A stretch of DNA of 64,000 nt from Acidobacteriota bacterium (GTDB lineage: Bacteria > Acidobacteriota > Terriglobia > Terriglobales > Acidobacteriaceae). Shown piece after piece: positions 1 through 64,000 of the stretch. The translations under genes were made by a program, and so were the position numbers. The stretch's first letter is position 1, and each line of letters begins with the position of its first letter. Location: positions 1 through 64,000 of the forward strand of contig JABCZH010000018.1 in NCBI GenBank assembly GCA_013289795.1, written 5' to 3'. Below the pieces are notes generated by a model. It was not told the origin of the DNA. It was given only the letters and a program-made list of their open reading frames with translations, and ran no database searches.

Positions 1-480
1 TGTATTGAAAACGGTCCAGACACTTCGCCAGTCCGCCGGGACCCGTGGTGCTGGGGCAATTGGCGTTCGCGCCGGTGGGCGGAACCTCTGCCGCCACCCG
101 CAGAAAGGTTCCCAGATTGCACAGTGACGCACTGACGATCTGCTGGTTCTGGCTGGAGACACAGGACCCGCCGCTCATGTAATAGCCCAAGCCTGCCGCC
201 GGGGATTGCAATCGCGAACGCATGCGCCGCTCGCCGTTGTAAAACAGATACTCGAAGGGTTGTGTGTTCGCCGGCACGGGAGCCTGCCAGAGATTGCCAG
301 AAGCCTGAGTCCAGCCTGAAACCGGCACACCTCCACTGATCACCGGAACCTCGCTGGGATAATTCTCCCAGGTGACCGCGACTGCTGACGTGCCGGAATC
401 ACTCGCAGTAAAATTCAAAGTCCCTGGGTTCGTGGGGCTCAACGGAAGGTAGTAAGTTCCCTCTCGCACCATCACTACAA
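1..480. repeat. Direct repeat copy 1 (matches 27651-28130)
   Basis: Position x matches position x+27650 in the same orientation. The first ~270 bases differ at only a few positions. Divergence then rises in patches (for example 277-305 versus 27927-27955) with no length change. The copy lies inside the coding sequence of the two paralogous beta-helix genes, and its left limit is outside the window. Confidence 0.9.
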
Positions 481-1291
481 TCGGCGAAGTGGGATTGCTT
501 TGCAGCAATGCTTCTACGGCGGTCTGTGCTCTTGTCACCGAAGCAAACGGTCCGTCGCTGTTCCCAAGGTTGGGACAGTCGAGCGTGCCCGACCAGGAAT
601 CGTTGCCGTTGGTGGCAACATAGAAGTTTGCAACTCCATGACCGCCGCTGCATCCCGACGCCCCAAGAAAATTGACCCCGCTGACATTGGCCCCACTCAC
701 CATAGCATTCTGGGTATACGGCGTGAAGACGACGCCAGTCTTGGCTGGGGTCACTGTATACGAGCCATTTCCAAGACCACTGAACACGTAGTTGCCAGAA
801 GCATCCGCCGTCGTGGTTGCATCGCCTGCACCACTCAAAGTGACGGTCGCGTCACCGGCGCTTAGGGCTGGCGTGATCGTCCCTTTAATACTCCACACCT
901 GCGAAGGTAGGCTGCCGAAATCAATGCCGGTAACGTCCGCGCTGCTCACCGTAATGTTCTGCTTCGAGGGGCTGAATACAAAGCCGGTCTTGCTGGGCGT
1001 GATCGTGTATGCACCATTCGCAAGTTTGGAGAACGTGTAGTTGCCGGAAGCGTCAGCCGTGGCGGTACCCTTGGCCGCGCCGCTCAAGGTGAGAGTAGCG
1101 CCGCTGGCGCCGGCTGCCGTAATCGCCCCGGAAATGCTGTAGGAACCTACAGCCGGTGGCTTGCCGCCGCCCCCGTTGCTCCCAGCAGATCCCGATGAGA
1201 TCCCGCTGCACCCGACTGCTGCGAGGACGCACACAGCCGACAAAACGACCACGAGAATTCGAATGGCCCGATTAGTGCGAAACAGTATCAT
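1..1291 (-). CDS. Beta-helix lipoprotein with two SpaA-like repeats, 3' end cut by window edge
   Basis: The reading frame is open from an ATG at 1291 to the left edge (430 codons visible, no stop), so the C-terminus lies outside. The N-terminus has a hydrophobic signal segment ending AAVGCSG, a plausible but non-ideal lipobox, then a Ser/Gly linker. Residues about 50-215 hold two copies of a carboxypeptidase-regulatory-like fold (recurring A-S-G-N-Y-x-F-S-x-L and T-P-x-K-T-G-x-V-F). After that the protein matches the N-terminal region of the secreted beta-helix protein at 25744-28437 almost residue for residue. It probably acts at the cell surface on or near polysaccharide. Right-handed beta-helix folds are common in polysaccharide lyases, but no catalytic residues can be assigned. 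The ligand is unknown. Confidence 0.8.
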   Translation of the reverse strand, partial: MILFRTNRAIRILVVVLSAVCVLAAVGCSGISSGSAGSNGGGGKPPAVGSYSISGAITAAGASGATLTLSGAAKGTATADASGNYTFSKLANGAYTITPSKTGFVFSPSKQNITVSSADVTGIDFGSLPSQVWSIKGTITPALSAGDATVTLSGAGDATTTADASGNYVFSGLGNGSYTVTPAKTGVVFTPYTQNAMVSGANVSGVNFLGASGCSGGHGVANFYVATNGNDSWSGTLDCPNLGNSDGPFASVTRAQTAVEALLQSNPTSPIVVMVREGTYYLPLSPTNPGTLNFTASDSGTSAVAVTWENYPSEVPVISGGVPVSGWTQASGNLWQAPVPANTQPFEYLFYNGERRMRSRLQSPAAGLGYYMSGGSCVSSQNQQIVSASLCNLGTFLRVAAEVPPTGANANCPSTTGPGGLAKCLDRFQY

Positions 1292-1703
1292 TATTTTCCC
1301 CGGTGAACTTCCTGGTTTCGCCCTGGCCGTCCCGCACGCCAACGCAAAACTTTCCGAAGTCAGGTTGCCACCGGGGAAAGCGGGTGAACAGGTTCCCTAA
1401 GAACGAGTATCTGGCGAAAAACCGGACGGTTTGCGCGGGAAAGGGGACCCTGTACTACAGAGTGGGGCCTCTGCAAGTTGTTGCATCTTTAGCGTCGTAG
1501 CGGAGCTGCCGGAATTGATGAACCACCGCCAGAATGGCGAGAGGGCAATCTCAGGCAAGAAAACCAAAGGACACTGAAGCTGGTGTTTACGAGTCGGAAA
1601 ATGTCACTCGAACGGCAAGACAAAAAAAGAAGCCGGAAGAGTTCCCTCATTCCGGCTAATATCGAATCGACTTCACAGCAGGTCAAATCCACACCTACTG
1701 AAA
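1292..1703. other. Intergenic region, 412 bases
   Basis: This stretch lies between two minus-strand genes. Its right end holds the terminator of the gene at 1704-2348. The rest should carry the promoter of the beta-helix gene that starts at 1291, but no convincing -35/-10 pair was seen. Short open frames on either strand lack ribosome binding sites and look like chance. Confidence 0.5.
1622..1657 (-). terminator. Rho-independent terminator
   Basis: Read on the minus strand, AGCCGGAA (1657-1650) pairs with TTCCGGCT (1638-1631) around an 11-base loop, and is followed at once by a T-rich run (TCTTTTTTTG). It sits about 45 bases past the stop codon of the gene at 1704-2348. Confidence 0.9.
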
Positions 1704-2348
1704 CTACTTGCGCGCAGCAGCAGGTCTGGGCGCAGCAGCAGATTTGGACACGGCGGGTTTGGTCGTACTGTGGGCTTCGTGAGCCTCGTTGTACCGGTTG
1801 TTCCTTTCCGCTGCGTTGGCAAAGGCATCGGGATGAGCCTGCGCCTCCTGGCGAATCTCAGGGTGCTTCGCTAAATAGCTGTCCAGTCCCGGATGCGTCG
1901 CCAAAAACTTCGGATCATCGATCAACTTCGGATTGTCCTTTAGCTCGTTGGCCACCTTTGGATGGTCACGCGCGAATTCATCTACGCTGTTCAGCCCCTT
2001 GTGGTCCCTTGCCGCATCCTGGCGCTCGGTGTGGTTGACAAACTGGTCGGGGTGGGTTACCGCGTCGGTTTTCAGCGCGGGATGAGTGCTCATATAGCTC
2101 TGCACCTTCGGGTGCGAGGCCAGCCATTGCGGATTGTTGATGAGTGAAGGGTTGTCGTGCAGTTCCTTCGCGACTTGCGGGTGATTGTTCAGGTAATTAT
2201 CCATCGTCTTCGTTTCACCCGTAGTCGGGGCCGTCATCGCGGGATCGGGAGAGGTGGCTTGCGCAAGCGCCAGCCCCGTACTCATAGTGGTGGTAAGGGC
2301 GACGGACAGGAAAACACGCTTTAGCAATTTGGGGGAAATGGTCAACAT
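1704..2348 (-). CDS. Secreted protein with HP-motif helical repeats, unknown function
   Basis: A 214-residue protein. The start at 2348 is preferred over upstream in-frame codons because GGAGG lies five bases before this ATG and the next residues form a signal peptide (basic start, hydrophobic core, ending ALAQA). The mature part repeats a unit of about 20-25 residues of the form N-H-P-x-V/L, D-N-P-x-L-I and S-H-P-x-L, in two larger blocks joined by a charged linker, and ends in an Ala/Pro/Lys-rich tail. The spacing of His-Pro and Asn-Pro suggests short helices. I do not recognise a named family. It is probably periplasmic or extracellular, transcribed alone and closed by a strong terminator. 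Confidence 0.8.
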   Translation of the reverse strand: MLTISPKLLKRVFLSVALTTTMSTGLALAQATSPDPAMTAPTTGETKTMDNYLNNHPQVAKELHDNPSLINNPQWLASHPKVQSYMSTHPALKTDAVTHPDQFVNHTERQDAARDHKGLNSVDEFARDHPKVANELKDNPKLIDDPKFLATHPGLDSYLAKHPEIRQEAQAHPDAFANAAERNNRYNEAHEAHSTTKPAVSKSAAAPRPAAARK

Positions 2349-2786
2349 TGGTGCCTCCGTTGGCAAACTGTGTGATCGCTCGGCGATCATCGCAGGGCGA
2401 CGACGCCTAATGTACGCTGAAACCCTGTGGCCCGGGAAAAGTTGTGCGGCGCGCACAGTGTTTCTTATCTGCTACTTACGGTGGGTAGAATTGTACATCG
2501 GTTCCGTAACGCTTGGCCAGAATTATTGATCGGCCAAGGCTGACCTTCGCATGGTCTAGCCAGAAGTTGGTTAAACGGTTTTATTGCAGCGATTTAGCTT
2601 TCTTGGATCTTTTCTGGAGATCGCACGACCCTGCCAGGAGTTCCCGGCGACCTCGAGACTTGCCGCTTGGTTTCCCCACCACGGAGCGGCCGACTCAGGT
2701 ACACTCGGAGCGTATCTTCAGCACGAGCAGCAGCGCAACTCGATTCCCCCCGTCGAGTCAGAATCCAGTGCGAGAGACTTTAAAGA
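2349..2786. other. Divergent intergenic region, 438 bases
   Basis: This region separates the minus-strand gene starting at 2348 from the plus-strand gene starting at 2787 and should hold both promoters. The clearest structure is an inverted repeat, CTTGGCC (2512-2518) and GGCCAAG (2532-2538), with an AT-rich centre. It could be an operator. No gene was found. Confidence 0.5.
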
Positions 2787-3914
2787 GTGGACACCTTAAC
2801 CAAGGCTTCGGCAGCGGCCGCAAGCGCCAAGATTCGCCCTGCTGTCTTCGACGATTACGCGGGTATCGCCGCCGTGGAATCGCGCAATGGCTTGCGCCCC
2901 AAGCGCCGCCCAGAGTGGGAACATCTCTGGACTGAAAATCCGGTTTGCAAGCGTATCGGCGATTGGCCCATGGGCTGGGTGGCGGAGAATGAGCGACAGG
3001 AAATCGTCGGCTACATGGGAAATGTTCCTTTTTTTTGCCATTTCAAAGGCCGCGAAATCATTGCCTCCACGGTCCATGCCATGACCATGGATCTCCCTTA
3101 CCGCGGTATCGCGGGTTTCTTCCTCCGGCGTTGCGCCAAGGTTCGCGCCGTCGATCTTTTTGTGATCAGCACGGCCAACGAGTATTCTGCGAAATTTAAT
3201 GGCATGTTTCGCACTCGGGGCACACCCGCGGGCAAATGGGACCAGTCTGCATTTTGGATCACCAACTATCACGGTTTTCTGGCCAGCACCTGCGAGAAGA
3301 AAAGATGGCCATCGGTTCTCTCCTACCCTGCAGCGGCCGCCTTGTCCACGCGAGACAGCCTGGCCGGAGCTTATTCCTGGACACAACGCCAGCGCGGCGA
3401 AGTCGAAACCTGCTCACACTTCGACGAACGTTTCGACACATTTTGGGAGGAGTTGAAACGCGCTTATCCGGAGCGGCTCTTGACCGGCCGCTCGACCCAG
3501 GATCTGCAATGGCATTTTAAGTATGCGCTGGCGGAAAAACGTGTATGGATTGCGACCGTCGAGGAACATTCTCGTCTGCTGGCCTACGCCGTCTTCCTCC
3601 GGCAAGATAAGCCGGACATTCACCTGAAGAGAATCCGTCTCATCGACTTCCAGGTCTTGAACGGCAATCATCAACTGCTAGCGCCCATGCTGGCGTGGGC
3701 AGTCCGCCGCTGCCAGGAAGAAGGCATTGACATGCTCGAAGCCTTCAGCCTGCGTCCCGACAAGCAGGCTGTGATTGACGGCCTCGCTCCGCGGCGCAGG
3801 CGCCTTCCCGCGTGGCTCTATTTTTATATGGCGACATCCAAGGGCTTAACCGAAGAATTGCGAGATTGTAACGTTTGGGATCCTTGCCAGTATGACGGCG
3901 ATGGCAGTCTGTAG
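2787..3914 (+). CDS. GNAT-like acyltransferase, paralogue of the protein at 32708-33880
   Basis: A 375-residue cytoplasmic protein, GTG start, no signal peptide. Residues about 15-130 resemble a GNAT N-acyltransferase half (IRPAVFDDYAGIAAVES, then a beta-strand stretch EIVGYMGNVP). A second half around residues 220-340 has an FKYAL strand and IRLIDFQ. It aligns along its length with the protein in the NRPS/polysaccharide run, including WPMGWV/WPIGWV, FDERFD and the end YDGDGSL/YDGDSSL. Proteins of this type in polysaccharide or peptide clusters are often predicted to transfer an acyl or aminoacyl group. The acceptor here is unknown. It stands alone, about 29 kb from its paralogue. Confidence 0.7.
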   Translation: MDTLTKASAAAASAKIRPAVFDDYAGIAAVESRNGLRPKRRPEWEHLWTENPVCKRIGDWPMGWVAENERQEIVGYMGNVPFFCHFKGREIIASTVHAMTMDLPYRGIAGFFLRRCAKVRAVDLFVISTANEYSAKFNGMFRTRGTPAGKWDQSAFWITNYHGFLASTCEKKRWPSVLSYPAAAALSTRDSLAGAYSWTQRQRGEVETCSHFDERFDTFWEELKRAYPERLLTGRSTQDLQWHFKYALAEKRVWIATVEEHSRLLAYAVFLRQDKPDIHLKRIRLIDFQVLNGNHQLLAPMLAWAVRRCQEEGIDMLEAFSLRPDKQAVIDGLAPRRRRLPAWLYFYMATSKGLTEELRDCNVWDPCQYDGDGSL

Positions 3915-4179
3915 GACTAGGCTCGCGGCCTAAGGCTGGGCTCTGAAGACGATCCGGGCCTCCTAGAGACCTTCCTCTCATCACTTCCTTCCTCTGGCAG
4001 GATTTGGCGGCGATCACTATGGTAGATAATCAGCAGTAGTCTTATTCCCCCGAATCTCAGTTTTTCTCTCTGCTCCGTGCTGAGGTGGCAAAACCGTCTG
4101 AGTTAGGACGACAGGGTTCCGCGCCAAGCTGGCGCAATCGAATACACTCTCCGCTAGTCTGAGAGGAACGACGGCACGC

Positions 4180-6006
4180 ATGTCAACTCGACGAGTGAAC
4201 GACGAGAAAAGGCTGGAGTTTGCCAAGTGGGCTCCGCTCTTGCTATTGCTGCTGCTCGGCACCGTGCCCGCGTTGTCCCAAAACAATTGCAGCGTCGCTC
4301 CACCCACCGGAACCTGCGCAGCCCCGTCACCGGTGCAGACATGGTGTGCGGGAAACAACCCCGGCAGCACCTGTCCCGGCGGAACTTCATGGATCGGATT
4401 CTCAACATCGCCGCCTGCCGCAGGTTCGTGGACAAATCAGTTCGAAGGCTTGGATGCGGCCAGCCTTCAGCATGCTGGTGTGAGGCCACGGCCGCAGCCC
4501 GATCCCAACGGCGGCGTGGGGCCAACTAATTCGAGCGGGGTTGGCCAGTACCTGGAATTCTCCGCCAATTACGTTCAAGCATTTGACCGACAGACTGGAA
4601 ACGGAATATTCAGCACGAAGCCGGGCAGCGGAGCGAGTCCCCAGCCACTGTCCGCTATGTTCCTCCCCGGCGGGAGCAACTATTGCGAGAATGGCTCAGT
4701 GGACGGCATCTCTACTTACGACCGCATCGATGGCGTATTTGTCGCGGCCAACATCTTCAACCCGGGCGGCAACAGCACCTACTACTACTGCATCGGCGTC
4801 AGCGCTGCAAGCGGCTCCGTGCCTGCCAGCAATCTGCAGGGGTCGAACAACCAGAGCAACTGGAACGTCTACGCCTACTACCTCAATCCCGCCATACCCC
4901 ACGATTCAACGGGACACCTTTACTTTCCCGATTACCAGCGCTTCGGAACCTGGTCGGACGGTTACTACGTCGCATGGGACTTGGAAGACACCACGCGGAA
5001 TTACGACATCGTGGGTTTTGAGGTGTGCAAACTCGACAAAACCAACATAATTGCCGGCCTCTCGTCGAATCCGCCCGTCTGCTACACCTACATTCCTTCT
5101 TATGTTGCCGGCCCAAACGGAACTGACAGCAGTCTGATCCATACTCTACTGCCAGCCGACTTCGAAGGCAGCAATCCTGTGCCCAGCAGCACGGCGGGAG
5201 AGTATTTCCTGGCCCAGGTAAATCCGAGTAATCCGGGAACCAACAATCAGTGCACGACAGCCCCATGCACCTCCAATCAGTTAGCGTTCTGGACATGGTC
5301 TGGATTTACTAGCGGGGCCGGTCCGACGTTTATCAATTTTCCCTCCAACCCATATACTCCGGGGTGCTACGATCCTGCGCACCCTTACAACACGATCTGT
5401 GTCCCTGAACCTTACGGCGGGGTGATCGACGGCCTTGGCGACCGGCTCAACTATCGCCTCGCGTACCGTTACCTCACCAGTGGAACCAGCGGAGAATATC
5501 TGGCCGTCGCTCAGACGGTGCAGCAGAACGCCAGCACGCAACGCACCGGCATACGCTACTATCTCATTGCAGCCGGCGCCAACCCGTTTGTTGTCCAGCT
5601 TGGAGAAATTCAGGATGCGACATATCATTTGTTCGCGTCCATGCCCAGCGTTGCGATGGATAGCAATGGGGATATCGGACTGACTTTTACCGTCACCGGA
5701 AATACGAAACGCGGTAGCGCTATGAGCTACGATCCGTCGCCGGTCTTTATGGCGATCTCTCGGAGCGGCAAGGCGGATCCGCCGGTTCTTGTTCTCAGCA
5801 ACAGCGGCGCCAGCGGACAGAACGAAACCGATGACTTCTGGGGAGAGTACGTGAGCGTCAGTTCCGATCCCAACGATGATCTGACGTTCTGGGCGGTCAA
5901 CGAATATATGAAGGGCAATCAAACCGCCAACTGCACGCCAAAGATCGGCAGCGGTTGCACTTGGGCGACGCGCGTGTTCAGATGCAAGAAAGGATCGGGG
6001 TGTTAG
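4180..6006 (+). CDS. Secreted Cys-rich protein, tandem copy 1
   Basis: A 608-residue protein with a signal peptide (hydrophobic run of leucines, cleavage near ALSQ). The mature chain starts with a Cys-rich segment (NNC, GTC, WCAGNNPGSTCPGG) and continues with alternating strands rich in Tyr, Gly and Asn that suggest a beta-propeller-like exoprotein. Recurrent motifs include DPNGGVGPT, YDRIDGVFV, FPDYQRFGTWSDG, GLGDRL and MPSVAMD. It ends CKKGSGC. It is closely related to the next gene along its whole length. No catalytic motif is recognised. The number of conserved Cys fits disulfide bonding outside the cytoplasm. Confidence 0.8.
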   Translation: MSTRRVNDEKRLEFAKWAPLLLLLLLGTVPALSQNNCSVAPPTGTCAAPSPVQTWCAGNNPGSTCPGGTSWIGFSTSPPAAGSWTNQFEGLDAASLQHAGVRPRPQPDPNGGVGPTNSSGVGQYLEFSANYVQAFDRQTGNGIFSTKPGSGASPQPLSAMFLPGGSNYCENGSVDGISTYDRIDGVFVAANIFNPGGNSTYYYCIGVSAASGSVPASNLQGSNNQSNWNVYAYYLNPAIPHDSTGHLYFPDYQRFGTWSDGYYVAWDLEDTTRNYDIVGFEVCKLDKTNIIAGLSSNPPVCYTYIPSYVAGPNGTDSSLIHTLLPADFEGSNPVPSSTAGEYFLAQVNPSNPGTNNQCTTAPCTSNQLAFWTWSGFTSGAGPTFINFPSNPYTPGCYDPAHPYNTICVPEPYGGVIDGLGDRLNYRLAYRYLTSGTSGEYLAVAQTVQQNASTQRTGIRYYLIAAGANPFVVQLGEIQDATYHLFASMPSVAMDSNGDIGLTFTVTGNTKRGSAMSYDPSPVFMAISRSGKADPPVLVLSNSGASGQNETDDFWGEYVSVSSDPNDDLTFWAVNEYMKGNQTANCTPKIGSGCTWATRVFRCKKGSGC

Positions 6007-6197
6007 GTGCAACCGAATGCACATCTGGAGCCGGTTGGACGACCTTCCCGATCGCTAAGTCATTGATTTTGCTGATGGGCAGAAGCGGCGCAAGGTTGCA
6101 CATGAATGGCAGAGGACTTGCGCTGCAAGAAGGTATTCGAGCCGAGGGGAATGGTGCGTGACTAGTGAGACTATCAGGACCGCGGAGTGATCCAAAG

Positions 6198-7973
6198 ATG
6201 AAAGTCAGAATGTACGGGCTGTTGCCGATGCTGCTCTCTTTGAGTGTGATCTCTTTCGGACAAAACAACTGCGGCGGCACACCACCCACCGGAACCTGCG
6301 CGACACCCCCCCCGGTACAGGTCTGGTGTGCGGGCAACAATCCGGGCAGTACTTGTCCAGGCGGAACCTCCAAGGTCGGCTTCTTTACCTCGTCTCCCAA
6401 AGCCGGTTCGTGGTCAGGCCAATTCGAGGGTCTGGACTCAAAGAGCATTCAAGCCGAGCAGGTCAAATTCCGTCCTCAGGCTGATCCCAACGGCGGTGTC
6501 GGCCCTACTGATGCCACTGGGGTCGGCCAGTATCTGGAAATAGCCGGTGGGTTTGTGCAAGCTTTTGACAGACAAACCGGCAATGGCATACTCAGCCGTT
6601 CGGCAAACAGCGGAGGCGACCCACAGCCCATCACTAGTCTGTTTACCCCTGGCGGGCAAAACTATTGTGGAAATAGCATGGCCGATCCCATTGCCACGTA
6701 CGACCGCATCGACGGCGTGTTTGTTCTGGCTAATACCTTCAATCCCGGCAACGCGGGTACGTACTACTACTGCATCGGGGTCAGCGCTGCCACCGGCAGC
6801 GTTCCTGCCAACAACCTGCAAGGCTCAGCCGGTCAAAGCAATTGGAACGTGTATGCGTACGATCTGAACTCCTCGATACCGAAGAACAAGAACGGCCATT
6901 ACTACTTTCCCGATTACGAGAGGTTTGGCACCTGGTCCGATGGATTCTATGTAGCCTTCGACTTGGAGGACCCGGACACCAACGATGTCAACATCGTCGG
7001 CTTTGAAGTCTGCAAACTGGATAAGGCCGATATTATCGCCGGCCTCTCGTCCAATTCTCCGGTTTGCTACACCTACATTCCCAACTACATCCCGGCAACC
7101 AATGCGAGCTTGATCCACACGCTTCTGCCCGCAGACTTCGAGGGAAGCAATCCCATCCCTAGCACTACGGCGGGTGAATATTTCCTCGCCCAGGTAAACC
7201 CAAACAACCCTGGAACCAACAATCAGTGCACTATCTTGCCATGCACATCGAATGTCCTTGCCTTCTGGACGTGGTCTGGATTCACCAGCGGCGCAGGCCC
7301 GACCTACATTTCGCTGAATGATCCATTCACTCCTGCGTGCTACACGCCTGCGCACCCCTGGAACACCGTTTGTGTGCAAGAACCCTATGGCAAGTACATC
7401 GATGGCTTGGGCGATCGCCTCATGTACCGCCTGGCGTACCGCTACGTTACCGGGACAAACGCCGGCGAGTATCTTGCCGCAGTACACACTGTCCAGGAAA
7501 GCGCCACCACTCTGCGCACTGGCGTTCGTTACTACCAGATTCTTGCCGGTACCAGTCCTACCATCACCATGAAGGGTGACCTTGCCGACAACCACTACCA
7601 TCTGTCCGCGTTCATGCCGAGCGTGGCCATGGATCACAACGGAAACCTTGGCGTCACCTTCAGCGTCACCGGCAATATCAGCACCAGCGTTTTGAACTAC
7701 GATCCTTCACCAGTATTCATTGCGGTGAGCGCGGGCAAGCCGGGTCCGATCGAGTTGGTCCTCTCCAACAGCGGCGCCAGCGGACAGGATGAGACCGATA
7801 CGTCCTGGGGCGAGTACGTCAGCGTTTCCTCCGATCCCAATGACGATCTCACCTTCTGGGCGGTGGATGAATACATGAACGGCAATCAAACCGCGAATTG
7901 CAATGGCACAACCCAGAGCGGCTGTACCTGGGCGACTCGCGTCTATACCTGCAAGAAAGGATCCGGCTGCTAG
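6198..7973 (+). CDS. Secreted Cys-rich protein, tandem copy 2
   Basis: A 591-residue protein, duplicate of the previous gene: the Cys-rich head, YDRIDGVFV, FPDYERFGTWSDG, GLGDRL, DPNDDLTFWAV and the CKKGSGC end are all kept. The ATG at 6198 is chosen over an upstream GTG at 6165 because it starts directly before the signal peptide (MKVRMYGLLPMLLSLSVISFG) and a GGAG lies about ten bases before it. The 190-base gap between the copies shows no clear similarity to the leader of copy 1, so each copy may be controlled separately. Function is not recognised; extracellular location is inferred. Confidence 0.8.
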   Translation: MKVRMYGLLPMLLSLSVISFGQNNCGGTPPTGTCATPPPVQVWCAGNNPGSTCPGGTSKVGFFTSSPKAGSWSGQFEGLDSKSIQAEQVKFRPQADPNGGVGPTDATGVGQYLEIAGGFVQAFDRQTGNGILSRSANSGGDPQPITSLFTPGGQNYCGNSMADPIATYDRIDGVFVLANTFNPGNAGTYYYCIGVSAATGSVPANNLQGSAGQSNWNVYAYDLNSSIPKNKNGHYYFPDYERFGTWSDGFYVAFDLEDPDTNDVNIVGFEVCKLDKADIIAGLSSNSPVCYTYIPNYIPATNASLIHTLLPADFEGSNPIPSTTAGEYFLAQVNPNNPGTNNQCTILPCTSNVLAFWTWSGFTSGAGPTYISLNDPFTPACYTPAHPWNTVCVQEPYGKYIDGLGDRLMYRLAYRYVTGTNAGEYLAAVHTVQESATTLRTGVRYYQILAGTSPTITMKGDLADNHYHLSAFMPSVAMDHNGNLGVTFSVTGNISTSVLNYDPSPVFIAVSAGKPGPIELVLSNSGASGQDETDTSWGEYVSVSSDPNDDLTFWAVDEYMNGNQTANCNGTTQSGCTWATRVYTCKKGSGC

Positions 7974-8128
7974 ACCTGGGTTAAGGCGATCGAAAACGCG
8001 GTTCTCGCCAGATTCCCGCTGCCTGATTCGGTCTGTTACCATAACTTCGTCGGACGCCTTGAAGGCGAAGTCTCCTTTTGTCTGCTTGCAAACATCTGTC
8101 TTGATCCAATTTCAAGGAGAGTGCTTCG

Positions 8129-9115
8129 GTGAAGATTCTGGTGGTTGGCGGAGCTGGATACATTGGAAGCCACACGGCGCGTGTCTTGCGAAACGCGGGC
8201 CTCGAGGTGTTGATCTACGACAACCTCTCCACTGGCTTCGAATTTCTCACCAAGGGCTTTGAAATGATCGTCGGCGACGTGCACGACTCCAAGAAACTCG
8301 CCGGGGCAATGAAGGGAGCGGATGCGATCATGCACTTTGCCGCCAACCACTACGTTGGCGAATCCATGATCAACCCGCGGAAGTATTTCCGCAATAATGT
8401 CGAGGGCGGCATTTCGCTCTTAAATACTGCCGTGGACGCAGGAATTAAGTATCTCATCTTCTCTTCGACCTGCTCGGTGTACGGTTCTCCAACGAAGATG
8501 CCCATCACGGAAGAGACTCCGCGGCTGCCGGTCAATCCCTACGGAATTTCCAAAGTGTTTTTCGAGGAAGCGCTCGAATCCTACGACACTGCCTACGGAT
8601 TGCGCTTCTCCGCCTTGCGCTACTTTAACGCTGCCGGCGCCGACGAAAGCGGCGAAATCGGCGAATGTCACGATCCCGAGCCTCACCTCATTCCGTTGTG
8701 CCTGCGAGCTGCCGCGGGACTCGGTGGCGAACTTCAGCTTTATGGCACCGACTATCCCACACCCGACGGCACCTGCATCCGCGATTACACCAACGTCGTC
8801 GATCTTGCCGAAGCTCACGTCAAAGCCCTGCAACACCTGATCGCCGGAAACCCGTCTTTCACGGTGAATCTGGGTACTGGCGAGGGTTCCTCGGTGAAGG
8901 AAGTCATGTCCATGGTTGAGGAAGTGACCGGCAAGAAAGTACCCCATCGCATCGTGCCGCGGCGTCCCGGCGATCCACCCGCGCTGGTCGCGGATCCAAA
9001 GCGAGCGCAGCAGATCCTGAATTGGAAGACCAAGCGCTCGCTGCGCGACAGCGTCTCGACTGCATGGAAGTGGATGCAGCGGCAGCAGGCAATAGCGGGG
9101 GCTTCGATCCGGTAA
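8129..9115 (+). CDS. galE: UDP-glucose 4-epimerase
   Basis: A 328-residue extended SDR enzyme that interconverts UDP-glucose and UDP-galactose in the cytoplasm. GTG start with AAGGAGAG about ten bases upstream. The NAD-binding loop GGAGYIGS is at residues 7-14, the catalytic pair is Tyr138 and Lys142 in NPYGISK, and the typical FNAAGAD and CIRDYTNVVDLAEAH segments are present. Length is normal for the family. It probably supplies UDP-galactose for surface polysaccharide, although it is 12 kb from the main cluster. A related UDP-sugar epimerase activity cannot be excluded. Confidence 0.92.
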   Translation: MKILVVGGAGYIGSHTARVLRNAGLEVLIYDNLSTGFEFLTKGFEMIVGDVHDSKKLAGAMKGADAIMHFAANHYVGESMINPRKYFRNNVEGGISLLNTAVDAGIKYLIFSSTCSVYGSPTKMPITEETPRLPVNPYGISKVFFEEALESYDTAYGLRFSALRYFNAAGADESGEIGECHDPEPHLIPLCLRAAAGLGGELQLYGTDYPTPDGTCIRDYTNVVDLAEAHVKALQHLIAGNPSFTVNLGTGEGSSVKEVMSMVEEVTGKKVPHRIVPRRPGDPPALVADPKRAQQILNWKTKRSLRDSVSTAWKWMQRQQAIAGASIR

Positions 9116-9168
9116 GGTTCACTCCCGTGCCGGCTACTCTCGGATGTCCGAGACCATAGTCTTGGTGA

Positions 9169-9229
9169 CAATTGTTACCGTAGGTCACATTTTTCACTTG
9201 ACGAGCACTGTTACCTAGAGTAACAATTG
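9169..9229 (+). promoter_or_regulatory. Toxin-antitoxin promoter with nested operator palindromes
   Basis: CAATTGTTAC (9169-9178) is the exact inverse of GTAACAATTG (9220-9229). Inside lie GTTACCGTAGGTCAC (9174-9188, near-palindrome) and GTTAC-CTAGA-GTAAC (9210-9224, perfect arms). TTGACG at 9198-9203 could be the -35, with a weak -10 (TAACAA) 17 bases on, overlapping the right arm. Such sites fit autorepression by the HTH antitoxin encoded downstream. Confidence 0.65.
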
Positions 9230-9233
9230 ATGG

Positions 9234-9488
9234 GTGTACTTGGTCGTCACCACAAAATCCTTCGCCAAAGAACTATCCCGGCTTCCGGTGAACTGGCAGA
9301 AGCGGATTGTGGGGAAGATCAAAGAAGTCGCTGCCGATCCATATGCGAAACACAACAATGTCATGAAGCTTCAGGGCCGTAACGGCTATCGGCCGCGAAT
9401 TGGCGATTGGCGCGTCATTTACGAGTTGCACGATGACCGCCTTGAACTTTGGGTTTTAGAGGTGGGAGCCAGGGGAGGGATATATTGA
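9234..9488 (+). CDS. RelE/ParE-superfamily toxin
   Basis: An 84-residue basic protein, GTG start a few bases after the operator. It shows the RelE/ParE pattern: N-terminal helix FAKELSRLPVNWQKRI, a KLQG turn, then the strands GYRPRIGDWRVIYELHDDRLELWVLEVG. The R-x-R-x-G-D-W-R-V-I-Y core is diagnostic. RelE-like members usually cleave mRNA at the ribosome and ParE-like members act on gyrase; which applies cannot be decided. The stop TGA shares one base with the ATG of the antitoxin gene. The toxin-first order is that of HigB- and RelE-type reversed modules. Confidence 0.88.
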   Translation: MYLVVTTKSFAKELSRLPVNWQKRIVGKIKEVAADPYAKHNNVMKLQGRNGYRPRIGDWRVIYELHDDRLELWVLEVGARGGIY

Positions 9489-9856
9489 TGCGCGTCGAAA
9501 CAATTACCCGCAAGGGCAAGGAATTTGCTGTGATTCCGGTGAAGGATCTACAAAAGCTCATGGACGATGCGGAAATGCTGGCCGACGTGAGGGCCTACGA
9601 TGCCGCGAAAGCGCGTCTTGAAGATGGCGACGACGAACTCATACCGCTGGAGGTCACTGAGCGCAGATTGAGAGGAGAGGCCGCGCTCCGTATCTGGCGG
9701 GAGTACCGGCAGTTTACCCAAGAGCAACTCGCGAAGAGGTCAAAGGTATCACGCGCGCTGATCGCGGCGATCGAGACCAACCGCAAGACAGGGTCAGTCA
9801 GCACGTGGAAGAAGCTGGGCGCAGCACTCGACGTAAGCTGGGACCTACTAGCATAG
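9488..9856 (+). CDS. Antitoxin with Phd-like N-terminus and XRE-type HTH C-terminus
   Basis: A 122-residue protein. The start at 9488 is fixed by the TGATG overlap with the toxin and by GGGAGGGA about seven bases upstream; an in-frame start at 9449 would lie inside the toxin gene. Residues 1-55 (AVIPVKDLQKLMDDAEMLAD, then AYDAAKARLEDGDDELIPLE) resemble Phd/YefM antitoxins. Residues about 65-122 are a Cro/C1-type helix-turn-helix (RQFTQEQLAKRSKVSRALIA, ending WDLLA). It should bind the toxin and repress the promoter at 9169-9229. Confidence 0.85.
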   Translation: MRVETITRKGKEFAVIPVKDLQKLMDDAEMLADVRAYDAAKARLEDGDDELIPLEVTERRLRGEAALRIWREYRQFTQEQLAKRSKVSRALIAAIETNRKTGSVSTWKKLGAALDVSWDLLA

Positions 9857-9950
9857 GTTCACGGCGCCCACTTGTGTTAAGCATGCGCGCGCCGGGGGTG
9901 CCGTGAAAACCACATCGTGGAAAACTCACCGGAAATGAATCCCTACACCT

Positions 9951-10910
9951 CTAGTCGTCCGGTGCCTTCACTTCCGCCCCAAAGTACGCGTGGTTGACAT
10001 CAGCCTTGAACGGTTCCTCGACCTGGTGGACCATCTTTTCGAACCGCTGCCTGTGGAGCGTATTGCTGATCTCTGACTTTACCGCTTCCAAAGATTCAGC
10101 TTCTTTCGACTCCAGCTTGTAGATGTAATGGCCCGTGGCGTCGCTGATCACCGGCGACACCTCGCCCGGTTTCATATCGAAAACCGAAGCGTGCGCCAGC
10201 GGCAAGCCGCGCCGTCGCAGCTTGTCCATGTGAGGATTGGGTTCGGTATTCCCGCTCAACCCCGCCGCCTCGTAAGCTTGCTTTTGCAGTTTGGTGAAAT
10301 CCTCTCCTGCCGCTGCCCGGGCACGGAGCGACTCCGCCAGCTTGGTCATTGCGGTCTCGTCAAGATTGCCCGTTGCACCCTGCGCGTCAGGCTTAGGCTG
10401 AGCACGGATCGGGATGATGATGCGCTCCAGGCTGACCTGCTCGAACTGGCCTGGGTTCTGGCGGTAGTAATCTTCGATGTCCTTGTCGGGCACGTGCGCC
10501 GCTTCTTCGCGGATTTGGCCGACCAGTTCCCGCGAAAGGATCTGAAGCCGTGCAAAGTTTAACCGCTCCTGCACGCCCGGCTGTTTGTCCAACCCGCGGG
10601 CCTCAGCCTCATGGGCCAGCACCAGAATCTGCGGATACGCAGTCGAGAGTTGTTGCCGCGACTGCGGATCTTTCTCTGCCTTTAGAACGGTCACCAACCG
10701 CTCGAATTGAGCCCGGGTCACGACCGTAGTACATGCGGAATCTGGACCGCTGGCAGCGCTCACTCCCGGCTGGGAACACAATCCTTTAATCGTGATCACC
10801 GGAGTGTCCGGCGAAATAGTCGATGCCGGAGCCGCTGGGTGCTCCGAATTTGCCTGCGCCCAGGCGAACACCGTTGCCAGAACACAAAACGGCCAAAAGT
10901 TGCGTATCAT
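9951..10910 (-). CDS. Periplasmic peptidyl-prolyl isomerase, SurA/PpiC type
   Basis: A 319-residue protein. The ATG at 10910 is preceded by AGGAG at five bases and opens a signal peptide (MIRNFWPFCVLATVFAWAQA). The middle is helical and SurA_N-like (KEKDPQSRQQLSTAYPQILV). The parvulin rotamase region spans residues about 185-290, with LERIIIPIRA, a charged insert, and then RRGLPLAHASVFDMKPGEV and GHYIYKLESKE. It should help fold outer-membrane or secreted proteins. It stands alone between the toxin-antitoxin pair and the cytochrome gene. Confidence 0.8.
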   Translation of the reverse strand: MIRNFWPFCVLATVFAWAQANSEHPAAPASTISPDTPVITIKGLCSQPGVSAASGPDSACTTVVTRAQFERLVTVLKAEKDPQSRQQLSTAYPQILVLAHEAEARGLDKQPGVQERLNFARLQILSRELVGQIREEAAHVPDKDIEDYYRQNPGQFEQVSLERIIIPIRAQPKPDAQGATGNLDETAMTKLAESLRARAAAGEDFTKLQKQAYEAAGLSGNTEPNPHMDKLRRRGLPLAHASVFDMKPGEVSPVISDATGHYIYKLESKEAESLEAVKSEISNTLHRQRFEKMVHQVEEPFKADVNHAYFGAEVKAPDD

Positions 10911-10974
10911 GAAAGCTCCTGACGACACTTGATTGCACAGAAATGCTAGCACACGCCCGCAACGTTCTATCATC

Positions 10975-11003
10975 TTGACAGGCCTCTGGAGGCGGGTCAC
11001 AAT
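10975..11003 (+). promoter_or_regulatory. Sigma-70-like promoter for the cytochrome gene
   Basis: TTGACA at 10975-10980, a 17-base spacer, then CACAAT at 10998-11003 (four of six consensus bases). It sits 90 bases before the chosen start of the cytochrome/copper monooxygenase-like gene. Confidence 0.65.
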
Positions 11004-11095
11004 CGTGCATTCTTGCCGGCGAAGGTCCTGCCCGAAGGCATATCACTCTCGTGAAAAGGGTTCTTAGCACTTCCGATACTGGAGTTGTCGTGTTG

Positions 11096-12877
11096 ATGAG
11101 ACCGGGACAAATCAGCCGGTTGCCTTGGATCGCCGGTGCAGTCACTGCCTTTATTTTTGCGATTGGTTGCCTAGCGACCCCTTCCGCAGCCGACGCCCCT
11201 GCGCCCACGTTCAACAAGGAAGTGGCGCCGATTCTTTTCCAACACTGTGCGACTTGTCATCGCCCAGGCGAGATAGGGTCGGCAGTAACGCTGGTGTCGT
11301 ACGAGACGGCGCGGCCCTGGGCGGAGTCGATCAAGCAGCAGGTGCTGCAGCGCCAGATGCCACCGTGGCCGGCGGACCCCAATGCGAGCGCGAAGTTCCG
11401 CAACGATCCTCGTCTCAGCCAGCAGGAGATCGACACTCTGGTCGCATGGGTTAATGCAGGCGCCCCCAAGGGAAACGATGCCGATCTGCCGCCCCTGCCA
11501 AGTTTTCCGCAAGGCTGGCTGCATCCCAAGGGACTCGCACCCGACCTTGTCATGCCGTTGCGCGAGTTTCACCTGCCGGCCAAGGGTGAAATCCCATACG
11601 TCAGATATCTGGCCAAGGTCCCGTTCTCCGGAGATAAGTGGATCGTCGCCCTGCAGGTGCGGGCTGGCAATCGCACGGTCGTGCACCATATGGCGATCAC
11701 CGAGTTGGCGCTGGACAAGGGAGTGAGGCCCGATGATCTCGATCGACTGGCACGGGTCGCCCGCCAGTTGGGCCTTTCGAGCGCTTCAGTCGGGACTAGC
11801 CCTGCGGTTGTGGACCCCGTAAATCCCGTCGAGTACGACATGCTAGGCGTGTACACCCCCGGCACGACCTTCGAGATGTACGGAGATGGCAGCGCCAAGG
11901 TGTTGAAGGGTGGAGAGAATATGTATCTCAATTTCAACATCCACTATCAGACCACGGGCCAGCCGGAGACCGATCAGTCGATGCTTGCCTTGTGGTTCCA
12001 GCCGGACCCGCCGAGACACCAGCTATATCGAGTGCCTGCCTCGGGAGGAACCATCATCGCCGGCGGCACGGAGTTGCTGACGGATACGCCCGGGCAGAAA
12101 GCCGAAGGGACGATGGTAGCGATTCCTCCGATTCCAGCTAACGCGGAAAACTACGAAGTGATCGGGATTACGGCGTACACCCAGCCGGTGACGATTTACC
12201 AGTTTCAACCGCATGCGCACTTGCGCGGCAAGGATTTCAAGTACGCCGTCGTCTACCCCGACGGGCACGAGGAAACTGTCCTCAGCGTGCCGAAATACGA
12301 CTTCCACTGGCAGCTGGCGTATGAACTCGATCAGCCGCTCAAGTTGCCCGCAGGCAGCAAACTGGTAGTCACCGCACACTACGATAATTCACCGAGGAAC
12401 GAGCACCTCGTACATCACCACAACGCCGAAGATCCCGCGCACAGTCCCGGGCCCGAGAAAGAGGTGTACTTTCGCGAAGCCAACCAGAGCTGGGACGAAA
12501 TGTTCACCCCGTTTATTCAGTACTCCATCGACATCGAGAATCCAGCCATTGCGACGGAGCCTCAAACGCCGCAGAACGCGCTGCGTGTCGTCGAGGTGGT
12601 CGGTTGCCTGGAGCAGAGTCCGTCTGGAACATGGATGCTGACGCACGCCAGTGAACCAGCGGTTTCTGAGAACCAGCCCACATCGTCGGTGGCCCTAAGA
12701 GCGGCCGCTGCCAAGCCTCTGGGCAATCAACAGGACCGGCTGCTGGGTGCGGGTGTGTTCAACCCCTCGAACCATAAGGGCCAAAAGACGGCTGTAAAGG
12801 GGGTTCTGATCAAGGACGGGACGGCAAGCCGACTCAACGTTACATCGCTGGAAATGGTGGCCAGGACCTGTCTCTAG
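11096..12877 (+). CDS. Cytochrome c domain joined to copper type II monooxygenase-like domain
   Basis: A 593-residue secreted protein. An in-frame GTG at 11051 is also possible; ATG 11096 is preferred because the signal peptide starts directly after it. The haem motif CATCH is at residues 51-55, followed by the conserved MPPWPADP segment and the helix ending VAWVNAGAP. The C-terminal part (about 180-480) carries His pairs like those of PHM/DBM copper enzymes: VVHHMAI, FNIHYQTTG, FQPHAHLRGKDF and VTAHYDNS. The family is common in Acidobacteria and Planctomycetes and is annotated as cytochrome c or ascorbate-dependent monooxygenase-like. The substrate is unknown. It is transcribed singly. Confidence 0.8.
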   Translation: MRPGQISRLPWIAGAVTAFIFAIGCLATPSAADAPAPTFNKEVAPILFQHCATCHRPGEIGSAVTLVSYETARPWAESIKQQVLQRQMPPWPADPNASAKFRNDPRLSQQEIDTLVAWVNAGAPKGNDADLPPLPSFPQGWLHPKGLAPDLVMPLREFHLPAKGEIPYVRYLAKVPFSGDKWIVALQVRAGNRTVVHHMAITELALDKGVRPDDLDRLARVARQLGLSSASVGTSPAVVDPVNPVEYDMLGVYTPGTTFEMYGDGSAKVLKGGENMYLNFNIHYQTTGQPETDQSMLALWFQPDPPRHQLYRVPASGGTIIAGGTELLTDTPGQKAEGTMVAIPPIPANAENYEVIGITAYTQPVTIYQFQPHAHLRGKDFKYAVVYPDGHEETVLSVPKYDFHWQLAYELDQPLKLPAGSKLVVTAHYDNSPRNEHLVHHHNAEDPAHSPGPEKEVYFREANQSWDEMFTPFIQYSIDIENPAIATEPQTPQNALRVVEVVGCLEQSPSGTWMLTHASEPAVSENQPTSSVALRAAAAKPLGNQQDRLLGAGVFNPSNHKGQKTAVKGVLIKDGTASRLNVTSLEMVARTCL

Positions 12878-12972
12878 GCCCTCTGGGTGCGCCAAGCCAC
12901 CCAAATTGTGGGGCCCCCGCACTGGGTCGTTTTGAGGAAGTATTTACCCTCAGGAGTGCATATTGTTGCATC

Positions 12973-13001
12973 TTGACAACCCTCCCGCCAGGGGCGACAA
13001 T
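12973..13001 (+). promoter_or_regulatory. Sigma-70-like promoter for the propeller protein gene
   Basis: TTGACA at 12973-12978, a 17-base spacer, then GACAAT at 12996-13001. The -35 is preceded by GCATCT, close to the context of the promoter at 10975, and lies about 95 bases before the ATG at 13068. Confidence 0.65.
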
Positions 13002-13067
13002 CGGGGCTCGTACCGGCAAACGTCGGTTCCCCGTAACCCCAGATCACTCCCGTGAGAGGTTCGATAT

Positions 13068-15062
13068 ATGAGTAGAACGCGCCTTCTGTATCCGGCCGCC
13101 ATCCTTTCTCTGACCATTGCTTGTCTCACATCAGCCACAGGGCAAAGCACCTTGGGAGTCTTCACACAGCAGTACTACAACGCGCGAACGGGAAACAACA
13201 TATACGAGAAAATTCTCACCCCGAAAAACGTCAACGCCACCAAGTTCGGCAAGCTATTCTCCTTTACGGTCGATGGTCAGGTCTACGCTCAGCCGCTTTG
13301 GGTGCAGGGCGTCAATATTCCCGGACAGGGCACTCACACCGTGGTCTATGTAGCCACGGAAATGGATAGCGTATTTGCCTTTGACGCAAACTCCGGCGTG
13401 CAGCTTTGGCAGGTGAGTTTTACTGACATGGCGAATGGCATTGGCCCCGTTTCCTGCGAATCGGATAGCGGTGAACAGGTAAGCTGCGCCATTTTTCCGT
13501 ATTACGGCGTCACCGGCACTCCCGTGATCGATCCGAAATCCCAAACCATGTATCTGATCGCCCGCACTTACAATAATAATACTCAAGTGGCCTATCAAAG
13601 CTTGCACGCCCTTGACATCACCACAGGGGCGGAGAAGTTTGGCGGTCCTGTCCTGATTCAAGGCTCTGTCCCCGGGACGGGTGCGGGAAGCGTGAACGGC
13701 ACGATCACGTTCGATCCACTGCATGACATTCAGCGACCCGGACTGCTTCTGGAGAGCAACAACCAAACTGGCGCGCAGACCGTATATATAGGCTGGTCAG
13801 GCGCGGGGCATGGCTGGATGATGGCCTATAACGCCCAGACCTTACAGCAAACCGCTATTTACAACACCACGCCGGACGGGATCCGTGGCGGAGTTTGGCA
13901 GAGTGGAAATGGGCTGGCTGCTGATAGTGCTGGATATATCTATGCGTCCACCGGCGACGGGCCTTTTGACGTAAATAGCGGTGGTCCGGACTATGGCGAC
14001 TCGTTGCTCAAACTGGACGGCAATCTGAACGTGGTTGACTACTTCACGCCGATGGATGCGATATGCCGCTACCAGGCCGACTTTGACTTGTCTTCCTCAG
14101 GGCCGATGATCTTGCCGAAACAACCAGGCCAGTTTCCGGACGAAGTAATCGAATCGGGCAAGGGTGGTAGTCCCTGCGATCCTTCCGGCGACTCGCCGAT
14201 TTATGTTGCCAATCGCGACAATCTGGGAAAGTACAACTCGACCGCCGACAATGTCATTCAGGAAGTGTCTGGAGCCGCAGTAGGCTACTGGAGCAGCCCC
14301 ACCTACTGGCGTACGGCAAGCCAATCCGCGATCTACTATGCGGGCGTGGCTGTCGCCGGTGGAAACGGGACTGGCGACTATCTGAAGATGTACACCCTGA
14401 CGAACGGCCTTCTTTCGACGGCTCCCGTTTCCCAAAGTTCAAATGTCTTTCCGATCGGAGCGACGCCCTCAAGCTCGGGAAATGGCGCTTCCAATGGAAT
14501 TATTTGGGCGACTATGCGTTCGGAATCCCTGGGCATCCTGCCTGGGCAAATACCCGCGGTTCTCTATGCGTATGACGCGACCAATCTCGCGACCATGCTT
14601 TATAACAGCCAGCAAAATGCAGCGCGGGATCAAGGCGGCTGTGCCAATAAGTTCCAGGTTCCCGTGGTCGCCAACGGCAAGGTCTATGTGGGTACGCAGA
14701 ATGAAATTGACGTTTTCGGCCTATTGGGTGCGCCACCTCCAGCGCCAACCGCCAGCCTTTCCAGCCCCTGTTACACATTCAACAAGCAGACGGTTGGCAC
14801 CACGAGCACTCCGCGATTCCTGGTTGTGACCAACATCGGCACCGCCAATATGGTGCTCGGAACAATCTCGATTCGTGGAATGAATGCTTCGGACTTCACC
14901 GAGACTAATAACTGTCCCGCTACTCTGGCGCCGAATGCCAACTGCTCCATCAAGATCACTTTTACCCCGTCTGCAAAGGGTCCCCGTGTCGGCCAGGTGA
15001 TGATCCCAGACAATGCCATAGGCAATCCACACAATACGGCCGTGATCGGGACAGGAATATAG
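13068..15062 (+). CDS. Secreted PQQ-type beta-propeller protein with choice-of-anchor D domain
   Basis: A 664-residue protein with a signal peptide (cleavage near ATGQS). The main body is a propeller of the pyrrolo-quinoline-quinone enzyme type: VYVATEMDSVFAFDANSG and later strands TPVIDPKSQTMYLIA, GYIYASTGDG, GKVYVGTQNEIDVFG. No clear PQQ or calcium ligands of an active dehydrogenase can be assigned, so it may be structural. The last ~110 residues form an Ig-like choice-of-anchor D domain (NKQTVGTTSTPRFLVVTNIG, then ITFTPSAKGPRVGQ). AGAGG lies upstream of the ATG. The gene is convergent with rfbD. Confidence 0.8.
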   Translation: MSRTRLLYPAAILSLTIACLTSATGQSTLGVFTQQYYNARTGNNIYEKILTPKNVNATKFGKLFSFTVDGQVYAQPLWVQGVNIPGQGTHTVVYVATEMDSVFAFDANSGVQLWQVSFTDMANGIGPVSCESDSGEQVSCAIFPYYGVTGTPVIDPKSQTMYLIARTYNNNTQVAYQSLHALDITTGAEKFGGPVLIQGSVPGTGAGSVNGTITFDPLHDIQRPGLLLESNNQTGAQTVYIGWSGAGHGWMMAYNAQTLQQTAIYNTTPDGIRGGVWQSGNGLAADSAGYIYASTGDGPFDVNSGGPDYGDSLLKLDGNLNVVDYFTPMDAICRYQADFDLSSSGPMILPKQPGQFPDEVIESGKGGSPCDPSGDSPIYVANRDNLGKYNSTADNVIQEVSGAAVGYWSSPTYWRTASQSAIYYAGVAVAGGNGTGDYLKMYTLTNGLLSTAPVSQSSNVFPIGATPSSSGNGASNGIIWATMRSESLGILPGQIPAVLYAYDATNLATMLYNSQQNAARDQGGCANKFQVPVVANGKVYVGTQNEIDVFGLLGAPPPAPTASLSSPCYTFNKQTVGTTSTPRFLVVTNIGTANMVLGTISIRGMNASDFTETNNCPATLAPNANCSIKITFTPSAKGPRVGQVMIPDNAIGNPHNTAVIGTGI

Positions 15063-15069
15063 AAGGTGT

Positions 15070-15140
15070 CCCGGACGCCGAAGTCCGGGCTTAATTCGGC
15101 CGAGAACCTGTCTTGAATGACCCTCGGGGACCGGGTCCCC
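15070..15140. terminator. Two hairpins between convergent genes
   Basis: CCCGGAC (15070-15076) pairs with GTCCGGG (15083-15089), and GGGGACC (15126-15132) faces GGTCCCC (15134-15140). Neither has a strong U run, but the place between the ends of two convergent genes suits a bidirectional terminator. Confidence 0.4.
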
Positions 15141-15161
15141 GACGACTGTTGGGACGTCCAC

Positions 15162-16049
15162 CTACGCCGATGGTGCAGCGGTCGATTCTCGTTGGGCTCT
15201 TTCTTCTAAGTATCTCGGCAGCGCGTCTTGCCATGATGGAATCGACAAACCCGCTCGGCGAAGTTTTGCCTTGCTCAGAACCGAATACGCAGGACGCTTT
15301 ACTGCGCTGGGGAAATCACCGGTCTTGCAGCCGGTCAGGCTTGCCCTAACCCCCGCACACTCGAAGATGTGGCGAGTGAATTCGTACCACGAGCACTGGC
15401 CCTCAGAACTCAAGTGGTACAACCCGAATTCCCCCGTCTGGATTAACTGGCGCACCGCCTTCGCCAGATCGACGGTATAAGTAGGCGTAAGTACCTGGTC
15501 CTCAACAACGCGAACAGCTTCTCCGGCGAGCGCCTTCTTCAGCATGTTCTCGACAAAGTTGCCTCCCTTGCCGCTGCTGCCCGCAATTCCGTACAGCCCG
15601 CACACACGCAGCACAAAGTAGCGGTCGGTGTTAGAGGCAATCAGATACTCTCCGGCCAGCTTCGAGACGCCGTACGCATTCAGCGGCGCCGGACGGTCTG
15701 TCTCTTCGAGTGGCGTGTTCCGCGTGTATCCGCCAAAAACGTAGTCGGTGCTGAAATGGACCAGGGTCGCGCTTGCCCTCTGGCAAACCTGCGCCAGATT
15801 CATCGCGGCCGATCCGTTTACCTGGAACGCCAGCTCCGGTTTCTTTTCGCACTCCTCCACCTTGTGGAAGGCGGCGGTGTTGAGCACGACCTGCGGCTGG
15901 ACTTCGGCGACCACCGCCGCGATCCGTTCAGCATTGCAAACGTCCATCTGAGCATGCGTGAGTGCGACAACTTCATCGCCCGCCCCCGCAAAGACTTTCT
16001 TGAGATCGCTGCCCAACTGCCCGTTTGCGCCAATCAGTAAAACCTTCAC
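15162..16049 (-). CDS. rfbD: dTDP-4-dehydrorhamnose reductase
   Basis: A 295-residue SDR protein that reduces dTDP-4-dehydro-L-rhamnose to dTDP-L-rhamnose with NADPH, the last step of the pathway. GTG start at 16049 with GGTGGAGGTGGAAC just upstream; the longer frame to 16139 has no such support. IGANGQLGS is at residues 5-13, FSTDYVFGG in the middle, and catalytic Tyr126/Lys130 in NAYGVSKLAGEY. Length is normal. The partner rfbC is at 23111-23704; rfbA and rfbB are not in the window. Confidence 0.92.
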   Translation of the reverse strand: MKVLLIGANGQLGSDLKKVFAGAGDEVVALTHAQMDVCNAERIAAVVAEVQPQVVLNTAAFHKVEECEKKPELAFQVNGSAAMNLAQVCQRASATLVHFSTDYVFGGYTRNTPLEETDRPAPLNAYGVSKLAGEYLIASNTDRYFVLRVCGLYGIAGSSGKGGNFVENMLKKALAGEAVRVVEDQVLTPTYTVDLAKAVRQLIQTGEFGLYHLSSEGQCSWYEFTRHIFECAGVRASLTGCKTGDFPSAVKRPAYSVLSKAKLRRAGLSIPSWQDALPRYLEERAQRESTAAPSA

Positions 16050-16197
16050 CGTTCCACCTCCACCAGGGTTTTGCGTCAAGATTCTGCCGTGGTCACCGCA
16101 AAATCCGACGGATCCTTCTCCGACAGCCGATTGTAACAAGGATCATTGTGGCGACCGTACAGTGCCGAACCAAACCGGGAATCCAGTGCGGCAACAG

Positions 16198-16226
16198 ATT
16201 AAACTTTGTCACCTTTTCCGTTGCAA
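16198..16226 (-). promoter_or_regulatory. Sigma-70-like promoter for rfbD
   Basis: On the minus strand TTGCAA (16226-16221), a 17-base spacer and TTTAAT (16203-16198), five of six -10 bases. The implied leader to the GTG at 16049 is about 140 bases. Confidence 0.6.
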
Positions 16227-16239
16227 GCGGATGCGCGAG

Positions 16240-16252
16240 TATGTCAGACATA
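16240..16252. promoter_or_regulatory. Operator-like palindrome TATGTC-A-GACATA
   Basis: A perfect 6-1-6 palindrome, 13 bases upstream of the -35 of the rfbD promoter. It is a position for an activator, or for a repressor of the divergent direction. Confidence 0.4.
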
Positions 16253-16517
16253 TGGGTACCAAAACTTACGGCCTACCAATAAGAAGTAGGCCGAAAGTCC
16301 TCTTTATTCGTGCTGTGCAGGCGGCTAGGATGTCTTGCTGCAATCGACGAATGTGACCAGCCAACTGCCGCATTGGGAGCCGGTTTTCGCAGCGTGAGAC
16401 GAGGGTGAGGTTCAATTTCGGATGACGTTGCCGGGAGCAGGGTAACCCGGTAACGTGCATGTCACGAACTGGCTGAGTGGACGTTTTGGGCGGGTCTTTT
16501 GCGTGTACTTCTGAGTC

Positions 16518-16546
16518 TTGACCGCTTGCGAGCTTGGGGCCAGAAT
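16518..16546 (+). promoter_or_regulatory. Sigma-70-like promoter for the FG-GAP gene
   Basis: TTGACC (16518-16523), a 17-base spacer and CAGAAT (16541-16546), four of six -10 bases, about 100 bases before the ATG at 16654. Confidence 0.55.
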
Positions 16547-16653
16547 CGACACACTTCGCGCTCGGTGTTTACCGGTGCAGTTCGGCCGGGGTTATCCCGT
16601 GTTTTTCTGAAAGTCCGTTCGTTGCGATTGCCGATCTCTGTTGAGGTGTGTCC

Positions 16654-19356
16654 ATGTGGATGAGCCGAGGTTTGCTGCTCGCACTGTTCGCGGTCGTGAC
16701 CGCAATGGCTGCCGCCTCCGATCAGCACCGCCCAGCGCATGGGTTATTGGACCTGCCACCGGCCGCGCAGTCAGCCATCTCGGCCACGCTCGGACACGGG
16801 CTGACCGCGTACGCAGTCCGTAAGGAACCGGCGGGACTTCAGGCTGACAATACGCAACAACATCTGCTTTCTACGTTCACCGCGAAGGAAGTTGAAGTAC
16901 GCTCGGGCGCGGCAATGTTGCGCATGAAACTGGAAGCTTACGGCTATGGCGCTGCCCTGATGCCGGTGGCCCAGGCGATCCCCGAAGCAGAAGCAAATCG
17001 GGTCCAATACCGGCGCGGCGTGCTGACGGAGTGGTATATCAATGGCCCCGTGGGCCTGGAACAGGGGTTCACCATTGGCCGCCCTCCCCGGCAATCCAAG
17101 GGGCAAGAGCTCACCATAGAATTGGCATTTTCGGGAAATCTGGCAGTCTTCCACAATGATCGGCAAGTGACGCTGAAGGACGATGCGGGAGAGCCTCTAC
17201 TCCGCTACTCCGGTCTTGAGGCGCACGACTCGACCGGCCGGGAATTGGCCGCCAGGCTGGAGGTACAAGGCCAGCACCTTTTGCTGCGAGTGGACGACCG
17301 CAATGCGCGTTATCCGATCGTTGTGGACCCGTGGGTACAAACTGCGGAGTTGACGGCTTCCGACGGCGGGGCGGGCGACCAATTCGGCCTATCGGTTTCG
17401 ATCAGCGGAAACACGGTCGTGGTGGGCGCTCCGTTTCACACCGTCGGCAACAACCTGGGTCAGGGCGCGGCTTACGTGTTCGTCGAAGCGGCTAGTGGCT
17501 GGAGCAGCATGACGCAAACTGCCGAGCTCGTTGCCTCTGACGGAGCTACCAACGCCTACCTCGGTACGTCCGTGGCGATCAGCGGAAACACGATCGTAGT
17601 GGGTGCGGACGGCACCACGGTTCAGGGCAATCCCCATCAAGGCGCGGCATACGTATTCGTCGAACCGGCAAATGGCTGGGGCAACATGACTGAAACCGCG
17701 AAGCTGGTCGCGTCCGATGGTTATGTGGGAGATAATTTTGGGGCATCGATCGCGATCAGTGGCAGCGCGCTGGTAGTCGGAGCTCCTTATGCAAGCATCG
17801 GTTCCAATTATCAGCAAGGCGCTTCTTACGTGTTCGTCCAGCCTGGCAACGGCTGGGCCAATATGACCCAGACGGCCAAATTGACCTCCTCGGATGGCGC
17901 CGTCGCCGATATTTTCGGCGACTCCGTTGCTATGGACGAGAACACGGTGGTCATCGGAGCAAGCGGCGCCAGTCTCAGTGGCATGGCGTACGCCGGCAAG
18001 GCGTACGTGTTCGTTCAGCCGGGAAGCGGATGGACGGACATGACGCAAACTGCGGAGCTCACTGCATCCGATGCCACGGCAGATAGTTATTTCGGCAGTT
18101 CCGTGGCCGTTAGTGGCAACACTGCGGTCGTGGGAGCCCCTAGTGACTTTTCCGGCGCGGCGTACGTTTTCGTGGAGCCAACCGGTGGATGGACCGACAC
18201 AACACAAACCGCTGAGCTGGCCCCCGGGGCGGTTGGGTCCTTGCTTCTTATGGGGACATCGGTTGCGCTCAACGGCAACACGATAATGGCGGGAGCCACA
18301 GGTGCAACCGTACAGGGCAATGCTTACGAGGGTCTGCTGTACGTGTTCCTCGAGCAGCCGGAGCAAAATGGTTGGGCGGACGAAAATCAGACCGGGCAGG
18401 TGACCTCGTCTGACGGAGGCGCTGGCGACTACTTCGGCCGTTCTGTCTCAATGAGCGGTAACGCTGGCGTGATCGGAGCGCCCTTCCACCAGGTCGGGCT
18501 CAATGAGGCACAAGGTGCAGTATATGTTTTCCAGCCGTTGAATTCTCGCCCCAACGAGACTTCGCTTTCTCCGAGCAGCACCATAGTGGGCGGCCCCGGA
18601 TTTCAATTGTCGGTGGGGGGGACAAACTTTGTTCAGGGAGCAGTCGTGAATTGGAACAAGTCCCCCCGCAGCACGACGTTCGTTAGTTCTACTGAAGTGC
18701 AGGCCCAGATTTTGTCCTCCGATATCGCGACCGTAGGGAACTTCTACGTTACTGTGACGAACCCGCCGCCCGGCGGCGGCAAATCCAATGGGCTGACGTT
18801 TGCCGTCAACAACCCGGTGCCTGGCATCGGCTCGCTGATGCCGGACAAGGCCTTGGCCGGGGGCCCTTCTTTCACTCTTACGGTTAACGGCGGCAACTTC
18901 GTCGAGAAATCAAAGATCTACTGGAACGGCGCTCCACTGACGACAACCTTCGTCAGCAGTGCGGTGCTTACGGCGACGGTTCCCCCCAAGGACATCGCCA
19001 AGGCTGGCACCGCCAGCGTGACCGTAGTCAACCCGCAACCGGGGGGCGGCACTTCCAATGCCGAGACCTTCTACATTTATAACCCGGTTCCCAGCCTCAC
19101 CTCGCTGAGTCCTTCCAGCATCAAGGCCGGAAGCCCTGCGTTCACGCTGATCATTCACGGCTCGGGTTTTGTGACTACATCGCAAGCGTTATGGAACGGA
19201 TCGCCGCGAACCACCACCTACACTAGCCCGGGTAAAGTGAAAGCGCAAATCCTGGCGTCGGACGTCGCCCAAGCCGGTACCGCCCAGGTCACTGTGTCGA
19301 ATCCGAAGCCCGGCGGCGGTACGTCGAACGCTCTGACCTTCACCATCAAGCAGTAG
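16654..19356 (+). CDS. Secreted FG-GAP repeat and IPT/TIG domain protein
   Basis: A 900-residue protein; ATG 16654 has GAGG seven bases upstream (GTG 16648 is the alternative). After a signal peptide and a ~200-residue N-terminal domain, residues about 230-635 hold seven repeats of the type Q-T-A-E-L-x-A-S-D-G-x-x-G-D-x-F-G-x-S-V with G-N-T-V-V-V-G-A-P and a Y-V-F strand, as in FG-GAP/integrin-like propellers. Three IPT/TIG Ig-like domains follow (each with a P-x-L/I-x-S-L-x-P-x-x-x-x-x-G-x-P start and a N-P-x-P-G-G-G-x-S-N end). Likely a surface or extracellular adhesion or scaffold protein. No enzyme motif is seen. Confidence 0.82.
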
Positions 19357-19451
19357 GATAGAGTTCCGCATTCATCCCCACTTTTGCATAAACGCCGGTC
19401 AGGAATCTTGGCCAGTAACCACGGGATCTTCATGCTAGACTCGCGATATCC

Positions 19452-20906
19452 ATGACCAAACATTCGCAGAAATGCGCTTGCAAGAATGCATTCGCCGTCG
19501 GGCTGATAGCCCTGCTTCTCGCTTCCCTGCCCTGCCTCGCCCAGGTGCAGGAGGGCTTTTTCGGCCTGCATCAGAACAAATACACTCGCGGAGAGCCGTG
19601 GCCGACCGTCCCTTTCAGCATCCGCCGCACCGTCAGCGACCGCCTCACCTGGGACGACGTTGAAACCTGTCCCGGCGGCCCGAATCCCGGTAATTCCTGC
19701 TATCACTGGGGCCATAACCGCGAAGACGGAGATTTCGACAAAGTCATCAATGACTCGGTCGCCCACGGCGTCGACGTCATGTTCACCGTCTACGACACCG
19801 CCGGATGGATTTCCAACCGCGGAGAGCGCTGCCGTGCCAAAGGTGTGCCCGATGCCAATTGTGCCGGCCCAGCCGACGTCGACTGCGGAGCGAACTCCAT
19901 CGGCTTGTGCGATCCTCCCGCCGATGTCGATGCCGTCGTGGGCAGCGGCGAAGGCGATGGCTCCGACAAAGCCTTCAAGGATTTCATTACCGCGATCGCG
20001 ACTCGCTATGGAAAGAAAATCAAGTATTGGGAGATGTGGAATGAAGCGCCCAACATCCGTTCCGCGAATCCCGAGTACTGGACCTTCAAGCAGTGGGCCA
20101 GAATGACGAAGGATTTTCACGACGCAATAAAAGCAGTGATCCCCGACGCGATCGTTCTCGCTGCCAACACCTGCCACTGCTGGCCCCGGGGTTCGGCTGA
20201 CTTCGAAGACTGGACTGAAGGCTACTTTGCGGCACTCGACAAGTACGGCCCCTCGGTGGTGGACGGAGTCACCTTCCACGGATACTTCCCTCGCCCGGAG
20301 CGCAACGTAGACTTGGTTCACACGCTCGCCGAAATCATGAACAAGCATGCCAGCGTGCGCGGCAAGCCCATCTACGACAGCGAAGACGCCTGGCCGGGTG
20401 GCGGTATCTTCATGCGCGGAAATGGCAAGCCCGACTGGGACATGCGGGCCGGCTGGCTGGCGCGGTCGATGATCCTCACTGCCTCGCTCGGCGTCAAGCA
20501 ATACATTTTCTTCGGCTGGGATCTAGGCCCGGTGGGACAGATGTGGTCTCGCGACCAGCAGCCGTGGGACTGCACCCTTCCCAACAAACACGGAGAGGCG
20601 GGCTATCTCTGTCCGACCGCGCCGGCCTACGAGCAAGTGCGGTCATGGCTGCTGGGCGCAGTCTTCGACAAGGAGTGTGGCCCTAAGGACCTGGGATTTA
20701 TGTCAGGGAAAGTCTGGCTCTGCGACTTCAGCAAGAACAACGGAAGCTACCACGGGCGGTTGGCGTGGAGTGAAGGCACAGACTCCGTTAACTACACTCC
20801 GGAGAAGCAGTTTGCAACCAGACGGGAGTTAGACGGAAGTACAGCGGAGGTGAAGAAAGGAGCGATCCCGGTGGGCCCGAGACCAGTGTTGCTGGAAACA
20901 AAATAA
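19452..20906 (+). CDS. Secreted glycoside hydrolase-like TIM barrel
   Basis: A 484-residue protein with a signal peptide ending near LPCLAQ. It has the layout of clan GH-A hydrolases: an acid/base Glu in [10 protein letters not shown] at about residue 196 and a possible nucleophile Glu in [11 protein letters not shown] near residue 308, with a TFHGYFPRP strand between. This resembles GH39/GH5-type enzymes, but the family cannot be fixed by eye. It could trim the organism's own polysaccharide or degrade plant polymers. It lies next to, and convergent with, the polysaccharide run. Conserved Cys residues in the N-terminal third fit a secreted protein. Confidence 0.75.
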
Positions 20907-20932
20907 ACGATATTAGATCTCCCACAAACACC

Positions 20933-20985
20933 ATCAGCCAGCCGCGCAGGGTAAACCGCGCAGCTGGCTGATCCTGATGCAGGAT
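20933..20985. terminator. Long hairpin between convergent genes
   Basis: ATCAGCCAGC (20933-20942) pairs perfectly with GCTGGCTGAT (20963-20972); CGCG blocks inside can extend the stem. A small second hairpin ATCCT/AGGAT (20971-20985) follows. There is no strong U run on either side, so a bidirectional terminator is likely but not certain. It closes the minus-strand run on its left. Confidence 0.5.
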
Positions 20986-21003
20986 TCGAGAAGTACTGAC
21001 CGG

Positions 21004-21180
21004 CTAGAACATCGTATATATAAATGGCGCGAGTGAGGTTGCTTCTCCGACGATCAATAACACGCCTAGAAGCACCACGAAAACGATGACGGGCAGAATC
21101 CACCACCGCTTCTTGCCAAAGAACCCGAACAACTCACCTGCGGTTTGTAACTTGTTTACCGAGCTACTGATGACCCCCAT
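21004..21180 (-). CDS. DUF5989-type small membrane protein
   Basis: A 58-residue protein missed if the longer frame from 21216 is used; the ATG at 21180 is preceded by AGGAGGAG at five bases. It has a soluble N-terminus (LQTAGELFGFFGKKRWW), one membrane helix (ILPVIVFVVLLGVLLIV) and the short tail APFIYTMF, the pattern of DUF5989. Members of this family are often found near NodU/CmcH carbamoyltransferases, as here (23711-25462). Role unknown; a membrane partner of the modification system is inferred. It is the last gene of the minus-strand run. Confidence 0.8.
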   Translation of the reverse strand: MGVISSSVNKLQTAGELFGFFGKKRWWILPVIVFVVLLGVLLIVGEATSLAPFIYTMF

Positions 21181-21264
21181 ACTGCTCCTCCTGGATATGA
21201 TCTTATCACTGCACATTTGCTCTAACTGAAAACCCGCTCCTTAACTCACTTGCTCAAACCCATT

Positions 21265-22095
21265 TCAGGAATGGCCATTCGCACTCGCACCCGGGCGCCG
21301 CAGTGCTTGCATCATGACCGGCAAAACAAACTTGTGGAAATCGGCGTAGTGCCGTTTTTTCCAGAACAGACTCGGATCCTGGCTAATGCGGTACCAGAAT
21401 TCCAGTCCGCGATGCTGCATCCAGCGCGGCGCACGTTTCCGCATTCCAATGTGGTAGTCGAACGCTCCGCCCACGGCGCCGGTAAATCGCGCTTCGATGC
21501 GTTGGCGGTTCGTCCACACCCAGCGTTCCTGCAATGGAGCACCCAGCCCTACCCAGAAAATATCGGGCTGCGTGCGCGCGATTTCGCCCAAAATATATTC
21601 GTTGTTCTTACCTTCAATCGGCCCCCACGGAGGCGTCCATGCACCCACAATCTTGATATTCGGATGCATCCTCTGGAAAGCCTCGGCAGTGCGTTCCGCC
21701 TTCCGGTCACCGCCGCACATGATGTAAACGCTGTAGCCCTTCTCGGCGGCCCGTTTGTTCATTGCCGTAAGAAAGTCCGGCCCGCAGACCCGGCTGGGCA
21801 CGGGATCTCGTAGCACGCGGCTGGCCCACACCAAAGGGATCCCGTCGGGCATGGGGAAATCGGCATCGTTCAAGGTCTGGCAATAGGACGGGTTGCTACG
21901 AGCCTCAATCACGTTGTACACGTTGATGAAGACTCCGTAAGTCCGCTTGTCGTTTCGGATGGCTCTTTCCACCTCGTCCACGGTTTGCGCGAGGCTCAGC
22001 GGACGCACCCGCACTCCCAGGATGTCAACCCGGCGTCCGGAGCCGTTAGCCGGCGATGGCAAGCAGTCCACCGATAAATCTCGACATGCACTCAT
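21265..22095 (-). CDS. WecG/TagA/CpsF family glycosyltransferase
   Basis: A 276-residue cytoplasmic, membrane-associated enzyme that adds an N-acetyl-mannosamine-type residue to a lipid-linked sugar. Family motifs are visible: a VYNVIEARSNPSY helix, DADFPMPDGIPLVWASR, RVCGPDFL, and the C-terminal half with PDIFWVGLGAPLQERWVW and GAVGGAFDYHIG. Length is normal. The ATG follows the SDR gene by 16 bases, so the two are co-transcribed. It is one of two sugar transferases in the run besides the priming enzyme. Confidence 0.9.
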   Translation of the reverse strand: MSACRDLSVDCLPSPANGSGRRVDILGVRVRPLSLAQTVDEVERAIRNDKRTYGVFINVYNVIEARSNPSYCQTLNDADFPMPDGIPLVWASRVLRDPVPSRVCGPDFLTAMNKRAAEKGYSVYIMCGGDRKAERTAEAFQRMHPNIKIVGAWTPPWGPIEGKNNEYILGEIARTQPDIFWVGLGAPLQERWVWTNRQRIEARFTGAVGGAFDYHIGMRKRAPRWMQHRGLEFWYRISQDPSLFWKKRHYADFHKFVLPVMMQALRRPGASANGHS

Positions 22096-22111
22096 TCTTG
22101 ACGTTCCGTCC

Positions 22112-23104
22112 TTAGGCTACTTCTTGCAGTGTGCGCAGATACTGGCTCTTCGCCTGCAACAATTTCAATGTCTCGATGTTGTAGTAGTGAGGGTTATCCC
22201 AATCCTGGAACTTGTCCATGTGGTCGATCAAGTTCTTCACGATGCACTTGACGTTGTGGTTGGGATGAAAGCTGAGCGTATTTTCCGCTTTCTCGATACT
22301 CACCTTGTAATTGCGGAAATCCGTCTTGTGGTGGATGGTGAGCCGCACGGAAATGCCCAGCTGCTCCTCGATCGCCATCTTCACCAGGTCGCCCACCTCT
22401 CCCACCGTGTAATTCCCTGAGGCAATGTTGAAAATACCGGAGATCTTGTCGCTCGCCTCAATGGCGCGAATGTAGGCGTTGGTGGCGTCTTCAATGCTGA
22501 GGATTGGCCGCCAGATCGAGGGATTGTTGACGGTGATTTCACGGTTGCGAATCCCGTTCTTGAACATGGTGTTGACGATCAAGTCCAGTCTCATGCGCGG
22601 ACTGTAGCCCGACACCGTGCCCTTGCGCAACGAAATCACGGAAAATTCGTCGTCCATCAGGTTCATGACTGCCTGTTCGCCCTGCAGTTTGGAGATCCCG
22701 TATGGATAGGAAGACGCGACCGGCCGTGTTTCATCAAACAGTTCGTTGTCGGTATACCCGTAGACCGAGCATGAACTGGCGTACACATACCGCTTCACAG
22801 CCGCTTTCTTGGCCACGTAGGCCAGGTAAGCGGGAGCCGCGGCGTTAAAGATGAAATTCTGACTGGGTGAGTACTCGGCCATGGGATCGTTGGAAAGACC
22901 CGCCAGGAACACCACCTGCTGGTAGCTTTGCAGATCATCGACGGTGAGGTCGAAGATATCCTTCTGGATAATTCCGGTCTCCGGCGGCAGATGGTTGCCG
23001 AACCAGAACAGGTCGACAACGTCCACGTCATAGCCGCGTTCCAGCAACTTTGGAACCAGCACCGAACCCAGATAACCCGCTCCGCCAGCAATCAAGATTT
23101 TCAT
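22112..23104 (-). CDS. NAD-dependent sugar epimerase/dehydratase (SDR)
   Basis: A 330-residue extended SDR. GGAGYLGS at residues 7-14 binds NAD. The catalytic pair is Tyr135/Lys139 in YPYGISKLQ, with SSCSVYG as the Ser/Thr motif. FLAGLSNDPMAEYSP and NPSIWRPILSIEDATNAYIR suggest an enzyme acting on a nucleotide-activated sugar. The exact product is open: a dTDP- or GDP-sugar 4-epimerase/reductase is likely. It sits between rfbC and the WecG-type transferase with short gaps, so it probably tailors the same sugar. Confidence 0.85.
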   Translation of the reverse strand: MKILIAGGAGYLGSVLVPKLLERGYDVDVVDLFWFGNHLPPETGIIQKDIFDLTVDDLQSYQQVVFLAGLSNDPMAEYSPSQNFIFNAAAPAYLAYVAKKAAVKRYVYASSCSVYGYTDNELFDETRPVASSYPYGISKLQGEQAVMNLMDDEFSVISLRKGTVSGYSPRMRLDLIVNTMFKNGIRNREITVNNPSIWRPILSIEDATNAYIRAIEASDKISGIFNIASGNYTVGEVGDLVKMAIEEQLGISVRLTIHHKTDFRNYKVSIEKAENTLSFHPNHNVKCIVKNLIDHMDKFQDWDNPHYYNIETLKLLQAKSQYLRTLQEVA

Positions 23105-23110
23105 GATTCC

Positions 23111-23704
23111 CTATCTCCCCATCGTGGTGTGTACATCTGCATACCTAAATTTGTCCGATTCCGGCCTGGCCAGCCACTCTTTCAATGTCTGCGCCTTGAC
23201 GTCTTTCTCGGAAAGCTGGGCATCGCGAATCGGCCATTCAATACCGACTTCGGGATCGTCCCAGCGAATTCCAGACTCTCCGCGATTGTTGTAAACGCCA
23301 GTGCACTTGTACTGAATCTCCGCGTAATCGCTGAGCACGCAGAAACCACGCGCAAACCCGGCCGGCGCCCAGACTTGTTTGCGGCTTTCCGCCGAAATCT
23401 CCGCCCCAAACCACTTGCCCAACGTGGGGGAGCCCTTGCGGATATCGACAGCAACCAGGAACGCCGTCCCCCGCGTGACCCGCATCAGCTTGCCCATCGG
23501 TGGCTCCCACTGAAAGTGCAATCCGCGAAGCACGCCACGCACCGAACCAGAATGGTTATCTTGCGGAAACTCTGTCGGCAAGCCTAGCCCTTCGAACAAA
23601 TCGGCCCGGAACACCTCGGTGAAGAAACCGCGGTCATCCTGAAATACCTGCGGCGCCAGGACCACAACGTCGCCCAAATGTTTGGCTTCGACTTTTAGTT
23701 CCAT
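23111..23704 (-). CDS. rfbC: dTDP-4-dehydrorhamnose 3,5-epimerase
   Basis: A 197-residue cupin-type epimerase converting dTDP-4-dehydro-6-deoxy-glucose to the L-rhamno form. Signature segments are QDDRGFFTEVFR, FPQDNHSGSVRGVLRGLHFQ (catalytic His in the last part), KLMRVTRGTAFLVAVDIRKG, and WAPAGFARGFCVLSD. Length is normal. The gene begins six bases after the carbamoyltransferase stop and ends six bases before the SDR start. Together with rfbD at 15162-16049 it points to rhamnose or a related 6-deoxy sugar in the polymer. Confidence 0.9.
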   Translation of the reverse strand: MELKVEAKHLGDVVVLAPQVFQDDRGFFTEVFRADLFEGLGLPTEFPQDNHSGSVRGVLRGLHFQWEPPMGKLMRVTRGTAFLVAVDIRKGSPTLGKWFGAEISAESRKQVWAPAGFARGFCVLSDYAEIQYKCTGVYNNRGESGIRWDDPEVGIEWPIRDAQLSEKDVKAQTLKEWLARPESDKFRYADVHTTMGR

Positions 23705-23710
23705 GGCCCT

Positions 23711-25462
23711 CTATGCTCCAAGTCCTACGCGTTGTACGGACAGACTCACCGCGGAAACAGGCAACGAAGCCTTCGACAAAATGAACCGGTCCATGACAAG
23801 CGCGTCCAGCCCGGAGCTGAAATAACTCCGCATCGCGTCTCTCGGTGTCACCACCAGCGGCTCTCCAAACAAGTTGAAAGACGTATTCAACAACATTGGT
23901 GCGGGAGCCTCTTCGCCAAACCGTTTCAGTAGAGACCAGAACGCTGGATTACTGCGACGGTCTACCACGTGAAGGCGCACCTGGCGGTTCGGCAGCAGGA
24001 AGCTTTCCGGCAAACAATCAATGCCCGGCCGCACCGTACCCATGGAATTCATGAAACGACACTGCGGCGAAGCCTCGAAATACTTTTCGCAATCTTCTTC
24101 AGGAACGGAAACAGCGAACGGCCGAAACCATTCTCGATGCTTGATGAAATCGTTCAGATTTTCTTTGACGTAAGCGGCCCAGGGTGAAGCAAGCACGCTA
24201 CGGTTTCCCAACGCACGCGGGCCAAACTCGGTCGCTCCCTGGAACCACCCGATGATCTTGCCCGCTCGCAGCAGTTGCACTCCGGCATCGAGCTTCCGCT
24301 CTTCGGTATTGGAAAAAACGTAGCGGTTCTTTGAGTTCTCCAGCACATCTCGGATTGCGTGCCGGTCGAATTTCGGTCCCAAATAAGCATGCAGGGGCGC
24401 GGCGGTTCTAGGTTTCTGAAGCACCTGGTGCCAAAGCAAGCGGGCAGCGCCGAGCGAGGACCCAGCGTTCCCGGGGGCGGGAGGGACAAACACCTGGTTC
24501 ATCCCCAAACGTTTTTCCAGCGAAGCAACCAGCAACACGTTCTGGAAAAGCCCTCCGGCGAAGCAGACTTCCTGAATTCCCTCACGGCGGCGCAGATCTT
24601 CGACCACATCCGATATGACTTCGGTGCACGCCGCTTGCATGCTGCTGGCAAGCGCTTTACGCTGGCTGTCCTGAAGCTGCCGCGGATCCGCAGGCAAACC
24701 CATTTCGCGGTAGAACTTCTCGGAAAAAGCTGGCTGATGCGCCAGGCTGCGGTTGAAAAAGCTGAAGTCCAGACGCGGCCGCGCCCGATCCCGCCCTTGT
24801 AGCATCTTCAGGAATACATCTTTATATAGAGGCTCACCCTCAAGGCTCAGCCATTGGGTTTTGTGTTCCTCGCGATGCGGCCGGAATCCAAGCAAGCCGG
24901 TAATCTGAGAAAACACCCAGGCCGGCGAGTGCGGGAAGGCGATCGTACGCAAAACTCGGATGCCGCCGCCTTCGCCGACAGCCAGCATGCCTGAATTGCC
25001 ATCGCCATCCTCGTTCATGGTGACGATCAATGCTCGCTCGAAGGAAGACGCAAAAAACGCCCCGGCCGCGTGGCAGAGATGATGATCGAAAGTTAGAACT
25101 TTGTGGCCACTTTCCCCCGCAAATCGCCGGAGCACGCGCAGGCGATTCAGTTCGCGGGTCAGAACGCCGAGTTCGTTCACGCCGTAGTATGCGCTGGCCG
25201 CCGGCCCTAGAGCAGACAGCTTGCGGCGCACCAGAGACTTTTGCGACCAACTGTGGAACGGCCGGGTAGCCACCGCTATCATGTCGACGCCATCCCAACT
25301 GATCCCGGCGCTTTCGAAACACGACTGGATGGCAGCGTCGGAACGCAAATGACTGCCGCCACGCTCAACTTTGTCGTTCTCAATCGCGGCCGTCGGCACG
25401 CCATCTTCAAGCAAGGCGGCCGCGGTATCGGGTTTGAGAGACGACAGTCCCAGTATGCGCAT
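23711..25462 (-). CDS. NodU/CmcH-type carbamoyltransferase
   Basis: A 583-residue protein of the family that moves a carbamoyl group from carbamoyl phosphate to a sugar or antibiotic hydroxyl. ATG 25462 (MRILGLSSLKPD) is chosen over a GTG five codons earlier. The N-terminal kinase-like fold carries FDHHLCHAAGAFF, with the His residues that bind the acyl-adenylate and metal, and VTMNEDGDGNSG; the C-terminal domain has GWFQGATEFGPRALGNRSVL and FNLFGEPLV, both typical. It opens the last sub-operon of the run behind its own promoter, with rfbC, SDR, WecG and DUF5989 after it. Likely target: the polysaccharide repeat unit. Confidence 0.9.
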   Translation of the reverse strand: MRILGLSSLKPDTAAALLEDGVPTAAIENDKVERGGSHLRSDAAIQSCFESAGISWDGVDMIAVATRPFHSWSQKSLVRRKLSALGPAASAYYGVNELGVLTRELNRLRVLRRFAGESGHKVLTFDHHLCHAAGAFFASSFERALIVTMNEDGDGNSGMLAVGEGGGIRVLRTIAFPHSPAWVFSQITGLLGFRPHREEHKTQWLSLEGEPLYKDVFLKMLQGRDRARPRLDFSFFNRSLAHQPAFSEKFYREMGLPADPRQLQDSQRKALASSMQAACTEVISDVVEDLRRREGIQEVCFAGGLFQNVLLVASLEKRLGMNQVFVPPAPGNAGSSLGAARLLWHQVLQKPRTAAPLHAYLGPKFDRHAIRDVLENSKNRYVFSNTEERKLDAGVQLLRAGKIIGWFQGATEFGPRALGNRSVLASPWAAYVKENLNDFIKHREWFRPFAVSVPEEDCEKYFEASPQCRFMNSMGTVRPGIDCLPESFLLPNRQVRLHVVDRRSNPAFWSLLKRFGEEAPAPMLLNTSFNLFGEPLVVTPRDAMRSYFSSGLDALVMDRFILSKASLPVSAVSLSVQRVGLGA

Positions 25463-25616
25463 GTTACCGATTCTCACAACCGGCTCGACTGAAACTCACC
25501 TGTCATGTTCGCGGCCAGAGCGTTTCACATTCGACTTCGGGTCTGATCGACCCGGCATCGGTCGTGTGTCCGATGCATCTTTTCGATTTTGGGGGATTAA
25601 CCTACAAAGGCAGTGT

Positions 25617-25645
25617 TTTCTATGTCTTACGAGACAACACAACAA
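25617..25645 (-). promoter_or_regulatory. Promoter with operator in its spacer, before the carbamoyltransferase
   Basis: Minus strand: TTGTTG (25645-25640), a 17-base spacer and TAGAAA (25622-25617). The spacer holds TGTCT-TACG-AGACA (25623-25636), a perfect 5-4-5 palindrome that would let a repressor block RNA polymerase. Confidence 0.45.
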
Positions 25646-25743
25646 CCGCTGCTCTAGCTAAGGTACGGGGCCACACTGCCTTGTTGCAAGTAGCCGAAAG
25701 CTCTAGAGAAGAAAGACTCTAGCGGCGGCTAATGGCGTGCGCG

Positions 25744-28437
25744 CTAGTAGTTGCTGTCGGAATAGGAGTACGTGGGATAGGTACCGGGCACGGTCGGCGG
25801 GATGATGACAGGATTGTTCCGGCCGGCATTGTTGATGGTGTCGTTGGTCAGAGTGTAGTCGAATCCGGTGATCGGGGAATTCGTCAGCAGGAAGTCGCTG
25901 GCCTGGCCGCTATTGCCAAACCCGGGATTCACGCTGGCCGTGCCCGTAAGGTCTTCTTTCATCGGCAATGGCGTTCCGTTCACCAGCGGCATTCCCGTCT
26001 GCCACTGCGAGAAGGTGAGGGAAGTGAACAAATTCGGGTCGTTAATGCTGGCGCAGGTGCTCGCCTGATTCGGTGGCGGAGGGCTGTTCAAGATGAAAAA
26101 CGCCTTCTGGTCAGCGGCAAATCCCCCATCCGTTCTCCAGTACAGATTGCCCTGAAAGTTCTGGTACTGGTTGTAGTTCATGCCGCACGAATCCGTGCAT
26201 CCGGAAACCGGATAAAAACCGGTCGTATCGTTCAGGTCAAAATTGAACAGGTTGTGCGTCACATTCGCCTTCAGGCTGCTGTTGCAGTTCTGGGGCCAGG
26301 GATTCTGTTCCTGGAACATCGACTTCCGGGCGTAGGCCACGATATTGTTGTTAAACGTGTTCGCCGCTTCCCCAGCCGCCGGACCCTGGGTCATCACCAG
26401 CCCCACCGAGGCAACCCGATACACCACATTGTTCTCTACATCCACCCCCGCCGATTGGATGTCCAGATAGATCCCGTGCCCCCCATAAGACGACCCGGAC
26501 ACTCCCTGATCGATGACCGACGAGTCCGTCACATCGTGAACCAGATTGTTGAGAATCTTGTCCCCACTTCCACTGCCTGTCGACGACCCAATGTCGTAGT
26601 ACAGCGCTCCCCCATCGGAGGTGATCCCCTGCATCACATTCCAGATGTGGTTGTACTGCATCGTGATGTTGACTCCATTCGCCGACCACTGATACGAAGG
26701 ACATCCGTTGTTGCAGATCGAGGCTCCGGCATGATAGCCATCATTGATGTCGTTGTGTTGAAACATCACGTCGTGTCCGTTGCCCATCGCTATGCCTTCG
26801 CCATTGGCAAACACGCGCGAGTATCCCTGCACCACGTTGTTCTGCACCGTGATCCATTCCGGCACGTACTGCGGCCGGTCGCCACCCGACGGGGTTCGGC
26901 CGATGCGGATTCCCGCCGAGCCGATATCGTAGAAGGCGCTGTTCTGAATCCAGTCGTTGGCCGCCGGCGCACCCGAATTCCCACCGCTCCCGGCCAGCAG
27001 AATGGCCGATCCCGAAGTGTGCCGCACCGTCATCCCATCGAAGGTCACGTTCTGGCAGCTCTCACAATCGATGGCTTGCGGCACCGGGAATTCTTCATTG
27101 CTGTCGTTGTTAAACCCGGTCGCGGAGGGAACGAAATCATCCATTTCGAAGCTCAGGCCGCTGAACGTCACATAACTGAGATTGCTGGCCATCAGCAGGC
27201 TGGCCCCCACATAGTTGGTCGCTGGCGCACCCGGAATCGCTCCCCCCAGTTGCGGGATCACCACCGTGTCGGTGTTCGGGTTCTCCCGATAATTGGCCAG
27301 ATAATTCAGCGTCCAGGGTGCCGTGGAACGATCCAGAAACCAGATTCCCGTCTGCCCCGCCGATTGCGCCGCGTTAAACGCGTCCCGGGTATTGTCGATC
27401 ACGTACCGATGCCCCGCCGTGGGACCAAACAAATCATACTGCGCGCTGGTGCCCCCAAGCGTTGCACCCGTCAGATAAATGATCTGCTTGGTGGTGTCCA
27501 CGCAACTGACCCGCATCAGGTCTACGGTGAAGGCATCAAACAGCGTCAGCTCAACGTCGCCCGACGGATATTTGCCGGAAGGTGCAGCATTGCAGGGGTT
27601 TCCGTTGGGTGGATTGAGATTGATCCAGGTGGTGACCGGATCTTCGGGGTTGTATTGAAAACGGTCCAGACACTTCGCCAGTCCGCCGGGACCCGTGGTG
27701 CTGGGGCAATTGGCGTTCGCGCCGGTGGGCGGAACCTCTGCCGCCACCCGCAGAAAGGTTCCCAGATTGCACAGTGAAGCACTGACGATCTGCTGGTTCT
27801 GGCTGGAGATACAGGACCCGCCGCTCATGTAATAGCCCAAGCCTGCCGCCGGGGATTGCAATCGCGAACGCATGCGCCGCTCGCCGTTGTAAAACAGATA
27901 CTCAAAGGGTTGTGTGTTCGCCGGCAGGCGGACTCGCCACAGCGCACCAGACACATGAGTCCAGCCTGAAACCGGCACACCTCCACTGATCACCGGAACC
28001 TCGCTGGGATAATTCTCCCACGTGACGCTGACGGTTGACGTGCCGGAATCACTCGCAGTGAAATTCAAGGTCCCAGGGTTCGTGGGACTCAACGGAAGGT
28101 AGTAGGTTCCTTCCCGTACCATCACCACAATCGGTAAAATGGGATGGTTTTGCAGCAACGCTTCCACTGCAATCTGCGCTCTTGCCACTGAAGCAAAAGG
28201 TCCATCAGTATGCTGGGTGTTCGGAGCGGGCAACTTCCCGCTCCAATGGTCATTGCCGTTGGTGGCAACGAAGAAAATCACATTTGCTCTCGCGCGAGTG
28301 GCGCCGCTGTCCTCGGTCAGGCTTGACGTAGCGTTCGCACCACGGGCATCTCGCCCGGCGAAAAGAGCCACCAGGAATACAAGTGCGCAATCAGCAACGA
28401 TGCAACGTGTTCTTCGCTTAAGACATCTGACAGGCAT
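25744..28437 (-). CDS. Secreted right-handed beta-helix protein
   Basis: An 897-residue protein with a signal peptide (core LVFLVALFAG, cleavage near ARGAN). The head DHWSGKLPAPNT and FASVARAQIAVEALL is the start typical of large extracellular beta-helix proteins with a 'choice' N-terminus. Parallel beta-helix rungs run from about residue 400 to 720 (for example NVVYRVASVGLVM, NNIVAYARKSMF, KILNNLVHDVTDSSV). No lyase catalytic triad can be assigned. A lyase or epimerase on the exported polymer is possible, since beta-helix polymer-processing enzymes are often encoded in such clusters (as with AlgG/AlgL). The N-terminal third is nearly identical to the gene at the left edge. Confidence 0.82.
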   Translation of the reverse strand: MPVRCLKRRTRCIVADCALVFLVALFAGRDARGANATSSLTEDSGATRARANVIFFVATNGNDHWSGKLPAPNTQHTDGPFASVARAQIAVEALLQNHPILPIVVMVREGTYYLPLSPTNPGTLNFTASDSGTSTVSVTWENYPSEVPVISGGVPVSGWTHVSGALWRVRLPANTQPFEYLFYNGERRMRSRLQSPAAGLGYYMSGGSCISSQNQQIVSASLCNLGTFLRVAAEVPPTGANANCPSTTGPGGLAKCLDRFQYNPEDPVTTWINLNPPNGNPCNAAPSGKYPSGDVELTLFDAFTVDLMRVSCVDTTKQIIYLTGATLGGTSAQYDLFGPTAGHRYVIDNTRDAFNAAQSAGQTGIWFLDRSTAPWTLNYLANYRENPNTDTVVIPQLGGAIPGAPATNYVGASLLMASNLSYVTFSGLSFEMDDFVPSATGFNNDSNEEFPVPQAIDCESCQNVTFDGMTVRHTSGSAILLAGSGGNSGAPAANDWIQNSAFYDIGSAGIRIGRTPSGGDRPQYVPEWITVQNNVVQGYSRVFANGEGIAMGNGHDVMFQHNDINDGYHAGASICNNGCPSYQWSANGVNITMQYNHIWNVMQGITSDGGALYYDIGSSTGSGSGDKILNNLVHDVTDSSVIDQGVSGSSYGGHGIYLDIQSAGVDVENNVVYRVASVGLVMTQGPAAGEAANTFNNNIVAYARKSMFQEQNPWPQNCNSSLKANVTHNLFNFDLNDTTGFYPVSGCTDSCGMNYNQYQNFQGNLYWRTDGGFAADQKAFFILNSPPPPNQASTCASINDPNLFTSLTFSQWQTGMPLVNGTPLPMKEDLTGTASVNPGFGNSGQASDFLLTNSPITGFDYTLTNDTINNAGRNNPVIIPPTVPGTYPTYSYSDSNY
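27651..28130. repeat. Direct repeat copy 2 (matches 1-480)
   Basis: Same orientation as copy 1, shifted by 27650. Within the first ~270 bases only a few substitutions are seen (for example at 27778 and 27810). It covers part of the N-terminal half of the beta-helix coding sequence. Confidence 0.9.
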
Positions 28438-28727
28438 CGGGGGAAACAGGGTCCGCGAGCGAAGAACTCGCTCGAACCTGCGAAAATCATACGTGCCACA
28501 GCTTCAAATCCACAAGACACGGAAGTACATCTTTTCAATCGAATCGGTTCGCCGTCCCATATTCGAACAAGCCTCTGCGAATTCCGCCACCACGCTGAAC
28601 GTCGACCCAAAGACGCTGCGAACGAACCTGAACCTCCTCGCGCAAACACACACCCGCTAAGCCATGCCCGCCGCCAGGTTCCGCAGCATCTACAGCCCGA
28701 CTGACTCCTCTGCGACTAAACCGATAT

Positions 28728-30431
28728 TCATCTGAAGCTCACCACATTCTTCGGTTGGCTTGAGCTGCCCATCGAATCAGCCGACTGAAAGGTTTCAGCA
28801 CTTGAGGGGGCAGAGTTACGGTCTTGACCTCGTTCTGCTGCCCGGCTTGTCTTTAACTCGATCGCAAACAGCTCTCGAATCTTCCGGCGGTCGATTTTCC
28901 CGTTCCCATTGTTCGGGAGTTGCGGCAGCACCATCCAGTGCGATGGCACCATGTAAGGCGGCAATACCTTGCTGAGCTGGCTGCGAATGCCAGGCGGTGT
29001 GACGCCTTGGTCGCGCGCCACATATGCGCAGCAAATCAAACTTGTCTCAAAGCCGTCGGTGGGAAGCGCCACCACGGCACATTCCTTCAATTCCGGCATG
29101 TCATGCAAAGCGGTTTCGATTTCGCCCAGCTCAATGCGATAGCCGCGGCTCTTGATCTGGGTGTCGAGCCGGCCCACGAAGTAAATCAAACCATCCTGCC
29201 CGATGCGCGCCAGATCTCCGGTCCGGTAAATTCGCTCACCTTCACCATAGGAAAAAAACGATGCTGCGGTGGCAGTGGGATTGCGCCAATACCCCGGGCT
29301 CAGGCCCGCCCCACGGATGTACAGATCGCCTACTTCGCCCACCGGGGTCGGCCGCTGATCGTTGTCCAGCACCAGCAGTTCCTCACCCTCACAAGCAGTT
29401 CCAATCGGAATCGCTTGCGCTCCATCGGCGGGGCACGACTTAACCGTGTAATAGCTGCTGGCGATGGTGGTTTCCGTAGGCCCGTAAAGATTGGTGAACG
29501 TGACGTGCGGCAGCCGCTTCATCCAGTACATGAGAGCAGGCGTTGGGAACACCTCTCCACACCAAAGCAAACGTCGCAGCGCTGGGAAATCATTCATCTT
29601 TACTACGTCAAACTTTGCCATGTAGTTCAGTACGGACGGAACCGAGAACCACTGCGTCAGTTCGGAAGCACGAATAAACTCCGCCAGCTTATTGGGCAAC
29701 AGCGCCACCTTCGGGGGCACCAAGTGGAGCTGCGCTCCAGCAGCAAACGCGCCGAAGATATCAAATACGGATAGATCAAAATGCAAGGGTGGATGGCATG
29801 AAACTCGATCGGAGCCGGTGATTCCAAAATAGCGGGCCGCCCACTCCACAAAATGAATGACGTTGGCGTGGGTAATGACCACTCCTTTGGGCTCGCCCGT
29901 CGATCCGGAGGTGAACAAAATATGCGCCGGGTCGGCGGCGCATTGACTCGATTCCAGCGGTTCGGCGGAATAGCTGTTGCGGTCCGCCCAGTGAAACTTG
30001 GCGCGGAAGTTACGATGTTCGGCGGGAGACGTTTCCATCCACCCGACGCCTACCGAGTCGTTGAACTCTCCTTGCGCGAACAATTCTTCCAGCAGGCCAG
30101 AAGAGGATTCCACGCCTAGGATGTAGCGTGGCTCGCTGGAGCGAATAATTTTCGAGATTCGTGGAGCCGGACTCGAGGTATCGATCGGTACGTGAATACA
30201 ATCAGCTTTTAGAATCCCTGCAATGGAGATGATGGCAGCGGGAGATTTCGGGATCGCAAAGCACACGCGATCTCCCCGGCGGCATCCTGCCGCCTGCAAT
30301 AGCCGCGCCAGCCGGTTTGCGGATTCCTCCAACTGGCCGTACGTCAGAGACTGGTCCTGCATGATCACGGCTACAGCTTCCGGACGCTGTTGCGCCGCGC
30401 GGGAAATCCAGTTCTGCAAAAGCTGGGTCAC
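28728..30431 (-). CDS. Stand-alone NRPS adenylation protein (no carrier domain)
   Basis: A 567-residue cytoplasmic amino-acid-activating enzyme: it adenylates an amino acid with ATP. A3 is FTSGSTGEPKGV, A5 is NLYGPTETT, A7 is YRTGDLARI, A8 is GRLDTQIKSRGYRIELGEIE and A10 is NGNGKIDRRKIRE. The chain ends in a ~60-residue Ser/Gln-rich tail without an LGGHSL carrier motif, so the amino acid must go to a carrier elsewhere. Pocket residues read by alignment to GrsA are about D-L-F-F-L-C-L-I-A-K, for which I know no assigned substrate. The GTG start overlaps the stop of the luciferase-like gene (GTGA), so they are translationally coupled. Confidence 0.88.
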   Translation of the reverse strand: MTQLLQNWISRAAQQRPEAVAVIMQDQSLTYGQLEESANRLARLLQAAGCRRGDRVCFAIPKSPAAIISIAGILKADCIHVPIDTSSPAPRISKIIRSSEPRYILGVESSSGLLEELFAQGEFNDSVGVGWMETSPAEHRNFRAKFHWADRNSYSAEPLESSQCAADPAHILFTSGSTGEPKGVVITHANVIHFVEWAARYFGITGSDRVSCHPPLHFDLSVFDIFGAFAAGAQLHLVPPKVALLPNKLAEFIRASELTQWFSVPSVLNYMAKFDVVKMNDFPALRRLLWCGEVFPTPALMYWMKRLPHVTFTNLYGPTETTIASSYYTVKSCPADGAQAIPIGTACEGEELLVLDNDQRPTPVGEVGDLYIRGAGLSPGYWRNPTATAASFFSYGEGERIYRTGDLARIGQDGLIYFVGRLDTQIKSRGYRIELGEIETALHDMPELKECAVVALPTDGFETSLICCAYVARDQGVTPPGIRSQLSKVLPPYMVPSHWMVLPQLPNNGNGKIDRRKIRELFAIELKTSRAAERGQDRNSAPSSAETFQSADSMGSSSQPKNVVSFR

Positions 30432-31456
30432 TTGGTCACCAACTGCCGCGCGCTCGAAAACACGGTGGAGATATGTTCCAGTTCATCCTGGGCCGCCGGA
30501 ATATCGAGAATAAACGTCAAGTGGCCGAGTTCAAGATACTTCGCCAGTTGCGATGCAACTCGGTCATAACTTCCGACCAGATAGGGACAAAAAGTCTTGT
30601 AGTTCTCGAAAGGCCACAGCCAATAGGGACTGCCGTTCCCGTTGGGCGCCGAGGCCATTTGTGACAACTGTTTGTGCCAGGCTGAATCGGATGTCTTCAT
30701 GGCCAGCTGATGAGTGATTTGACCTTTGCGGTCGCCTGGGAATCGCTCATTGGCAATGCTCCAGGCTTCTTCTTCCGACTTCCGCGCGATAATGCCAACA
30801 CGCACGCCGGTTTTGAGGGCTGCGTCGTGGCAATCCGGCTCCTGCTCGGCCGGCTGTGGATACTTCACAGCCGTCGCACCGAGTGCCTGCGCCGCCGCCA
30901 AACCTGCCGGCGATGAGCCCGACACAAAAATTTCCGGCGCCAGTTCTGGGGCAAGCGGAGGAGTCATCCGCAGCTTGTCGACCACGTAGAATTCGCCGCG
31001 ATAGTTCACCGGCGTTGGGCCCCTCAGCAATTCCTGAATGATGGTCGTGTACTCCACCAGCCTGGCGTAACGCTTATCATGCGGGGTGGTGTCATTCAAC
31101 GCCGCCAGATCATTGGTAAACCCGCCCGCCACCATGTTCAGGTATATCTTTCGACCGTAGAGATGCCCCAGAGAACTCACCATCTTGGCTACCGCGTAGG
31201 GATGCATGTATGCCGGCTGTATTGCGACCAGCGGCGATAGTCTCGCCGTGTTCTGGATGATGATTTGCGCGACCAGCCAGGGATCGACCAGGGAATTGTC
31301 GGTGTACACCAGAATGCCCTCGCACCCTGCCGCTTCGCTCCAACGCGCCACCTCGACGACCCTGGAAACATAGTCCGCCGGTTCCACGGCGCTCGATTGC
31401 GGAGAAGTGGAAAACAAGCGCAGTTTTTGGCCTGCTGAGGACATTCTTACAGTCAT
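30428..31456 (-). CDS. Luciferase-like flavin-dependent monooxygenase
   Basis: A 342-residue TIM-barrel oxygenase of the LLM class, resembling alkanesulfonate monooxygenase SsuD: VVEVARWSEAAGCEGILVYTD, the strand LSPLVAIQPAYMHPYAVAKM, KIYLNMVAGG, DTTPHDKRYARLVEYTTIIQ, and EIFVSGSSPAGLAAAQALG. It would use reduced FMN and oxygen. In NRPS clusters LLM enzymes often hydroxylate an amino acid or carrier-bound intermediate. ATG 31456 is preferred over a TTG at 31483; no good ribosome binding site is seen for either. Its stop overlaps the adenylation gene start, which suggests that the two act on the same building block. Confidence 0.85.
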   Translation of the reverse strand: MTVRMSSAGQKLRLFSTSPQSSAVEPADYVSRVVEVARWSEAAGCEGILVYTDNSLVDPWLVAQIIIQNTARLSPLVAIQPAYMHPYAVAKMVSSLGHLYGRKIYLNMVAGGFTNDLAALNDTTPHDKRYARLVEYTTIIQELLRGPTPVNYRGEFYVVDKLRMTPPLAPELAPEIFVSGSSPAGLAAAQALGATAVKYPQPAEQEPDCHDAALKTGVRVGIIARKSEEEAWSIANERFPGDRKGQITHQLAMKTSDSAWHKQLSQMASAPNGNGSPYWLWPFENYKTFCPYLVGSYDRVASQLAKYLELGHLTFILDIPAAQDELEHISTVFSSARQLVTK

Positions 31457-31504
31457 GGAATCAGAGGATCGGGATGATGGCAAGAACGTGTGAGGAGCGT
31501 CGTT

Positions 31505-32677
31505 TTAACCATCCTTTTTGAGAATGTCATCCAAGTCAATACCCATCTCCTTGAGCAACTGTTCATTCCCACGAGTGGCCTTGCGTATCAGTTCTCGCTT
31601 TTCCGGGCCCGCCTTTTCCAGCAGCCGGCGAATCCGCTTGGCTGCGATATAGGTTCGGTATCGCCTCCAAACTGCTGTGGGCACAAAGGAGAAAATAACT
31701 GGAGCAAAGTGGTGAGTGAACTGCAGGAAGCTATAGGTGACCCGGTCCGACGCCCTCTCCCAAAGAGATGGGATTGCAGGGTCGGTTTCGAGCGACGTCG
31801 GGTAGGCCGGCCAGGTTCCGTGATAGCGCTTTCGCCACATCTTGACGTAGCGCTCGATTTTGTCCCGCAGTTCCGGGGGAAGCCCCTCGGACCCATTTCT
31901 GGTTTCAACGATTTTCTCACCCTTCACCAGCGAATGATGGCGGAAATCTGAGATCGCGTCGCGATCCGCACCAACCAGGTTACTCATCCGGCTGTCGTAG
32001 GGGATCTCAAGGAATTCGCAAATCGCCTTCATATGGCTCTCGGGATCCCGCACTAGATCTTCGTAATTCAGCTGGTGCACCCGTGCCCCTTGCTTCACCA
32101 GCGAATCATATTCGGTCTTCAAGTCCTGACAGCCCACGATGGCACGAAGCGTCATTCCGCTACGAGCGAAGAAAGGAGATGTTTCCGCCGCCGCCAGGAT
32201 ACTGCGACAAATGTGTCTGACATCCCGCCAAATAATGATGAACCGCGCATCGGGAAAGGTTCGTCTAAGGCGGGTCACCTCGTCATGATAGGTGGGTGAC
32301 TTGCATCCCCAGATGATCGCCCCTTTCTTCTGACGGGCATACTCTGTATACACCGCCTTCACAGCCGTCTTGAGATCCCTGATACCGTCCGGAATCACGC
32401 TGGTATCGAACTTGTGACGCTCCAGGGCCGTATTCCAGAATTCCCATCGTCTCAGCCAGCGCGTGGTGTCGCGCGGAACCCAGAAAAGGGCCTGCAGATG
32501 TGCCAGGTCACCTTCATACATCAATGCGATCTGCGGGTGCTGGTTCAGAAGGGCATAGAGCAGCGAAGTCCCCGAGCGAAACATCCCCACAACGAACACA
32601 GGCTCCGGACGGGGCTGGTAAGTGTGGCCCGCCGCCTCTGCGGCACTCAGTGTAGGGTGGGTTGTCAGCTCCTGCAT
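31505..32677 (-). CDS. Sulfotransferase family protein 1
   Basis: A 390-residue protein. The PAPS 5'-phosphosulfate loop is FVVGMFRSGTSLLY at about residues 28-41, and the 3'-phosphate-binding region is FIIIWRDVRHICRSILAA near 165-182. A later helix LNYEDLVRDPESHMKAICEFL matches the family. The C-terminal ~100 residues are basic with a hydrophobic stretch (FLQFTHHFAPVIFSFVP) that may dip into the membrane. It should sulfate a sugar or a hydroxyl of the cluster product. It lies between the acyltransferase and the luciferase-like gene, about 14 kb from the second sulfotransferase. Confidence 0.85.
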   Translation of the reverse strand: MQELTTHPTLSAAEAAGHTYQPRPEPVFVVGMFRSGTSLLYALLNQHPQIALMYEGDLAHLQALFWVPRDTTRWLRRWEFWNTALERHKFDTSVIPDGIRDLKTAVKAVYTEYARQKKGAIIWGCKSPTYHDEVTRLRRTFPDARFIIIWRDVRHICRSILAAAETSPFFARSGMTLRAIVGCQDLKTEYDSLVKQGARVHQLNYEDLVRDPESHMKAICEFLEIPYDSRMSNLVGADRDAISDFRHHSLVKGEKIVETRNGSEGLPPELRDKIERYVKMWRKRYHGTWPAYPTSLETDPAIPSLWERASDRVTYSFLQFTHHFAPVIFSFVPTAVWRRYRTYIAAKRIRRLLEKAGPEKRELIRKATRGNEQLLKEMGIDLDDILKKDG

Positions 32678-32707
32678 TCGTACACTCTTTCTCTCTGGGA
32701 CTTACTC

Positions 32708-33880
32708 CTAGAGGCTGCTGTCTCCGTCATAGCAGGTTGGATCCCAAGCGCTGGCTTCGCGCAGGCTGGCCGACAAGGACGACTCATTGGTGCGATAAAA
32801 ATAACGCCACGAACTCAATTCACGATAGTGAGGATTCATACCGTCTATGATTCGCTGCTTGTCGGACGAGAAGCCGACAACTTCCATCATGTGGATGCCT
32901 TCGCGCTGGCACCTTTCCAATGCAAACACCAGCAAAGGTTTCAACTCGTCCTGTGATTCATCCACACTTTGGAAATCCACCAGCCGCATTCGCTTGAGCG
33001 CGAAGCTTGGATTATCCTGGCGACAAAGAATCCCGTAGGCGGTGAGTCTGGAACCCCGGTTGACGGTCAGCAGCCAAGCCTCGCCTTTTTGCAAAGCATA
33101 TTTGAAATGCCATTTGAGAGCGTCTCGTGAGCGGTCAGCAAGCAAACGGCCAGAACCGCGCTTTCGCGATTGTTTCCAGAAGTCGTCGAATCTCTCGTCA
33201 AACTGCGTACAAAACTTGACCTGGGCACGGCCGGGTTTGGTCCGCACACTCTTATTTGCCAACTGGTCCCGGACGAAGAGTCCTGCGGCCAAAGGATAGC
33301 TCCACACTCGCGGCCCGGAAAATTCCTTTCTACTCAGCAGGCTCGCGCTAAATCCCGGATAGTTCGTAATCCAGAACGAGGAACGGTCCCAGGTACCAGT
33401 CGGCACTCGCAGAGCATGAAACAATTCATGCAGGCGGGAAACCTTCTCGTTCACCGAGGTGTTTATAAAAAGATCCACCTCCTTCTGCCCGAAGAAGCGG
33501 CTCAGCAGCGGGAACGAGTATGCGCGGTATCGCGTATCCACTACCAATCCCCGGCTGGTCGCGGTCACCAGAGGACGACCCCCAAACTCAAAAGCCAACG
33601 GGATATTGCCTATACTGCCGACAATCTCCCCGTCTTCGTTTTCGCAAACCCAACCAATCGGCCAGCGTCGGAAATCGTAGTACGCAGGATTGTGCACCCA
33701 CAGGTGTTTCCATTCCTCGTAGCTCTTGGGGTGCAGTCCGTACCGCGACTCCAATTCCGCGATCTGCGGATAGTCCTCAAAAACCGTCTCCCGGAAGCGA
33801 GGCGGAGCAGCCATGGAACGGCTTCTAGTTTTCAATGGGAGAGTCCCAAGTTCGATCGGTGATTCCGATGACAGCACCAT
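32708..33880 (-). CDS. GNAT-like acyltransferase in the NRPS run
   Basis: A 390-residue cytoplasmic protein, paralogue of the one at 2787-3914. The N-terminal GNAT-like half (FRETVFEDYPQIAELESRYG, then EIVGSIGNIPLAFEFGGRP) and the second half (LKWHFKYALQKGEAWLL, MRLVDFQSVDESQDE) are both kept. The ATG directly follows the stop of the NRPS gene (no gap), so the two are coupled. It may transfer a fatty acyl, acetyl or aminoacyl group onto the peptide or sugar, much as GNAT/FemX-type proteins do. The acceptor and donor are not known. Confidence 0.75.
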   Translation of the reverse strand: MVLSSESPIELGTLPLKTRSRSMAAPPRFRETVFEDYPQIAELESRYGLHPKSYEEWKHLWVHNPAYYDFRRWPIGWVCENEDGEIVGSIGNIPLAFEFGGRPLVTATSRGLVVDTRYRAYSFPLLSRFFGQKEVDLFINTSVNEKVSRLHELFHALRVPTGTWDRSSFWITNYPGFSASLLSRKEFSGPRVWSYPLAAGLFVRDQLANKSVRTKPGRAQVKFCTQFDERFDDFWKQSRKRGSGRLLADRSRDALKWHFKYALQKGEAWLLTVNRGSRLTAYGILCRQDNPSFALKRMRLVDFQSVDESQDELKPLLVFALERCQREGIHMMEVVGFSSDKQRIIDGMNPHYRELSSWRYFYRTNESSLSASLREASAWDPTCYDGDSSL

Positions 33881-36800
33881 TCAAGCCACCTGTTCAACAG
33901 CCCGGGCGTGGCTCTCTATGGCTTCCGACAGACAGCCCTGGAGTTCGCTGGCCAGGAGGTCCACATTTTCTTCGTAGAACATCGATTCATGGCCCCCAGA
34001 GATCTTGAACACCCGTGCTCCCCCAGCAATCAGGCCGTCCCAGCTGGCATGAAAATCCCAATACTGCCCGTGAGGCCAGTCGGTAGACTGAAAGAAAACA
34101 ACCTCGCCCGCGTAAGCCCCCGGCCTATAGACAAAGGAGGCTGGGTGGACGATGGTATCCAAGTCCTGCAAATGCCTCTGGTCGACGGACAAACCCATGG
34201 CGTGGCGCATCCGCCAATATCGGACGCTGGCCCTGCGCTGAATACCCGTCATGCGGTCGCTCATGTATTCCGTTAGCTTTTGCCGGCGAAAATTCCTCAG
34301 GTGATGCCCGGTCCGCCGCAGCAGCAATTCGGTGCGACTCTGCTGGGAAAAATTCTCGTAGTATGCCGGATTCTGGGCGTCGAACATCGCCAGCAGGGCA
34401 ATTTGTTGCCCTTGTTGCGTGAGTTGCCTCGCCATTTCGTAGGCGATCACTCCATTCACGCACAAACCGGCAAGAAAATATGGGCCCTCGGGTTGCACTT
34501 CCTGTAACTGGCGCACCAGGGCGGCCGAAATGTCCTCGAACTTGTAAGGCAGGGGAAGGATGCTGGCGTCTGCCGCCGGAAGATGCAGCCCCAGGATCGG
34601 TTGATTCGGCCCCAGGCGCTTGGCAAGCGGAAGTAAGAATGAACCTCCTCGCACCCAGTACAACGCAGGCCTTGAACCGTTTGCCTGGACCGGAACCACT
34701 GCCGGATGATAGCTCGCGATACCGTGGCCGTTCAGCATCTCCGCCAGTTGGCGGATGGTTGGCGCCTGGAAAACATTCGCCAGCGAGAGTCGTTTTTCAA
34801 ATTGCTGCTCGATGCGGAGCAAAAGCTTTGCCACCAGAAGTGAGTGGCCGCCCAGATCAAAAAAATTTTCCGTCATGCCGAAGCCTTGCTTCCCAAGGAC
34901 CCCGGACCAGATCTCCAGCAGCTTGGCTTCGATCTCGCCACGAGCCGGCAGGGACGATGCTTCCGACGCGGATTGCGAGGGCACGGACAAAGCGTTCCGG
35001 TCCACCTTCCCATTCGGCATCAAGGGCAACCTCTCAAGCACCACGAAGCTGGCAGGAATCATCGCCCCCGGCAGCCTGGTCCCGAGGAAGCGCTTCAGGC
35101 CGTCGGCATCGAACTGCGAGAAGGAGACGGGCACGACGAATGCGACCAAATTCGATTCATGCGCCTCGGTTTGACGCGCTAGCACCACCGCTTGCCGCAC
35201 GCCACTATACTCAGAGATAACCGCTTCGATCTCCTCCGGCTCAATTCGAAAGCCGCGGATCTTGACCTGATGATCCAGGCGCCCCAACAACTCGAGATTT
35301 CCGTCCGGCAAGTAGCGGACCAGGTCTCCGGTCTTATACATTCGCGTGCCCGCAGTCTCGCTGAAAATATCGGGGACAAATCTTTCCCGGGTTTCCTCCG
35401 GCCGTTTCAGGTAACCGCGCGCCACTCCGCCGCCCGCTATGTGAAGCTCACCCGGTACTCCAATGGGCATTGGATTCAGGTGAGGATCCAGAACATACAC
35501 TCGAGTGTTCGGTATGGGACGACCGATGGGAACCAGCTTCTCAGATTTCCCTGCCGCGCACTGGTAAACCGTGCTCCAGACAGTAGCCTCCGTGGGTCCG
35601 TACTCGTTGTACAAAACAGCACGTGGAAGCTTCTTGTAATGGCGCTCGACCAGATCGACCGGACACACTTCGCCCGCCACAATGGCCACGCGTAACGATG
35701 ACAGCTGCCCGGCCGTGGCTTGTTCCAAAAGCAAGCTATATAAGGAGGGAACGCAGAGCAAATGCGAGACCTGATGCTGCTCGGCAAAACTGGCAAGCTG
35801 CGTCAGATTCGATGGCACCGGGCCAGACGTCAATACCAGCGTACCCCCGTAGCACAGGGTCGAAAATATTCCTGCCAATGAGCTGTCGAACGCGAAGGAA
35901 GAGAGCAGCAGGAACCTTGATGGACTCGCACCGTAATAGATCGGGCGAGCGCAGGTTGAATGGATCAGGTTCCCATGCGTAATCTGCACCCCCTTGGGTT
36001 TTCCCGTGGAACCAGAGGTATAGACTACGAACGCTAAGTTATCCATTCGAAGCGAACAACGAACCGGCTCCGCGGTACCAGCGTAGATGTCCTCATCGTC
36101 AACGCACACGACTTCCGCGCCGTCTGTGGGGATTTGGCCTCGCAGACGCCTTTGGGTGAGCAGCACCTTCATGCCGGTTTCCTTTAGCGCGTGAGAGTGC
36201 CTTCCCGCCGGATAACTTGGATCCAACGGAACACAAACCCCACCCGCTTTCAGAACCGCAAGAATCGCCGCCGGCATTTCCCAGGAGGGCTCAAGATAAA
36301 GTCCGATCGGCCTCTCTACGCCGACGCCTCGAGCCTGCAGAAAAGCAGCCAATCTGTCACTTTTCGTCTGCAGGTCTCGATAGGTTAAGTGGCAATTTCC
36401 CTGGGCCACCGCTACCCTGTCCGGCGTGCGTTCTGCTTGTGCGCTGAATAGTTCATGAAGATAGCCAGCGGCCGGAAGCTCGGTTTCAGTATCGTTCCAC
36501 TCGACGCATAGTTGTTGCCGTTCAGCCTCCGTGAGCACCGGCAAACGGGAGATTCGCTCGTCCGGATTCGCGACGATGCCTCTTAAAAGAGTCGTCAGGT
36601 GGCCCGTCATTCGCACAATGGTTGCGGGCTCGAACAGGTCGCTACTGTACTTGAATCGCCCAACCAGCCCAGTGGCACGATCATCGAGTTCCAGACACAG
36701 GTCCAGTTTCGAAAGCCCGGTATCTACCTCCGATTGGGTCAATGCGACCGTCCATCCATCCTGACTCTCCGACATGGGTGGCTCCAGGGTCAGGAGGGCT

Positions 36801-37954
36801 TGAAACAGTGGATTGAAACTCAAGCTGCGGTCGGGATCAACCTCGTTGACCACCTGCGTAAAGGGCGCATCATCGTTCGACAGAGCGTCCAGCGTCACTT
36901 CTCTGGTCCGGCGCAATAACTCGCGAAAGGTTGGGTCCCCAGAGAGGTCGCTCCGCAACACGACGGGATTCAGAAAATATCCCAGCAAGCCTTCCAATTC
37001 GGACCGCTTCCGCCCTGAGCTTACGGTTCCGATGCTGACATCCGCGCAGGACGAATAACGGTACAGGAGCACTGCAAACGCCCCAATCAATCCCATAAAC
37101 AGAGTCGCGCCCTCACGCTGGCTCAACAATTTCAAAGCGTCGCGTAACTCTCGGGGGAAGCTTACAGGGTGGATGGCGCCGCGAAAGCTCTGGGCCGGCG
37201 GCCGGGGCCGGTCAGCGGGCAACTGCAAAAGCGAAGGACTTCCGCCTAACTGCTCTCTCCAATACGCCAGTTGCGAGGCCAGACGTCCACCTTGCGGAAG
37301 CCACCCTTGCTCCCATCGCGCAAAATCAGGGTATTGGGTCGGGAGATCAGGAAGATCCGAGGCTTTATTCTCGTTAAACGCCTTGTAGAGCCTTGCGAGT
37401 TCGGGAAGCAGTACCCGGTAAATCGAGTATCCATCAAAAATTATGTGATGCAGCGTCAGAAATAGCCGGTGTTCGGTATCGCTAAAGTGCACCAGCAAGG
37501 TTCGGAACAATGGACCGCGCGACAAATCGAAGGGGCGCAAAGCATCCTCGACTGCCAGCCTGCGCGCTTCCGATTCCCGCGCCGCGGCGGGTAAGCCCCT
37601 CAGATCCGCAATGCGAACGCGAACCGGCGTAGCGGGCTGCACAACTTGAACCGGTTCTTCGTCCACTGCTCGAAATATGGTTCTCCACGCCTGATGACGA
37701 CGAACAATCTCCGTCAGAACGCGCTCCAGAACCTGCACATCCAGGGTTCCATCCCGATGGAATGTAATGGGCTCGTTATAAATCGGAATTTCTGGAACCA
37801 GCTGAGCGTGCACCCAGATCTGCTGTTGCGCAAAAGACACCGGCGCATACGTCTTCCCCGGTTCCTGAGTTGTGCCTACAGAGGCGCGGGTGTCGAGCGG
37901 GCACGCGCCCCCATCTTTCAGACCCCTCGGATTCTGTGCGAGTTGCGTACTCAA
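33881..37954 (-). CDS. NRPS C-A-T-TE protein with Cys in the thioesterase motif
   Basis: A 1357-residue complete termination module. The condensation domain (about 35-460) has LHHIIFDGYS, the active HHxxxDG motif. The adenylation domain (about 480-985) has VYTSGSTGKPKG, NEYGPTEA and YKTGDLVRY; pocket residues read about D-S-A-L-I-A-E-V-W-K, no sure substrate. The carrier has LGGHSLL near residue 1037. The thioesterase (about 1105-1350) carries GLCVNG at 1163-1168, with Cys1165 in place of the usual Ser, and SGGHESMF with the catalytic His. The TTG start has AAGGA seven bases upstream and overlaps the P450 stop (TTGA). It joins two units and releases the product. Confidence 0.93.
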   Translation of the reverse strand: MSTQLAQNPRGLKDGGACPLDTRASVGTTQEPGKTYAPVSFAQQQIWVHAQLVPEIPIYNEPITFHRDGTLDVQVLERVLTEIVRRHQAWRTIFRAVDEEPVQVVQPATPVRVRIADLRGLPAAARESEARRLAVEDALRPFDLSRGPLFRTLLVHFSDTEHRLFLTLHHIIFDGYSIYRVLLPELARLYKAFNENKASDLPDLPTQYPDFARWEQGWLPQGGRLASQLAYWREQLGGSPSLLQLPADRPRPPAQSFRGAIHPVSFPRELRDALKLLSQREGATLFMGLIGAFAVLLYRYSSCADVSIGTVSSGRKRSELEGLLGYFLNPVVLRSDLSGDPTFRELLRRTREVTLDALSNDDAPFTQVVNEVDPDRSLSFNPLFQALLTLEPPMSESQDGWTVALTQSEVDTGLSKLDLCLELDDRATGLVGRFKYSSDLFEPATIVRMTGHLTTLLRGIVANPDERISRLPVLTEAERQQLCVEWNDTETELPAAGYLHELFSAQAERTPDRVAVAQGNCHLTYRDLQTKSDRLAAFLQARGVGVERPIGLYLEPSWEMPAAILAVLKAGGVCVPLDPSYPAGRHSHALKETGMKVLLTQRRLRGQIPTDGAEVVCVDDEDIYAGTAEPVRCSLRMDNLAFVVYTSGSTGKPKGVQITHGNLIHSTCARPIYYGASPSRFLLLSSFAFDSSLAGIFSTLCYGGTLVLTSGPVPSNLTQLASFAEQHQVSHLLCVPSLYSLLLEQATAGQLSSLRVAIVAGEVCPVDLVERHYKKLPRAVLYNEYGPTEATVWSTVYQCAAGKSEKLVPIGRPIPNTRVYVLDPHLNPMPIGVPGELHIAGGGVARGYLKRPEETRERFVPDIFSETAGTRMYKTGDLVRYLPDGNLELLGRLDHQVKIRGFRIEPEEIEAVISEYSGVRQAVVLARQTEAHESNLVAFVVPVSFSQFDADGLKRFLGTRLPGAMIPASFVVLERLPLMPNGKVDRNALSVPSQSASEASSLPARGEIEAKLLEIWSGVLGKQGFGMTENFFDLGGHSLLVAKLLLRIEQQFEKRLSLANVFQAPTIRQLAEMLNGHGIASYHPAVVPVQANGSRPALYWVRGGSFLLPLAKRLGPNQPILGLHLPAADASILPLPYKFEDISAALVRQLQEVQPEGPYFLAGLCVNGVIAYEMARQLTQQGQQIALLAMFDAQNPAYYENFSQQSRTELLLRRTGHHLRNFRRQKLTEYMSDRMTGIQRRASVRYWRMRHAMGLSVDQRHLQDLDTIVHPASFVYRPGAYAGEVVFFQSTDWPHGQYWDFHASWDGLIAGGARVFKISGGHESMFYEENVDLLASELQGCLSEAIESHARAVEQVA

Positions 37955-39246
37955 GCGCTCGTCCTTGCTGCCGGCTCGGATCCATCAGGCCAGCTGACCC
38001 ATAGTGCAGTCAGGCCTCTGAGACCCAGATTATTTCGCCAAGTGACAGACCCAGGTTCAAGCTTCAATTCTGGCAGGCGTTGCAGAAGTGCAGAAAAAGC
38101 GATCTGCGCTTCCATCCGTGCCAGCGGAGCTCCAAAACAGAAGTGTGCGCCAGCCCCGAAAGCCACATGCCGATTGTCTTTACGGGTGATATCGAGCCGG
38201 TCGGGATCAGGGAAGCGTTGCGGATCGCGGTTGGCAGCCCCCATCACGGCGATCACTGCATCCTTGCGCTTAATGCTTTTGCCTCCGAGTTCAACATCGG
38301 CGGGAGCGATGCGCGCAGTGTGCTGACTGGGACTCTCATAACGCAATAGTTCTTCAACGGCAGAAGGAATCAGTGAAAGATCCGACCTCAGTCGCTTCAG
38401 GACCTCGGGATTGCGCAACAAGGTGAGCAGTCCATTGCCAATCAGGTTGGTGGTGGTCTCCTGGCCGCCAACCATGGTGACAATGAGGTTGGCAATCACT
38501 TCTTCCTCGCTCAAACGATTGCCGTCCACTTCCGCCAACAGCAGATGGTGCACCAATCCTTCCCCTGGACGCTTACGAGCCTCGGCAACGGCTGCCCGGA
38601 AGTAGTCTGTCATCTCCCGCACGCTGCGCAGCACGCGCTCTGTGCGGTCGGGGTTGTGCTGAAAGTTACCCAGCATCTCGGCAAAATCGGCGGACCACGC
38701 CTTCAACTGAACGTGATCAGTGGTAGGCACGCCCAGCAACTCCGCAGTCACCGTGGCCGGCAGCGGCGCAGCAAAGTCCCGGACCACATCCATCCGCCCC
38801 GCCGGCAACATGGTGTCGATCAGCCGCTCGGCGATCCCCTGGATACGGGCACGCAGCATCTCGACCCTGCGCGGGGTAAAAGCTTGTGAACACAGTCCGC
38901 GAAGCCGGGTATGCGCAGGAGGGTCCATAAAAAGCATCTGCCTTACCATTACTTCAGCGATTGGACCCAACTGGGAAAGACCCATCTCTCCCAATTGCTG
39001 CGGCGTGAAAGTACGATTGGCGGAAAAGTCCTGAAGCACGCGTACCACTTCTTCGTAACGGGTTACCACCCAGGCATGCAGGAAAGGGTCCCAGTGAACC
39101 GGGTCTTCGTTGCGTAGGCGGTGATATAGAGGATAAGGATCGGCCAGGACCTCCGGATCCAACAATTGATACAAGCTCAAGACAGGCGGACTGTGGGATG
39201 GAGGAGCATCCCCGGATGTCGAGCTAGTGGCTGGCTGGGTCGCCAT
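37951..39246 (-). CDS. Cytochrome P450
   Basis: A 431-residue soluble bacterial P450. The haem loop is FGAGAHFCFGAPLAR with ligand Cys370. The I-helix oxygen-binding region is VTMVGGQETTTNLIG, where the usual AGxxT reads GGQET. ExxR is in AVEELLRYESP, followed by the RDPQRFPDPDRLDI segment. ATG 39246 is used; an in-frame TTG at 39255 would overlap the A-T gene stop. It sits between two NRPS genes with coupled ends, so it most likely hydroxylates an amino acid on the carrier or the finished peptide, as P450s in glycopeptide and lipopeptide clusters do. Confidence 0.93.
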   Translation of the reverse strand: MATQPATSSTSGDAPPSHSPPVLSLYQLLDPEVLADPYPLYHRLRNEDPVHWDPFLHAWVVTRYEEVVRVLQDFSANRTFTPQQLGEMGLSQLGPIAEVMVRQMLFMDPPAHTRLRGLCSQAFTPRRVEMLRARIQGIAERLIDTMLPAGRMDVVRDFAAPLPATVTAELLGVPTTDHVQLKAWSADFAEMLGNFQHNPDRTERVLRSVREMTDYFRAAVAEARKRPGEGLVHHLLLAEVDGNRLSEEEVIANLIVTMVGGQETTTNLIGNGLLTLLRNPEVLKRLRSDLSLIPSAVEELLRYESPSQHTARIAPADVELGGKSIKRKDAVIAVMGAANRDPQRFPDPDRLDITRKDNRHVAFGAGAHFCFGAPLARMEAQIAFSALLQRLPELKLEPGSVTWRNNLGLRGLTALWVSWPDGSEPAARTSA

Positions 39247-39251
39247 AGAAA

Positions 39252-41132
39252 TCAATCGGCAGCGCTGGTTTGGGTCTGGCGTAGCATGCGCTCGATCTCG
39301 GCGGAGAGTTGCGACGCGGTTGGCGAATCGAAGACGGTGCGCAAGGGCAGCTCAATGCCGAACGAATCGCGGGCTCGCGCAATCAATTGAGTGCCGAGCA
39401 GGGAGTGTCCTCCCAGGAAAAAGAAATTGTCGTGCACGCCCACCTTCTGGACCCCGAGCAATTGCGCCAGAATGGCCACTACACGCGCTTCCACTGGAGT
39501 GGACGGCCCGACCCGGACTTTGTCTTCGTCGGTATTTTCCGGGGTGGGCGCCGGCAGCATCACCCGGTCAATTTTCCCGTTCGGTCCTAGCGGCAGCTGG
39601 TCGATCCGCACGAACGCTGCGGGAATCATGTAGTCAGGTAAATACTTCTTGAGGTATGCCTGCAACGAATCATGGTCGAGCTTCACCCCGTGTGTCGGCA
39701 CCACATAAGCAATCAATCGCGTATCCCCGTTTTCGGCGCGGGCGACCACTACACTAGTCTCGACGCCATAGCATCGATCGAGCAGTGTTGCGATCTCTTC
39801 GGGCTCGATGCGATAGCCCCGGACTTTTATCTGCTCATCAATGCGTCCTACAAACGCGATCTGGCCGTCGGGCAAGTAGCGCGCCAAGTCCCCGGTCTTG
39901 TACATCCGGCCCCCGGCCGTTTGACTGAAGGGATTGGCGATAAACTTCTCCGCATTTAAGCCCGGGCGATTGATGTATCCACGGCCGACGCCATACCCGG
40001 CAATATGCAATTCGCCAATGGCACCGTTCGGAACCGGCTGCAGGTGCTCGTCGAGAATGTAAACTTGGAGACCGTCAATCGGCCTTCCGATCGGCGGAAC
40101 TCCGTCCGGGTGACCGCCCGCTGCTACCACACCCGAGGTGGCTACCACGGTGCACTCAGTCGGCCCGTAATTGTTAATCAGTTGAAACGGGAGTCGTGCC
40201 GAAGGGTAGTGGTGTAAGGCATCCCCGCCGGTAAGCAGAAGACGAAGCGCCGTCTCCTGCGGCCACTCCAACGCAATCAGAGCTTCAGCCAGGGGAGTAG
40301 GGACGAAACTGACGGTGATCCGTTCCGCCACCAGCCAGTCTCGCAATGGTTCGGGAGCCACGCGGACTGCTTCGTCAGGAAAATGCACGCTGCTTCCAGC
40401 CGCGAGATTAGGCCAAACCTCCCACACCGCCGCATCGAAGCCAACGCTGGCCACTTGGCTGGCGCGATCCGATTGCGAAATCGCAAACGCCCGCTGATGC
40501 CACTGAACCAGGTTCAGCAGGCTCTGGTGGGTGATTTGCACACCCTTCGGACGGCCCGTCGAGCCAGACGTATAAATGACATAGGCCAGATTACTTCCAG
40601 AAATATTTACTTGCGGTGCGGCCTCCGGATAATCCGCAATCTGCAGCGCTCGTCTCTCAATGTCCAGAGTCTTCCAGCGTCCGCCGCTGATCCGCTCGCC
40701 AACCTCCTGACGCGCGATCAAGACTGCTGCCTTGGCGTCATCCAACATGAATCGGAGACGCTCTGCCGGGTAGTCGGGGTCTAACGGAATATACGCCCCG
40801 CCCGCCTTCAGAATCGCCAGGGCGGCAACCACCATGAGCGGCGAACGACCCAGGCACAAGCCAACTATGATTTCGGGCCCGATGCCGAGCGAGCGTAAAT
40901 GATGGGCGAGCCGGTTGGAGCGAACTTCGAGTTCACAGTAGGTCAGAGTCTGTTCGTCTGACACCAGAGCCACTCCGTCCGGCATCAGTGCAGCCCTGGC
41001 CCTCACTAATTCGGGGATCAGCAGTTTGTCGCGCAGATCTCTGTTTCCGGATTGTTTAAGCTCAGAGGGTGACTTTGAATTCATGGTGGGGAAGGGCATG
41101 CTTTCTGTCGGGTTGGGGGCGGATGAGTTCAA
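39252..41132 (-). CDS. NRPS A-T didomain, predicted leucine
   Basis: A 626-residue protein. The TTG start at 41132 is chosen because GGAGGT lies six bases upstream; ATG 41100 or 41084 are alternatives without such a site. The adenylation domain has VIYTSGSTGRPKG, NNYGPTEC, YKTGDLARYLPDG and NGKIDR. Pocket residues read by alignment to GrsA are D-A-W-F-L-G-N-V-V-K, which is a published leucine code (Stachelhaus set). The carrier has LGGHSLLGTQ near residue 576. It loads an amino acid for the condensation domain of the next NRPS protein (33881-37954), with the P450 gene between them. Confidence 0.9.
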   Translation of the reverse strand: MNSSAPNPTESMPFPTMNSKSPSELKQSGNRDLRDKLLIPELVRARAALMPDGVALVSDEQTLTYCELEVRSNRLAHHLRSLGIGPEIIVGLCLGRSPLMVVAALAILKAGGAYIPLDPDYPAERLRFMLDDAKAAVLIARQEVGERISGGRWKTLDIERRALQIADYPEAAPQVNISGSNLAYVIYTSGSTGRPKGVQITHQSLLNLVQWHQRAFAISQSDRASQVASVGFDAAVWEVWPNLAAGSSVHFPDEAVRVAPEPLRDWLVAERITVSFVPTPLAEALIALEWPQETALRLLLTGGDALHHYPSARLPFQLINNYGPTECTVVATSGVVAAGGHPDGVPPIGRPIDGLQVYILDEHLQPVPNGAIGELHIAGYGVGRGYINRPGLNAEKFIANPFSQTAGGRMYKTGDLARYLPDGQIAFVGRIDEQIKVRGYRIEPEEIATLLDRCYGVETSVVVARAENGDTRLIAYVVPTHGVKLDHDSLQAYLKKYLPDYMIPAAFVRIDQLPLGPNGKIDRVMLPAPTPENTDEDKVRVGPSTPVEARVVAILAQLLGVQKVGVHDNFFFLGGHSLLGTQLIARARDSFGIELPLRTVFDSPTASQLSAEIERMLRQTQTSAAD

Positions 41133-41299
41133 ACCCATACCTCCAAAATCTAGCACGATGCCTACCAAAGCCCAGTTTCAACAAACTCGTGCGCAGAGTG
41201 TTTTCGGGGCCTCAGGCCAGAGGTGCGGGAGATGTGCGGCCTGCCCTGATCGCAACCGCTCGGCAGATTCCATCTTAGCCCGTCAAACCGTACATCCCT

Positions 41300-41327
41300 A
41301 TCGTACGTTGCTGTAAGTTTAAAGCAA
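41300..41327 (-). promoter_or_regulatory. Possible promoter of the NRPS sub-operon
   Basis: Minus strand: TTGCTT (41327-41322), a 16-base spacer and TACGAT (41305-41300). The 260-base gap here is one of the larger breaks in the run, which fits a sub-operon start. The -35 is weak. Confidence 0.3.
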
Positions 41328-41392
41328 ACGCTACGGCCAGGCACGGGAGACGAATACTCCGTGTCCAAACACTGTAACCTATTGAAGAACCA

Positions 41393-42208
41393 TCATTTAT
41401 TCCTAACAACCGGTTCCGCAATGGCTGCTGGTGCAGCCTTAGCGGAACCCCAGAGACGATACAGGTCCCCGTTCGTCACCGAAGCCAATCCACGCCGGGA
41501 AATTGATTCAAAGGCGGATTCCAGCTTGTTCCATATCCCCAACTCTTCCATCTCCCAGCTATGCAGAATCAGGTGTGCGACGCCGCCGTGCTTATCAACA
41601 TAGTCTAAAGCGTGAGTGAAATGTTCCTGCCAATCGGTGGCGCCATGGAAGTCGCGGAAAAAATTGCGTATGCCGGCGAAATTTCGTTCCAGCAATGCGT
41701 GACGCAATTGAATCAGTGTACTATGCGAAAAAGCCTGGGTGCTGACTCCCCACAAAAAGGGGTTTTCGGGAAAATCGCAGAGATTCATGAGCGTGGTACG
41801 CGCCCCAAGGAAACCAGCGTCCCGCACCAGCGAAGGCGTGGTGCGATTGAACTTACCCCGCGGGTAACAGAATGAAATCACACGTTCCCCTAGAATGTCT
41901 TCCAACCAGCTCTTGCCTTCTTTGATCTCCCGCGACGCCCGTGCGTCGGGCATATGGTTGAGAGGCAGATGACTCAATGTGTGACTGCCGACCTCGAACT
42001 GCTTCGCGACTTCGCGAATCTCGCTCGCTGCAATCACCGGTCGTTCCGGATTGCGTGCAGGTACATAGAAAGTTGCCTGCAACCCATATTTGTGAAGCAG
42101 GTCCGCCGTTCTCGCATCTCTTGCGGACCCGTCATCCACGCTGATGGCGACAAAGCGGTCAAGCGCAACGTCGTTTTGTTGTGACGAAGGAAAAAGCGCG
42201 CTGTCCAT
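41393..42208 (-). CDS. Polysaccharide deacetylase (NodB domain)
   Basis: A 271-residue carbohydrate esterase family 4-like protein without a signal peptide, so it is cytoplasmic as read. VAISVDDGSARD gives the Asp pair, VGSHTLSHLPLN the metal-binding His-x3-His, and CYPRGKFN a later motif; HLILHSWEMEELG gives the last His. ATG 42208 is preferred over TTG 42217. It would remove N- or O-acetyl groups from a sugar in the repeat unit. The free amine so made could be an acceptor for the peptide or an acyl group (inference). Confidence 0.87.
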   Translation of the reverse strand: MDSALFPSSQQNDVALDRFVAISVDDGSARDARTADLLHKYGLQATFYVPARNPERPVIAASEIREVAKQFEVGSHTLSHLPLNHMPDARASREIKEGKSWLEDILGERVISFCYPRGKFNRTTPSLVRDAGFLGARTTLMNLCDFPENPFLWGVSTQAFSHSTLIQLRHALLERNFAGIRNFFRDFHGATDWQEHFTHALDYVDKHGGVAHLILHSWEMEELGIWNKLESAFESISRRGLASVTNGDLYRLWGSAKAAPAAIAEPVVRNK

Positions 42209-42410
42209 GTTGGGCAACCTGAGCCGTCCTATTCTTGGCTCCGCTGGAACAAAGAGAGGTCATCGGGGGACCAATCCTCGCGGTTTCCTGTGCCTCTACT
42301 CGACTACCGCGGGCCAGTCGGTAGGTCGGGCACAATTCTGGACTTTCCACATCCCTGCCCGCAGCTTGAATTCAGCGAAACCTGATTCCAAGAAACGGGG
42401 AAAAACAATC

Positions 42411-43643
42411 TTAGACCGAGGATACTTCATCGAGTTCAGCGACACAGTCTTTGCCAGCTTCTGCGGCGTTGTCCACTATGACCTTGTGGTAAATCTCCAT
42501 AAGTTGACGATAATTGGCCGCCGCAGTGTACTTGGCTTCATACTCGGCGCGGGCGTTGTCGCCCAGTTTCCGCATATGCTGCGGTTGCTCCCATGCCAAT
42601 TTCGCCGTGCGCGCCAAATCTTCGGCATCGCCCGCTCGAAAGAAGAGTCCGGTACGGTCTTCGCTAACCATCTCTTGCATGGCGCCCAGCTTTGACGCCA
42701 GCACCGGAACTCCGCAGGCAAACGCCTCGATGATCGTCAGAGGCATATTCTCATAAAGCTGGCTAGGGAACACCACAAAGCGCGCGCCTTTCATTTCTTC
42801 GATCACGCGTTCCCGCGGCAAGCGACCCGTGAAACTGATGTTGGAAAGCCCCTCGGATCTGACCTGCGATTCCATTTCCTCGCTAAAAGGACCGTCCCCG
42901 ACAATTCGCAGGCCGCAATGCTTCGGCAGTTGACGCCATGCCTTCAGCAAAGTCGGAGCTCCCTTTTGCTCCGAAACCCGTCCCACGAAGAGAGCATAAG
43001 CTGGGTCCCCGGTCCGTTTCCCTGGGTCGGGATCGACACAGTTGGGCTTGATCGAAATCTTCTCGGGCGCAAAGCCGGCATTCACAAACCGGCTTTTCGC
43101 GAATTCCGTGAGTACGATGTAGCGATCTACTGCGTGTGTCCAGGTCTTCTTGGCGCGATGGACAGACAGCATCAGCGCTACCGCCGCAGTCTGTGGGCGT
43201 GAATCCCGATAACAGCCATGCACAACCGACTTCCAAATGCTGCCCTGGGTGCAATCCTCGCATGGTTTTCCATCACGGATGAAGTTCGCTCCCGGGCAAA
43301 GCAGCCGGTAGTTGTGCAGGGTGTGCACAACCGGCACCCGTTCCCTCTGGCATGCCCACAGGATTGAAGGCGAGATGAGTGGGAACGTGTTGTGAACGTG
43401 CACCACGTCCGGCCGGTTCTGCCTTAGCAGCGTCGTGAACTCGCGATATGAGTCAGATGCCCACACCGTGCGCCCAATTATCGTCAGCCGGCGCGCCGTC
43501 GAATACTGGTCCATTTCGTGATTAAAGCGCTGGTATTCCAGGATCTCGTGCCCGGCCTCTCGTAGCAAGCGTCGTTCTTGCCAAAAAACGACGTCTTCCC
43601 CGCCCTGCTCGAGATACGTATTGTGAACCAGAGCAATTTTCAT
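42411..43643 (-). CDS. Glycosyltransferase family 4
   Basis: A 410-residue GT-B retaining transferase. The N-terminal domain starts MKIALVHNTYLEQGGEDVVF, with VVHVHNTFPLISPSIL. A Cys cluster follows (LLCPGANF, CEDCTQGSIW, GCYRD), as in a known GT4 subgroup. The C-terminal nucleotide-binding domain has ALFVGRVSEQKGAPTLLKAW and the E-x7-E motif in SQLYENMPLTIIEAFACGVP. ATG 43643 is preferred over a TTG at 43682. It should add one sugar of the repeat unit on the cytoplasmic face. Confidence 0.9.
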   Translation of the reverse strand: MKIALVHNTYLEQGGEDVVFWQERRLLREAGHEILEYQRFNHEMDQYSTARRLTIIGRTVWASDSYREFTTLLRQNRPDVVHVHNTFPLISPSILWACQRERVPVVHTLHNYRLLCPGANFIRDGKPCEDCTQGSIWKSVVHGCYRDSRPQTAAVALMLSVHRAKKTWTHAVDRYIVLTEFAKSRFVNAGFAPEKISIKPNCVDPDPGKRTGDPAYALFVGRVSEQKGAPTLLKAWRQLPKHCGLRIVGDGPFSEEMESQVRSEGLSNISFTGRLPRERVIEEMKGARFVVFPSQLYENMPLTIIEAFACGVPVLASKLGAMQEMVSEDRTGLFFRAGDAEDLARTAKLAWEQPQHMRKLGDNARAEYEAKYTAAANYRQLMEIYHKVIVDNAAEAGKDCVAELDEVSSV

Positions 43644-43678
43644 GATTTCAGACGGTCCGGATCTCGGTTCAAAATGCG

Positions 43679-45211
43679 TCAATTTCGCGATGGCACCAAG
43701 TCCAGCGCATCCAGGCCGGTGACGGCATAGAGCGGTTCCCTGGTGCGTGTCGCCTGTTGCAGCATAGTCTCAGTCACGCGGCGGGTAACTGCGGTCAACA
43801 TGACCAGGGCCAACCACAGCATGTACGGACTCATGCATCTTCCCCCAAAGTTCGCACCAAACAGACCTTGAAGAAACGTATGGACATACAAACCCAGGCA
43901 CCCGATGGTCAGAAGGTAAGCATGCCAGGCTTGCTTGCTGTCCGGCCGCAGGCTCCGCAGCATCTTGCAGGTTTTCAGCGAACTGAAGATGTTGCGCAGC
44001 ATCATGAAATGAATCATGAGCAGTAGCAGTTCGCCGAGAGCTCCATTGTTGTAAGCAACCTCCAGGAAGCCGTTGTGCACGTGAACTGCTCCGCTAGCCA
44101 ACCCGCTCGTGTTCTCCCATGAAAAAAACGTGGCCAGATAACCGCGCCCCAAAATTGGACTCTGCTTCATGGCAGTGATCGCTTTGCCCCAGATCACGGT
44201 TCGCCCCGTCAGCGTGGAACCGCCCTGATAGCTCTGCAGGTAACCTGCTAGGGGTGTGACCGAAATGATCAGCGCCGACAAAGCGCCTAAGCCCACCATC
44301 AGGCCGAGGCTGCGCACAACCTTCTTCTGCAGAAGCATGAAAATGCCTGCCGCAAGAAAACCCCCGATGACCCCAGCCTTTCCGAAGCCCAGCAGCATGA
44401 CGACCGCACCCAGGAGTCCAGTGACCACCCACTGTCGTTTCTTGGTCATGGCATACAGCATCATCGATATCACCATTAGCGCCGCTGCCAATGGGCTCAA
44501 GAGGTCGGGGTCAGCATTGAGTCTACCTTCAAAAAAGAATCCCTCTGGTTCCTTGGTGGCGTAGTAGACAGGCAGCGCCGTCAAAAACACGAAGGCTGCG
44601 GCGGTAACTTTCAGAAACAACTCAATGTCGGAGACGTCTTTGATCAGACTGGCGCAGAGTTGCAGCAGGCAAACGGCCAGAACCAGTTTAAAGCCCCACG
44701 CCATTGCGTACGCAGGGCCCGGCGCCCAGGCAATTGAAATCAGACAAGTCAAAACAAAAAACGTTAACCACTTGGACGTACCCTGGAACAGTTGACGCAG
44801 GTATCCGGGGCTGCGTAACGTCAGGATAAACAACACCGCTCCGCAGGCCAGCCACATCGCGGCTTCGGCATATGCATACAGCGAAAACTGCCCTTTGCCT
44901 ATGCCGAAGCTGGTATTGACGCGGCTAAAGAATACTTCGTCCACCAACAGCATCCACCAAATCGTCAGCGCCAGCCGGAATATCATCCTTCGCTCATCTA
45001 CCTTCTTCACGATCGCGGTGCCGACGACGACGCAAAGCAGAATAAAAAATAACCCGGCATCGGCCAGAATGGGAATGGTTCCATCATCGAAGGAGATCGC
45101 CGGCAACATGGGCATGAACCAAATCGCAAAGGCCGTGACCCCGACCATGCCCGCAATCGCGCCCCACGAAAACCACCCCCGCGCCGGACGATCAGCTGCT
45201 TTTCCGTACAT
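43679..45211 (-). CDS. O-antigen ligase/polymerase family membrane protein (Wzy-like)
   Basis: A 510-residue protein with about 11-12 membrane helices. The large periplasmic loop has the family pattern TGRTVIWGKAITAMKQSPILGRGY and HVHNGFLEVAYNNGALG, where the Arg and His are usual catalytic residues. ATG 45211 is chosen: GAGGGAG lies six bases upstream. In a Wzx/Wzy pathway this would polymerise the flipped repeat units in the periplasm, or ligate them to an acceptor. No second candidate for the polymerase is in the run, so polymerase is the more likely role. Confidence 0.88.
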   Translation of the reverse strand: MYGKAADRPARGWFSWGAIAGMVGVTAFAIWFMPMLPAISFDDGTIPILADAGLFFILLCVVVGTAIVKKVDERRMIFRLALTIWWMLLVDEVFFSRVNTSFGIGKGQFSLYAYAEAAMWLACGAVLFILTLRSPGYLRQLFQGTSKWLTFFVLTCLISIAWAPGPAYAMAWGFKLVLAVCLLQLCASLIKDVSDIELFLKVTAAAFVFLTALPVYYATKEPEGFFFEGRLNADPDLLSPLAAALMVISMMLYAMTKKRQWVVTGLLGAVVMLLGFGKAGVIGGFLAAGIFMLLQKKVVRSLGLMVGLGALSALIISVTPLAGYLQSYQGGSTLTGRTVIWGKAITAMKQSPILGRGYLATFFSWENTSGLASGAVHVHNGFLEVAYNNGALGELLLLMIHFMMLRNIFSSLKTCKMLRSLRPDSKQAWHAYLLTIGCLGLYVHTFLQGLFGANFGGRCMSPYMLWLALVMLTAVTRRVTETMLQQATRTREPLYAVTGLDALDLVPSRN

Positions 45212-45226
45212 TCTTGTCTCCCTCAC

Positions 45227-46132
45227 CTATCGTGACAAACTTTGAAGCACCCGCTCGCCCTCGGTTTCCTGGCTCGACAGCGGATACCCGAGTCTCTGCA
45301 AGATGCTGCCCGCGTGTTGCGTGATGAATTGCACCTGTTCGGGCGTCAGTTTTGCGCGCCATCCCTGCACCTCGCCCTTTCGCACAAACTGACCCTTCAC
45401 CGAAGCGCGCTGCGGCGCAACCCGTTCCTTCTCCTTCATTTTGGCCAGCGAGTTGTGCTCGATGGCGCGTTGAATCAAGGCCGGGTCACTATCGACTCCT
45501 AGGAACGTGGCAATCCGCGTAAATTGTTCTAGCGGATTCTTGCGCAGCTCTTCGTATTGAACTTTCAACAGGTTGGGAGTGGCTCCAATGGGAGAGTCCA
45601 ACCAGGAGGCAACGTGCTTTTGCCAGGGCCCGAAGGGGTTCACCTTCTTGCGCAAGAAATCGGAAATGAATGCGTCCAGGTCATCCTCAAAAAATTCCAG
45701 TGCGGTAGTGTAAGCAAATTCCGACAGGATCACGTCTCTGACATCCCGCACCAGGTAGATGGCCTTGTGATACTGCTTGCGATATTGCTCGTGCGTTGCC
45801 AGCAGGCGGCCGCCGCCCGGAAGCACAGCAGCGCCGGTTGCTTGATTGCCGACTCCGTGCAACATGCCGTTCACTTCATCGAATCCACCCTCGTGGCCGG
45901 TAAGGATTTCCAGCAGCACGAACCGCGACCATGTCGTCCCCGACCGCGGGTAGGACCCAAGAAAAACGTCGGCCGGGCGGAAGCCGTGATGTCGCAACCA
46001 AACCAGCGGTGCACGCAGCCCCGTTCTCGACAACTTCCGGCGTAGCTTGCGATAGGCATTCGTCGGCTTACTCCGCTGCTTCGAATAGAGGCCTCGTTTC
46101 GGCAGTTCAAAATCGTGAAACTTCTTTGCCAT
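45227..46132 (-). CDS. Sulfotransferase family protein 2
   Basis: A 301-residue protein of the Sulfotransfer_1 type. The PAPS loop is VFLGSYPRSGTTWSRF near residues 56-70, and the 3'-phosphate-binding segment is AIYLVRDVRDVILSEFAY near 123-140. The C-terminal KGEVQGWRAKLTPEQ matches the conserved R-K-G-x-x-G-x-W-K motif, here read RKGEVQGWR. A 5'-acceptor His lies in THEQYRKQYH. It should transfer sulfate to a sugar hydroxyl. Only distantly related to sulfotransferase 1, so two different positions may be sulfated. Confidence 0.88.
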   Translation of the reverse strand: MAKKFHDFELPKRGLYSKQRSKPTNAYRKLRRKLSRTGLRAPLVWLRHHGFRPADVFLGSYPRSGTTWSRFVLLEILTGHEGGFDEVNGMLHGVGNQATGAAVLPGGGRLLATHEQYRKQYHKAIYLVRDVRDVILSEFAYTTALEFFEDDLDAFISDFLRKKVNPFGPWQKHVASWLDSPIGATPNLLKVQYEELRKNPLEQFTRIATFLGVDSDPALIQRAIEHNSLAKMKEKERVAPQRASVKGQFVRKGEVQGWRAKLTPEQVQFITQHAGSILQRLGYPLSSQETEGERVLQSLSR

Positions 46133-46211
46133 TCTTCCGTCCCGTCCTTTCTAAGATCCTGTTGTCACGTCCGTTCGGATGAGCGCACACCCTCTCACGC
46201 TGTTCCAAGGC

Positions 46212-47696
46212 TTAGTCAGACACTCCCTCGGCAGCGGTTGCTTCCTGTCTTCCGCGCCACGCGCCCAACCGCTCGATCCCGAGCGAACGTCCGGCTGCCT
46301 TGCGACGCAGTATCCACACTAGGAAGATCCAGGAAAGCACATCTGACACATTCGTGCCCCAAATGGCCCCGGAGAGACCGTAAAACCAAGTGGCCGGAAT
46401 CCCGATCACCAGCGAGGCGGCGGTTGCCAGCGCAAACGCCACAAACACCGAAGAGGGAGACTCCATTGCCCGCAAGGCGATGGCCGAGCCAAAACTGCCG
46501 CACCAAGCAATCGAACCCAGCGCCACGATCGGCAACAAATGGGTGACTTCGATGTAGCGGCCAGAGTAGAGCGCGTGAAACGCCGCTCCTTGCCAGAATA
46601 AAATCACCGCCCAATACGCGATGGCTATCCCGACCGCGACCAGCGTCATCCTTCGGCTCAAAGCCCCGGCGCTGGCTTTCCCCTCGCGCCCGATCACCGA
46701 AGCTGCGTATGGCAGAAAGAGCAGGCCCAGCGCGACCTTGACCTGTTCGACTGGCAACGTCAAATTCATTAACGCTTTCAATTGTCCGGACTGCGCCATG
46801 GTTTTGAACGAACCGAGCAGCGCATAGTAGATGTTGGCGGGAACCCAACTGGCCACGCAACTCAATAAGGCCCAGCACCCATAACGCCAATGACGTCCCC
46901 AGACTTCACTGACAGGGTGATCAAAAGGGCCGGGGCGCAGTTCTTTTTGCAATCGCACCAGCAGATAGATACCCGTGCCCAGGGCCGCTATCCCAATCAG
47001 TACGAAAGCGCTGAATGGCGACAGCAAGCCTCGCCGATACACCAAGAACAGCAAGCCCAGGCTGATGGCAAAGTAGATCAACGCCCCGACCGCCGCTTTT
47101 GCCGGTGATAGTTCCAGATAGAAGCTGCGTCGAGCCAGCCAAAATAACAACACACACGGGGACGCGATGGTCACGCCCGCCAACGCTCCGCCCAACCCGC
47201 TCGCCGGCGCCACTTTCCAGGCGATGAATGCGCTACCGCCGAACGCCGCCGCAATCGCCAGCGACATCGCCACATGAATCCAGATCAAAGAACCCAGGTA
47301 TCCCCGCAAACTCTTGCGGTAAGACGACCCGCCGAAGACCGCCATCGGCTCCAGAACCAGAGAGCCATAAACCAGCGACAGCAGAACGAAGAATCCGAAA
47401 GCAACTGCGTACGCTCCGTACTGTTCCGGAACCAACCACCGGGCAAGGAGGATACTCACCACAAAGTTGGAACCGGAAATCAGCCCCTGATCGAGGACTG
47501 CACAGCCTCCCTTATGAAGCCAGGGCACGAACCGTGACATCACCGTCTCATGACTGATACCAAGAAACCGGGCCGGAAATAGCCGCTCCAGCGCGGCCGA
47601 AAACCACCCGGTTGCGGGCTTTTGCGCAACCGACGCCTCAGGTTCTTGAATGTCTGTCTCAGGCAAAGTTGGGTTCTCGTGTTTACTTGGTTGCAA
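46212..47696 (-). CDS. Polysaccharide flippase (Wzx-like)
   Basis: A 494-residue membrane protein with about 12 helices, of the MOP superfamily. AVLDQGLISGSNFVVSILLARWL near residues 66-88 and EQYGAYAVAFGFFVLLS are typical of the first helices of Wzx/RfbX proteins. The first ~50 residues are a hydrophilic cytoplasmic extension. Its start is uncertain: TTG 47696 has no clear ribosome binding site, but it lies just 17 bases after the NRPS stop. It should flip the lipid-linked repeat unit, with any attached amino acid, across the inner membrane. Confidence 0.87.
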   Translation of the reverse strand: MQPSKHENPTLPETDIQEPEASVAQKPATGWFSAALERLFPARFLGISHETVMSRFVPWLHKGGCAVLDQGLISGSNFVVSILLARWLVPEQYGAYAVAFGFFVLLSLVYGSLVLEPMAVFGGSSYRKSLRGYLGSLIWIHVAMSLAIAAAFGGSAFIAWKVAPASGLGGALAGVTIASPCVLLFWLARRSFYLELSPAKAAVGALIYFAISLGLLFLVYRRGLLSPFSAFVLIGIAALGTGIYLLVRLQKELRPGPFDHPVSEVWGRHWRYGCWALLSCVASWVPANIYYALLGSFKTMAQSGQLKALMNLTLPVEQVKVALGLLFLPYAASVIGREGKASAGALSRRMTLVAVGIAIAYWAVILFWQGAAFHALYSGRYIEVTHLLPIVALGSIAWCGSFGSAIALRAMESPSSVFVAFALATAASLVIGIPATWFYGLSGAIWGTNVSDVLSWIFLVWILRRKAAGRSLGIERLGAWRGRQEATAAEGVSD

Positions 47697-47713
47697 AGAC
47701 TGCGAAAGTTGAG

Positions 47714-50416
47714 TTAGGACGCCTGCAAGCTAACGCCGGCGCGTTCGTATTCCGATCGTGCGGCATCAATCCAGCCCTTCAGACGATCGGACAACTTCTG
47801 CACTTGCGGCTCGAGCAAAATGTCGTAGTGATCGCTCGCAATCTCGTGAACTACCAGACGGCCCGCTAGATCCTTCCACAAAGCATGAGGATCGAACGAA
47901 CCCTCGAGAGGTTTTTCGGTTGCGCGTACCAGAGTCACCTTGCCCGGGTACGGCTGTAGAATGTATTTCGAAGCGGCGGCACGATTTGCATTGTGAACAT
48001 TCCAGAGTGACTTGGGAACATGCAAGCCGCGCCAGGTCCGTCGAATCTTCTTTTCCACCGCCCGTGGCACATCGTGCAACCAATGCTTCCGTGACGGCTT
48101 GAACAACGCTTTTAACAAAGAAACCGCCCCGGTCTTCACGTCGCCAGGATAGGTGTCAAACAGCACCAGGAGCCCCACATCCTCGCCTGCGGCGCGGAGT
48201 TGCTGCGCGATTTCGTAGGCGACCAAGCCGCCGAAAGAAAATCCGCCGAGAAAATAAGGGCCATGCGGCTGCACCCCACGCATCTCCGAGATGTAAAGGG
48301 AAGCCATCGCGCCAATGCTGGTAAGGCACGGGTTCTTCCCGTCCAGGCCTTGGGACTGCAAACCGTAAAGCGGATAGTCGGGCGCCATGTGCTGCCCGAG
48401 GCGATTAAAACCGAGAACATTGCCGCCGATTCCGTGAATGCAAAAAAAAGCCGGCTGCGCGCCCACGGGTTGCACCGGTACAAGCGAGGACCAGTGTCGC
48501 GACAATTCGTCGTGACGCAGCACGGTGGCGAGTCGCTCGATGGTCGGAGCGTGAAACAGCACTGCCAGCGGCAGAGTCTTGCCCAATGCCTGCCCGGTGC
48601 GATGCATCAGTCTGGCCGCCAACAACGAGTGGCCACCCAACTCAAAAAAGTTATCGCGGATACCAATCGGCCGCTTGCCCAACACCTCTTCCCAGAGACC
48701 CACTAATTGGACCTGCAACGGGTCAGTCGCCATCGCAAATGTTGCCGCCGACCGCTCAAACTGTGGCGCCGGCAGGTCGCGCCGGTTAATCTTGCCGTTC
48801 GGAGTCAGCGGCATAACCGGCAAGTCAACAAAGGCTGATGGCACCATGTAGTCCGGCAGCTGTTCCAGTAGGTAACGGCGAAGTTCCGCCAGAACCGGCT
48901 TCGCGCCCTGAATAACTGTGAAATACGCCACCAGTTGCTTGCCGCCGTCTGCATCCTCTCTCGCCACCACTGCCGCATCGCGAATACCGGGATACTTGGC
49001 CAGCAAGCTTTCGATTTCGACAGGTTCAACCCGAAAACCGCGAATCTTGATCTGATCATCGACCCGGCCCAGAAACTCGATATCACCAGAAGGCAGATGC
49101 CGGCCTCGATCACCCGTCTTGTATAACCGTGCTTCGGGGTTGGATGAAAATGGATCGGGAATAAATTTCTCCGCGGTCAACTCGGGGCGGTTGAGATAAC
49201 CGCGCGCAACCCCCACTCCTCCGACGTGCAATTCGCCGTCAACGCCAACGGGAACTGGATTGAGCTTGGAATCAAGCAGATAAACTTGAACATTCGCCAG
49301 CGGACGCCCAATCGGAATATTCTCTGGAATCGGCTCTCCCGCCTCATATTTCGGTTCAAAGGCAGTGGCGCAGATGCTGGTCTCGGTGGGTCCGTAGGTA
49401 TTAATCCAGCGCACGCCTTTCGCCGCCGAATTCAACCACTTCGCGTACGCCTGCGAAGACGGCTTCTCCCCTCCCACGATGACCAGTCGCAAGCCGGATG
49501 GAATCACCTTCTCCAGTTGAGCGAACTCATGGACCCACTCATGCCAGTAGGCGGTCGGTAAATCCAGAACCGTAATCCCCTGTTTCTCTGTCCACTTCAA
49601 GAACTCGGGAACCGCGAGCGGCACATCCTCGTCCTTCAGCACCAGGGTCGCTCCACTCAACCAGGTGATGAACATTTCCTCGATCGCGATGTCAAAGCTA
49701 ATCGAACAGAATTGCAGTACCCGGTCTTGTGGAGTGATGGCATACATGCGAGCTGCGTTTGTGTTGTAATTCACCAGCCCAGCATGTGTGAGCAGAACCC
49801 CCCTTGGCTTTCCGGTAGAACCCGACGTATAGACTACGTAAGCGACATCCGCGGGGGTAACATCGCTTTCCGGATTCGTCCGCAGCTGACTCGACATGGC
49901 AGCCCTGGCGCCGGTCAACGAAATTACTTCGCAGTCCTCCGGCACAACCGCCGGAAGTGCGTCTTCTCCTGTGATTACCACCCGGGCCTGCACGTCGTCC
50001 AGCATGTACTTCAGGCGGTCGGTGGGATAACCAAGATCAAGCGGCACGCACGCGGCGCCTGACTTCAGGACCGCGAGCACCGCAATTGCCAGTTCGGGTG
50101 AAGAGTCGAGACAGATTCCAACCCGCTGGTTTCGTCCCACTCCGCGGCTGCGCAGATAGTGGGCTAACTGGTTGGCGCTATCGTTGAATTCACGATACGA
50201 AAGCCGTCGGCCGGAACCGACCACCGCAATTTGCTCGGGCCGGTTCTCGGCTTGCTCTTCGATCAATTCGTGCAGGCATTGTTCCCAGGGATAATCACAT
50301 GCCGTCTGGTTCCATTCGAACAGGACTTGCTGCTTCTCGCTTTCCGTCATTGTTGGAAATAGCGGCAGCTTCTCCTCCGAATTCCCTTCTGCCAAACTGG
50401 GTTCCCGCGTGAGCAT
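47714..50416 (-). CDS. NRPS A-T-TE protein with condensation domain lost
   Basis: A 900-residue protein. The first ~45 residues (LPLFPTMTESEKQQVLFEWN, then TACDYP) are the usual linker between condensation and adenylation domains, so an ancestral C domain seems to be missing. The A domain has VYTSGSTGKPRG, NTYGPTETSI and YKTGDRGRH; pocket residues read about D-I-E-D-I-G-T-I-C-K, substrate not known. The carrier has LGGHSLLAAR near residue 594. The thioesterase (about 640-885) has GFSFGG with Ser727 and ASDHYDIL with the catalytic His. It would load and release one amino acid. The ATG shares one base with the stop of the sugar transferase gene. Confidence 0.92.
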   Translation of the reverse strand: MLTREPSLAEGNSEEKLPLFPTMTESEKQQVLFEWNQTACDYPWEQCLHELIEEQAENRPEQIAVVGSGRRLSYREFNDSANQLAHYLRSRGVGRNQRVGICLDSSPELAIAVLAVLKSGAACVPLDLGYPTDRLKYMLDDVQARVVITGEDALPAVVPEDCEVISLTGARAAMSSQLRTNPESDVTPADVAYVVYTSGSTGKPRGVLLTHAGLVNYNTNAARMYAITPQDRVLQFCSISFDIAIEEMFITWLSGATLVLKDEDVPLAVPEFLKWTEKQGITVLDLPTAYWHEWVHEFAQLEKVIPSGLRLVIVGGEKPSSQAYAKWLNSAAKGVRWINTYGPTETSICATAFEPKYEAGEPIPENIPIGRPLANVQVYLLDSKLNPVPVGVDGELHVGGVGVARGYLNRPELTAEKFIPDPFSSNPEARLYKTGDRGRHLPSGDIEFLGRVDDQIKIRGFRVEPVEIESLLAKYPGIRDAAVVAREDADGGKQLVAYFTVIQGAKPVLAELRRYLLEQLPDYMVPSAFVDLPVMPLTPNGKINRRDLPAPQFERSAATFAMATDPLQVQLVGLWEEVLGKRPIGIRDNFFELGGHSLLAARLMHRTGQALGKTLPLAVLFHAPTIERLATVLRHDELSRHWSSLVPVQPVGAQPAFFCIHGIGGNVLGFNRLGQHMAPDYPLYGLQSQGLDGKNPCLTSIGAMASLYISEMRGVQPHGPYFLGGFSFGGLVAYEIAQQLRAAGEDVGLLVLFDTYPGDVKTGAVSLLKALFKPSRKHWLHDVPRAVEKKIRRTWRGLHVPKSLWNVHNANRAAASKYILQPYPGKVTLVRATEKPLEGSFDPHALWKDLAGRLVVHEIASDHYDILLEPQVQKLSDRLKGWIDAARSEYERAGVSLQAS

Positions 50417-51864
50417 CAGGCCGCGCCGATTCCCCGAAACACCGCAGGAATGGTCCGGGCCAGTATCTGAACGTCAAGCCAAAGCGACCAATTGCGCACA
50501 TATTGCAGATCCAGTTCCATCCACTTGTGAAATGGCAATGAACTGCGGCCGCTCACTTGCCATAAACAAGTAATGCCAGGGCGCACGCTGAAGCGGCAGC
50601 GCTGCCAGTCCTCGCCTGCCTCGGTAAGCAGCTCGTAATCGCGCAACTGCAGCGGACGTGGTCCGACCAAGCTCATGTCGCCATTCAGAACGTTAAACAG
50701 CTGAGGCAGTTCGTCAATGCTGGTCTTGCGCAGAAACTTGCCAATGGGCGTAAGCCGGGGATCGTTCCTGATCTTGAATACTGGTCCCGAAACCTCGTTC
50801 AGGTGCTCCACATCGCGCAGTTTCTTCTCCGCGCCCACGACCATGGTGCGGAACTTATAGATATGAAAAACCCGCTTGTTCAGGCCGATTCTCTTCTGTA
50901 TGAAGAACACGGGGCCGGGAGATGTAAGTTTGAGCAGGATCGCGGTCAGCAGAAGTACGGGCGTAACCACGATCAGCAGCAGCAGAGACAACATGAAGTC
51001 AATCGAACGTTTGATGGTTGTGGGCCAACCCTCAGCAATCCCGCTGTAATGCGTTATTACTGGTGAGCCTTCAAACTCCTCCGTCTTCGAAGAGCGATGC
51101 TTCAAGTTGAACAAATCCGACAGCACCCGCACCACGATGCCCTGCTGTTCGCACATGGCGACGACATCGGAAGCGAAATCGTGAAACGAACGCATCGGCA
51201 CCGTGAGCACGATCTCGTCTACCACGCTGCGCCGAACAAAGGAGCGCAGATTGTCGAGATCGCACACCACCTGCCAGCCGTGCTCCTGGAGTGCCCCAAT
51301 GCCGCTCCATTCTGTGTCAGCGAAACCCAGAATGCGATAACCCAGTTCGGGTTTTGACCGTATGGTCTTGGCAAATTCAATGGCGCGCAGATTGGAACCG
51401 ACAATCAGCATGTTGCGCGAATCGCGCCCGTGCATCCGCAACCGCCGCAGCCAGGTTCGAACCGCCATGCGCGTGCCAACAACCATGCCGGTGCTGCAGC
51501 CCCAGAAAGTCAGTACGAAATTCGGCGTCACCCACTGGAAGTTGAGCAGGAAAGAGGCAAGTGCGAGAACCCCGGCGCATAGCGTCGTCGCCTTGAAAGC
51601 GTCCAAGGCCTCGCTCTTGCGGCTCGTCAGCCGCTTAGAGCCGTAAAGTCCAAAGCTCGCGAAGACGAGCTGCCAGCTCCCCAAAAGGACGGAGAAAATG
51701 ACTAGATCGAACAGCCTGATCCGGTACTGCAGGAACTGGATGAGTGAAACTGACCCTGAAGCCTCGATATGAGGCAGCGTAGCTATGGTAAAAGCAACAA
51801 CCAGGAGGACCAAGTCGCAGAGCTTGGTGATGCTGCTTAGTACTTGGCCTTTCATCGCGCCCAT
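50416..51864 (-). CDS. Polyprenyl-phosphate sugar phosphotransferase (priming enzyme)
   Basis: A 482-residue membrane enzyme that starts the repeat unit by moving a sugar-1-phosphate from a nucleotide sugar to undecaprenyl phosphate. It has four N-terminal helices, a CoA-binding-like domain (MLIVGSNLRAIEFAK), a further helix (SIDFMLSLLLLIVVTPVLLL) and the catalytic C-terminus with PVFFIQKRIGLNKRVFHIYKF, FLRKTSIDELPQLFNVLNGD, MSLVGPRPL and RPGITCLWQVSGRS. This is the WbaP/WcaJ/EpsL-type layout. The end is coupled to the A-T-TE gene (TGATG), which ties NRPS and polysaccharide synthesis together in one transcript. Confidence 0.93.
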   Translation of the reverse strand: MGAMKGQVLSSITKLCDLVLLVVAFTIATLPHIEASGSVSLIQFLQYRIRLFDLVIFSVLLGSWQLVFASFGLYGSKRLTSRKSEALDAFKATTLCAGVLALASFLLNFQWVTPNFVLTFWGCSTGMVVGTRMAVRTWLRRLRMHGRDSRNMLIVGSNLRAIEFAKTIRSKPELGYRILGFADTEWSGIGALQEHGWQVVCDLDNLRSFVRRSVVDEIVLTVPMRSFHDFASDVVAMCEQQGIVVRVLSDLFNLKHRSSKTEEFEGSPVITHYSGIAEGWPTTIKRSIDFMLSLLLLIVVTPVLLLTAILLKLTSPGPVFFIQKRIGLNKRVFHIYKFRTMVVGAEKKLRDVEHLNEVSGPVFKIRNDPRLTPIGKFLRKTSIDELPQLFNVLNGDMSLVGPRPLQLRDYELLTEAGEDWQRCRFSVRPGITCLWQVSGRSSLPFHKWMELDLQYVRNWSLWLDVQILARTIPAVFRGIGAA

Positions 51865-52058
51865 CAGGAAATCCTCTCAGCAGTGATTTTTGAAGGCGAA
51901 CGCTTTCTGGGTCGAGGCCAGGCGCTTCGTGAAAACTGGCCATTCACCGCGGACAAACAACTCGATGAATACGGAAAGGAAGGTGTTGGCTGCGCAACGC
52001 GCCGGAGCGGGATTCAAAAACTGCGGCTTTCCCTATCTCCGACTCGCCATGCTGCCAC

Positions 52059-52808
52059 TTACAAGCGGTTGTAAATTTTCTCTGGAATCGGGAAGGTCCG
52101 CTGATTCAACACTGCACCCAGCACTTTCACTTTCGAGGCTTGCAGTCCTTGAATCGTTTCCCGAGTTGAGTCGCGGCGCGAAGCATGCGCCTTGAGTACG
52201 ATCACGACGCCATCGGCCAAGTGCCCCAGAATAACGCCGTGGTTTGAAGCGTTCAGCGGCGCCACGTCAAACAGAACATAGTCGAACTCAGCGCTCAATT
52301 CAGCAACTCGCCTGCGCATCCGATCCGAAGTCAGAAGACCCAGTGCGCTGTCGCAAGATCCGCCGCAACTTACCAGCCAGAGATTGGGACGCAACTGAGT
52401 TGCATACTGACGGATGGGGCCCTCTCCGAGCAGCGCATCTGCCAGCCCATGGTGATTCTTTACCATGAATTCCTTGTGCATAGAGGGGTACCGTAGGTTG
52501 CAATCCACAATGCACACCGAACGGCCGACCTGCGAGGCCAGCATCTCGCCGGCGTGGGCGCAAACCCATGTCCCGCCATTTCCAGATTCGGTGGAAGTGA
52601 ATACTACCCGGCGTGGTCCGTCGGCTCCGGCCAGCAGGAAGGTCCGATGAACCAGTTTCGTGATCTCGTCACGGGCGATTCCATCGAGTTCCAGCCCTGG
52701 AAGAAAGCTGGACGGATCTGCCACCGGCGGAACCGGTCTCGCCTCCGGTTCTGGTTGCAACACCACCGCCTTACCCATCTGGTTCAGGAGTTCAAAGTTT
52801 CTGCTCAT
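52059..52808 (-). CDS. CpsD-like P-loop protein with degenerate Walker A
   Basis: A 249-residue cytoplasmic protein of the CpsD/CapB/BY-kinase fold. ATG 52808 (MSRNFELLNQMGKAV) is used. The Walker A place reads FTSTESGNGGTWVC: the Lys of the G-x-G-K-S/T loop is Gly. Walker A' is VCIVDCNLRYPSM and Walker B is YVLFDVAPL, both near normal. There is no Tyr cluster at the C-terminus (end FPIPEKIYNRL). An active ATP-dependent tyrosine kinase is therefore doubtful; it may be a regulatory partner of the Wzz-like protein encoded next upstream. Family position is clear, activity is not. Confidence 0.85.
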   Translation of the reverse strand: MSRNFELLNQMGKAVVLQPEPEARPVPPVADPSSFLPGLELDGIARDEITKLVHRTFLLAGADGPRRVVFTSTESGNGGTWVCAHAGEMLASQVGRSVCIVDCNLRYPSMHKEFMVKNHHGLADALLGEGPIRQYATQLRPNLWLVSCGGSCDSALGLLTSDRMRRRVAELSAEFDYVLFDVAPLNASNHGVILGHLADGVVIVLKAHASRRDSTRETIQGLQASKVKVLGAVLNQRTFPIPEKIYNRL

Positions 52809-52934
52809 GATGCCCCAAATTCCCTTCTTGGCCGATCGGCCGAGGTCACGCTTGCTTGCGGTTGAAGAAACTGGAGCCCGTCGCACCTAAAGGTGAAAGG
52901 GCATCCGTAGTCGATGGTTATCTTAAGAATGACG

Positions 52935-54515
52935 TCAGGAAGTCATCGAAATCGATTCATCGGAGGAATGCACCTTGCCGTCCCCGTGCGATCCGTGTCC
53001 ATTCCCGTTGCCGTTGCCATTGCCATGAAATCCACTCAGGCGATATGGAACTGCCGCCAGCAAGGGGATCGGTAGGCCCGTGGCCACTTCGGAGGGTGTA
53101 CGGAACGATGGATCAAGGTATTCCTGTGCAAACACGACCCCCAAGGTCAGCGTGCCTGCGACCAACGTACCGATCAGCACGATGAGCGCCGGAGAACTGT
53201 ACGGCGCCGTGGGTACGACCGGCTGCTCGGCAATGGAGACGTTCACAATTTGCGTGTTGTCCAATGCGTCCGTCATCATTGCTTGTTGCTTCTTGCGCAG
53301 GTATAGAAGGTAGTTGTCCTCGTCGTTCTTCATGTCACGGTTAAGGTCCTGCTCGATCAACCCCTTCTGCTGCAAGTCTCGAGCCTGCGCTTCGTACTGG
53401 TCCACCGTGGCCTGGGTCGCGGACAACTTCGCCTGTAGACCGCTGCGCTCCGCTTCGGCTTTGGCCAGTTCTTCATTGATCCATGCGTAGGTCGGGTTGC
53501 GATCCGTGGTCTCCTGCCGGATGGGCTTGCTATCCTCAGCGGCGATGGAAGCCTGCGTTTGCGCAATCTCCCGGTCAACCTCCTGCACGAGCGGATAGTC
53601 CGGCTGGTATTTCATCAGGTATTCGGTGCGTTTCAGCTGCAGGCTCATCAACGTGCTCTTCAGCCCCTGCAGCACCTGATAGTCGTCTTCTTTCCAGGTA
53701 GAAGTTGTCAGACGCTCGGGCGTCGTCCCAGTCTGTTTCCGCAACGAATTGATACGCTCGTCGTCGGTGGCCAGGTCGGCCTTGGTTTGCTGCAACACCG
53801 AGCGGAAATCACTCAACTTCTGCAGCACGATGTCCCTCTCCACGTGCGGCGCCACTCCATTCTGCTTTTCCGCAAACTTGTTGATCTCGTTTTCCGCGAC
53901 CGCCAAGTCCTTCTTGTATCGCTGCGCCTCTTGATCGAAGAACGCCGCCTGTCCCGGCGGGTTGAACACGTCCTTATGCTGCTGCATATACGCCGCGCCC
54001 ACGGCCTGCAGTACCTTCGCGGCCAGCTTGGGATCGTGCGACGTGTAGGTAACGGTGATCACCTGACTCTTATTCACCGGCTCAATCTTGAGTTCTCCCG
54101 CCAACCGGTCCGCCGCCTTGGCAATTCTCTCCTCGGGAGTTGCCGGCCCCAGGATGTATTCGGAGAGCGATTTCTTCTTGTCCAACCCGACTGCGAGCAC
54201 CACCCGTCGCGTGACATCCCCGCTCTTAAGAATCTCGATCTCGGAGTTGATCTCTTCTTCCGTCACATCCGGCCGTCGCATCTCGGGACCGTCCTGCGTA
54301 GCCGTCACCACTGGATCCATGCGTTCATGCGATATCAGGAACTTGGTCGACGCGCGATAGGGATTCGCCAGCACCGCGAACATTGTGCCCAGCAAAACTC
54401 CGGCGAAGCAGATGACTGCCGTCCGTTTGTGCCGGAACGCGATCGCCAGCAGATCCCGAAGCGTAAAGCTGGAAGATGGCGTCCCACTGGGTAGTATCAA
54501 TTCTTGATTGCTCAT
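52935..54515 (-). CDS. Wzz/GumC-like chain-length determinant
   Basis: A 526-residue inner-membrane protein. Helix 1 (VICFAGVLLGTMFAVLA) starts the Wzz domain. A long periplasmic coiled coil runs from about residue 180 to 410 with Gln/Lys/Glu heptads. Helix 2 is ALIVLIGTLVAGTLTLGVVFAQ near 440-461, with a GNVR-like segment before it. The cytoplasmic tail has FRTPSEVATGLPIPLLAAVP, then a low-complexity G-N repeat with His and a Ser-rich end. There is no kinase domain in the tail; that function would lie with the separate CpsD-like protein. It sets chain length and links to the outer-membrane exporter. Confidence 0.9.
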   Translation of the reverse strand: MSNQELILPSGTPSSSFTLRDLLAIAFRHKRTAVICFAGVLLGTMFAVLANPYRASTKFLISHERMDPVVTATQDGPEMRRPDVTEEEINSEIEILKSGDVTRRVVLAVGLDKKKSLSEYILGPATPEERIAKAADRLAGELKIEPVNKSQVITVTYTSHDPKLAAKVLQAVGAAYMQQHKDVFNPPGQAAFFDQEAQRYKKDLAVAENEINKFAEKQNGVAPHVERDIVLQKLSDFRSVLQQTKADLATDDERINSLRKQTGTTPERLTTSTWKEDDYQVLQGLKSTLMSLQLKRTEYLMKYQPDYPLVQEVDREIAQTQASIAAEDSKPIRQETTDRNPTYAWINEELAKAEAERSGLQAKLSATQATVDQYEAQARDLQQKGLIEQDLNRDMKNDEDNYLLYLRKKQQAMMTDALDNTQIVNVSIAEQPVVPTAPYSSPALIVLIGTLVAGTLTLGVVFAQEYLDPSFRTPSEVATGLPIPLLAAVPYRLSGFHGNGNGNGNGHGSHGDGKVHSSDESISMTS

Positions 54516-54542
54516 AGTCGGACCTCGTTGTTCTTGGATTTC

Positions 54543-55265
54543 CTAGTATTGGGCAGCGTATGCCGCCATGCCTACGTTCGTGGTCGGAATGAAGGGCTTG
54601 ATCTTGGAAAAACGATTCTTGGGTACGAACAGCATGTCCCCGGGGTGCAAAAGTGGATCTTCTCGCATGTCCCGCCCGTTTTCCATCTTCTTCACATTGA
54701 CGAGCTGAGCGGAGGTCCATTGATCGTTCACGCGACGGTACAGGACCACCTGCGAGTGCTTTGCCGTCTCCAGAAACCCGCCTGCGAGCGCAATCCCTTC
54801 CGACAGAGTCAGCGGACCATGCATTTCGTAGCGCCCAGGATGGCCAAGCTGGCCGTCGGCGATGAAAAATGGCTTCTGGAAATCCTTCAACGTAATCGAG
54901 ATGATGGGATCATGCAGCGTCTTGCTGTAGGCATTGCGAATCGCCTCACGCAACTGCGGCGTGGTCATTCCATCCACCTTGATTTCGCCGACTCCGCGTA
55001 AGGTCACATACCCGTCCGGCTGAACACTCACGGCCTGCTGATTGAACTCCGGGGTCAAGTCGAAATTTACATCGAACACATCGCCCGCCACCATCCGGTA
55101 ACGCGCATCCCGCTCCTGAAATTGCGGCACGTTGCTGGCTTGCGAACTGACGGACGCCGTGTTCACTGCCCCATTGCTTTGCGGATCTGCTTGTGCGGCA
55201 CACATCATCAACAGCCCTACCAGCATCCCCGCCACCAACACTGGAAATCGATAAATTGTCCTCAT
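54543..55265 (-). CDS. Polysaccharide export protein (Wza/OPX-like)
   Basis: A 240-residue secreted protein. ATG 55265 is chosen, with GAGAGGAAC just upstream and a signal peptide after it (MRTIYRFPVLVAGMLVGLLM). The Poly_export domain is YRMVAGDVFDVNFDLTPEFNQ, then VSVQPDGYVTLRGVGEIKVD and TPQLREAIRNAY. The SLBB-type domain has FFIADGQLGHPGRYEMHGPL and TLSEGIALAGGFLE. It is short beside E. coli Wza and lacks a lipobox and the C-terminal membrane helix, so the outer-membrane pore may need another protein. It is the first gene of the minus-strand run. Confidence 0.9.
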   Translation of the reverse strand: MRTIYRFPVLVAGMLVGLLMMCAAQADPQSNGAVNTASVSSQASNVPQFQERDARYRMVAGDVFDVNFDLTPEFNQQAVSVQPDGYVTLRGVGEIKVDGMTTPQLREAIRNAYSKTLHDPIISITLKDFQKPFFIADGQLGHPGRYEMHGPLTLSEGIALAGGFLETAKHSQVVLYRRVNDQWTSAQLVNVKKMENGRDMREDPLLHPGDMLFVPKNRFSKIKPFIPTTNVGMAAYAAQY

Positions 55266-55504
55266 TGTTCCTCTCAAGTGAATCAGAACGTCGATCGTTT
55301 CGGATTTGTTCGTGGGGCACGGTGCGCCGCACCCGGAAGACTCCGACAAAAACCTTGCCCCGCTTGCTCTTTGCTCGTGATGCTATCCCAATCTGCTCCG
55401 CAGGTAAAGACGGTAAAGCGACGGGATTTTCAGGTTTGCCACCCTGGAATCACAATCACTTGGCTCAGCTTTTCTACCCGCCCTGATGTAGCTCCGCCCT
55501 CTCA

Positions 55505-55519
55505 GTCACAGTCTGTGAC
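55505..55519. promoter_or_regulatory. Operator-like palindrome GTCACAG-T-CTGTGAC
   Basis: A perfect 7-1-7 palindrome in the leader of the wza-like gene, about 240 bases before its start. Its half-sites resemble those of CRP/FNR-type regulators, but in the opposite order (TCACA then TGTGA). Confidence 0.5.
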
Positions 55520-55664
55520 CCCAGAAATTCGGTGTAATTCTCGCAATCACGCTGACCGTCGAGCTGCCCTTGCAAGAACGCTAAAACCTAGGGGCTCACT
55601 ATCTTCGATACTGGAAGAGCACTCGCCCCGCCAAATGCAACCATCTCTTCGAACTGGGACCAAA

Positions 55665-55692
55665 ATCATACAATCAAATGAAAGAACAACAA
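55665..55692 (-). promoter_or_regulatory. Possible promoter of the polysaccharide run
   Basis: Minus strand: TTGTTG (55692-55687), a 16-base spacer and TATGAT (55670-55665), five of six -10 bases, in AT-rich DNA. The leader to the wza-like gene would be about 390 bases and contains the palindrome at 55505-55519. Confidence 0.4.
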
Positions 55693-56031
55693 ATAACTTC
55701 CCCGCTACTGGTACCTAAAATAAGGCCTTGATCGTAATTCCCGATGCCAAATATGCAAATTTCTACACACTTGCGACGGACAGTTTGCCCAACCATTTAG
55801 TGTGTGTAAAAGGGGGATTTACTCGTTTAAATGACCAACGTACCATGGGGAGAGCACGTCCAAGAACTGGCGCAACGATAACGGCTACGTCTTTTAGTCG
55901 CAAGGGGCTGAAGCTCTTAGGGACTAAAGACTCTAGTCGGGCCCCCCCCGAGTCCCAAGCTGCCCATTCTCAACACTTTCGGCTTGCAAACTCCATCTCA
56001 CCCTCTCAAACCGCCACTCGGCCCTTTTTTT

Positions 56032-56061
56032 TTGACTTTTCACCCAGACGGATGGTACAAA
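56032..56061 (+). promoter_or_regulatory. Possible promoter of the NHL-repeat gene
   Basis: TTGACT (56032-56037), an 18-base spacer and TACAAA (56056-56061). It is about 230 bases before the ATG at 56290. Confidence 0.35.
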
Positions 56062-56289
56062 CCACCTAGTTAGGTCCAGCGTTTCAGACCTGGTTACAAC
56101 CCCCCGTTGTTCTTGCGACCACGAACAACGTTTTCAAAGCGAAAAAAGGAGGGCCCTCGTGAATTCCCGAGCCGGGGTGCGTAGTCGCATTCGCGTGCAT
56201 TGCTTGGCGCCGCTTGCGCTCATCGCGTCCGGAATACTCACTCAGGTGGTTCGACGAAAGCAGTTCGTCGATGCGAAGGGCCAGTAATT

Positions 56290-59200
56290 ATGCAGAGAAA
56301 AACAGGCGTATTCCCAGCGGTCTTGGCTTTGATCTTCCTGATCTTGACCTCCGCTGCTTATGGTCAAGTCATTAGCACGGTTGCTGGCGGCGGCCCGAAC
56401 AATCTGGCAGCGGCTTCCGCGAGCATTGGTTTTCCGTGGGGAGTGGTCCAATTCAATGGCAATACCTACATCTCCGACCCCTTCTCCAACCGTGTCTTTA
56501 AGGTGGACGCTTCCCATAATTTGACCGTCCTCGCCGGCGACATCGTTGCGAACTACTTCTTCGATGGATCAGCGGCCACCACCGCGTCGCTCAATGCCCC
56601 CGAAGGCATTGCCGTGGATGGCAATGGAAACGTCTACATCGCCGACAGCAGGAACAACGTCATCCGCGTAGTTAATACCGGATCGAGCACACTCAACATC
56701 AACGGGGTGAACATCTCCGCAGGCGCAATCGGCACCGTGGCGGGGAATACAAACGGCCAGTCCTGCGCGGCTCCCCCTGCTTGTGGGGATGGTGCGTCGG
56801 CGCTGAGCGCGTTCCTGACCGCTCCCGCCGGCGTTTTCCTGGACAGCTTGAACAACATCTACATTGCCGATACCGGCGACAGTGTGGTCCGTGTAGTAAA
56901 TACGCAGGCCTCGCAGGTTACAGTTGCGAACGTGACCATTCAACCGGGAAACATTGCCACCATTGCGGGAAACTACACCGCCTGCACCCCTTCGGGTGGC
57001 CCTCCGTTCTGCGGTGATACAGGTGCGGGCATTAGCGCGCAGCTCAACCTTCCCAACGGCGTCGCGCTCGATAGCTCCGGAAATATCTACATCGCGGATA
57101 CCAGCGATTTCGCTATCCGCTTCGTGAACAGTGCGTCGGGCGTCATCTCCACGGTCGCGGGTAATTTTACGGTGTGCAATCTTCCCCCCTGTGGAGATAC
57201 GGGGCTGGCCACAGCGGCACAACTTAATCTCCCGGATGACGTGTTTGTGGACGGCTCCTTAAACATCTTCCTCGCCGATACGCAAGGTCAAATCGTCCGC
57301 GAGGTAACCCATGCGGATGGGAAAATTAATACCGTCGCCGGAACTTACACGCAGGGATTTTTCGGAGATGGCTCCTCAGCCCTCGTTGCTGAGCTCAATG
57401 CGCCCACCGGTGTGTTTGTCGACGGCACGGGCAATATCTTCATTGCTGACAGCAATAACAGCGCCGTTCGTGAAGTCACTCACAGCAACGGTGACATTAA
57501 CACGGTCATCGGCGTTGGGCTGAATGAGGGCTATTCAGGAGACGGCGCACCAAAGGCGACCGATGCCGCTTTGCAGAACCCGACGGGGGTTGCAGCCGAT
57601 GCCCACTCGAACTGGTACATCGCAGACACCGTCAATAACCGGATTCGCGCCGTCAACAGTCAGACGGAAGCCATCACCATCGCAGGCGTGCAGATTGCCC
57701 CGGGATCCATTGCCACCATCGCCGGTGATGGCAACTCCTGCACGAATCAGAATCCGACATGTGGCGATGGCGGCCCTCCCCTCCAAGCTCAGTTGTCCGG
57801 CCCCGGCAACGTCGTCCTGGATGCTAAAGGCAACATCTACATCGTAGATACTGCGGATTCTGTCGTCCGAGTCATAAACACGCAAGCCTCAACAATCATC
57901 ATCGCGGGAACCCCAATTCAGCCTGGCACCATCGTGACCGTAGCAGGTGATATTAACTTAGGCCCCGGATATACGGACGGCGTGGCCGCTACACTGGGTC
58001 AGATGGCATTCCCCATCGGAATGGCCCTGGATAGTGCCGGCAACATTTACATCGCGGACGGCAACCCGGGTCATCCGGGCAACAATGTCATTCGCGTGGT
58101 GAATGCCCAAAGTACTCCGATCAAGGTTGCCGGAGTCACGATTCAGCCCGGGAATATCAATACCGTCGCGGGAGCCCACGGCACGACCTGCGCCGTTCCT
58201 ACAGACGCGTGCGGAGATAAAGGTCCGGCCCTAAAGGCGAATCTTAACGGTCCGAGCGGCGTCGCTGTCGATCGTTCCGGAAACATCTACATCGCCGACA
58301 ACACCGATAATCGAATTCGCGTGGTGAATACAGGCGCCGCTGCGATCACACTCTTGGACAGCACTCTCACCGTCCAACCGGGTGACATCGCCAGCATCGC
58401 CGGAACCGGCGCTCCTTGCCTGGGCCCAAAGTGCGGTGATTTTGGTGTTGCGACCGCCGCTTTTCTCGATGCTCCATTTGCTGTTTCCATCGACTACCTG
58501 GGCAATCTCTATATCGCCGATTCCCTGGATTTCGTGATTCGTGCTGTCAACGTTGGGTCTAGGCCCATTTCCCTGGGCGGAGTATCCATTCCTGCAGGAG
58601 CTATCGCACCGGTGGCAGGCGTCGGGAACCGCGGTTTCCACGGCGACGGCGGCCCGGCCGTGGACGCCGAGCTGGCCAATCCCTATGGCCTCGGCAGCGA
58701 CGCTGCGGGTGATTTGCTGATCGCCGACCATATGGCTTGGCGGGTTCGGCATGTAGCGACCTTGCTCGCGACCGCTCCCACCGCAACTCCTGCACCGATC
58801 AGCTTGACGTTTCCGGCGCAAGTCGTGAACTCAGTCAGCGCCGGGAAGGATGTTACTCTCACTAATTCTGCCAATCTAAGTCCTTTGCAGATTTCCACGA
58901 TAGCCGCCTCGGGTGATTTCGCGGAAACTAACACCTGTGGCTCCTCAGTTCCGCCCGGCGACTGCACGATTACTGTGACCTTCAAGCCAACCGCCGCGGG
59001 CACGCGTACCGGAACTCTGACCATTACAGATTCTGCCGGCACCCAGAACGTCCAACTCTCTGGGACCGGAACTGACTTTGCGGTCGCATCCACGGCTGCC
59101 AATCCTGCAACGGTCAGCGCTGGCGGCTCGACAACCTCAACGATCACCATCACGGCGCAGAGTGGTTTCAACTCGACCGCCACGCTCACCTGCTCGGTGA

Positions 59201-59622
59201 AGCCCTCCCCATCGATGGCGCCCGGATGCAGTTTGAAACCAGCCACTCTGACGCTGACTGGCGGCAGCGCGCAATCCACGCTGACCATTACCACCACGGC
59301 AGCTTCCACTGCATTAATGGCTCCTGACGTCCTGCGAAGATCGATGAGGTTCTACGCGGTATGGCTGCTCCTCCCGGCGATGTTGTTAAGCACCGCCGGG
59401 CTGGCCGCGACGACCCGCAAGAAGCTGATTGCTTACGGTCTCCTCGGCCTCGCGCTCGCTGGACTGCTATTCCTGGCCGCGTGCGGCGGTGGTAGCAGCA
59501 GCACGGGCGGTGGCGGTGGTGGCGGCAGCGCCGGTACGCCGGCCGGGACCTATACCGTGACCGTCACTGCTAAGTCGGGATCGGTTACGCAGCAGACGCA
59601 AGTAACTATGACGGTGCAGTAA
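56290..59622 (+). CDS. Secreted NHL-repeat protein with anchor D domain and internal lipobox-like segment
   Basis: A 1110-residue protein; ATG 56290 opens the signal peptide (MQRKTGVFPAVLALIFLILT). Residues about 20-820 hold some ten or more NHL repeats, each with a phrase like P-x-G-V/I-A-V/L-D-x-x-G-N-I-Y-I-A-D-x-x-x-x-x-I-R-V-V, forming one or more six-bladed propellers. A choice-of-anchor D/Ig-like domain follows (ITVTFKPTAAGTRTGTLTIT), then a second Ig-like domain. Near residues 1015-1065 two hydrophobic segments appear, the second ending LLFLAACGGGSSS. A short Ser/Gly linker and a strand-rich tail (TYTVTVTAKSGSV) end the chain. Surface protein; ligand unknown. Confidence 0.82.
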   Translation: MQRKTGVFPAVLALIFLILTSAAYGQVISTVAGGGPNNLAAASASIGFPWGVVQFNGNTYISDPFSNRVFKVDASHNLTVLAGDIVANYFFDGSAATTASLNAPEGIAVDGNGNVYIADSRNNVIRVVNTGSSTLNINGVNISAGAIGTVAGNTNGQSCAAPPACGDGASALSAFLTAPAGVFLDSLNNIYIADTGDSVVRVVNTQASQVTVANVTIQPGNIATIAGNYTACTPSGGPPFCGDTGAGISAQLNLPNGVALDSSGNIYIADTSDFAIRFVNSASGVISTVAGNFTVCNLPPCGDTGLATAAQLNLPDDVFVDGSLNIFLADTQGQIVREVTHADGKINTVAGTYTQGFFGDGSSALVAELNAPTGVFVDGTGNIFIADSNNSAVREVTHSNGDINTVIGVGLNEGYSGDGAPKATDAALQNPTGVAADAHSNWYIADTVNNRIRAVNSQTEAITIAGVQIAPGSIATIAGDGNSCTNQNPTCGDGGPPLQAQLSGPGNVVLDAKGNIYIVDTADSVVRVINTQASTIIIAGTPIQPGTIVTVAGDINLGPGYTDGVAATLGQMAFPIGMALDSAGNIYIADGNPGHPGNNVIRVVNAQSTPIKVAGVTIQPGNINTVAGAHGTTCAVPTDACGDKGPALKANLNGPSGVAVDRSGNIYIADNTDNRIRVVNTGAAAITLLDSTLTVQPGDIASIAGTGAPCLGPKCGDFGVATAAFLDAPFAVSIDYLGNLYIADSLDFVIRAVNVGSRPISLGGVSIPAGAIAPVAGVGNRGFHGDGGPAVDAELANPYGLGSDAAGDLLIADHMAWRVRHVATLLATAPTATPAPISLTFPAQVVNSVSAGKDVTLTNSANLSPLQISTIAASGDFAETNTCGSSVPPGDCTITVTFKPTAAGTRTGTLTITDSAGTQNVQLSGTGTDFAVASTAANPATVSAGGSTTSTITITAQSGFNSTATLTCSVKPSPSMAPGCSLKPATLTLTGGSAQSTLTITTTAASTALMAPDVLRRSMRFYAVWLLLPAMLLSTAGLAATTRKKLIAYGLLGLALAGLLFLAACGGGSSSTGGGGGGGSAGTPAGTYTVTVTAKSGSVTQQTQVTMTVQ

Positions 59623-59949
59623 GAAGCGAAACTTAGTTCAACGTAGAGACGTAGCCTGGCTACGTCTCTACCACCACTCCATATTCGCTTCCAGTGAGGT
59701 ATCCTCGCGTTCCCGAAACTGCCATCCGGCAGTGTTGTAGAGACGAACGACTCCACGCGTTCGATTCTACACAACCAAGACGTACGACTCTTGTCAGGAC
59801 TCTAAGTATCTTCGACAATCACCTGTAGGAGTTTCTCCCTCGCAGTAGCTTCTCCCTCAGCAGGTCCCCCGATTCGACCCTAAACATAAGTTTGAACGGC
59901 TCGGAGCAGCAACACTGTGCCAAATTCAATCTCAGGTGAATTCAATCCA
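59623..59949. other. Intergenic region, 327 bases
   Basis: It holds the 13-base inverted repeat at 59643-59671 and a second, imperfect one with the same GTAGAGACG core (left arm 59734-59749, right arm from 59758). Both may end transcription of the NHL gene or belong to a dispersed repeat family. No gene was found. Confidence 0.55.
59643..59671. repeat. Perfect 13-bp inverted repeat, REP-like
   Basis: GTAGAGACGTAGC (59643-59655), a three-base loop and GCTACGTCTCTAC (59659-59671). It lies 20 bases after the NHL gene stop. There is no U run, so it is more like an interspersed palindromic element than a plain terminator. Confidence 0.75.
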
Positions 59950-62502
59950 ATGACGAATCGCGGCGTGTCCCTTCTTTCGCTTGCTTGCCTGTTTCTTCTC
60001 GTGTTGCAACTCACAGCTTGCGGCGGTGGTGCATTTAGCAGCATCGGCGGCGGTGGCGGCGGCTTATCCTCCCCGAGCATCGTGACCACTTCCCTGCCCA
60101 ACGGCACCATGGGCGCAGCTTACACGGCTAGTCTCAAAGCCAGCGGTGGTAAACAACCCTATTCGTGGTCTTTGAAGTCAGGAGCCCTCCCTGCGGGTCT
60201 GTCGCTGAGTCGCACGGGCGCCATCACCGGCACGCCAACCGGACAAGGTAATTTCAGCGCTCTCGTCTTTCGGGTCGCGGACGCCAAAGATTCCATTGCT
60301 GACTCCAGCGCACTCAGCCTCAAGATCAATCCCAGAGCGCCACGAGTTATGACCGCCTCTCTGCCTGGCAGCGAGGTCGGCGCATCGTACTCGGTCACCT
60401 TGCAGGGAACCGGTGGCACAACGCCGTATAAGTGGTCCGTGAAATCGGGCAAACTGCCCGGTGGTTTGTCTCTAAACACCAGCACCGGCGCAATTACGGG
60501 TGTACCTACAACTGCAGGAACTGTCGCGTCGCTGGTGTTTCAACTGACTGACGCCAATCGGAACACCACCGATTCGGGCAGCTTCAGTATCCAAGTCATC
60601 ACCGCGCCTTCTGTCGTAACCTCTTCCTTGCCGAACGGCGAGGTTGGGGCCGCGTACTCCGCCGCATTGCACGCAGCCGGAGGAACAGGTTCTTATGTCT
60701 GGTCGTTGAAGTCAGGATCTCTGCCGGCTGGATTGTCCCTTAGCTCCAGCGGCCTAGTTACGGGAACGCCCACTGCATCAGGAAATTTCGGCGCGTTGAT
60801 TTTCCAAGTGAACGACACCAACAGCGTGAAAGCTCTTTCTGCCCAGCTCAGCATTCACACCGCGACGGCACCCGCTGTGGTGACTGCCTTCTTGCCGATG
60901 GACAATGCCGGCACGGCATACTCCGTCACCTTGCAGGCAAATGGCGGCACATTACCTTACAAGTGGACGTTGCAGTCGGGTACTCTGCCGGCGGGCCTGT
61001 CATTTAATCCCACTACTGGCGCGATTACGGGCACACCCACTACGCCGACCATCAACGCTCTCACCTTCCAGGTTACTGACGCCTTCACCGTTGCGGCCGC
61101 TTCGAACGGCCTCAGCCTTCAGATCAACGATATTCACGGCTGCAGCGCCGGCGTCGAATCGAAACTGGGGACCGCTCCCTTCGCCTTCCTGCTGAAGGGA
61201 TTTGACGTCAACGGCGCAGTTTCCCTGGCGGGCAGCTTCATCCCGGATGGAAATGGCAACGTCACTGGGGGCAACGAAGACGCCAACCGGACCACCGGCC
61301 AACAGAGCGCTTCCATCACCGGCGGCACTTACACCCTGGGTGCTGACAACCGTGGCTGTTTGAATCTAACCACTGCCAGCGGCACCACCGGATTCCGCTA
61401 CAGCGTTGGTGGAGTCAACGGCGCTGGCGCATTCACCACAGGTCAAATCACAGAATTCGACGACAGCAACGGAACCGGAACTCGCGGCTCCGGCATTGTC
61501 CGGCTTCAGAACCCTTCGCTCTTCAGCGCCGGCCTCAACGGAATGTACGCATTCCTCCTTAGCGGCAACGATTCAGCCGGGGGCCGCATTGCGGTCGTGG
61601 GCTCTGTCTCCGCCTCAGGCGGCGCCTTCAGCAATCTGGCGCTTGACTACGATGATGCTGGCGCAACCGGCTCCGACCTGACCGGCGGCACCGGCGCATT
61701 CACCAGTGCTGACAGCAACGGCCGCGGTACCGCGTCATTCTCTGTCGGCACCTACACTTTGCACACCGTGTTCTATATCGTCAACTCCACCGACGTGATC
61801 TTTGCCTCGACTGACCTGCTACCCAATCCCATCACCAGCGGAGAAGCCTTGGCGACCAGTGGTCCTTTCTCTGCCGCCAGCCTTTCTGGTAGGTACATCG
61901 CTCACGGCGTCGGCCTCGCGGTCGGCGACATTCCCATCGCCAACATCGCCACCGGAGTCTTCGACGGTGTCAGCACCATCACCGGAGGCACGCTTTTCCA
62001 GTTCAAGAGCAGCACCGCTTCCGAATGGGGAGTGCTGGGCACCTATTCGGTCGATCCCCTCAGCGGACGCGTTGTCTTCAACGGCAATTTCATCACTCCT
62101 GTAGGTTATCTGGTGACCGGCGTTCCCGGCGTCAGCGCGTTCCTTGCGGGCAATGACTTCCCGGCCACCTCCGGCATGATGTTGGCCCAGACCAGCACAC
62201 AGCCTGCTGGCGGGAGCTACACCCTTGGCACCGCGGAAGACGTCGACTACTCGGTCGTGAACCAGGACGGAGACTTCCACATCAATACGGGAAAGTTCTC
62301 TGGAACCGAGGACATGAGTCTTGCGGCTGCGCCGTTCCTCGTAGAAAACCAGATGGTCCTTGCCACGCCCTATAGTTTCGCAACGGATGGCACCGGAACT
62401 CTCGGCGCTAACACCGTCGCCGTGACCAACGGCTCCACCATCTACGTCATTAACGAGACGCCGACCGTGACCCACCCCAGCGTGACTGTTCTGGCGAAGT
62501 GA
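59950..62502 (+). CDS. Lipoprotein with putative Ig (He_PIG) repeats
   Basis: An 850-residue protein; ATG 59950 starts a lipoprotein signal peptide (LACLFLLVLQLTACGGG, lipobox LTAC, Cys about residue 24). Residues about 45-400 hold four copies of a putative-Ig domain, each with T-x-x-L-P-x-G-x-x-G-x-x-Y, G-G-x-x-P-Y-x-W-S/T-L, L-P-A-G-L-S-L and G-x-P-T. The C-terminal ~450 residues repeat another strand-rich unit (FAFLLKGFDVNGAVSLAGSF and MYAFLLSGNDSAGGRIAVVG). It is probably a surface-exposed lipoprotein. No enzyme motif is seen. A strong terminator follows. Confidence 0.82.
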   Translation: MTNRGVSLLSLACLFLLVLQLTACGGGAFSSIGGGGGGLSSPSIVTTSLPNGTMGAAYTASLKASGGKQPYSWSLKSGALPAGLSLSRTGAITGTPTGQGNFSALVFRVADAKDSIADSSALSLKINPRAPRVMTASLPGSEVGASYSVTLQGTGGTTPYKWSVKSGKLPGGLSLNTSTGAITGVPTTAGTVASLVFQLTDANRNTTDSGSFSIQVITAPSVVTSSLPNGEVGAAYSAALHAAGGTGSYVWSLKSGSLPAGLSLSSSGLVTGTPTASGNFGALIFQVNDTNSVKALSAQLSIHTATAPAVVTAFLPMDNAGTAYSVTLQANGGTLPYKWTLQSGTLPAGLSFNPTTGAITGTPTTPTINALTFQVTDAFTVAAASNGLSLQINDIHGCSAGVESKLGTAPFAFLLKGFDVNGAVSLAGSFIPDGNGNVTGGNEDANRTTGQQSASITGGTYTLGADNRGCLNLTTASGTTGFRYSVGGVNGAGAFTTGQITEFDDSNGTGTRGSGIVRLQNPSLFSAGLNGMYAFLLSGNDSAGGRIAVVGSVSASGGAFSNLALDYDDAGATGSDLTGGTGAFTSADSNGRGTASFSVGTYTLHTVFYIVNSTDVIFASTDLLPNPITSGEALATSGPFSAASLSGRYIAHGVGLAVGDIPIANIATGVFDGVSTITGGTLFQFKSSTASEWGVLGTYSVDPLSGRVVFNGNFITPVGYLVTGVPGVSAFLAGNDFPATSGMMLAQTSTQPAGGSYTLGTAEDVDYSVVNQDGDFHINTGKFSGTEDMSLAAAPFLVENQMVLATPYSFATDGTGTLGANTVAVTNGSTIYVINETPTVTHPSVTVLAK

Positions 62503-62522
62503 TTTTTCACTGCGGTACTTCA

Positions 62523-62550
62523 GGGGCCGGGCTCGTCCGGCCCCTTTTTT
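62523..62550 (+). terminator. Rho-independent terminator
   Basis: GGGGCCGG (62523-62530), loop GCTCGT, CCGGCCCC (62537-62544) and six T (62545-62550), 20 bases past the lipoprotein stop. Confidence 0.95.
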
Positions 62551-62610
62551 ATTGCTGCGCCCGAGTTCCGGGTTGGCGTTAAACTGCTGTGAGCGCATTC
62601 ACGAACAGCA

Positions 62611-63390
62611 ATGAAACTTTCAGTGGTAACGCCGGTTTACGACGAGAAGGCCACGTTGCGGCAGGCCGTCGAACGCATTCTGTCCGTCCCCATCGATATC
62701 GAGTTGATCTGCATCGATGATGGATCGCGCGACGGTTCCCGCGAAATTCTCGCGGCTCTGCAACTTCAGCATCCGCAAATCAAGGTTCTTCTGCAACCCC
62801 GTAACCTGGGCAAAGGCGCGGCCCTGCGTCGCGGCATTCAAGAAGCCACTGGCGATTTCGTGCTCATCCAGGATGCCGACCTCGAGTACGACCCCAAGGA
62901 CTACCCTTTACTTCTGGAGCCACTGATTCAAGGCAAGGCGGACGTGGTTTACGGATCACGTTTCATGGGCGGCGCGCCCCATCGCGTGCTGTACTTCTGG
63001 CATTCGGTGGGAAACAAAGTGCTGACCTTGCTCTCCAATTGCCTGACGAACATCAACCTGTCCGACATGGAGACCTGTTACAAAGTCTTCCGGCGGGAGA
63101 TCATCCAGGCGATTCCGCTCGAAGAAAACCGTTTTGGATTTGAGCCCGAAGTCACGGTCAAAGTGGCCAAGCGCCGTCTGCGCATTTACGAAGTCGGCAT
63201 CAGCTACCAGGGACGCACCTACGAAGAAGGCAAGAAGATTGGCTGGAAGGACGGCGTGCGCGCCCTTTGGGTACTGCTGAAATATTCCATCAAGGAACCG
63301 GTCGTTGCGGTGCAACCGGCGAAGGCTTTCGAGGCGATGCCGCAATCAGCGGACAGGCCTACCGAAGAATTGCGCTCGCAGGCGCGGTAG
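62611..63390 (+). CDS. Family 2 glycosyltransferase (dolichyl-phosphate mannose synthase-like)
   Basis: A 259-residue GT-A transferase. MKLSVVTPVYDEKATLRQAV, ICIDDGSRDGSREIL, LGKGAALRRGIQEATGDFVL and the metal motif IQDADLEYDP match GT2 enzymes of the DPM1 type. The C-terminal RFGFEPEVTVKVAKRRLRIYEVGISYQGRTYEEGKKIGWKDG is split here into FGFEPEVTVKVAKR and YQGRTYEEGKKIGWKDG, the usual end of the catalytic domain. There is no membrane helix, so it acts at the cytoplasmic face and probably loads a sugar onto polyprenyl phosphate. It is transcribed alone after a terminator. Confidence 0.9.
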   Translation: MKLSVVTPVYDEKATLRQAVERILSVPIDIELICIDDGSRDGSREILAALQLQHPQIKVLLQPRNLGKGAALRRGIQEATGDFVLIQDADLEYDPKDYPLLLEPLIQGKADVVYGSRFMGGAPHRVLYFWHSVGNKVLTLLSNCLTNINLSDMETCYKVFRREIIQAIPLEENRFGFEPEVTVKVAKRRLRIYEVGISYQGRTYEEGKKIGWKDGVRALWVLLKYSIKEPVVAVQPAKAFEAMPQSADRPTEELRSQAR

Positions 63391-63418
63391 GCATTCGATT
63401 TCTTCGCCCCTGACGACC

Positions 63419-64000
63419 TCAGTGCAGCCGGATGCCGCCGACGTAGTCCTGGCTGCTGATGCCGTTGCTGGTGTCCATCCAGGCGGCGACGAAGTAGTTT
63501 GGGCCGTCCCAGGTGTTGCCGGCATAGTAGCCCAGGAAGTTGCCGTAGCCGCCATCGTCAGGATTCGAAAATGCAGTCGTCAACTGCATATTAGTCTGAA
63601 AGCTTTCGCCGCCGTCGGAGGAGATCGCGGCATAAGCCTGATAGTCGATATTTGCGGGATCGTTGCGGCGGTCAACCCAGCTCACTCCGACCAGCCCAGC
63701 CGGACTCACCGAAATCCAGGGGAAAAACTGATCATGCGTCTCGCGCGCCGGGGCCACCGGGACTGGTTTCGACCAGGTGTTGCCACCATCCGACGAATGA
63801 ATCACCAGCACCCGCATGTAGGTTCCCGTCCACTCGAACATCGTTATATACAGACGTCCGGAGTAGGGTCCCTTGCTGTCGTCCGCTGCGAGCGCGGGTG
63901 TGTTGGGCGCTCCGACTGTGGTGTTTGGTATTACTCCGAAGCCGTAGCAACCGCAGCTGTTTGGCACCTCATGAACGGGCATCACCAGCTTGGGCAGCGA
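63419..64000 (-). CDS. Sialidase/BNR-repeat protein, 5' end cut by window edge
   Basis: The frame is open through the right edge (193 codons visible plus stop at 63419), so the start is outside; a GTG at 63985 is only an internal codon. Two Asp-box motifs are seen, SSDGGNTWSKP and SSDGGESFQTN, with the strands RLYITMFEW and VGVSWVDRRND between. This is the C-terminal part of a BNR/sialidase-type propeller. Such proteins may be glycosidases or non-catalytic surface proteins, and the catalytic part is not visible. It is convergent with the glycosyltransferase gene. Confidence 0.8.
   Translation of the reverse strand, partial: SLPKLVMPVHEVPNSCGCYGFGVIPNTTVGAPNTPALAADDSKGPYSGRLYITMFEWTGTYMRVLVIHSSDGGNTWSKPVPVAPARETHDQFFPWISVSPAGLVGVSWVDRRNDPANIDYQAYAAISSDGGESFQTNMQLTTAFSNPDDGGYGNFLGYYAGNTWDGPNYFVAAWMDTSNGISSQDYVGGIRLH

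Follow-up and report, generated by a model that had tools for sequence, protein, structure and literature searches.

Several terminal thioesterase (TE) domains with a cysteine nucleophile have been described, and their products differ: ObiF makes a lactone and SulM a lactam, both by a Cys-TE (PMC6668435, PMC11298585), with the catalytic Asp at position II (PMC11298585). BulbE-TE (Cys961/Asp988/His1097), known here from its published description, carries out an intramolecular macrocyclisation of a ureidopeptide to bulbiferamide; the nitrogen that it acylates is a poor nucleophile, and exchanging its Cys for Ser leaves an enzyme that only hydrolyses (PMC11536411). Acyl-Cys is a thioester, for which aminolysis is favoured in comparison with an ester while hydrolysis is about equal, BulbE-TE being the example (PMC11536411). 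AB3403 of Acinetobacter baumannii (A1S_0115 orthologue, structure 4ZXH), a C-A-PCP-TE protein of the acinetin 505 operon, is the one solved NRPS TE that was reported with a Cys nucleophile and an Asp at position I (PMC11298585). The thioesterase described here belongs to this already known kind of TE; what is new, within the literature searched, is that NRPS genes and polysaccharide genes are joined in a conserved way.

The window, the whole stretch of DNA that was analysed (64,000 nucleotides of an Acidobacteriota bacterium from soil), encodes an NRPS protein, P0001, with the following features:

33881..37954, minus strand: C-A-T-TE NRPS P0001, 1357 amino acids, code DSALIAEVWK, with a Cys-type TE (open reading frame, Pfam, motifs)
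33917..34696, minus strand: TE domain of P0001, 260 residues modelled (alpha/beta-hydrolase model, Foldseek)
34460..34462, minus strand: predicted nucleophile codon TGC, Cys1165, in GLCVNG (sequence, 14-member alignment, elbow in the model)
34379..34381, minus strand: Asp1192, predicted acid of the triad, following beta6 at position I (every close member has D here, apart from L019 and L084 with E)
34079..34081, minus strand: Asp1292, the other candidate acid, following beta7 at position II (close relatives have D or E here)
33989..33991, minus strand: His1322, predicted triad His (invariant alignment column)

The Pfam order of P0001 is Condensation, AMP-binding, AMP-binding_C, PP-binding, Thioesterase, and HHIIFDG, TSGSTGKPKG, NGKVD and LGGHS, which are core motifs of its C, A or T domain, are all intact; the C-terminal PF00975 match (residues 1109-1225) scores 59.1 bits, compared to a cut-off of 26.4. 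An earlier note, made from the sequence alone, had named Cys1165 as a TGC-encoded nucleophile and had stated that the second TE of the run keeps a Ser. Both statements hold: the reverse strand reads TGC at 34462-34460, GLCVNG is the translation of 34468-34451, and the TE of the A-T-TE protein P0002 has GFSFGG with Ser727. The Cys is invariant in a 14-member alignment of the closest TE subfamily and is thus more than chance or a sequencing error. Asp1192 (FDAQ) lies 27 residues past the Cys, the same spacing as in the Cys/Asp/His triad of BulbE-TE (961/988), a second Asp (Asp1292, STDW) is found at position II and the triad His is in the motif GGHES.

The structure prediction and the alignment with known Cys-TEs that the earlier note had suggested point the same way. 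An AlphaFold2 model of the TE, built from 36 aligned homologues (mean pLDDT 88.7, pTM 0.87), has an alpha/beta-hydrolase fold with elbow, acid and His: Cys1165 is placed at the very turn from strand 73-78 into helix 80-94 of the domain, the predicted nucleophile elbow, Asp1192 after the next strand (99-105), Asp1292 after the following strand and His1322 after the last one. A catalytic Ser elsewhere in the domain could be dismissed, as the elbow residue is Cys and there is no alternative Ser at this place. AB3403 is the top Foldseek match by E-value and also comes first in a profile search of PDB sequences, its motif GGWCFGG being aligned to GLCVN[AG]; upon structural realignment its Z score (22.0) is tied with those of other NRPS, PKS and FAS thioesterases (Z of about 20-22 to the TEs of EntF, AB3403, Pks13 and NocB). 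Sequence and model together support Cys1165 as the predicted nucleophile, and a Cys at the elbow followed by an Asp about 27 residues on, after beta6, is the arrangement of the AB3403/BulbE-type TEs. AB3403 shares the domain order with P0001, but differs in its Gly-preferring A domain and its quorum-regulated lipopeptide operon (PMC5376624). With ObiF and SulM, the window TE shares the Cys in a terminal TE; however, it has an Asp at both positions, with position I kept within the clade, it has no C-terminal MbtH-like domain and it reads Leu-Cys-Val instead of the Gln-Cys-Asn of SulM. The position-I Asp and the missing SulM motif rule out a beta-lactone/lactam TE of the ObiF/SulM type.

A Cys nucleophile is not a rarity: a class-wide Pfam sample (read partly by eye) has it in about 3 of 15 type I TEs and a wider set, biased towards relatives, in 50 of 91 TE domains, and there are many Cys-type TEs in cyanobacteria and Sphingomonadales. 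Given the class-wide frequency, the Cys taken alone is ordinary. The tree as drawn has 11 changes between Ser and Cys, only one of which is forced by well-supported branches; a single origin of the Cys is compatible with these branches, and there may have been one or several. The single AB3403 sequence falls outside the clade of the window TE, with weak support. Another group of Cys-TEs is found in Planctomycetales (L100, L103 and L116), with near-identical TEs and the nucleophile motif GGMCAGG. Within the 91-TE set, position I is Asp in all 41 Ser-type TEs, while 14 of the 50 Cys-type TEs have Glu, His or Gln; it looks as if this acid were less needed when the nucleophile is Cys. Four Sphingomonadales loci (L097, L101, L113, L122), which carry the A-T(Leu)/P450/C-A-T-CysTE cassette with a Gly-like code, have His in place of the position-I Asp; all four have an adjoining PPTase-like gene and three of them a flippase-like gene opposite, both identified by reading.

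Around P0001, the window contains the following genes:

21265..25477, minus strand: WecG-type glycosyltransferase, epimerase, RmlC-like epimerase and carbamoyltransferase, P0022-P0019 (Pfam for P0019 and P0022; P0020 and P0021 by reading)
28728..30431, minus strand: stand-alone A protein P0008, code DLFFLCLIAK (Pfam, code)
30428..31483, minus strand: luciferase-like monooxygenase P0007 (PF00296)
31505..32677, minus strand: sulfotransferase P0006 (PF13469)
32708..33880, minus strand: GNAT-like protein P0005 (by reading; no Pfam or NCBIfam match)
37951..39255, minus strand: cytochrome P450, P0004 (PF00067; adjoining or fused in relatives)
39252..41168, minus strand: A-T protein P0003, code DAWFLGNVVK, presumably Leu-like (Pfam; code near-invariant, including Sphingomonadales)
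41393..42217, minus strand: polysaccharide deacetylase P0009 (PF01522)
42411..43682, minus strand: GT4-type glycosyltransferase P0010 (PF00534/PF13439)
43679..45226, minus strand: Wzy-type polymerase/ligase P0011 (PF04932, Wzy_C)
45227..46132, minus strand: sulfotransferase P0012 (PF00685)
46212..47696, minus strand: Wzx-like flippase P0013 (by reading and position; no Pfam match)
47714..50416, minus strand: A-T-TE protein P0002, code DIEDIGTICK, TE with Ser727 (Pfam, motif, code)
50416..51864, minus strand: polyprenyl glycosylphosphotransferase P0014 (PF02397)
52059..55349, minus strand: BY-kinase-like, Wzz-like and Wza-like export genes P0015-P0017 (GNVR domain in P0016; others by reading)

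Genes for an initiating glycosylphosphotransferase, a polymerase and chain-length control are thus co-located, by PF02397, PF04932 and GNVR matches, and by its predicted gene content the region represents a polysaccharide cluster of the Wzx/Wzy type with its own small NRPS, the Wzx being assigned by reading. No dedicated exporter besides Wzx was seen in the locus. Among the related loci, orthologues of the GNAT-like protein are restricted to G167 and G195, and none has an orthologue of the luciferase-like monooxygenase.

The earlier note had linked the Cys-TE to the deacetylase nearby. The link to polysaccharide genes is conserved: within the order, about 20 loci have NRPS genes embedded among polysaccharide genes. 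Polysaccharide genes are present at every related Cys-TE locus with enough flank, in rearranged gene order, and wherever the flank of an acidobacterial locus is long enough, the NRPS genes are surrounded by genes for Wza, Wzz, Wzx, Wzy, PGT and GT; the nearest named record among the related loci is Terriglobia bacterium SRVP_32 (L071). Of 298 genomes of the order, 28 have an orthologue of the window Wzx scoring above 300 bits, mostly beside NRPS genes. The P450 adjoins the NRPS proteins of the relatives or is fused to them. Six loci (L180-L185, in G233, G124, G035, G252, G014 and G092) have a full polysaccharide locus, the A-T(Leu) protein and a P450-C-A-T-TE fusion that ends in a Ser-TE. The Cys-TE is absent from each of these six sister loci; in G092, a different Cys-TE lies at a distance of about 200 kb. 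The counterpart of the fusion in the Cys-TE group lacks a full C domain, and a separate C-A-T-CysTE protein is present there. The P450-A-T-TE fusions of L055 (G117:C6:125574-130250) and L053-L054 (G194:C172:79245-84086) retain a C-domain remnant of about 270 residues, and these sequences look as if they were caught in the middle of losing that domain.

The A-domain codes are well conserved. The C-A-T-CysTE code is DSAL[IV]AEVWK in all orthologues, which we take to be His-like, and the A-T code DAWFLGNVVK, which we read as Leu-like, is near-invariant with one EAWFLGNVVK; the A-T-SerTE code (DIE[DNS][IV]GT[VI][IC]K, in G225 DAEDIGTVVK) is presumably of a basic type, with no residue assigned. The stand-alone A protein has DLFYLALVCK in most relatives, presumably a Pro code, and DLFFLCLIAK in the window and in G167. 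These assignments follow published codes and serve as leads; a review searched for the A-domain codes of the locus does not contain them.

For P0008, no carrier-protein partner was found within the window. At L040 (G195:C212:31459-34694), which is closely related to the window locus, an asparagine-synthase-like gene, a PCP-like ORF and a NAD-synthase-like gene lie beside a divergent A protein. In the Dlt system, an NRPS-type adenylation enzyme and a carrier give D-Ala to teichoic acids, which are cell-surface polymers. The likeness is an analogy in the way of working, as Dlt uses DltB/DltD and no TE; P0008 itself scores 319.9 bits against the DltA equivalog, under the cut-off of 476.

Relatives with the Pro-type code also carry a hexapeptide transferase, a free PCP and a prolyl-PCP dehydrogenase-like gene, which scores 430 bits against NF045652 and so stays under the cut-off of 650; G117 and G194 have a halogenase-like gene in addition. 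None of these genes is found in the window. A Pro-coded A domain, a free PCP and a prolyl-PCP dehydrogenase-like gene resemble the pyrrolyl-carboxyl pathways, such as RedM/RedW, PltF/PltE and the sugar acylation of clorobiocin, with the difference that the genes of the relatives sit inside a polysaccharide locus. At L056 (G117:C6:143160-146769) and L053 (G194:C172:60003-63905), a free PCP, a prolyl-PCP dehydrogenase-like gene and a CmlS-like flavin halogenase are found beside the polysaccharide locus, and decoration with a halogenated pyrrole is possible at these two loci, judging from the genes.

The deacetylase is of particular relevance to the further suggestion of the earlier note, a transfer of the peptide to an amino sugar made by this enzyme. 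A deacetylase of the locus type is present in 14 of 18 Cys-TE loci and in one of seven Ser-only loci, and it is absent from all six Ser-TE sister loci, which share the polysaccharide and NRPS genes. Fisher's exact test gives p = 0.007, or 0.06 when the off-locus gene of G035 is counted; the test treats loci as independent, and because the loci are related by descent these values overstate the evidence. Four Cys-TE loci (G281, G196, L081 of G305, and G240) lack the deacetylase; L075, which is the G281 locus, groups with L081-L083 in one subclade of the tree, and the absence in L075 and L081-L083 reads as one loss. G225 is the reverse exception, with a close deacetylase and a Ser-TE and no Cys-TE found there. 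The suggestion is therefore backed by the co-occurrence and weakened by these exceptions, and the association provides moderate support, at the level of gene content, for the amino-sugar idea.

With a deacetylase in the same locus and the thioester chemistry of a Cys nucleophile, the reading that explains most, which we hold tentatively, is that the Cys-TE passes a dipeptide to an amino sugar and so places a peptide on the polysaccharide. From the predicted domains and codes we infer the following order of events: P0003 would load the Leu-like residue, the P450 would probably hydroxylate this residue while it is carrier-bound, and the C domain of P0001 would join it to the His-like residue. 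Cys1165, with His1322 and Asp1192 (or Asp1292) activating it, would then take over the dipeptidyl chain from the carrier as an acyl thioester. The acceptor would be a nucleophile on a polysaccharide building block, most plausibly the amine of an amino sugar freed by the deacetylase, which would give a peptidyl amide; P0002 would separately supply a further residue. The full proposition, that this acidobacterial locus family builds a peptide-decorated exopolysaccharide and that its Cys-TE, as an intermolecular peptidyltransferase, links the peptide by an amide bond to a deacetylated amino sugar in the repeat unit, we regard as doubtful. Where the chemistry of a Cys-TE is known, it is a cyclisation and not a transfer from one molecule to another, and no precedent for an NRPS TE that acylates a polysaccharide was found in the literature searched. 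The premise of the earlier note that Cys-TEs favour aminolysis finds an example in BulbE-TE (PMC11536411); it does not follow from the Cys alone, given the lactone and lactam made by ObiF and SulM.

ObiF, SulM and BulbE all act intramolecularly (PMC6668435, PMC11298585, PMC11536411), and the Cys-TE could likewise cyclise a free small molecule, for example a diketopiperazine or a depsi-ring of hydroxy-Leu and His; the polysaccharide genes would then belong to a separate chemistry in the same locus, with the Wzx as exporter or unrelated. The cassette of A-T(Leu), P450 and C-A-T-CysTE (here with a Gly-like C-A-T code) is also found in Sphingomonadales with no polysaccharide locus evident close by; as no glycosylphosphotransferase is evident near it, the module can apparently work without such a locus. 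The fact that all acidobacterial NRPS loci with a long enough flank are embedded in polysaccharide genes speaks against a free metabolite, as does the fact that the only exporter seen is a Wzx, and we consider this explanation unlikely. A Cys-TE that merely hydrolyses is clearly less probable: the free hydroxylated dipeptide, or an amino acid released by the Ser-TE, would be attached by another acyltransferase (GNAT-like or hexapeptide) or stay unattached. The hexapeptide transferase conserved in the proline-bearing loci, the GNAT-like protein of the window and the resemblance of the C-less A-T-Ser-TE to amino-acid-release modules would fit, but re-attachment after hydrolysis wastes the activation, and the Cys is invariant although a Ser would hydrolyse equally well or better (BulbE Cys-to-Ser, PMC11536411). 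Transfer to a sugar hydroxyl as an ester, with the deacetylase serving another step, agrees with the one Cys-TE subclade that has no deacetylase and with the SGNH-type and sulfotransferase genes, which suggest usual O-substitution in these loci, and is very unlikely since the gain of a thioester over an ester is greatest in aminolysis (PMC11536411) and deacetylase and Cys-TE mostly co-occur.

No description of NRPS genes in polysaccharide loci was found in the literature searched, which is not proof of absence. The Ser-TE loci without deacetylase and the Cys-TE loci, mostly with one, form a natural pair that makes the role of the Cys nucleophile directly testable. Should the polysaccharide indeed carry the peptide, these loci would be misread when viewed as secondary-metabolite clusters alone: the purpose of the non-ribosomal peptide chemistry would be a structural polymer of the cell surface and not a free metabolite, and the TE would be a coupling enzyme.
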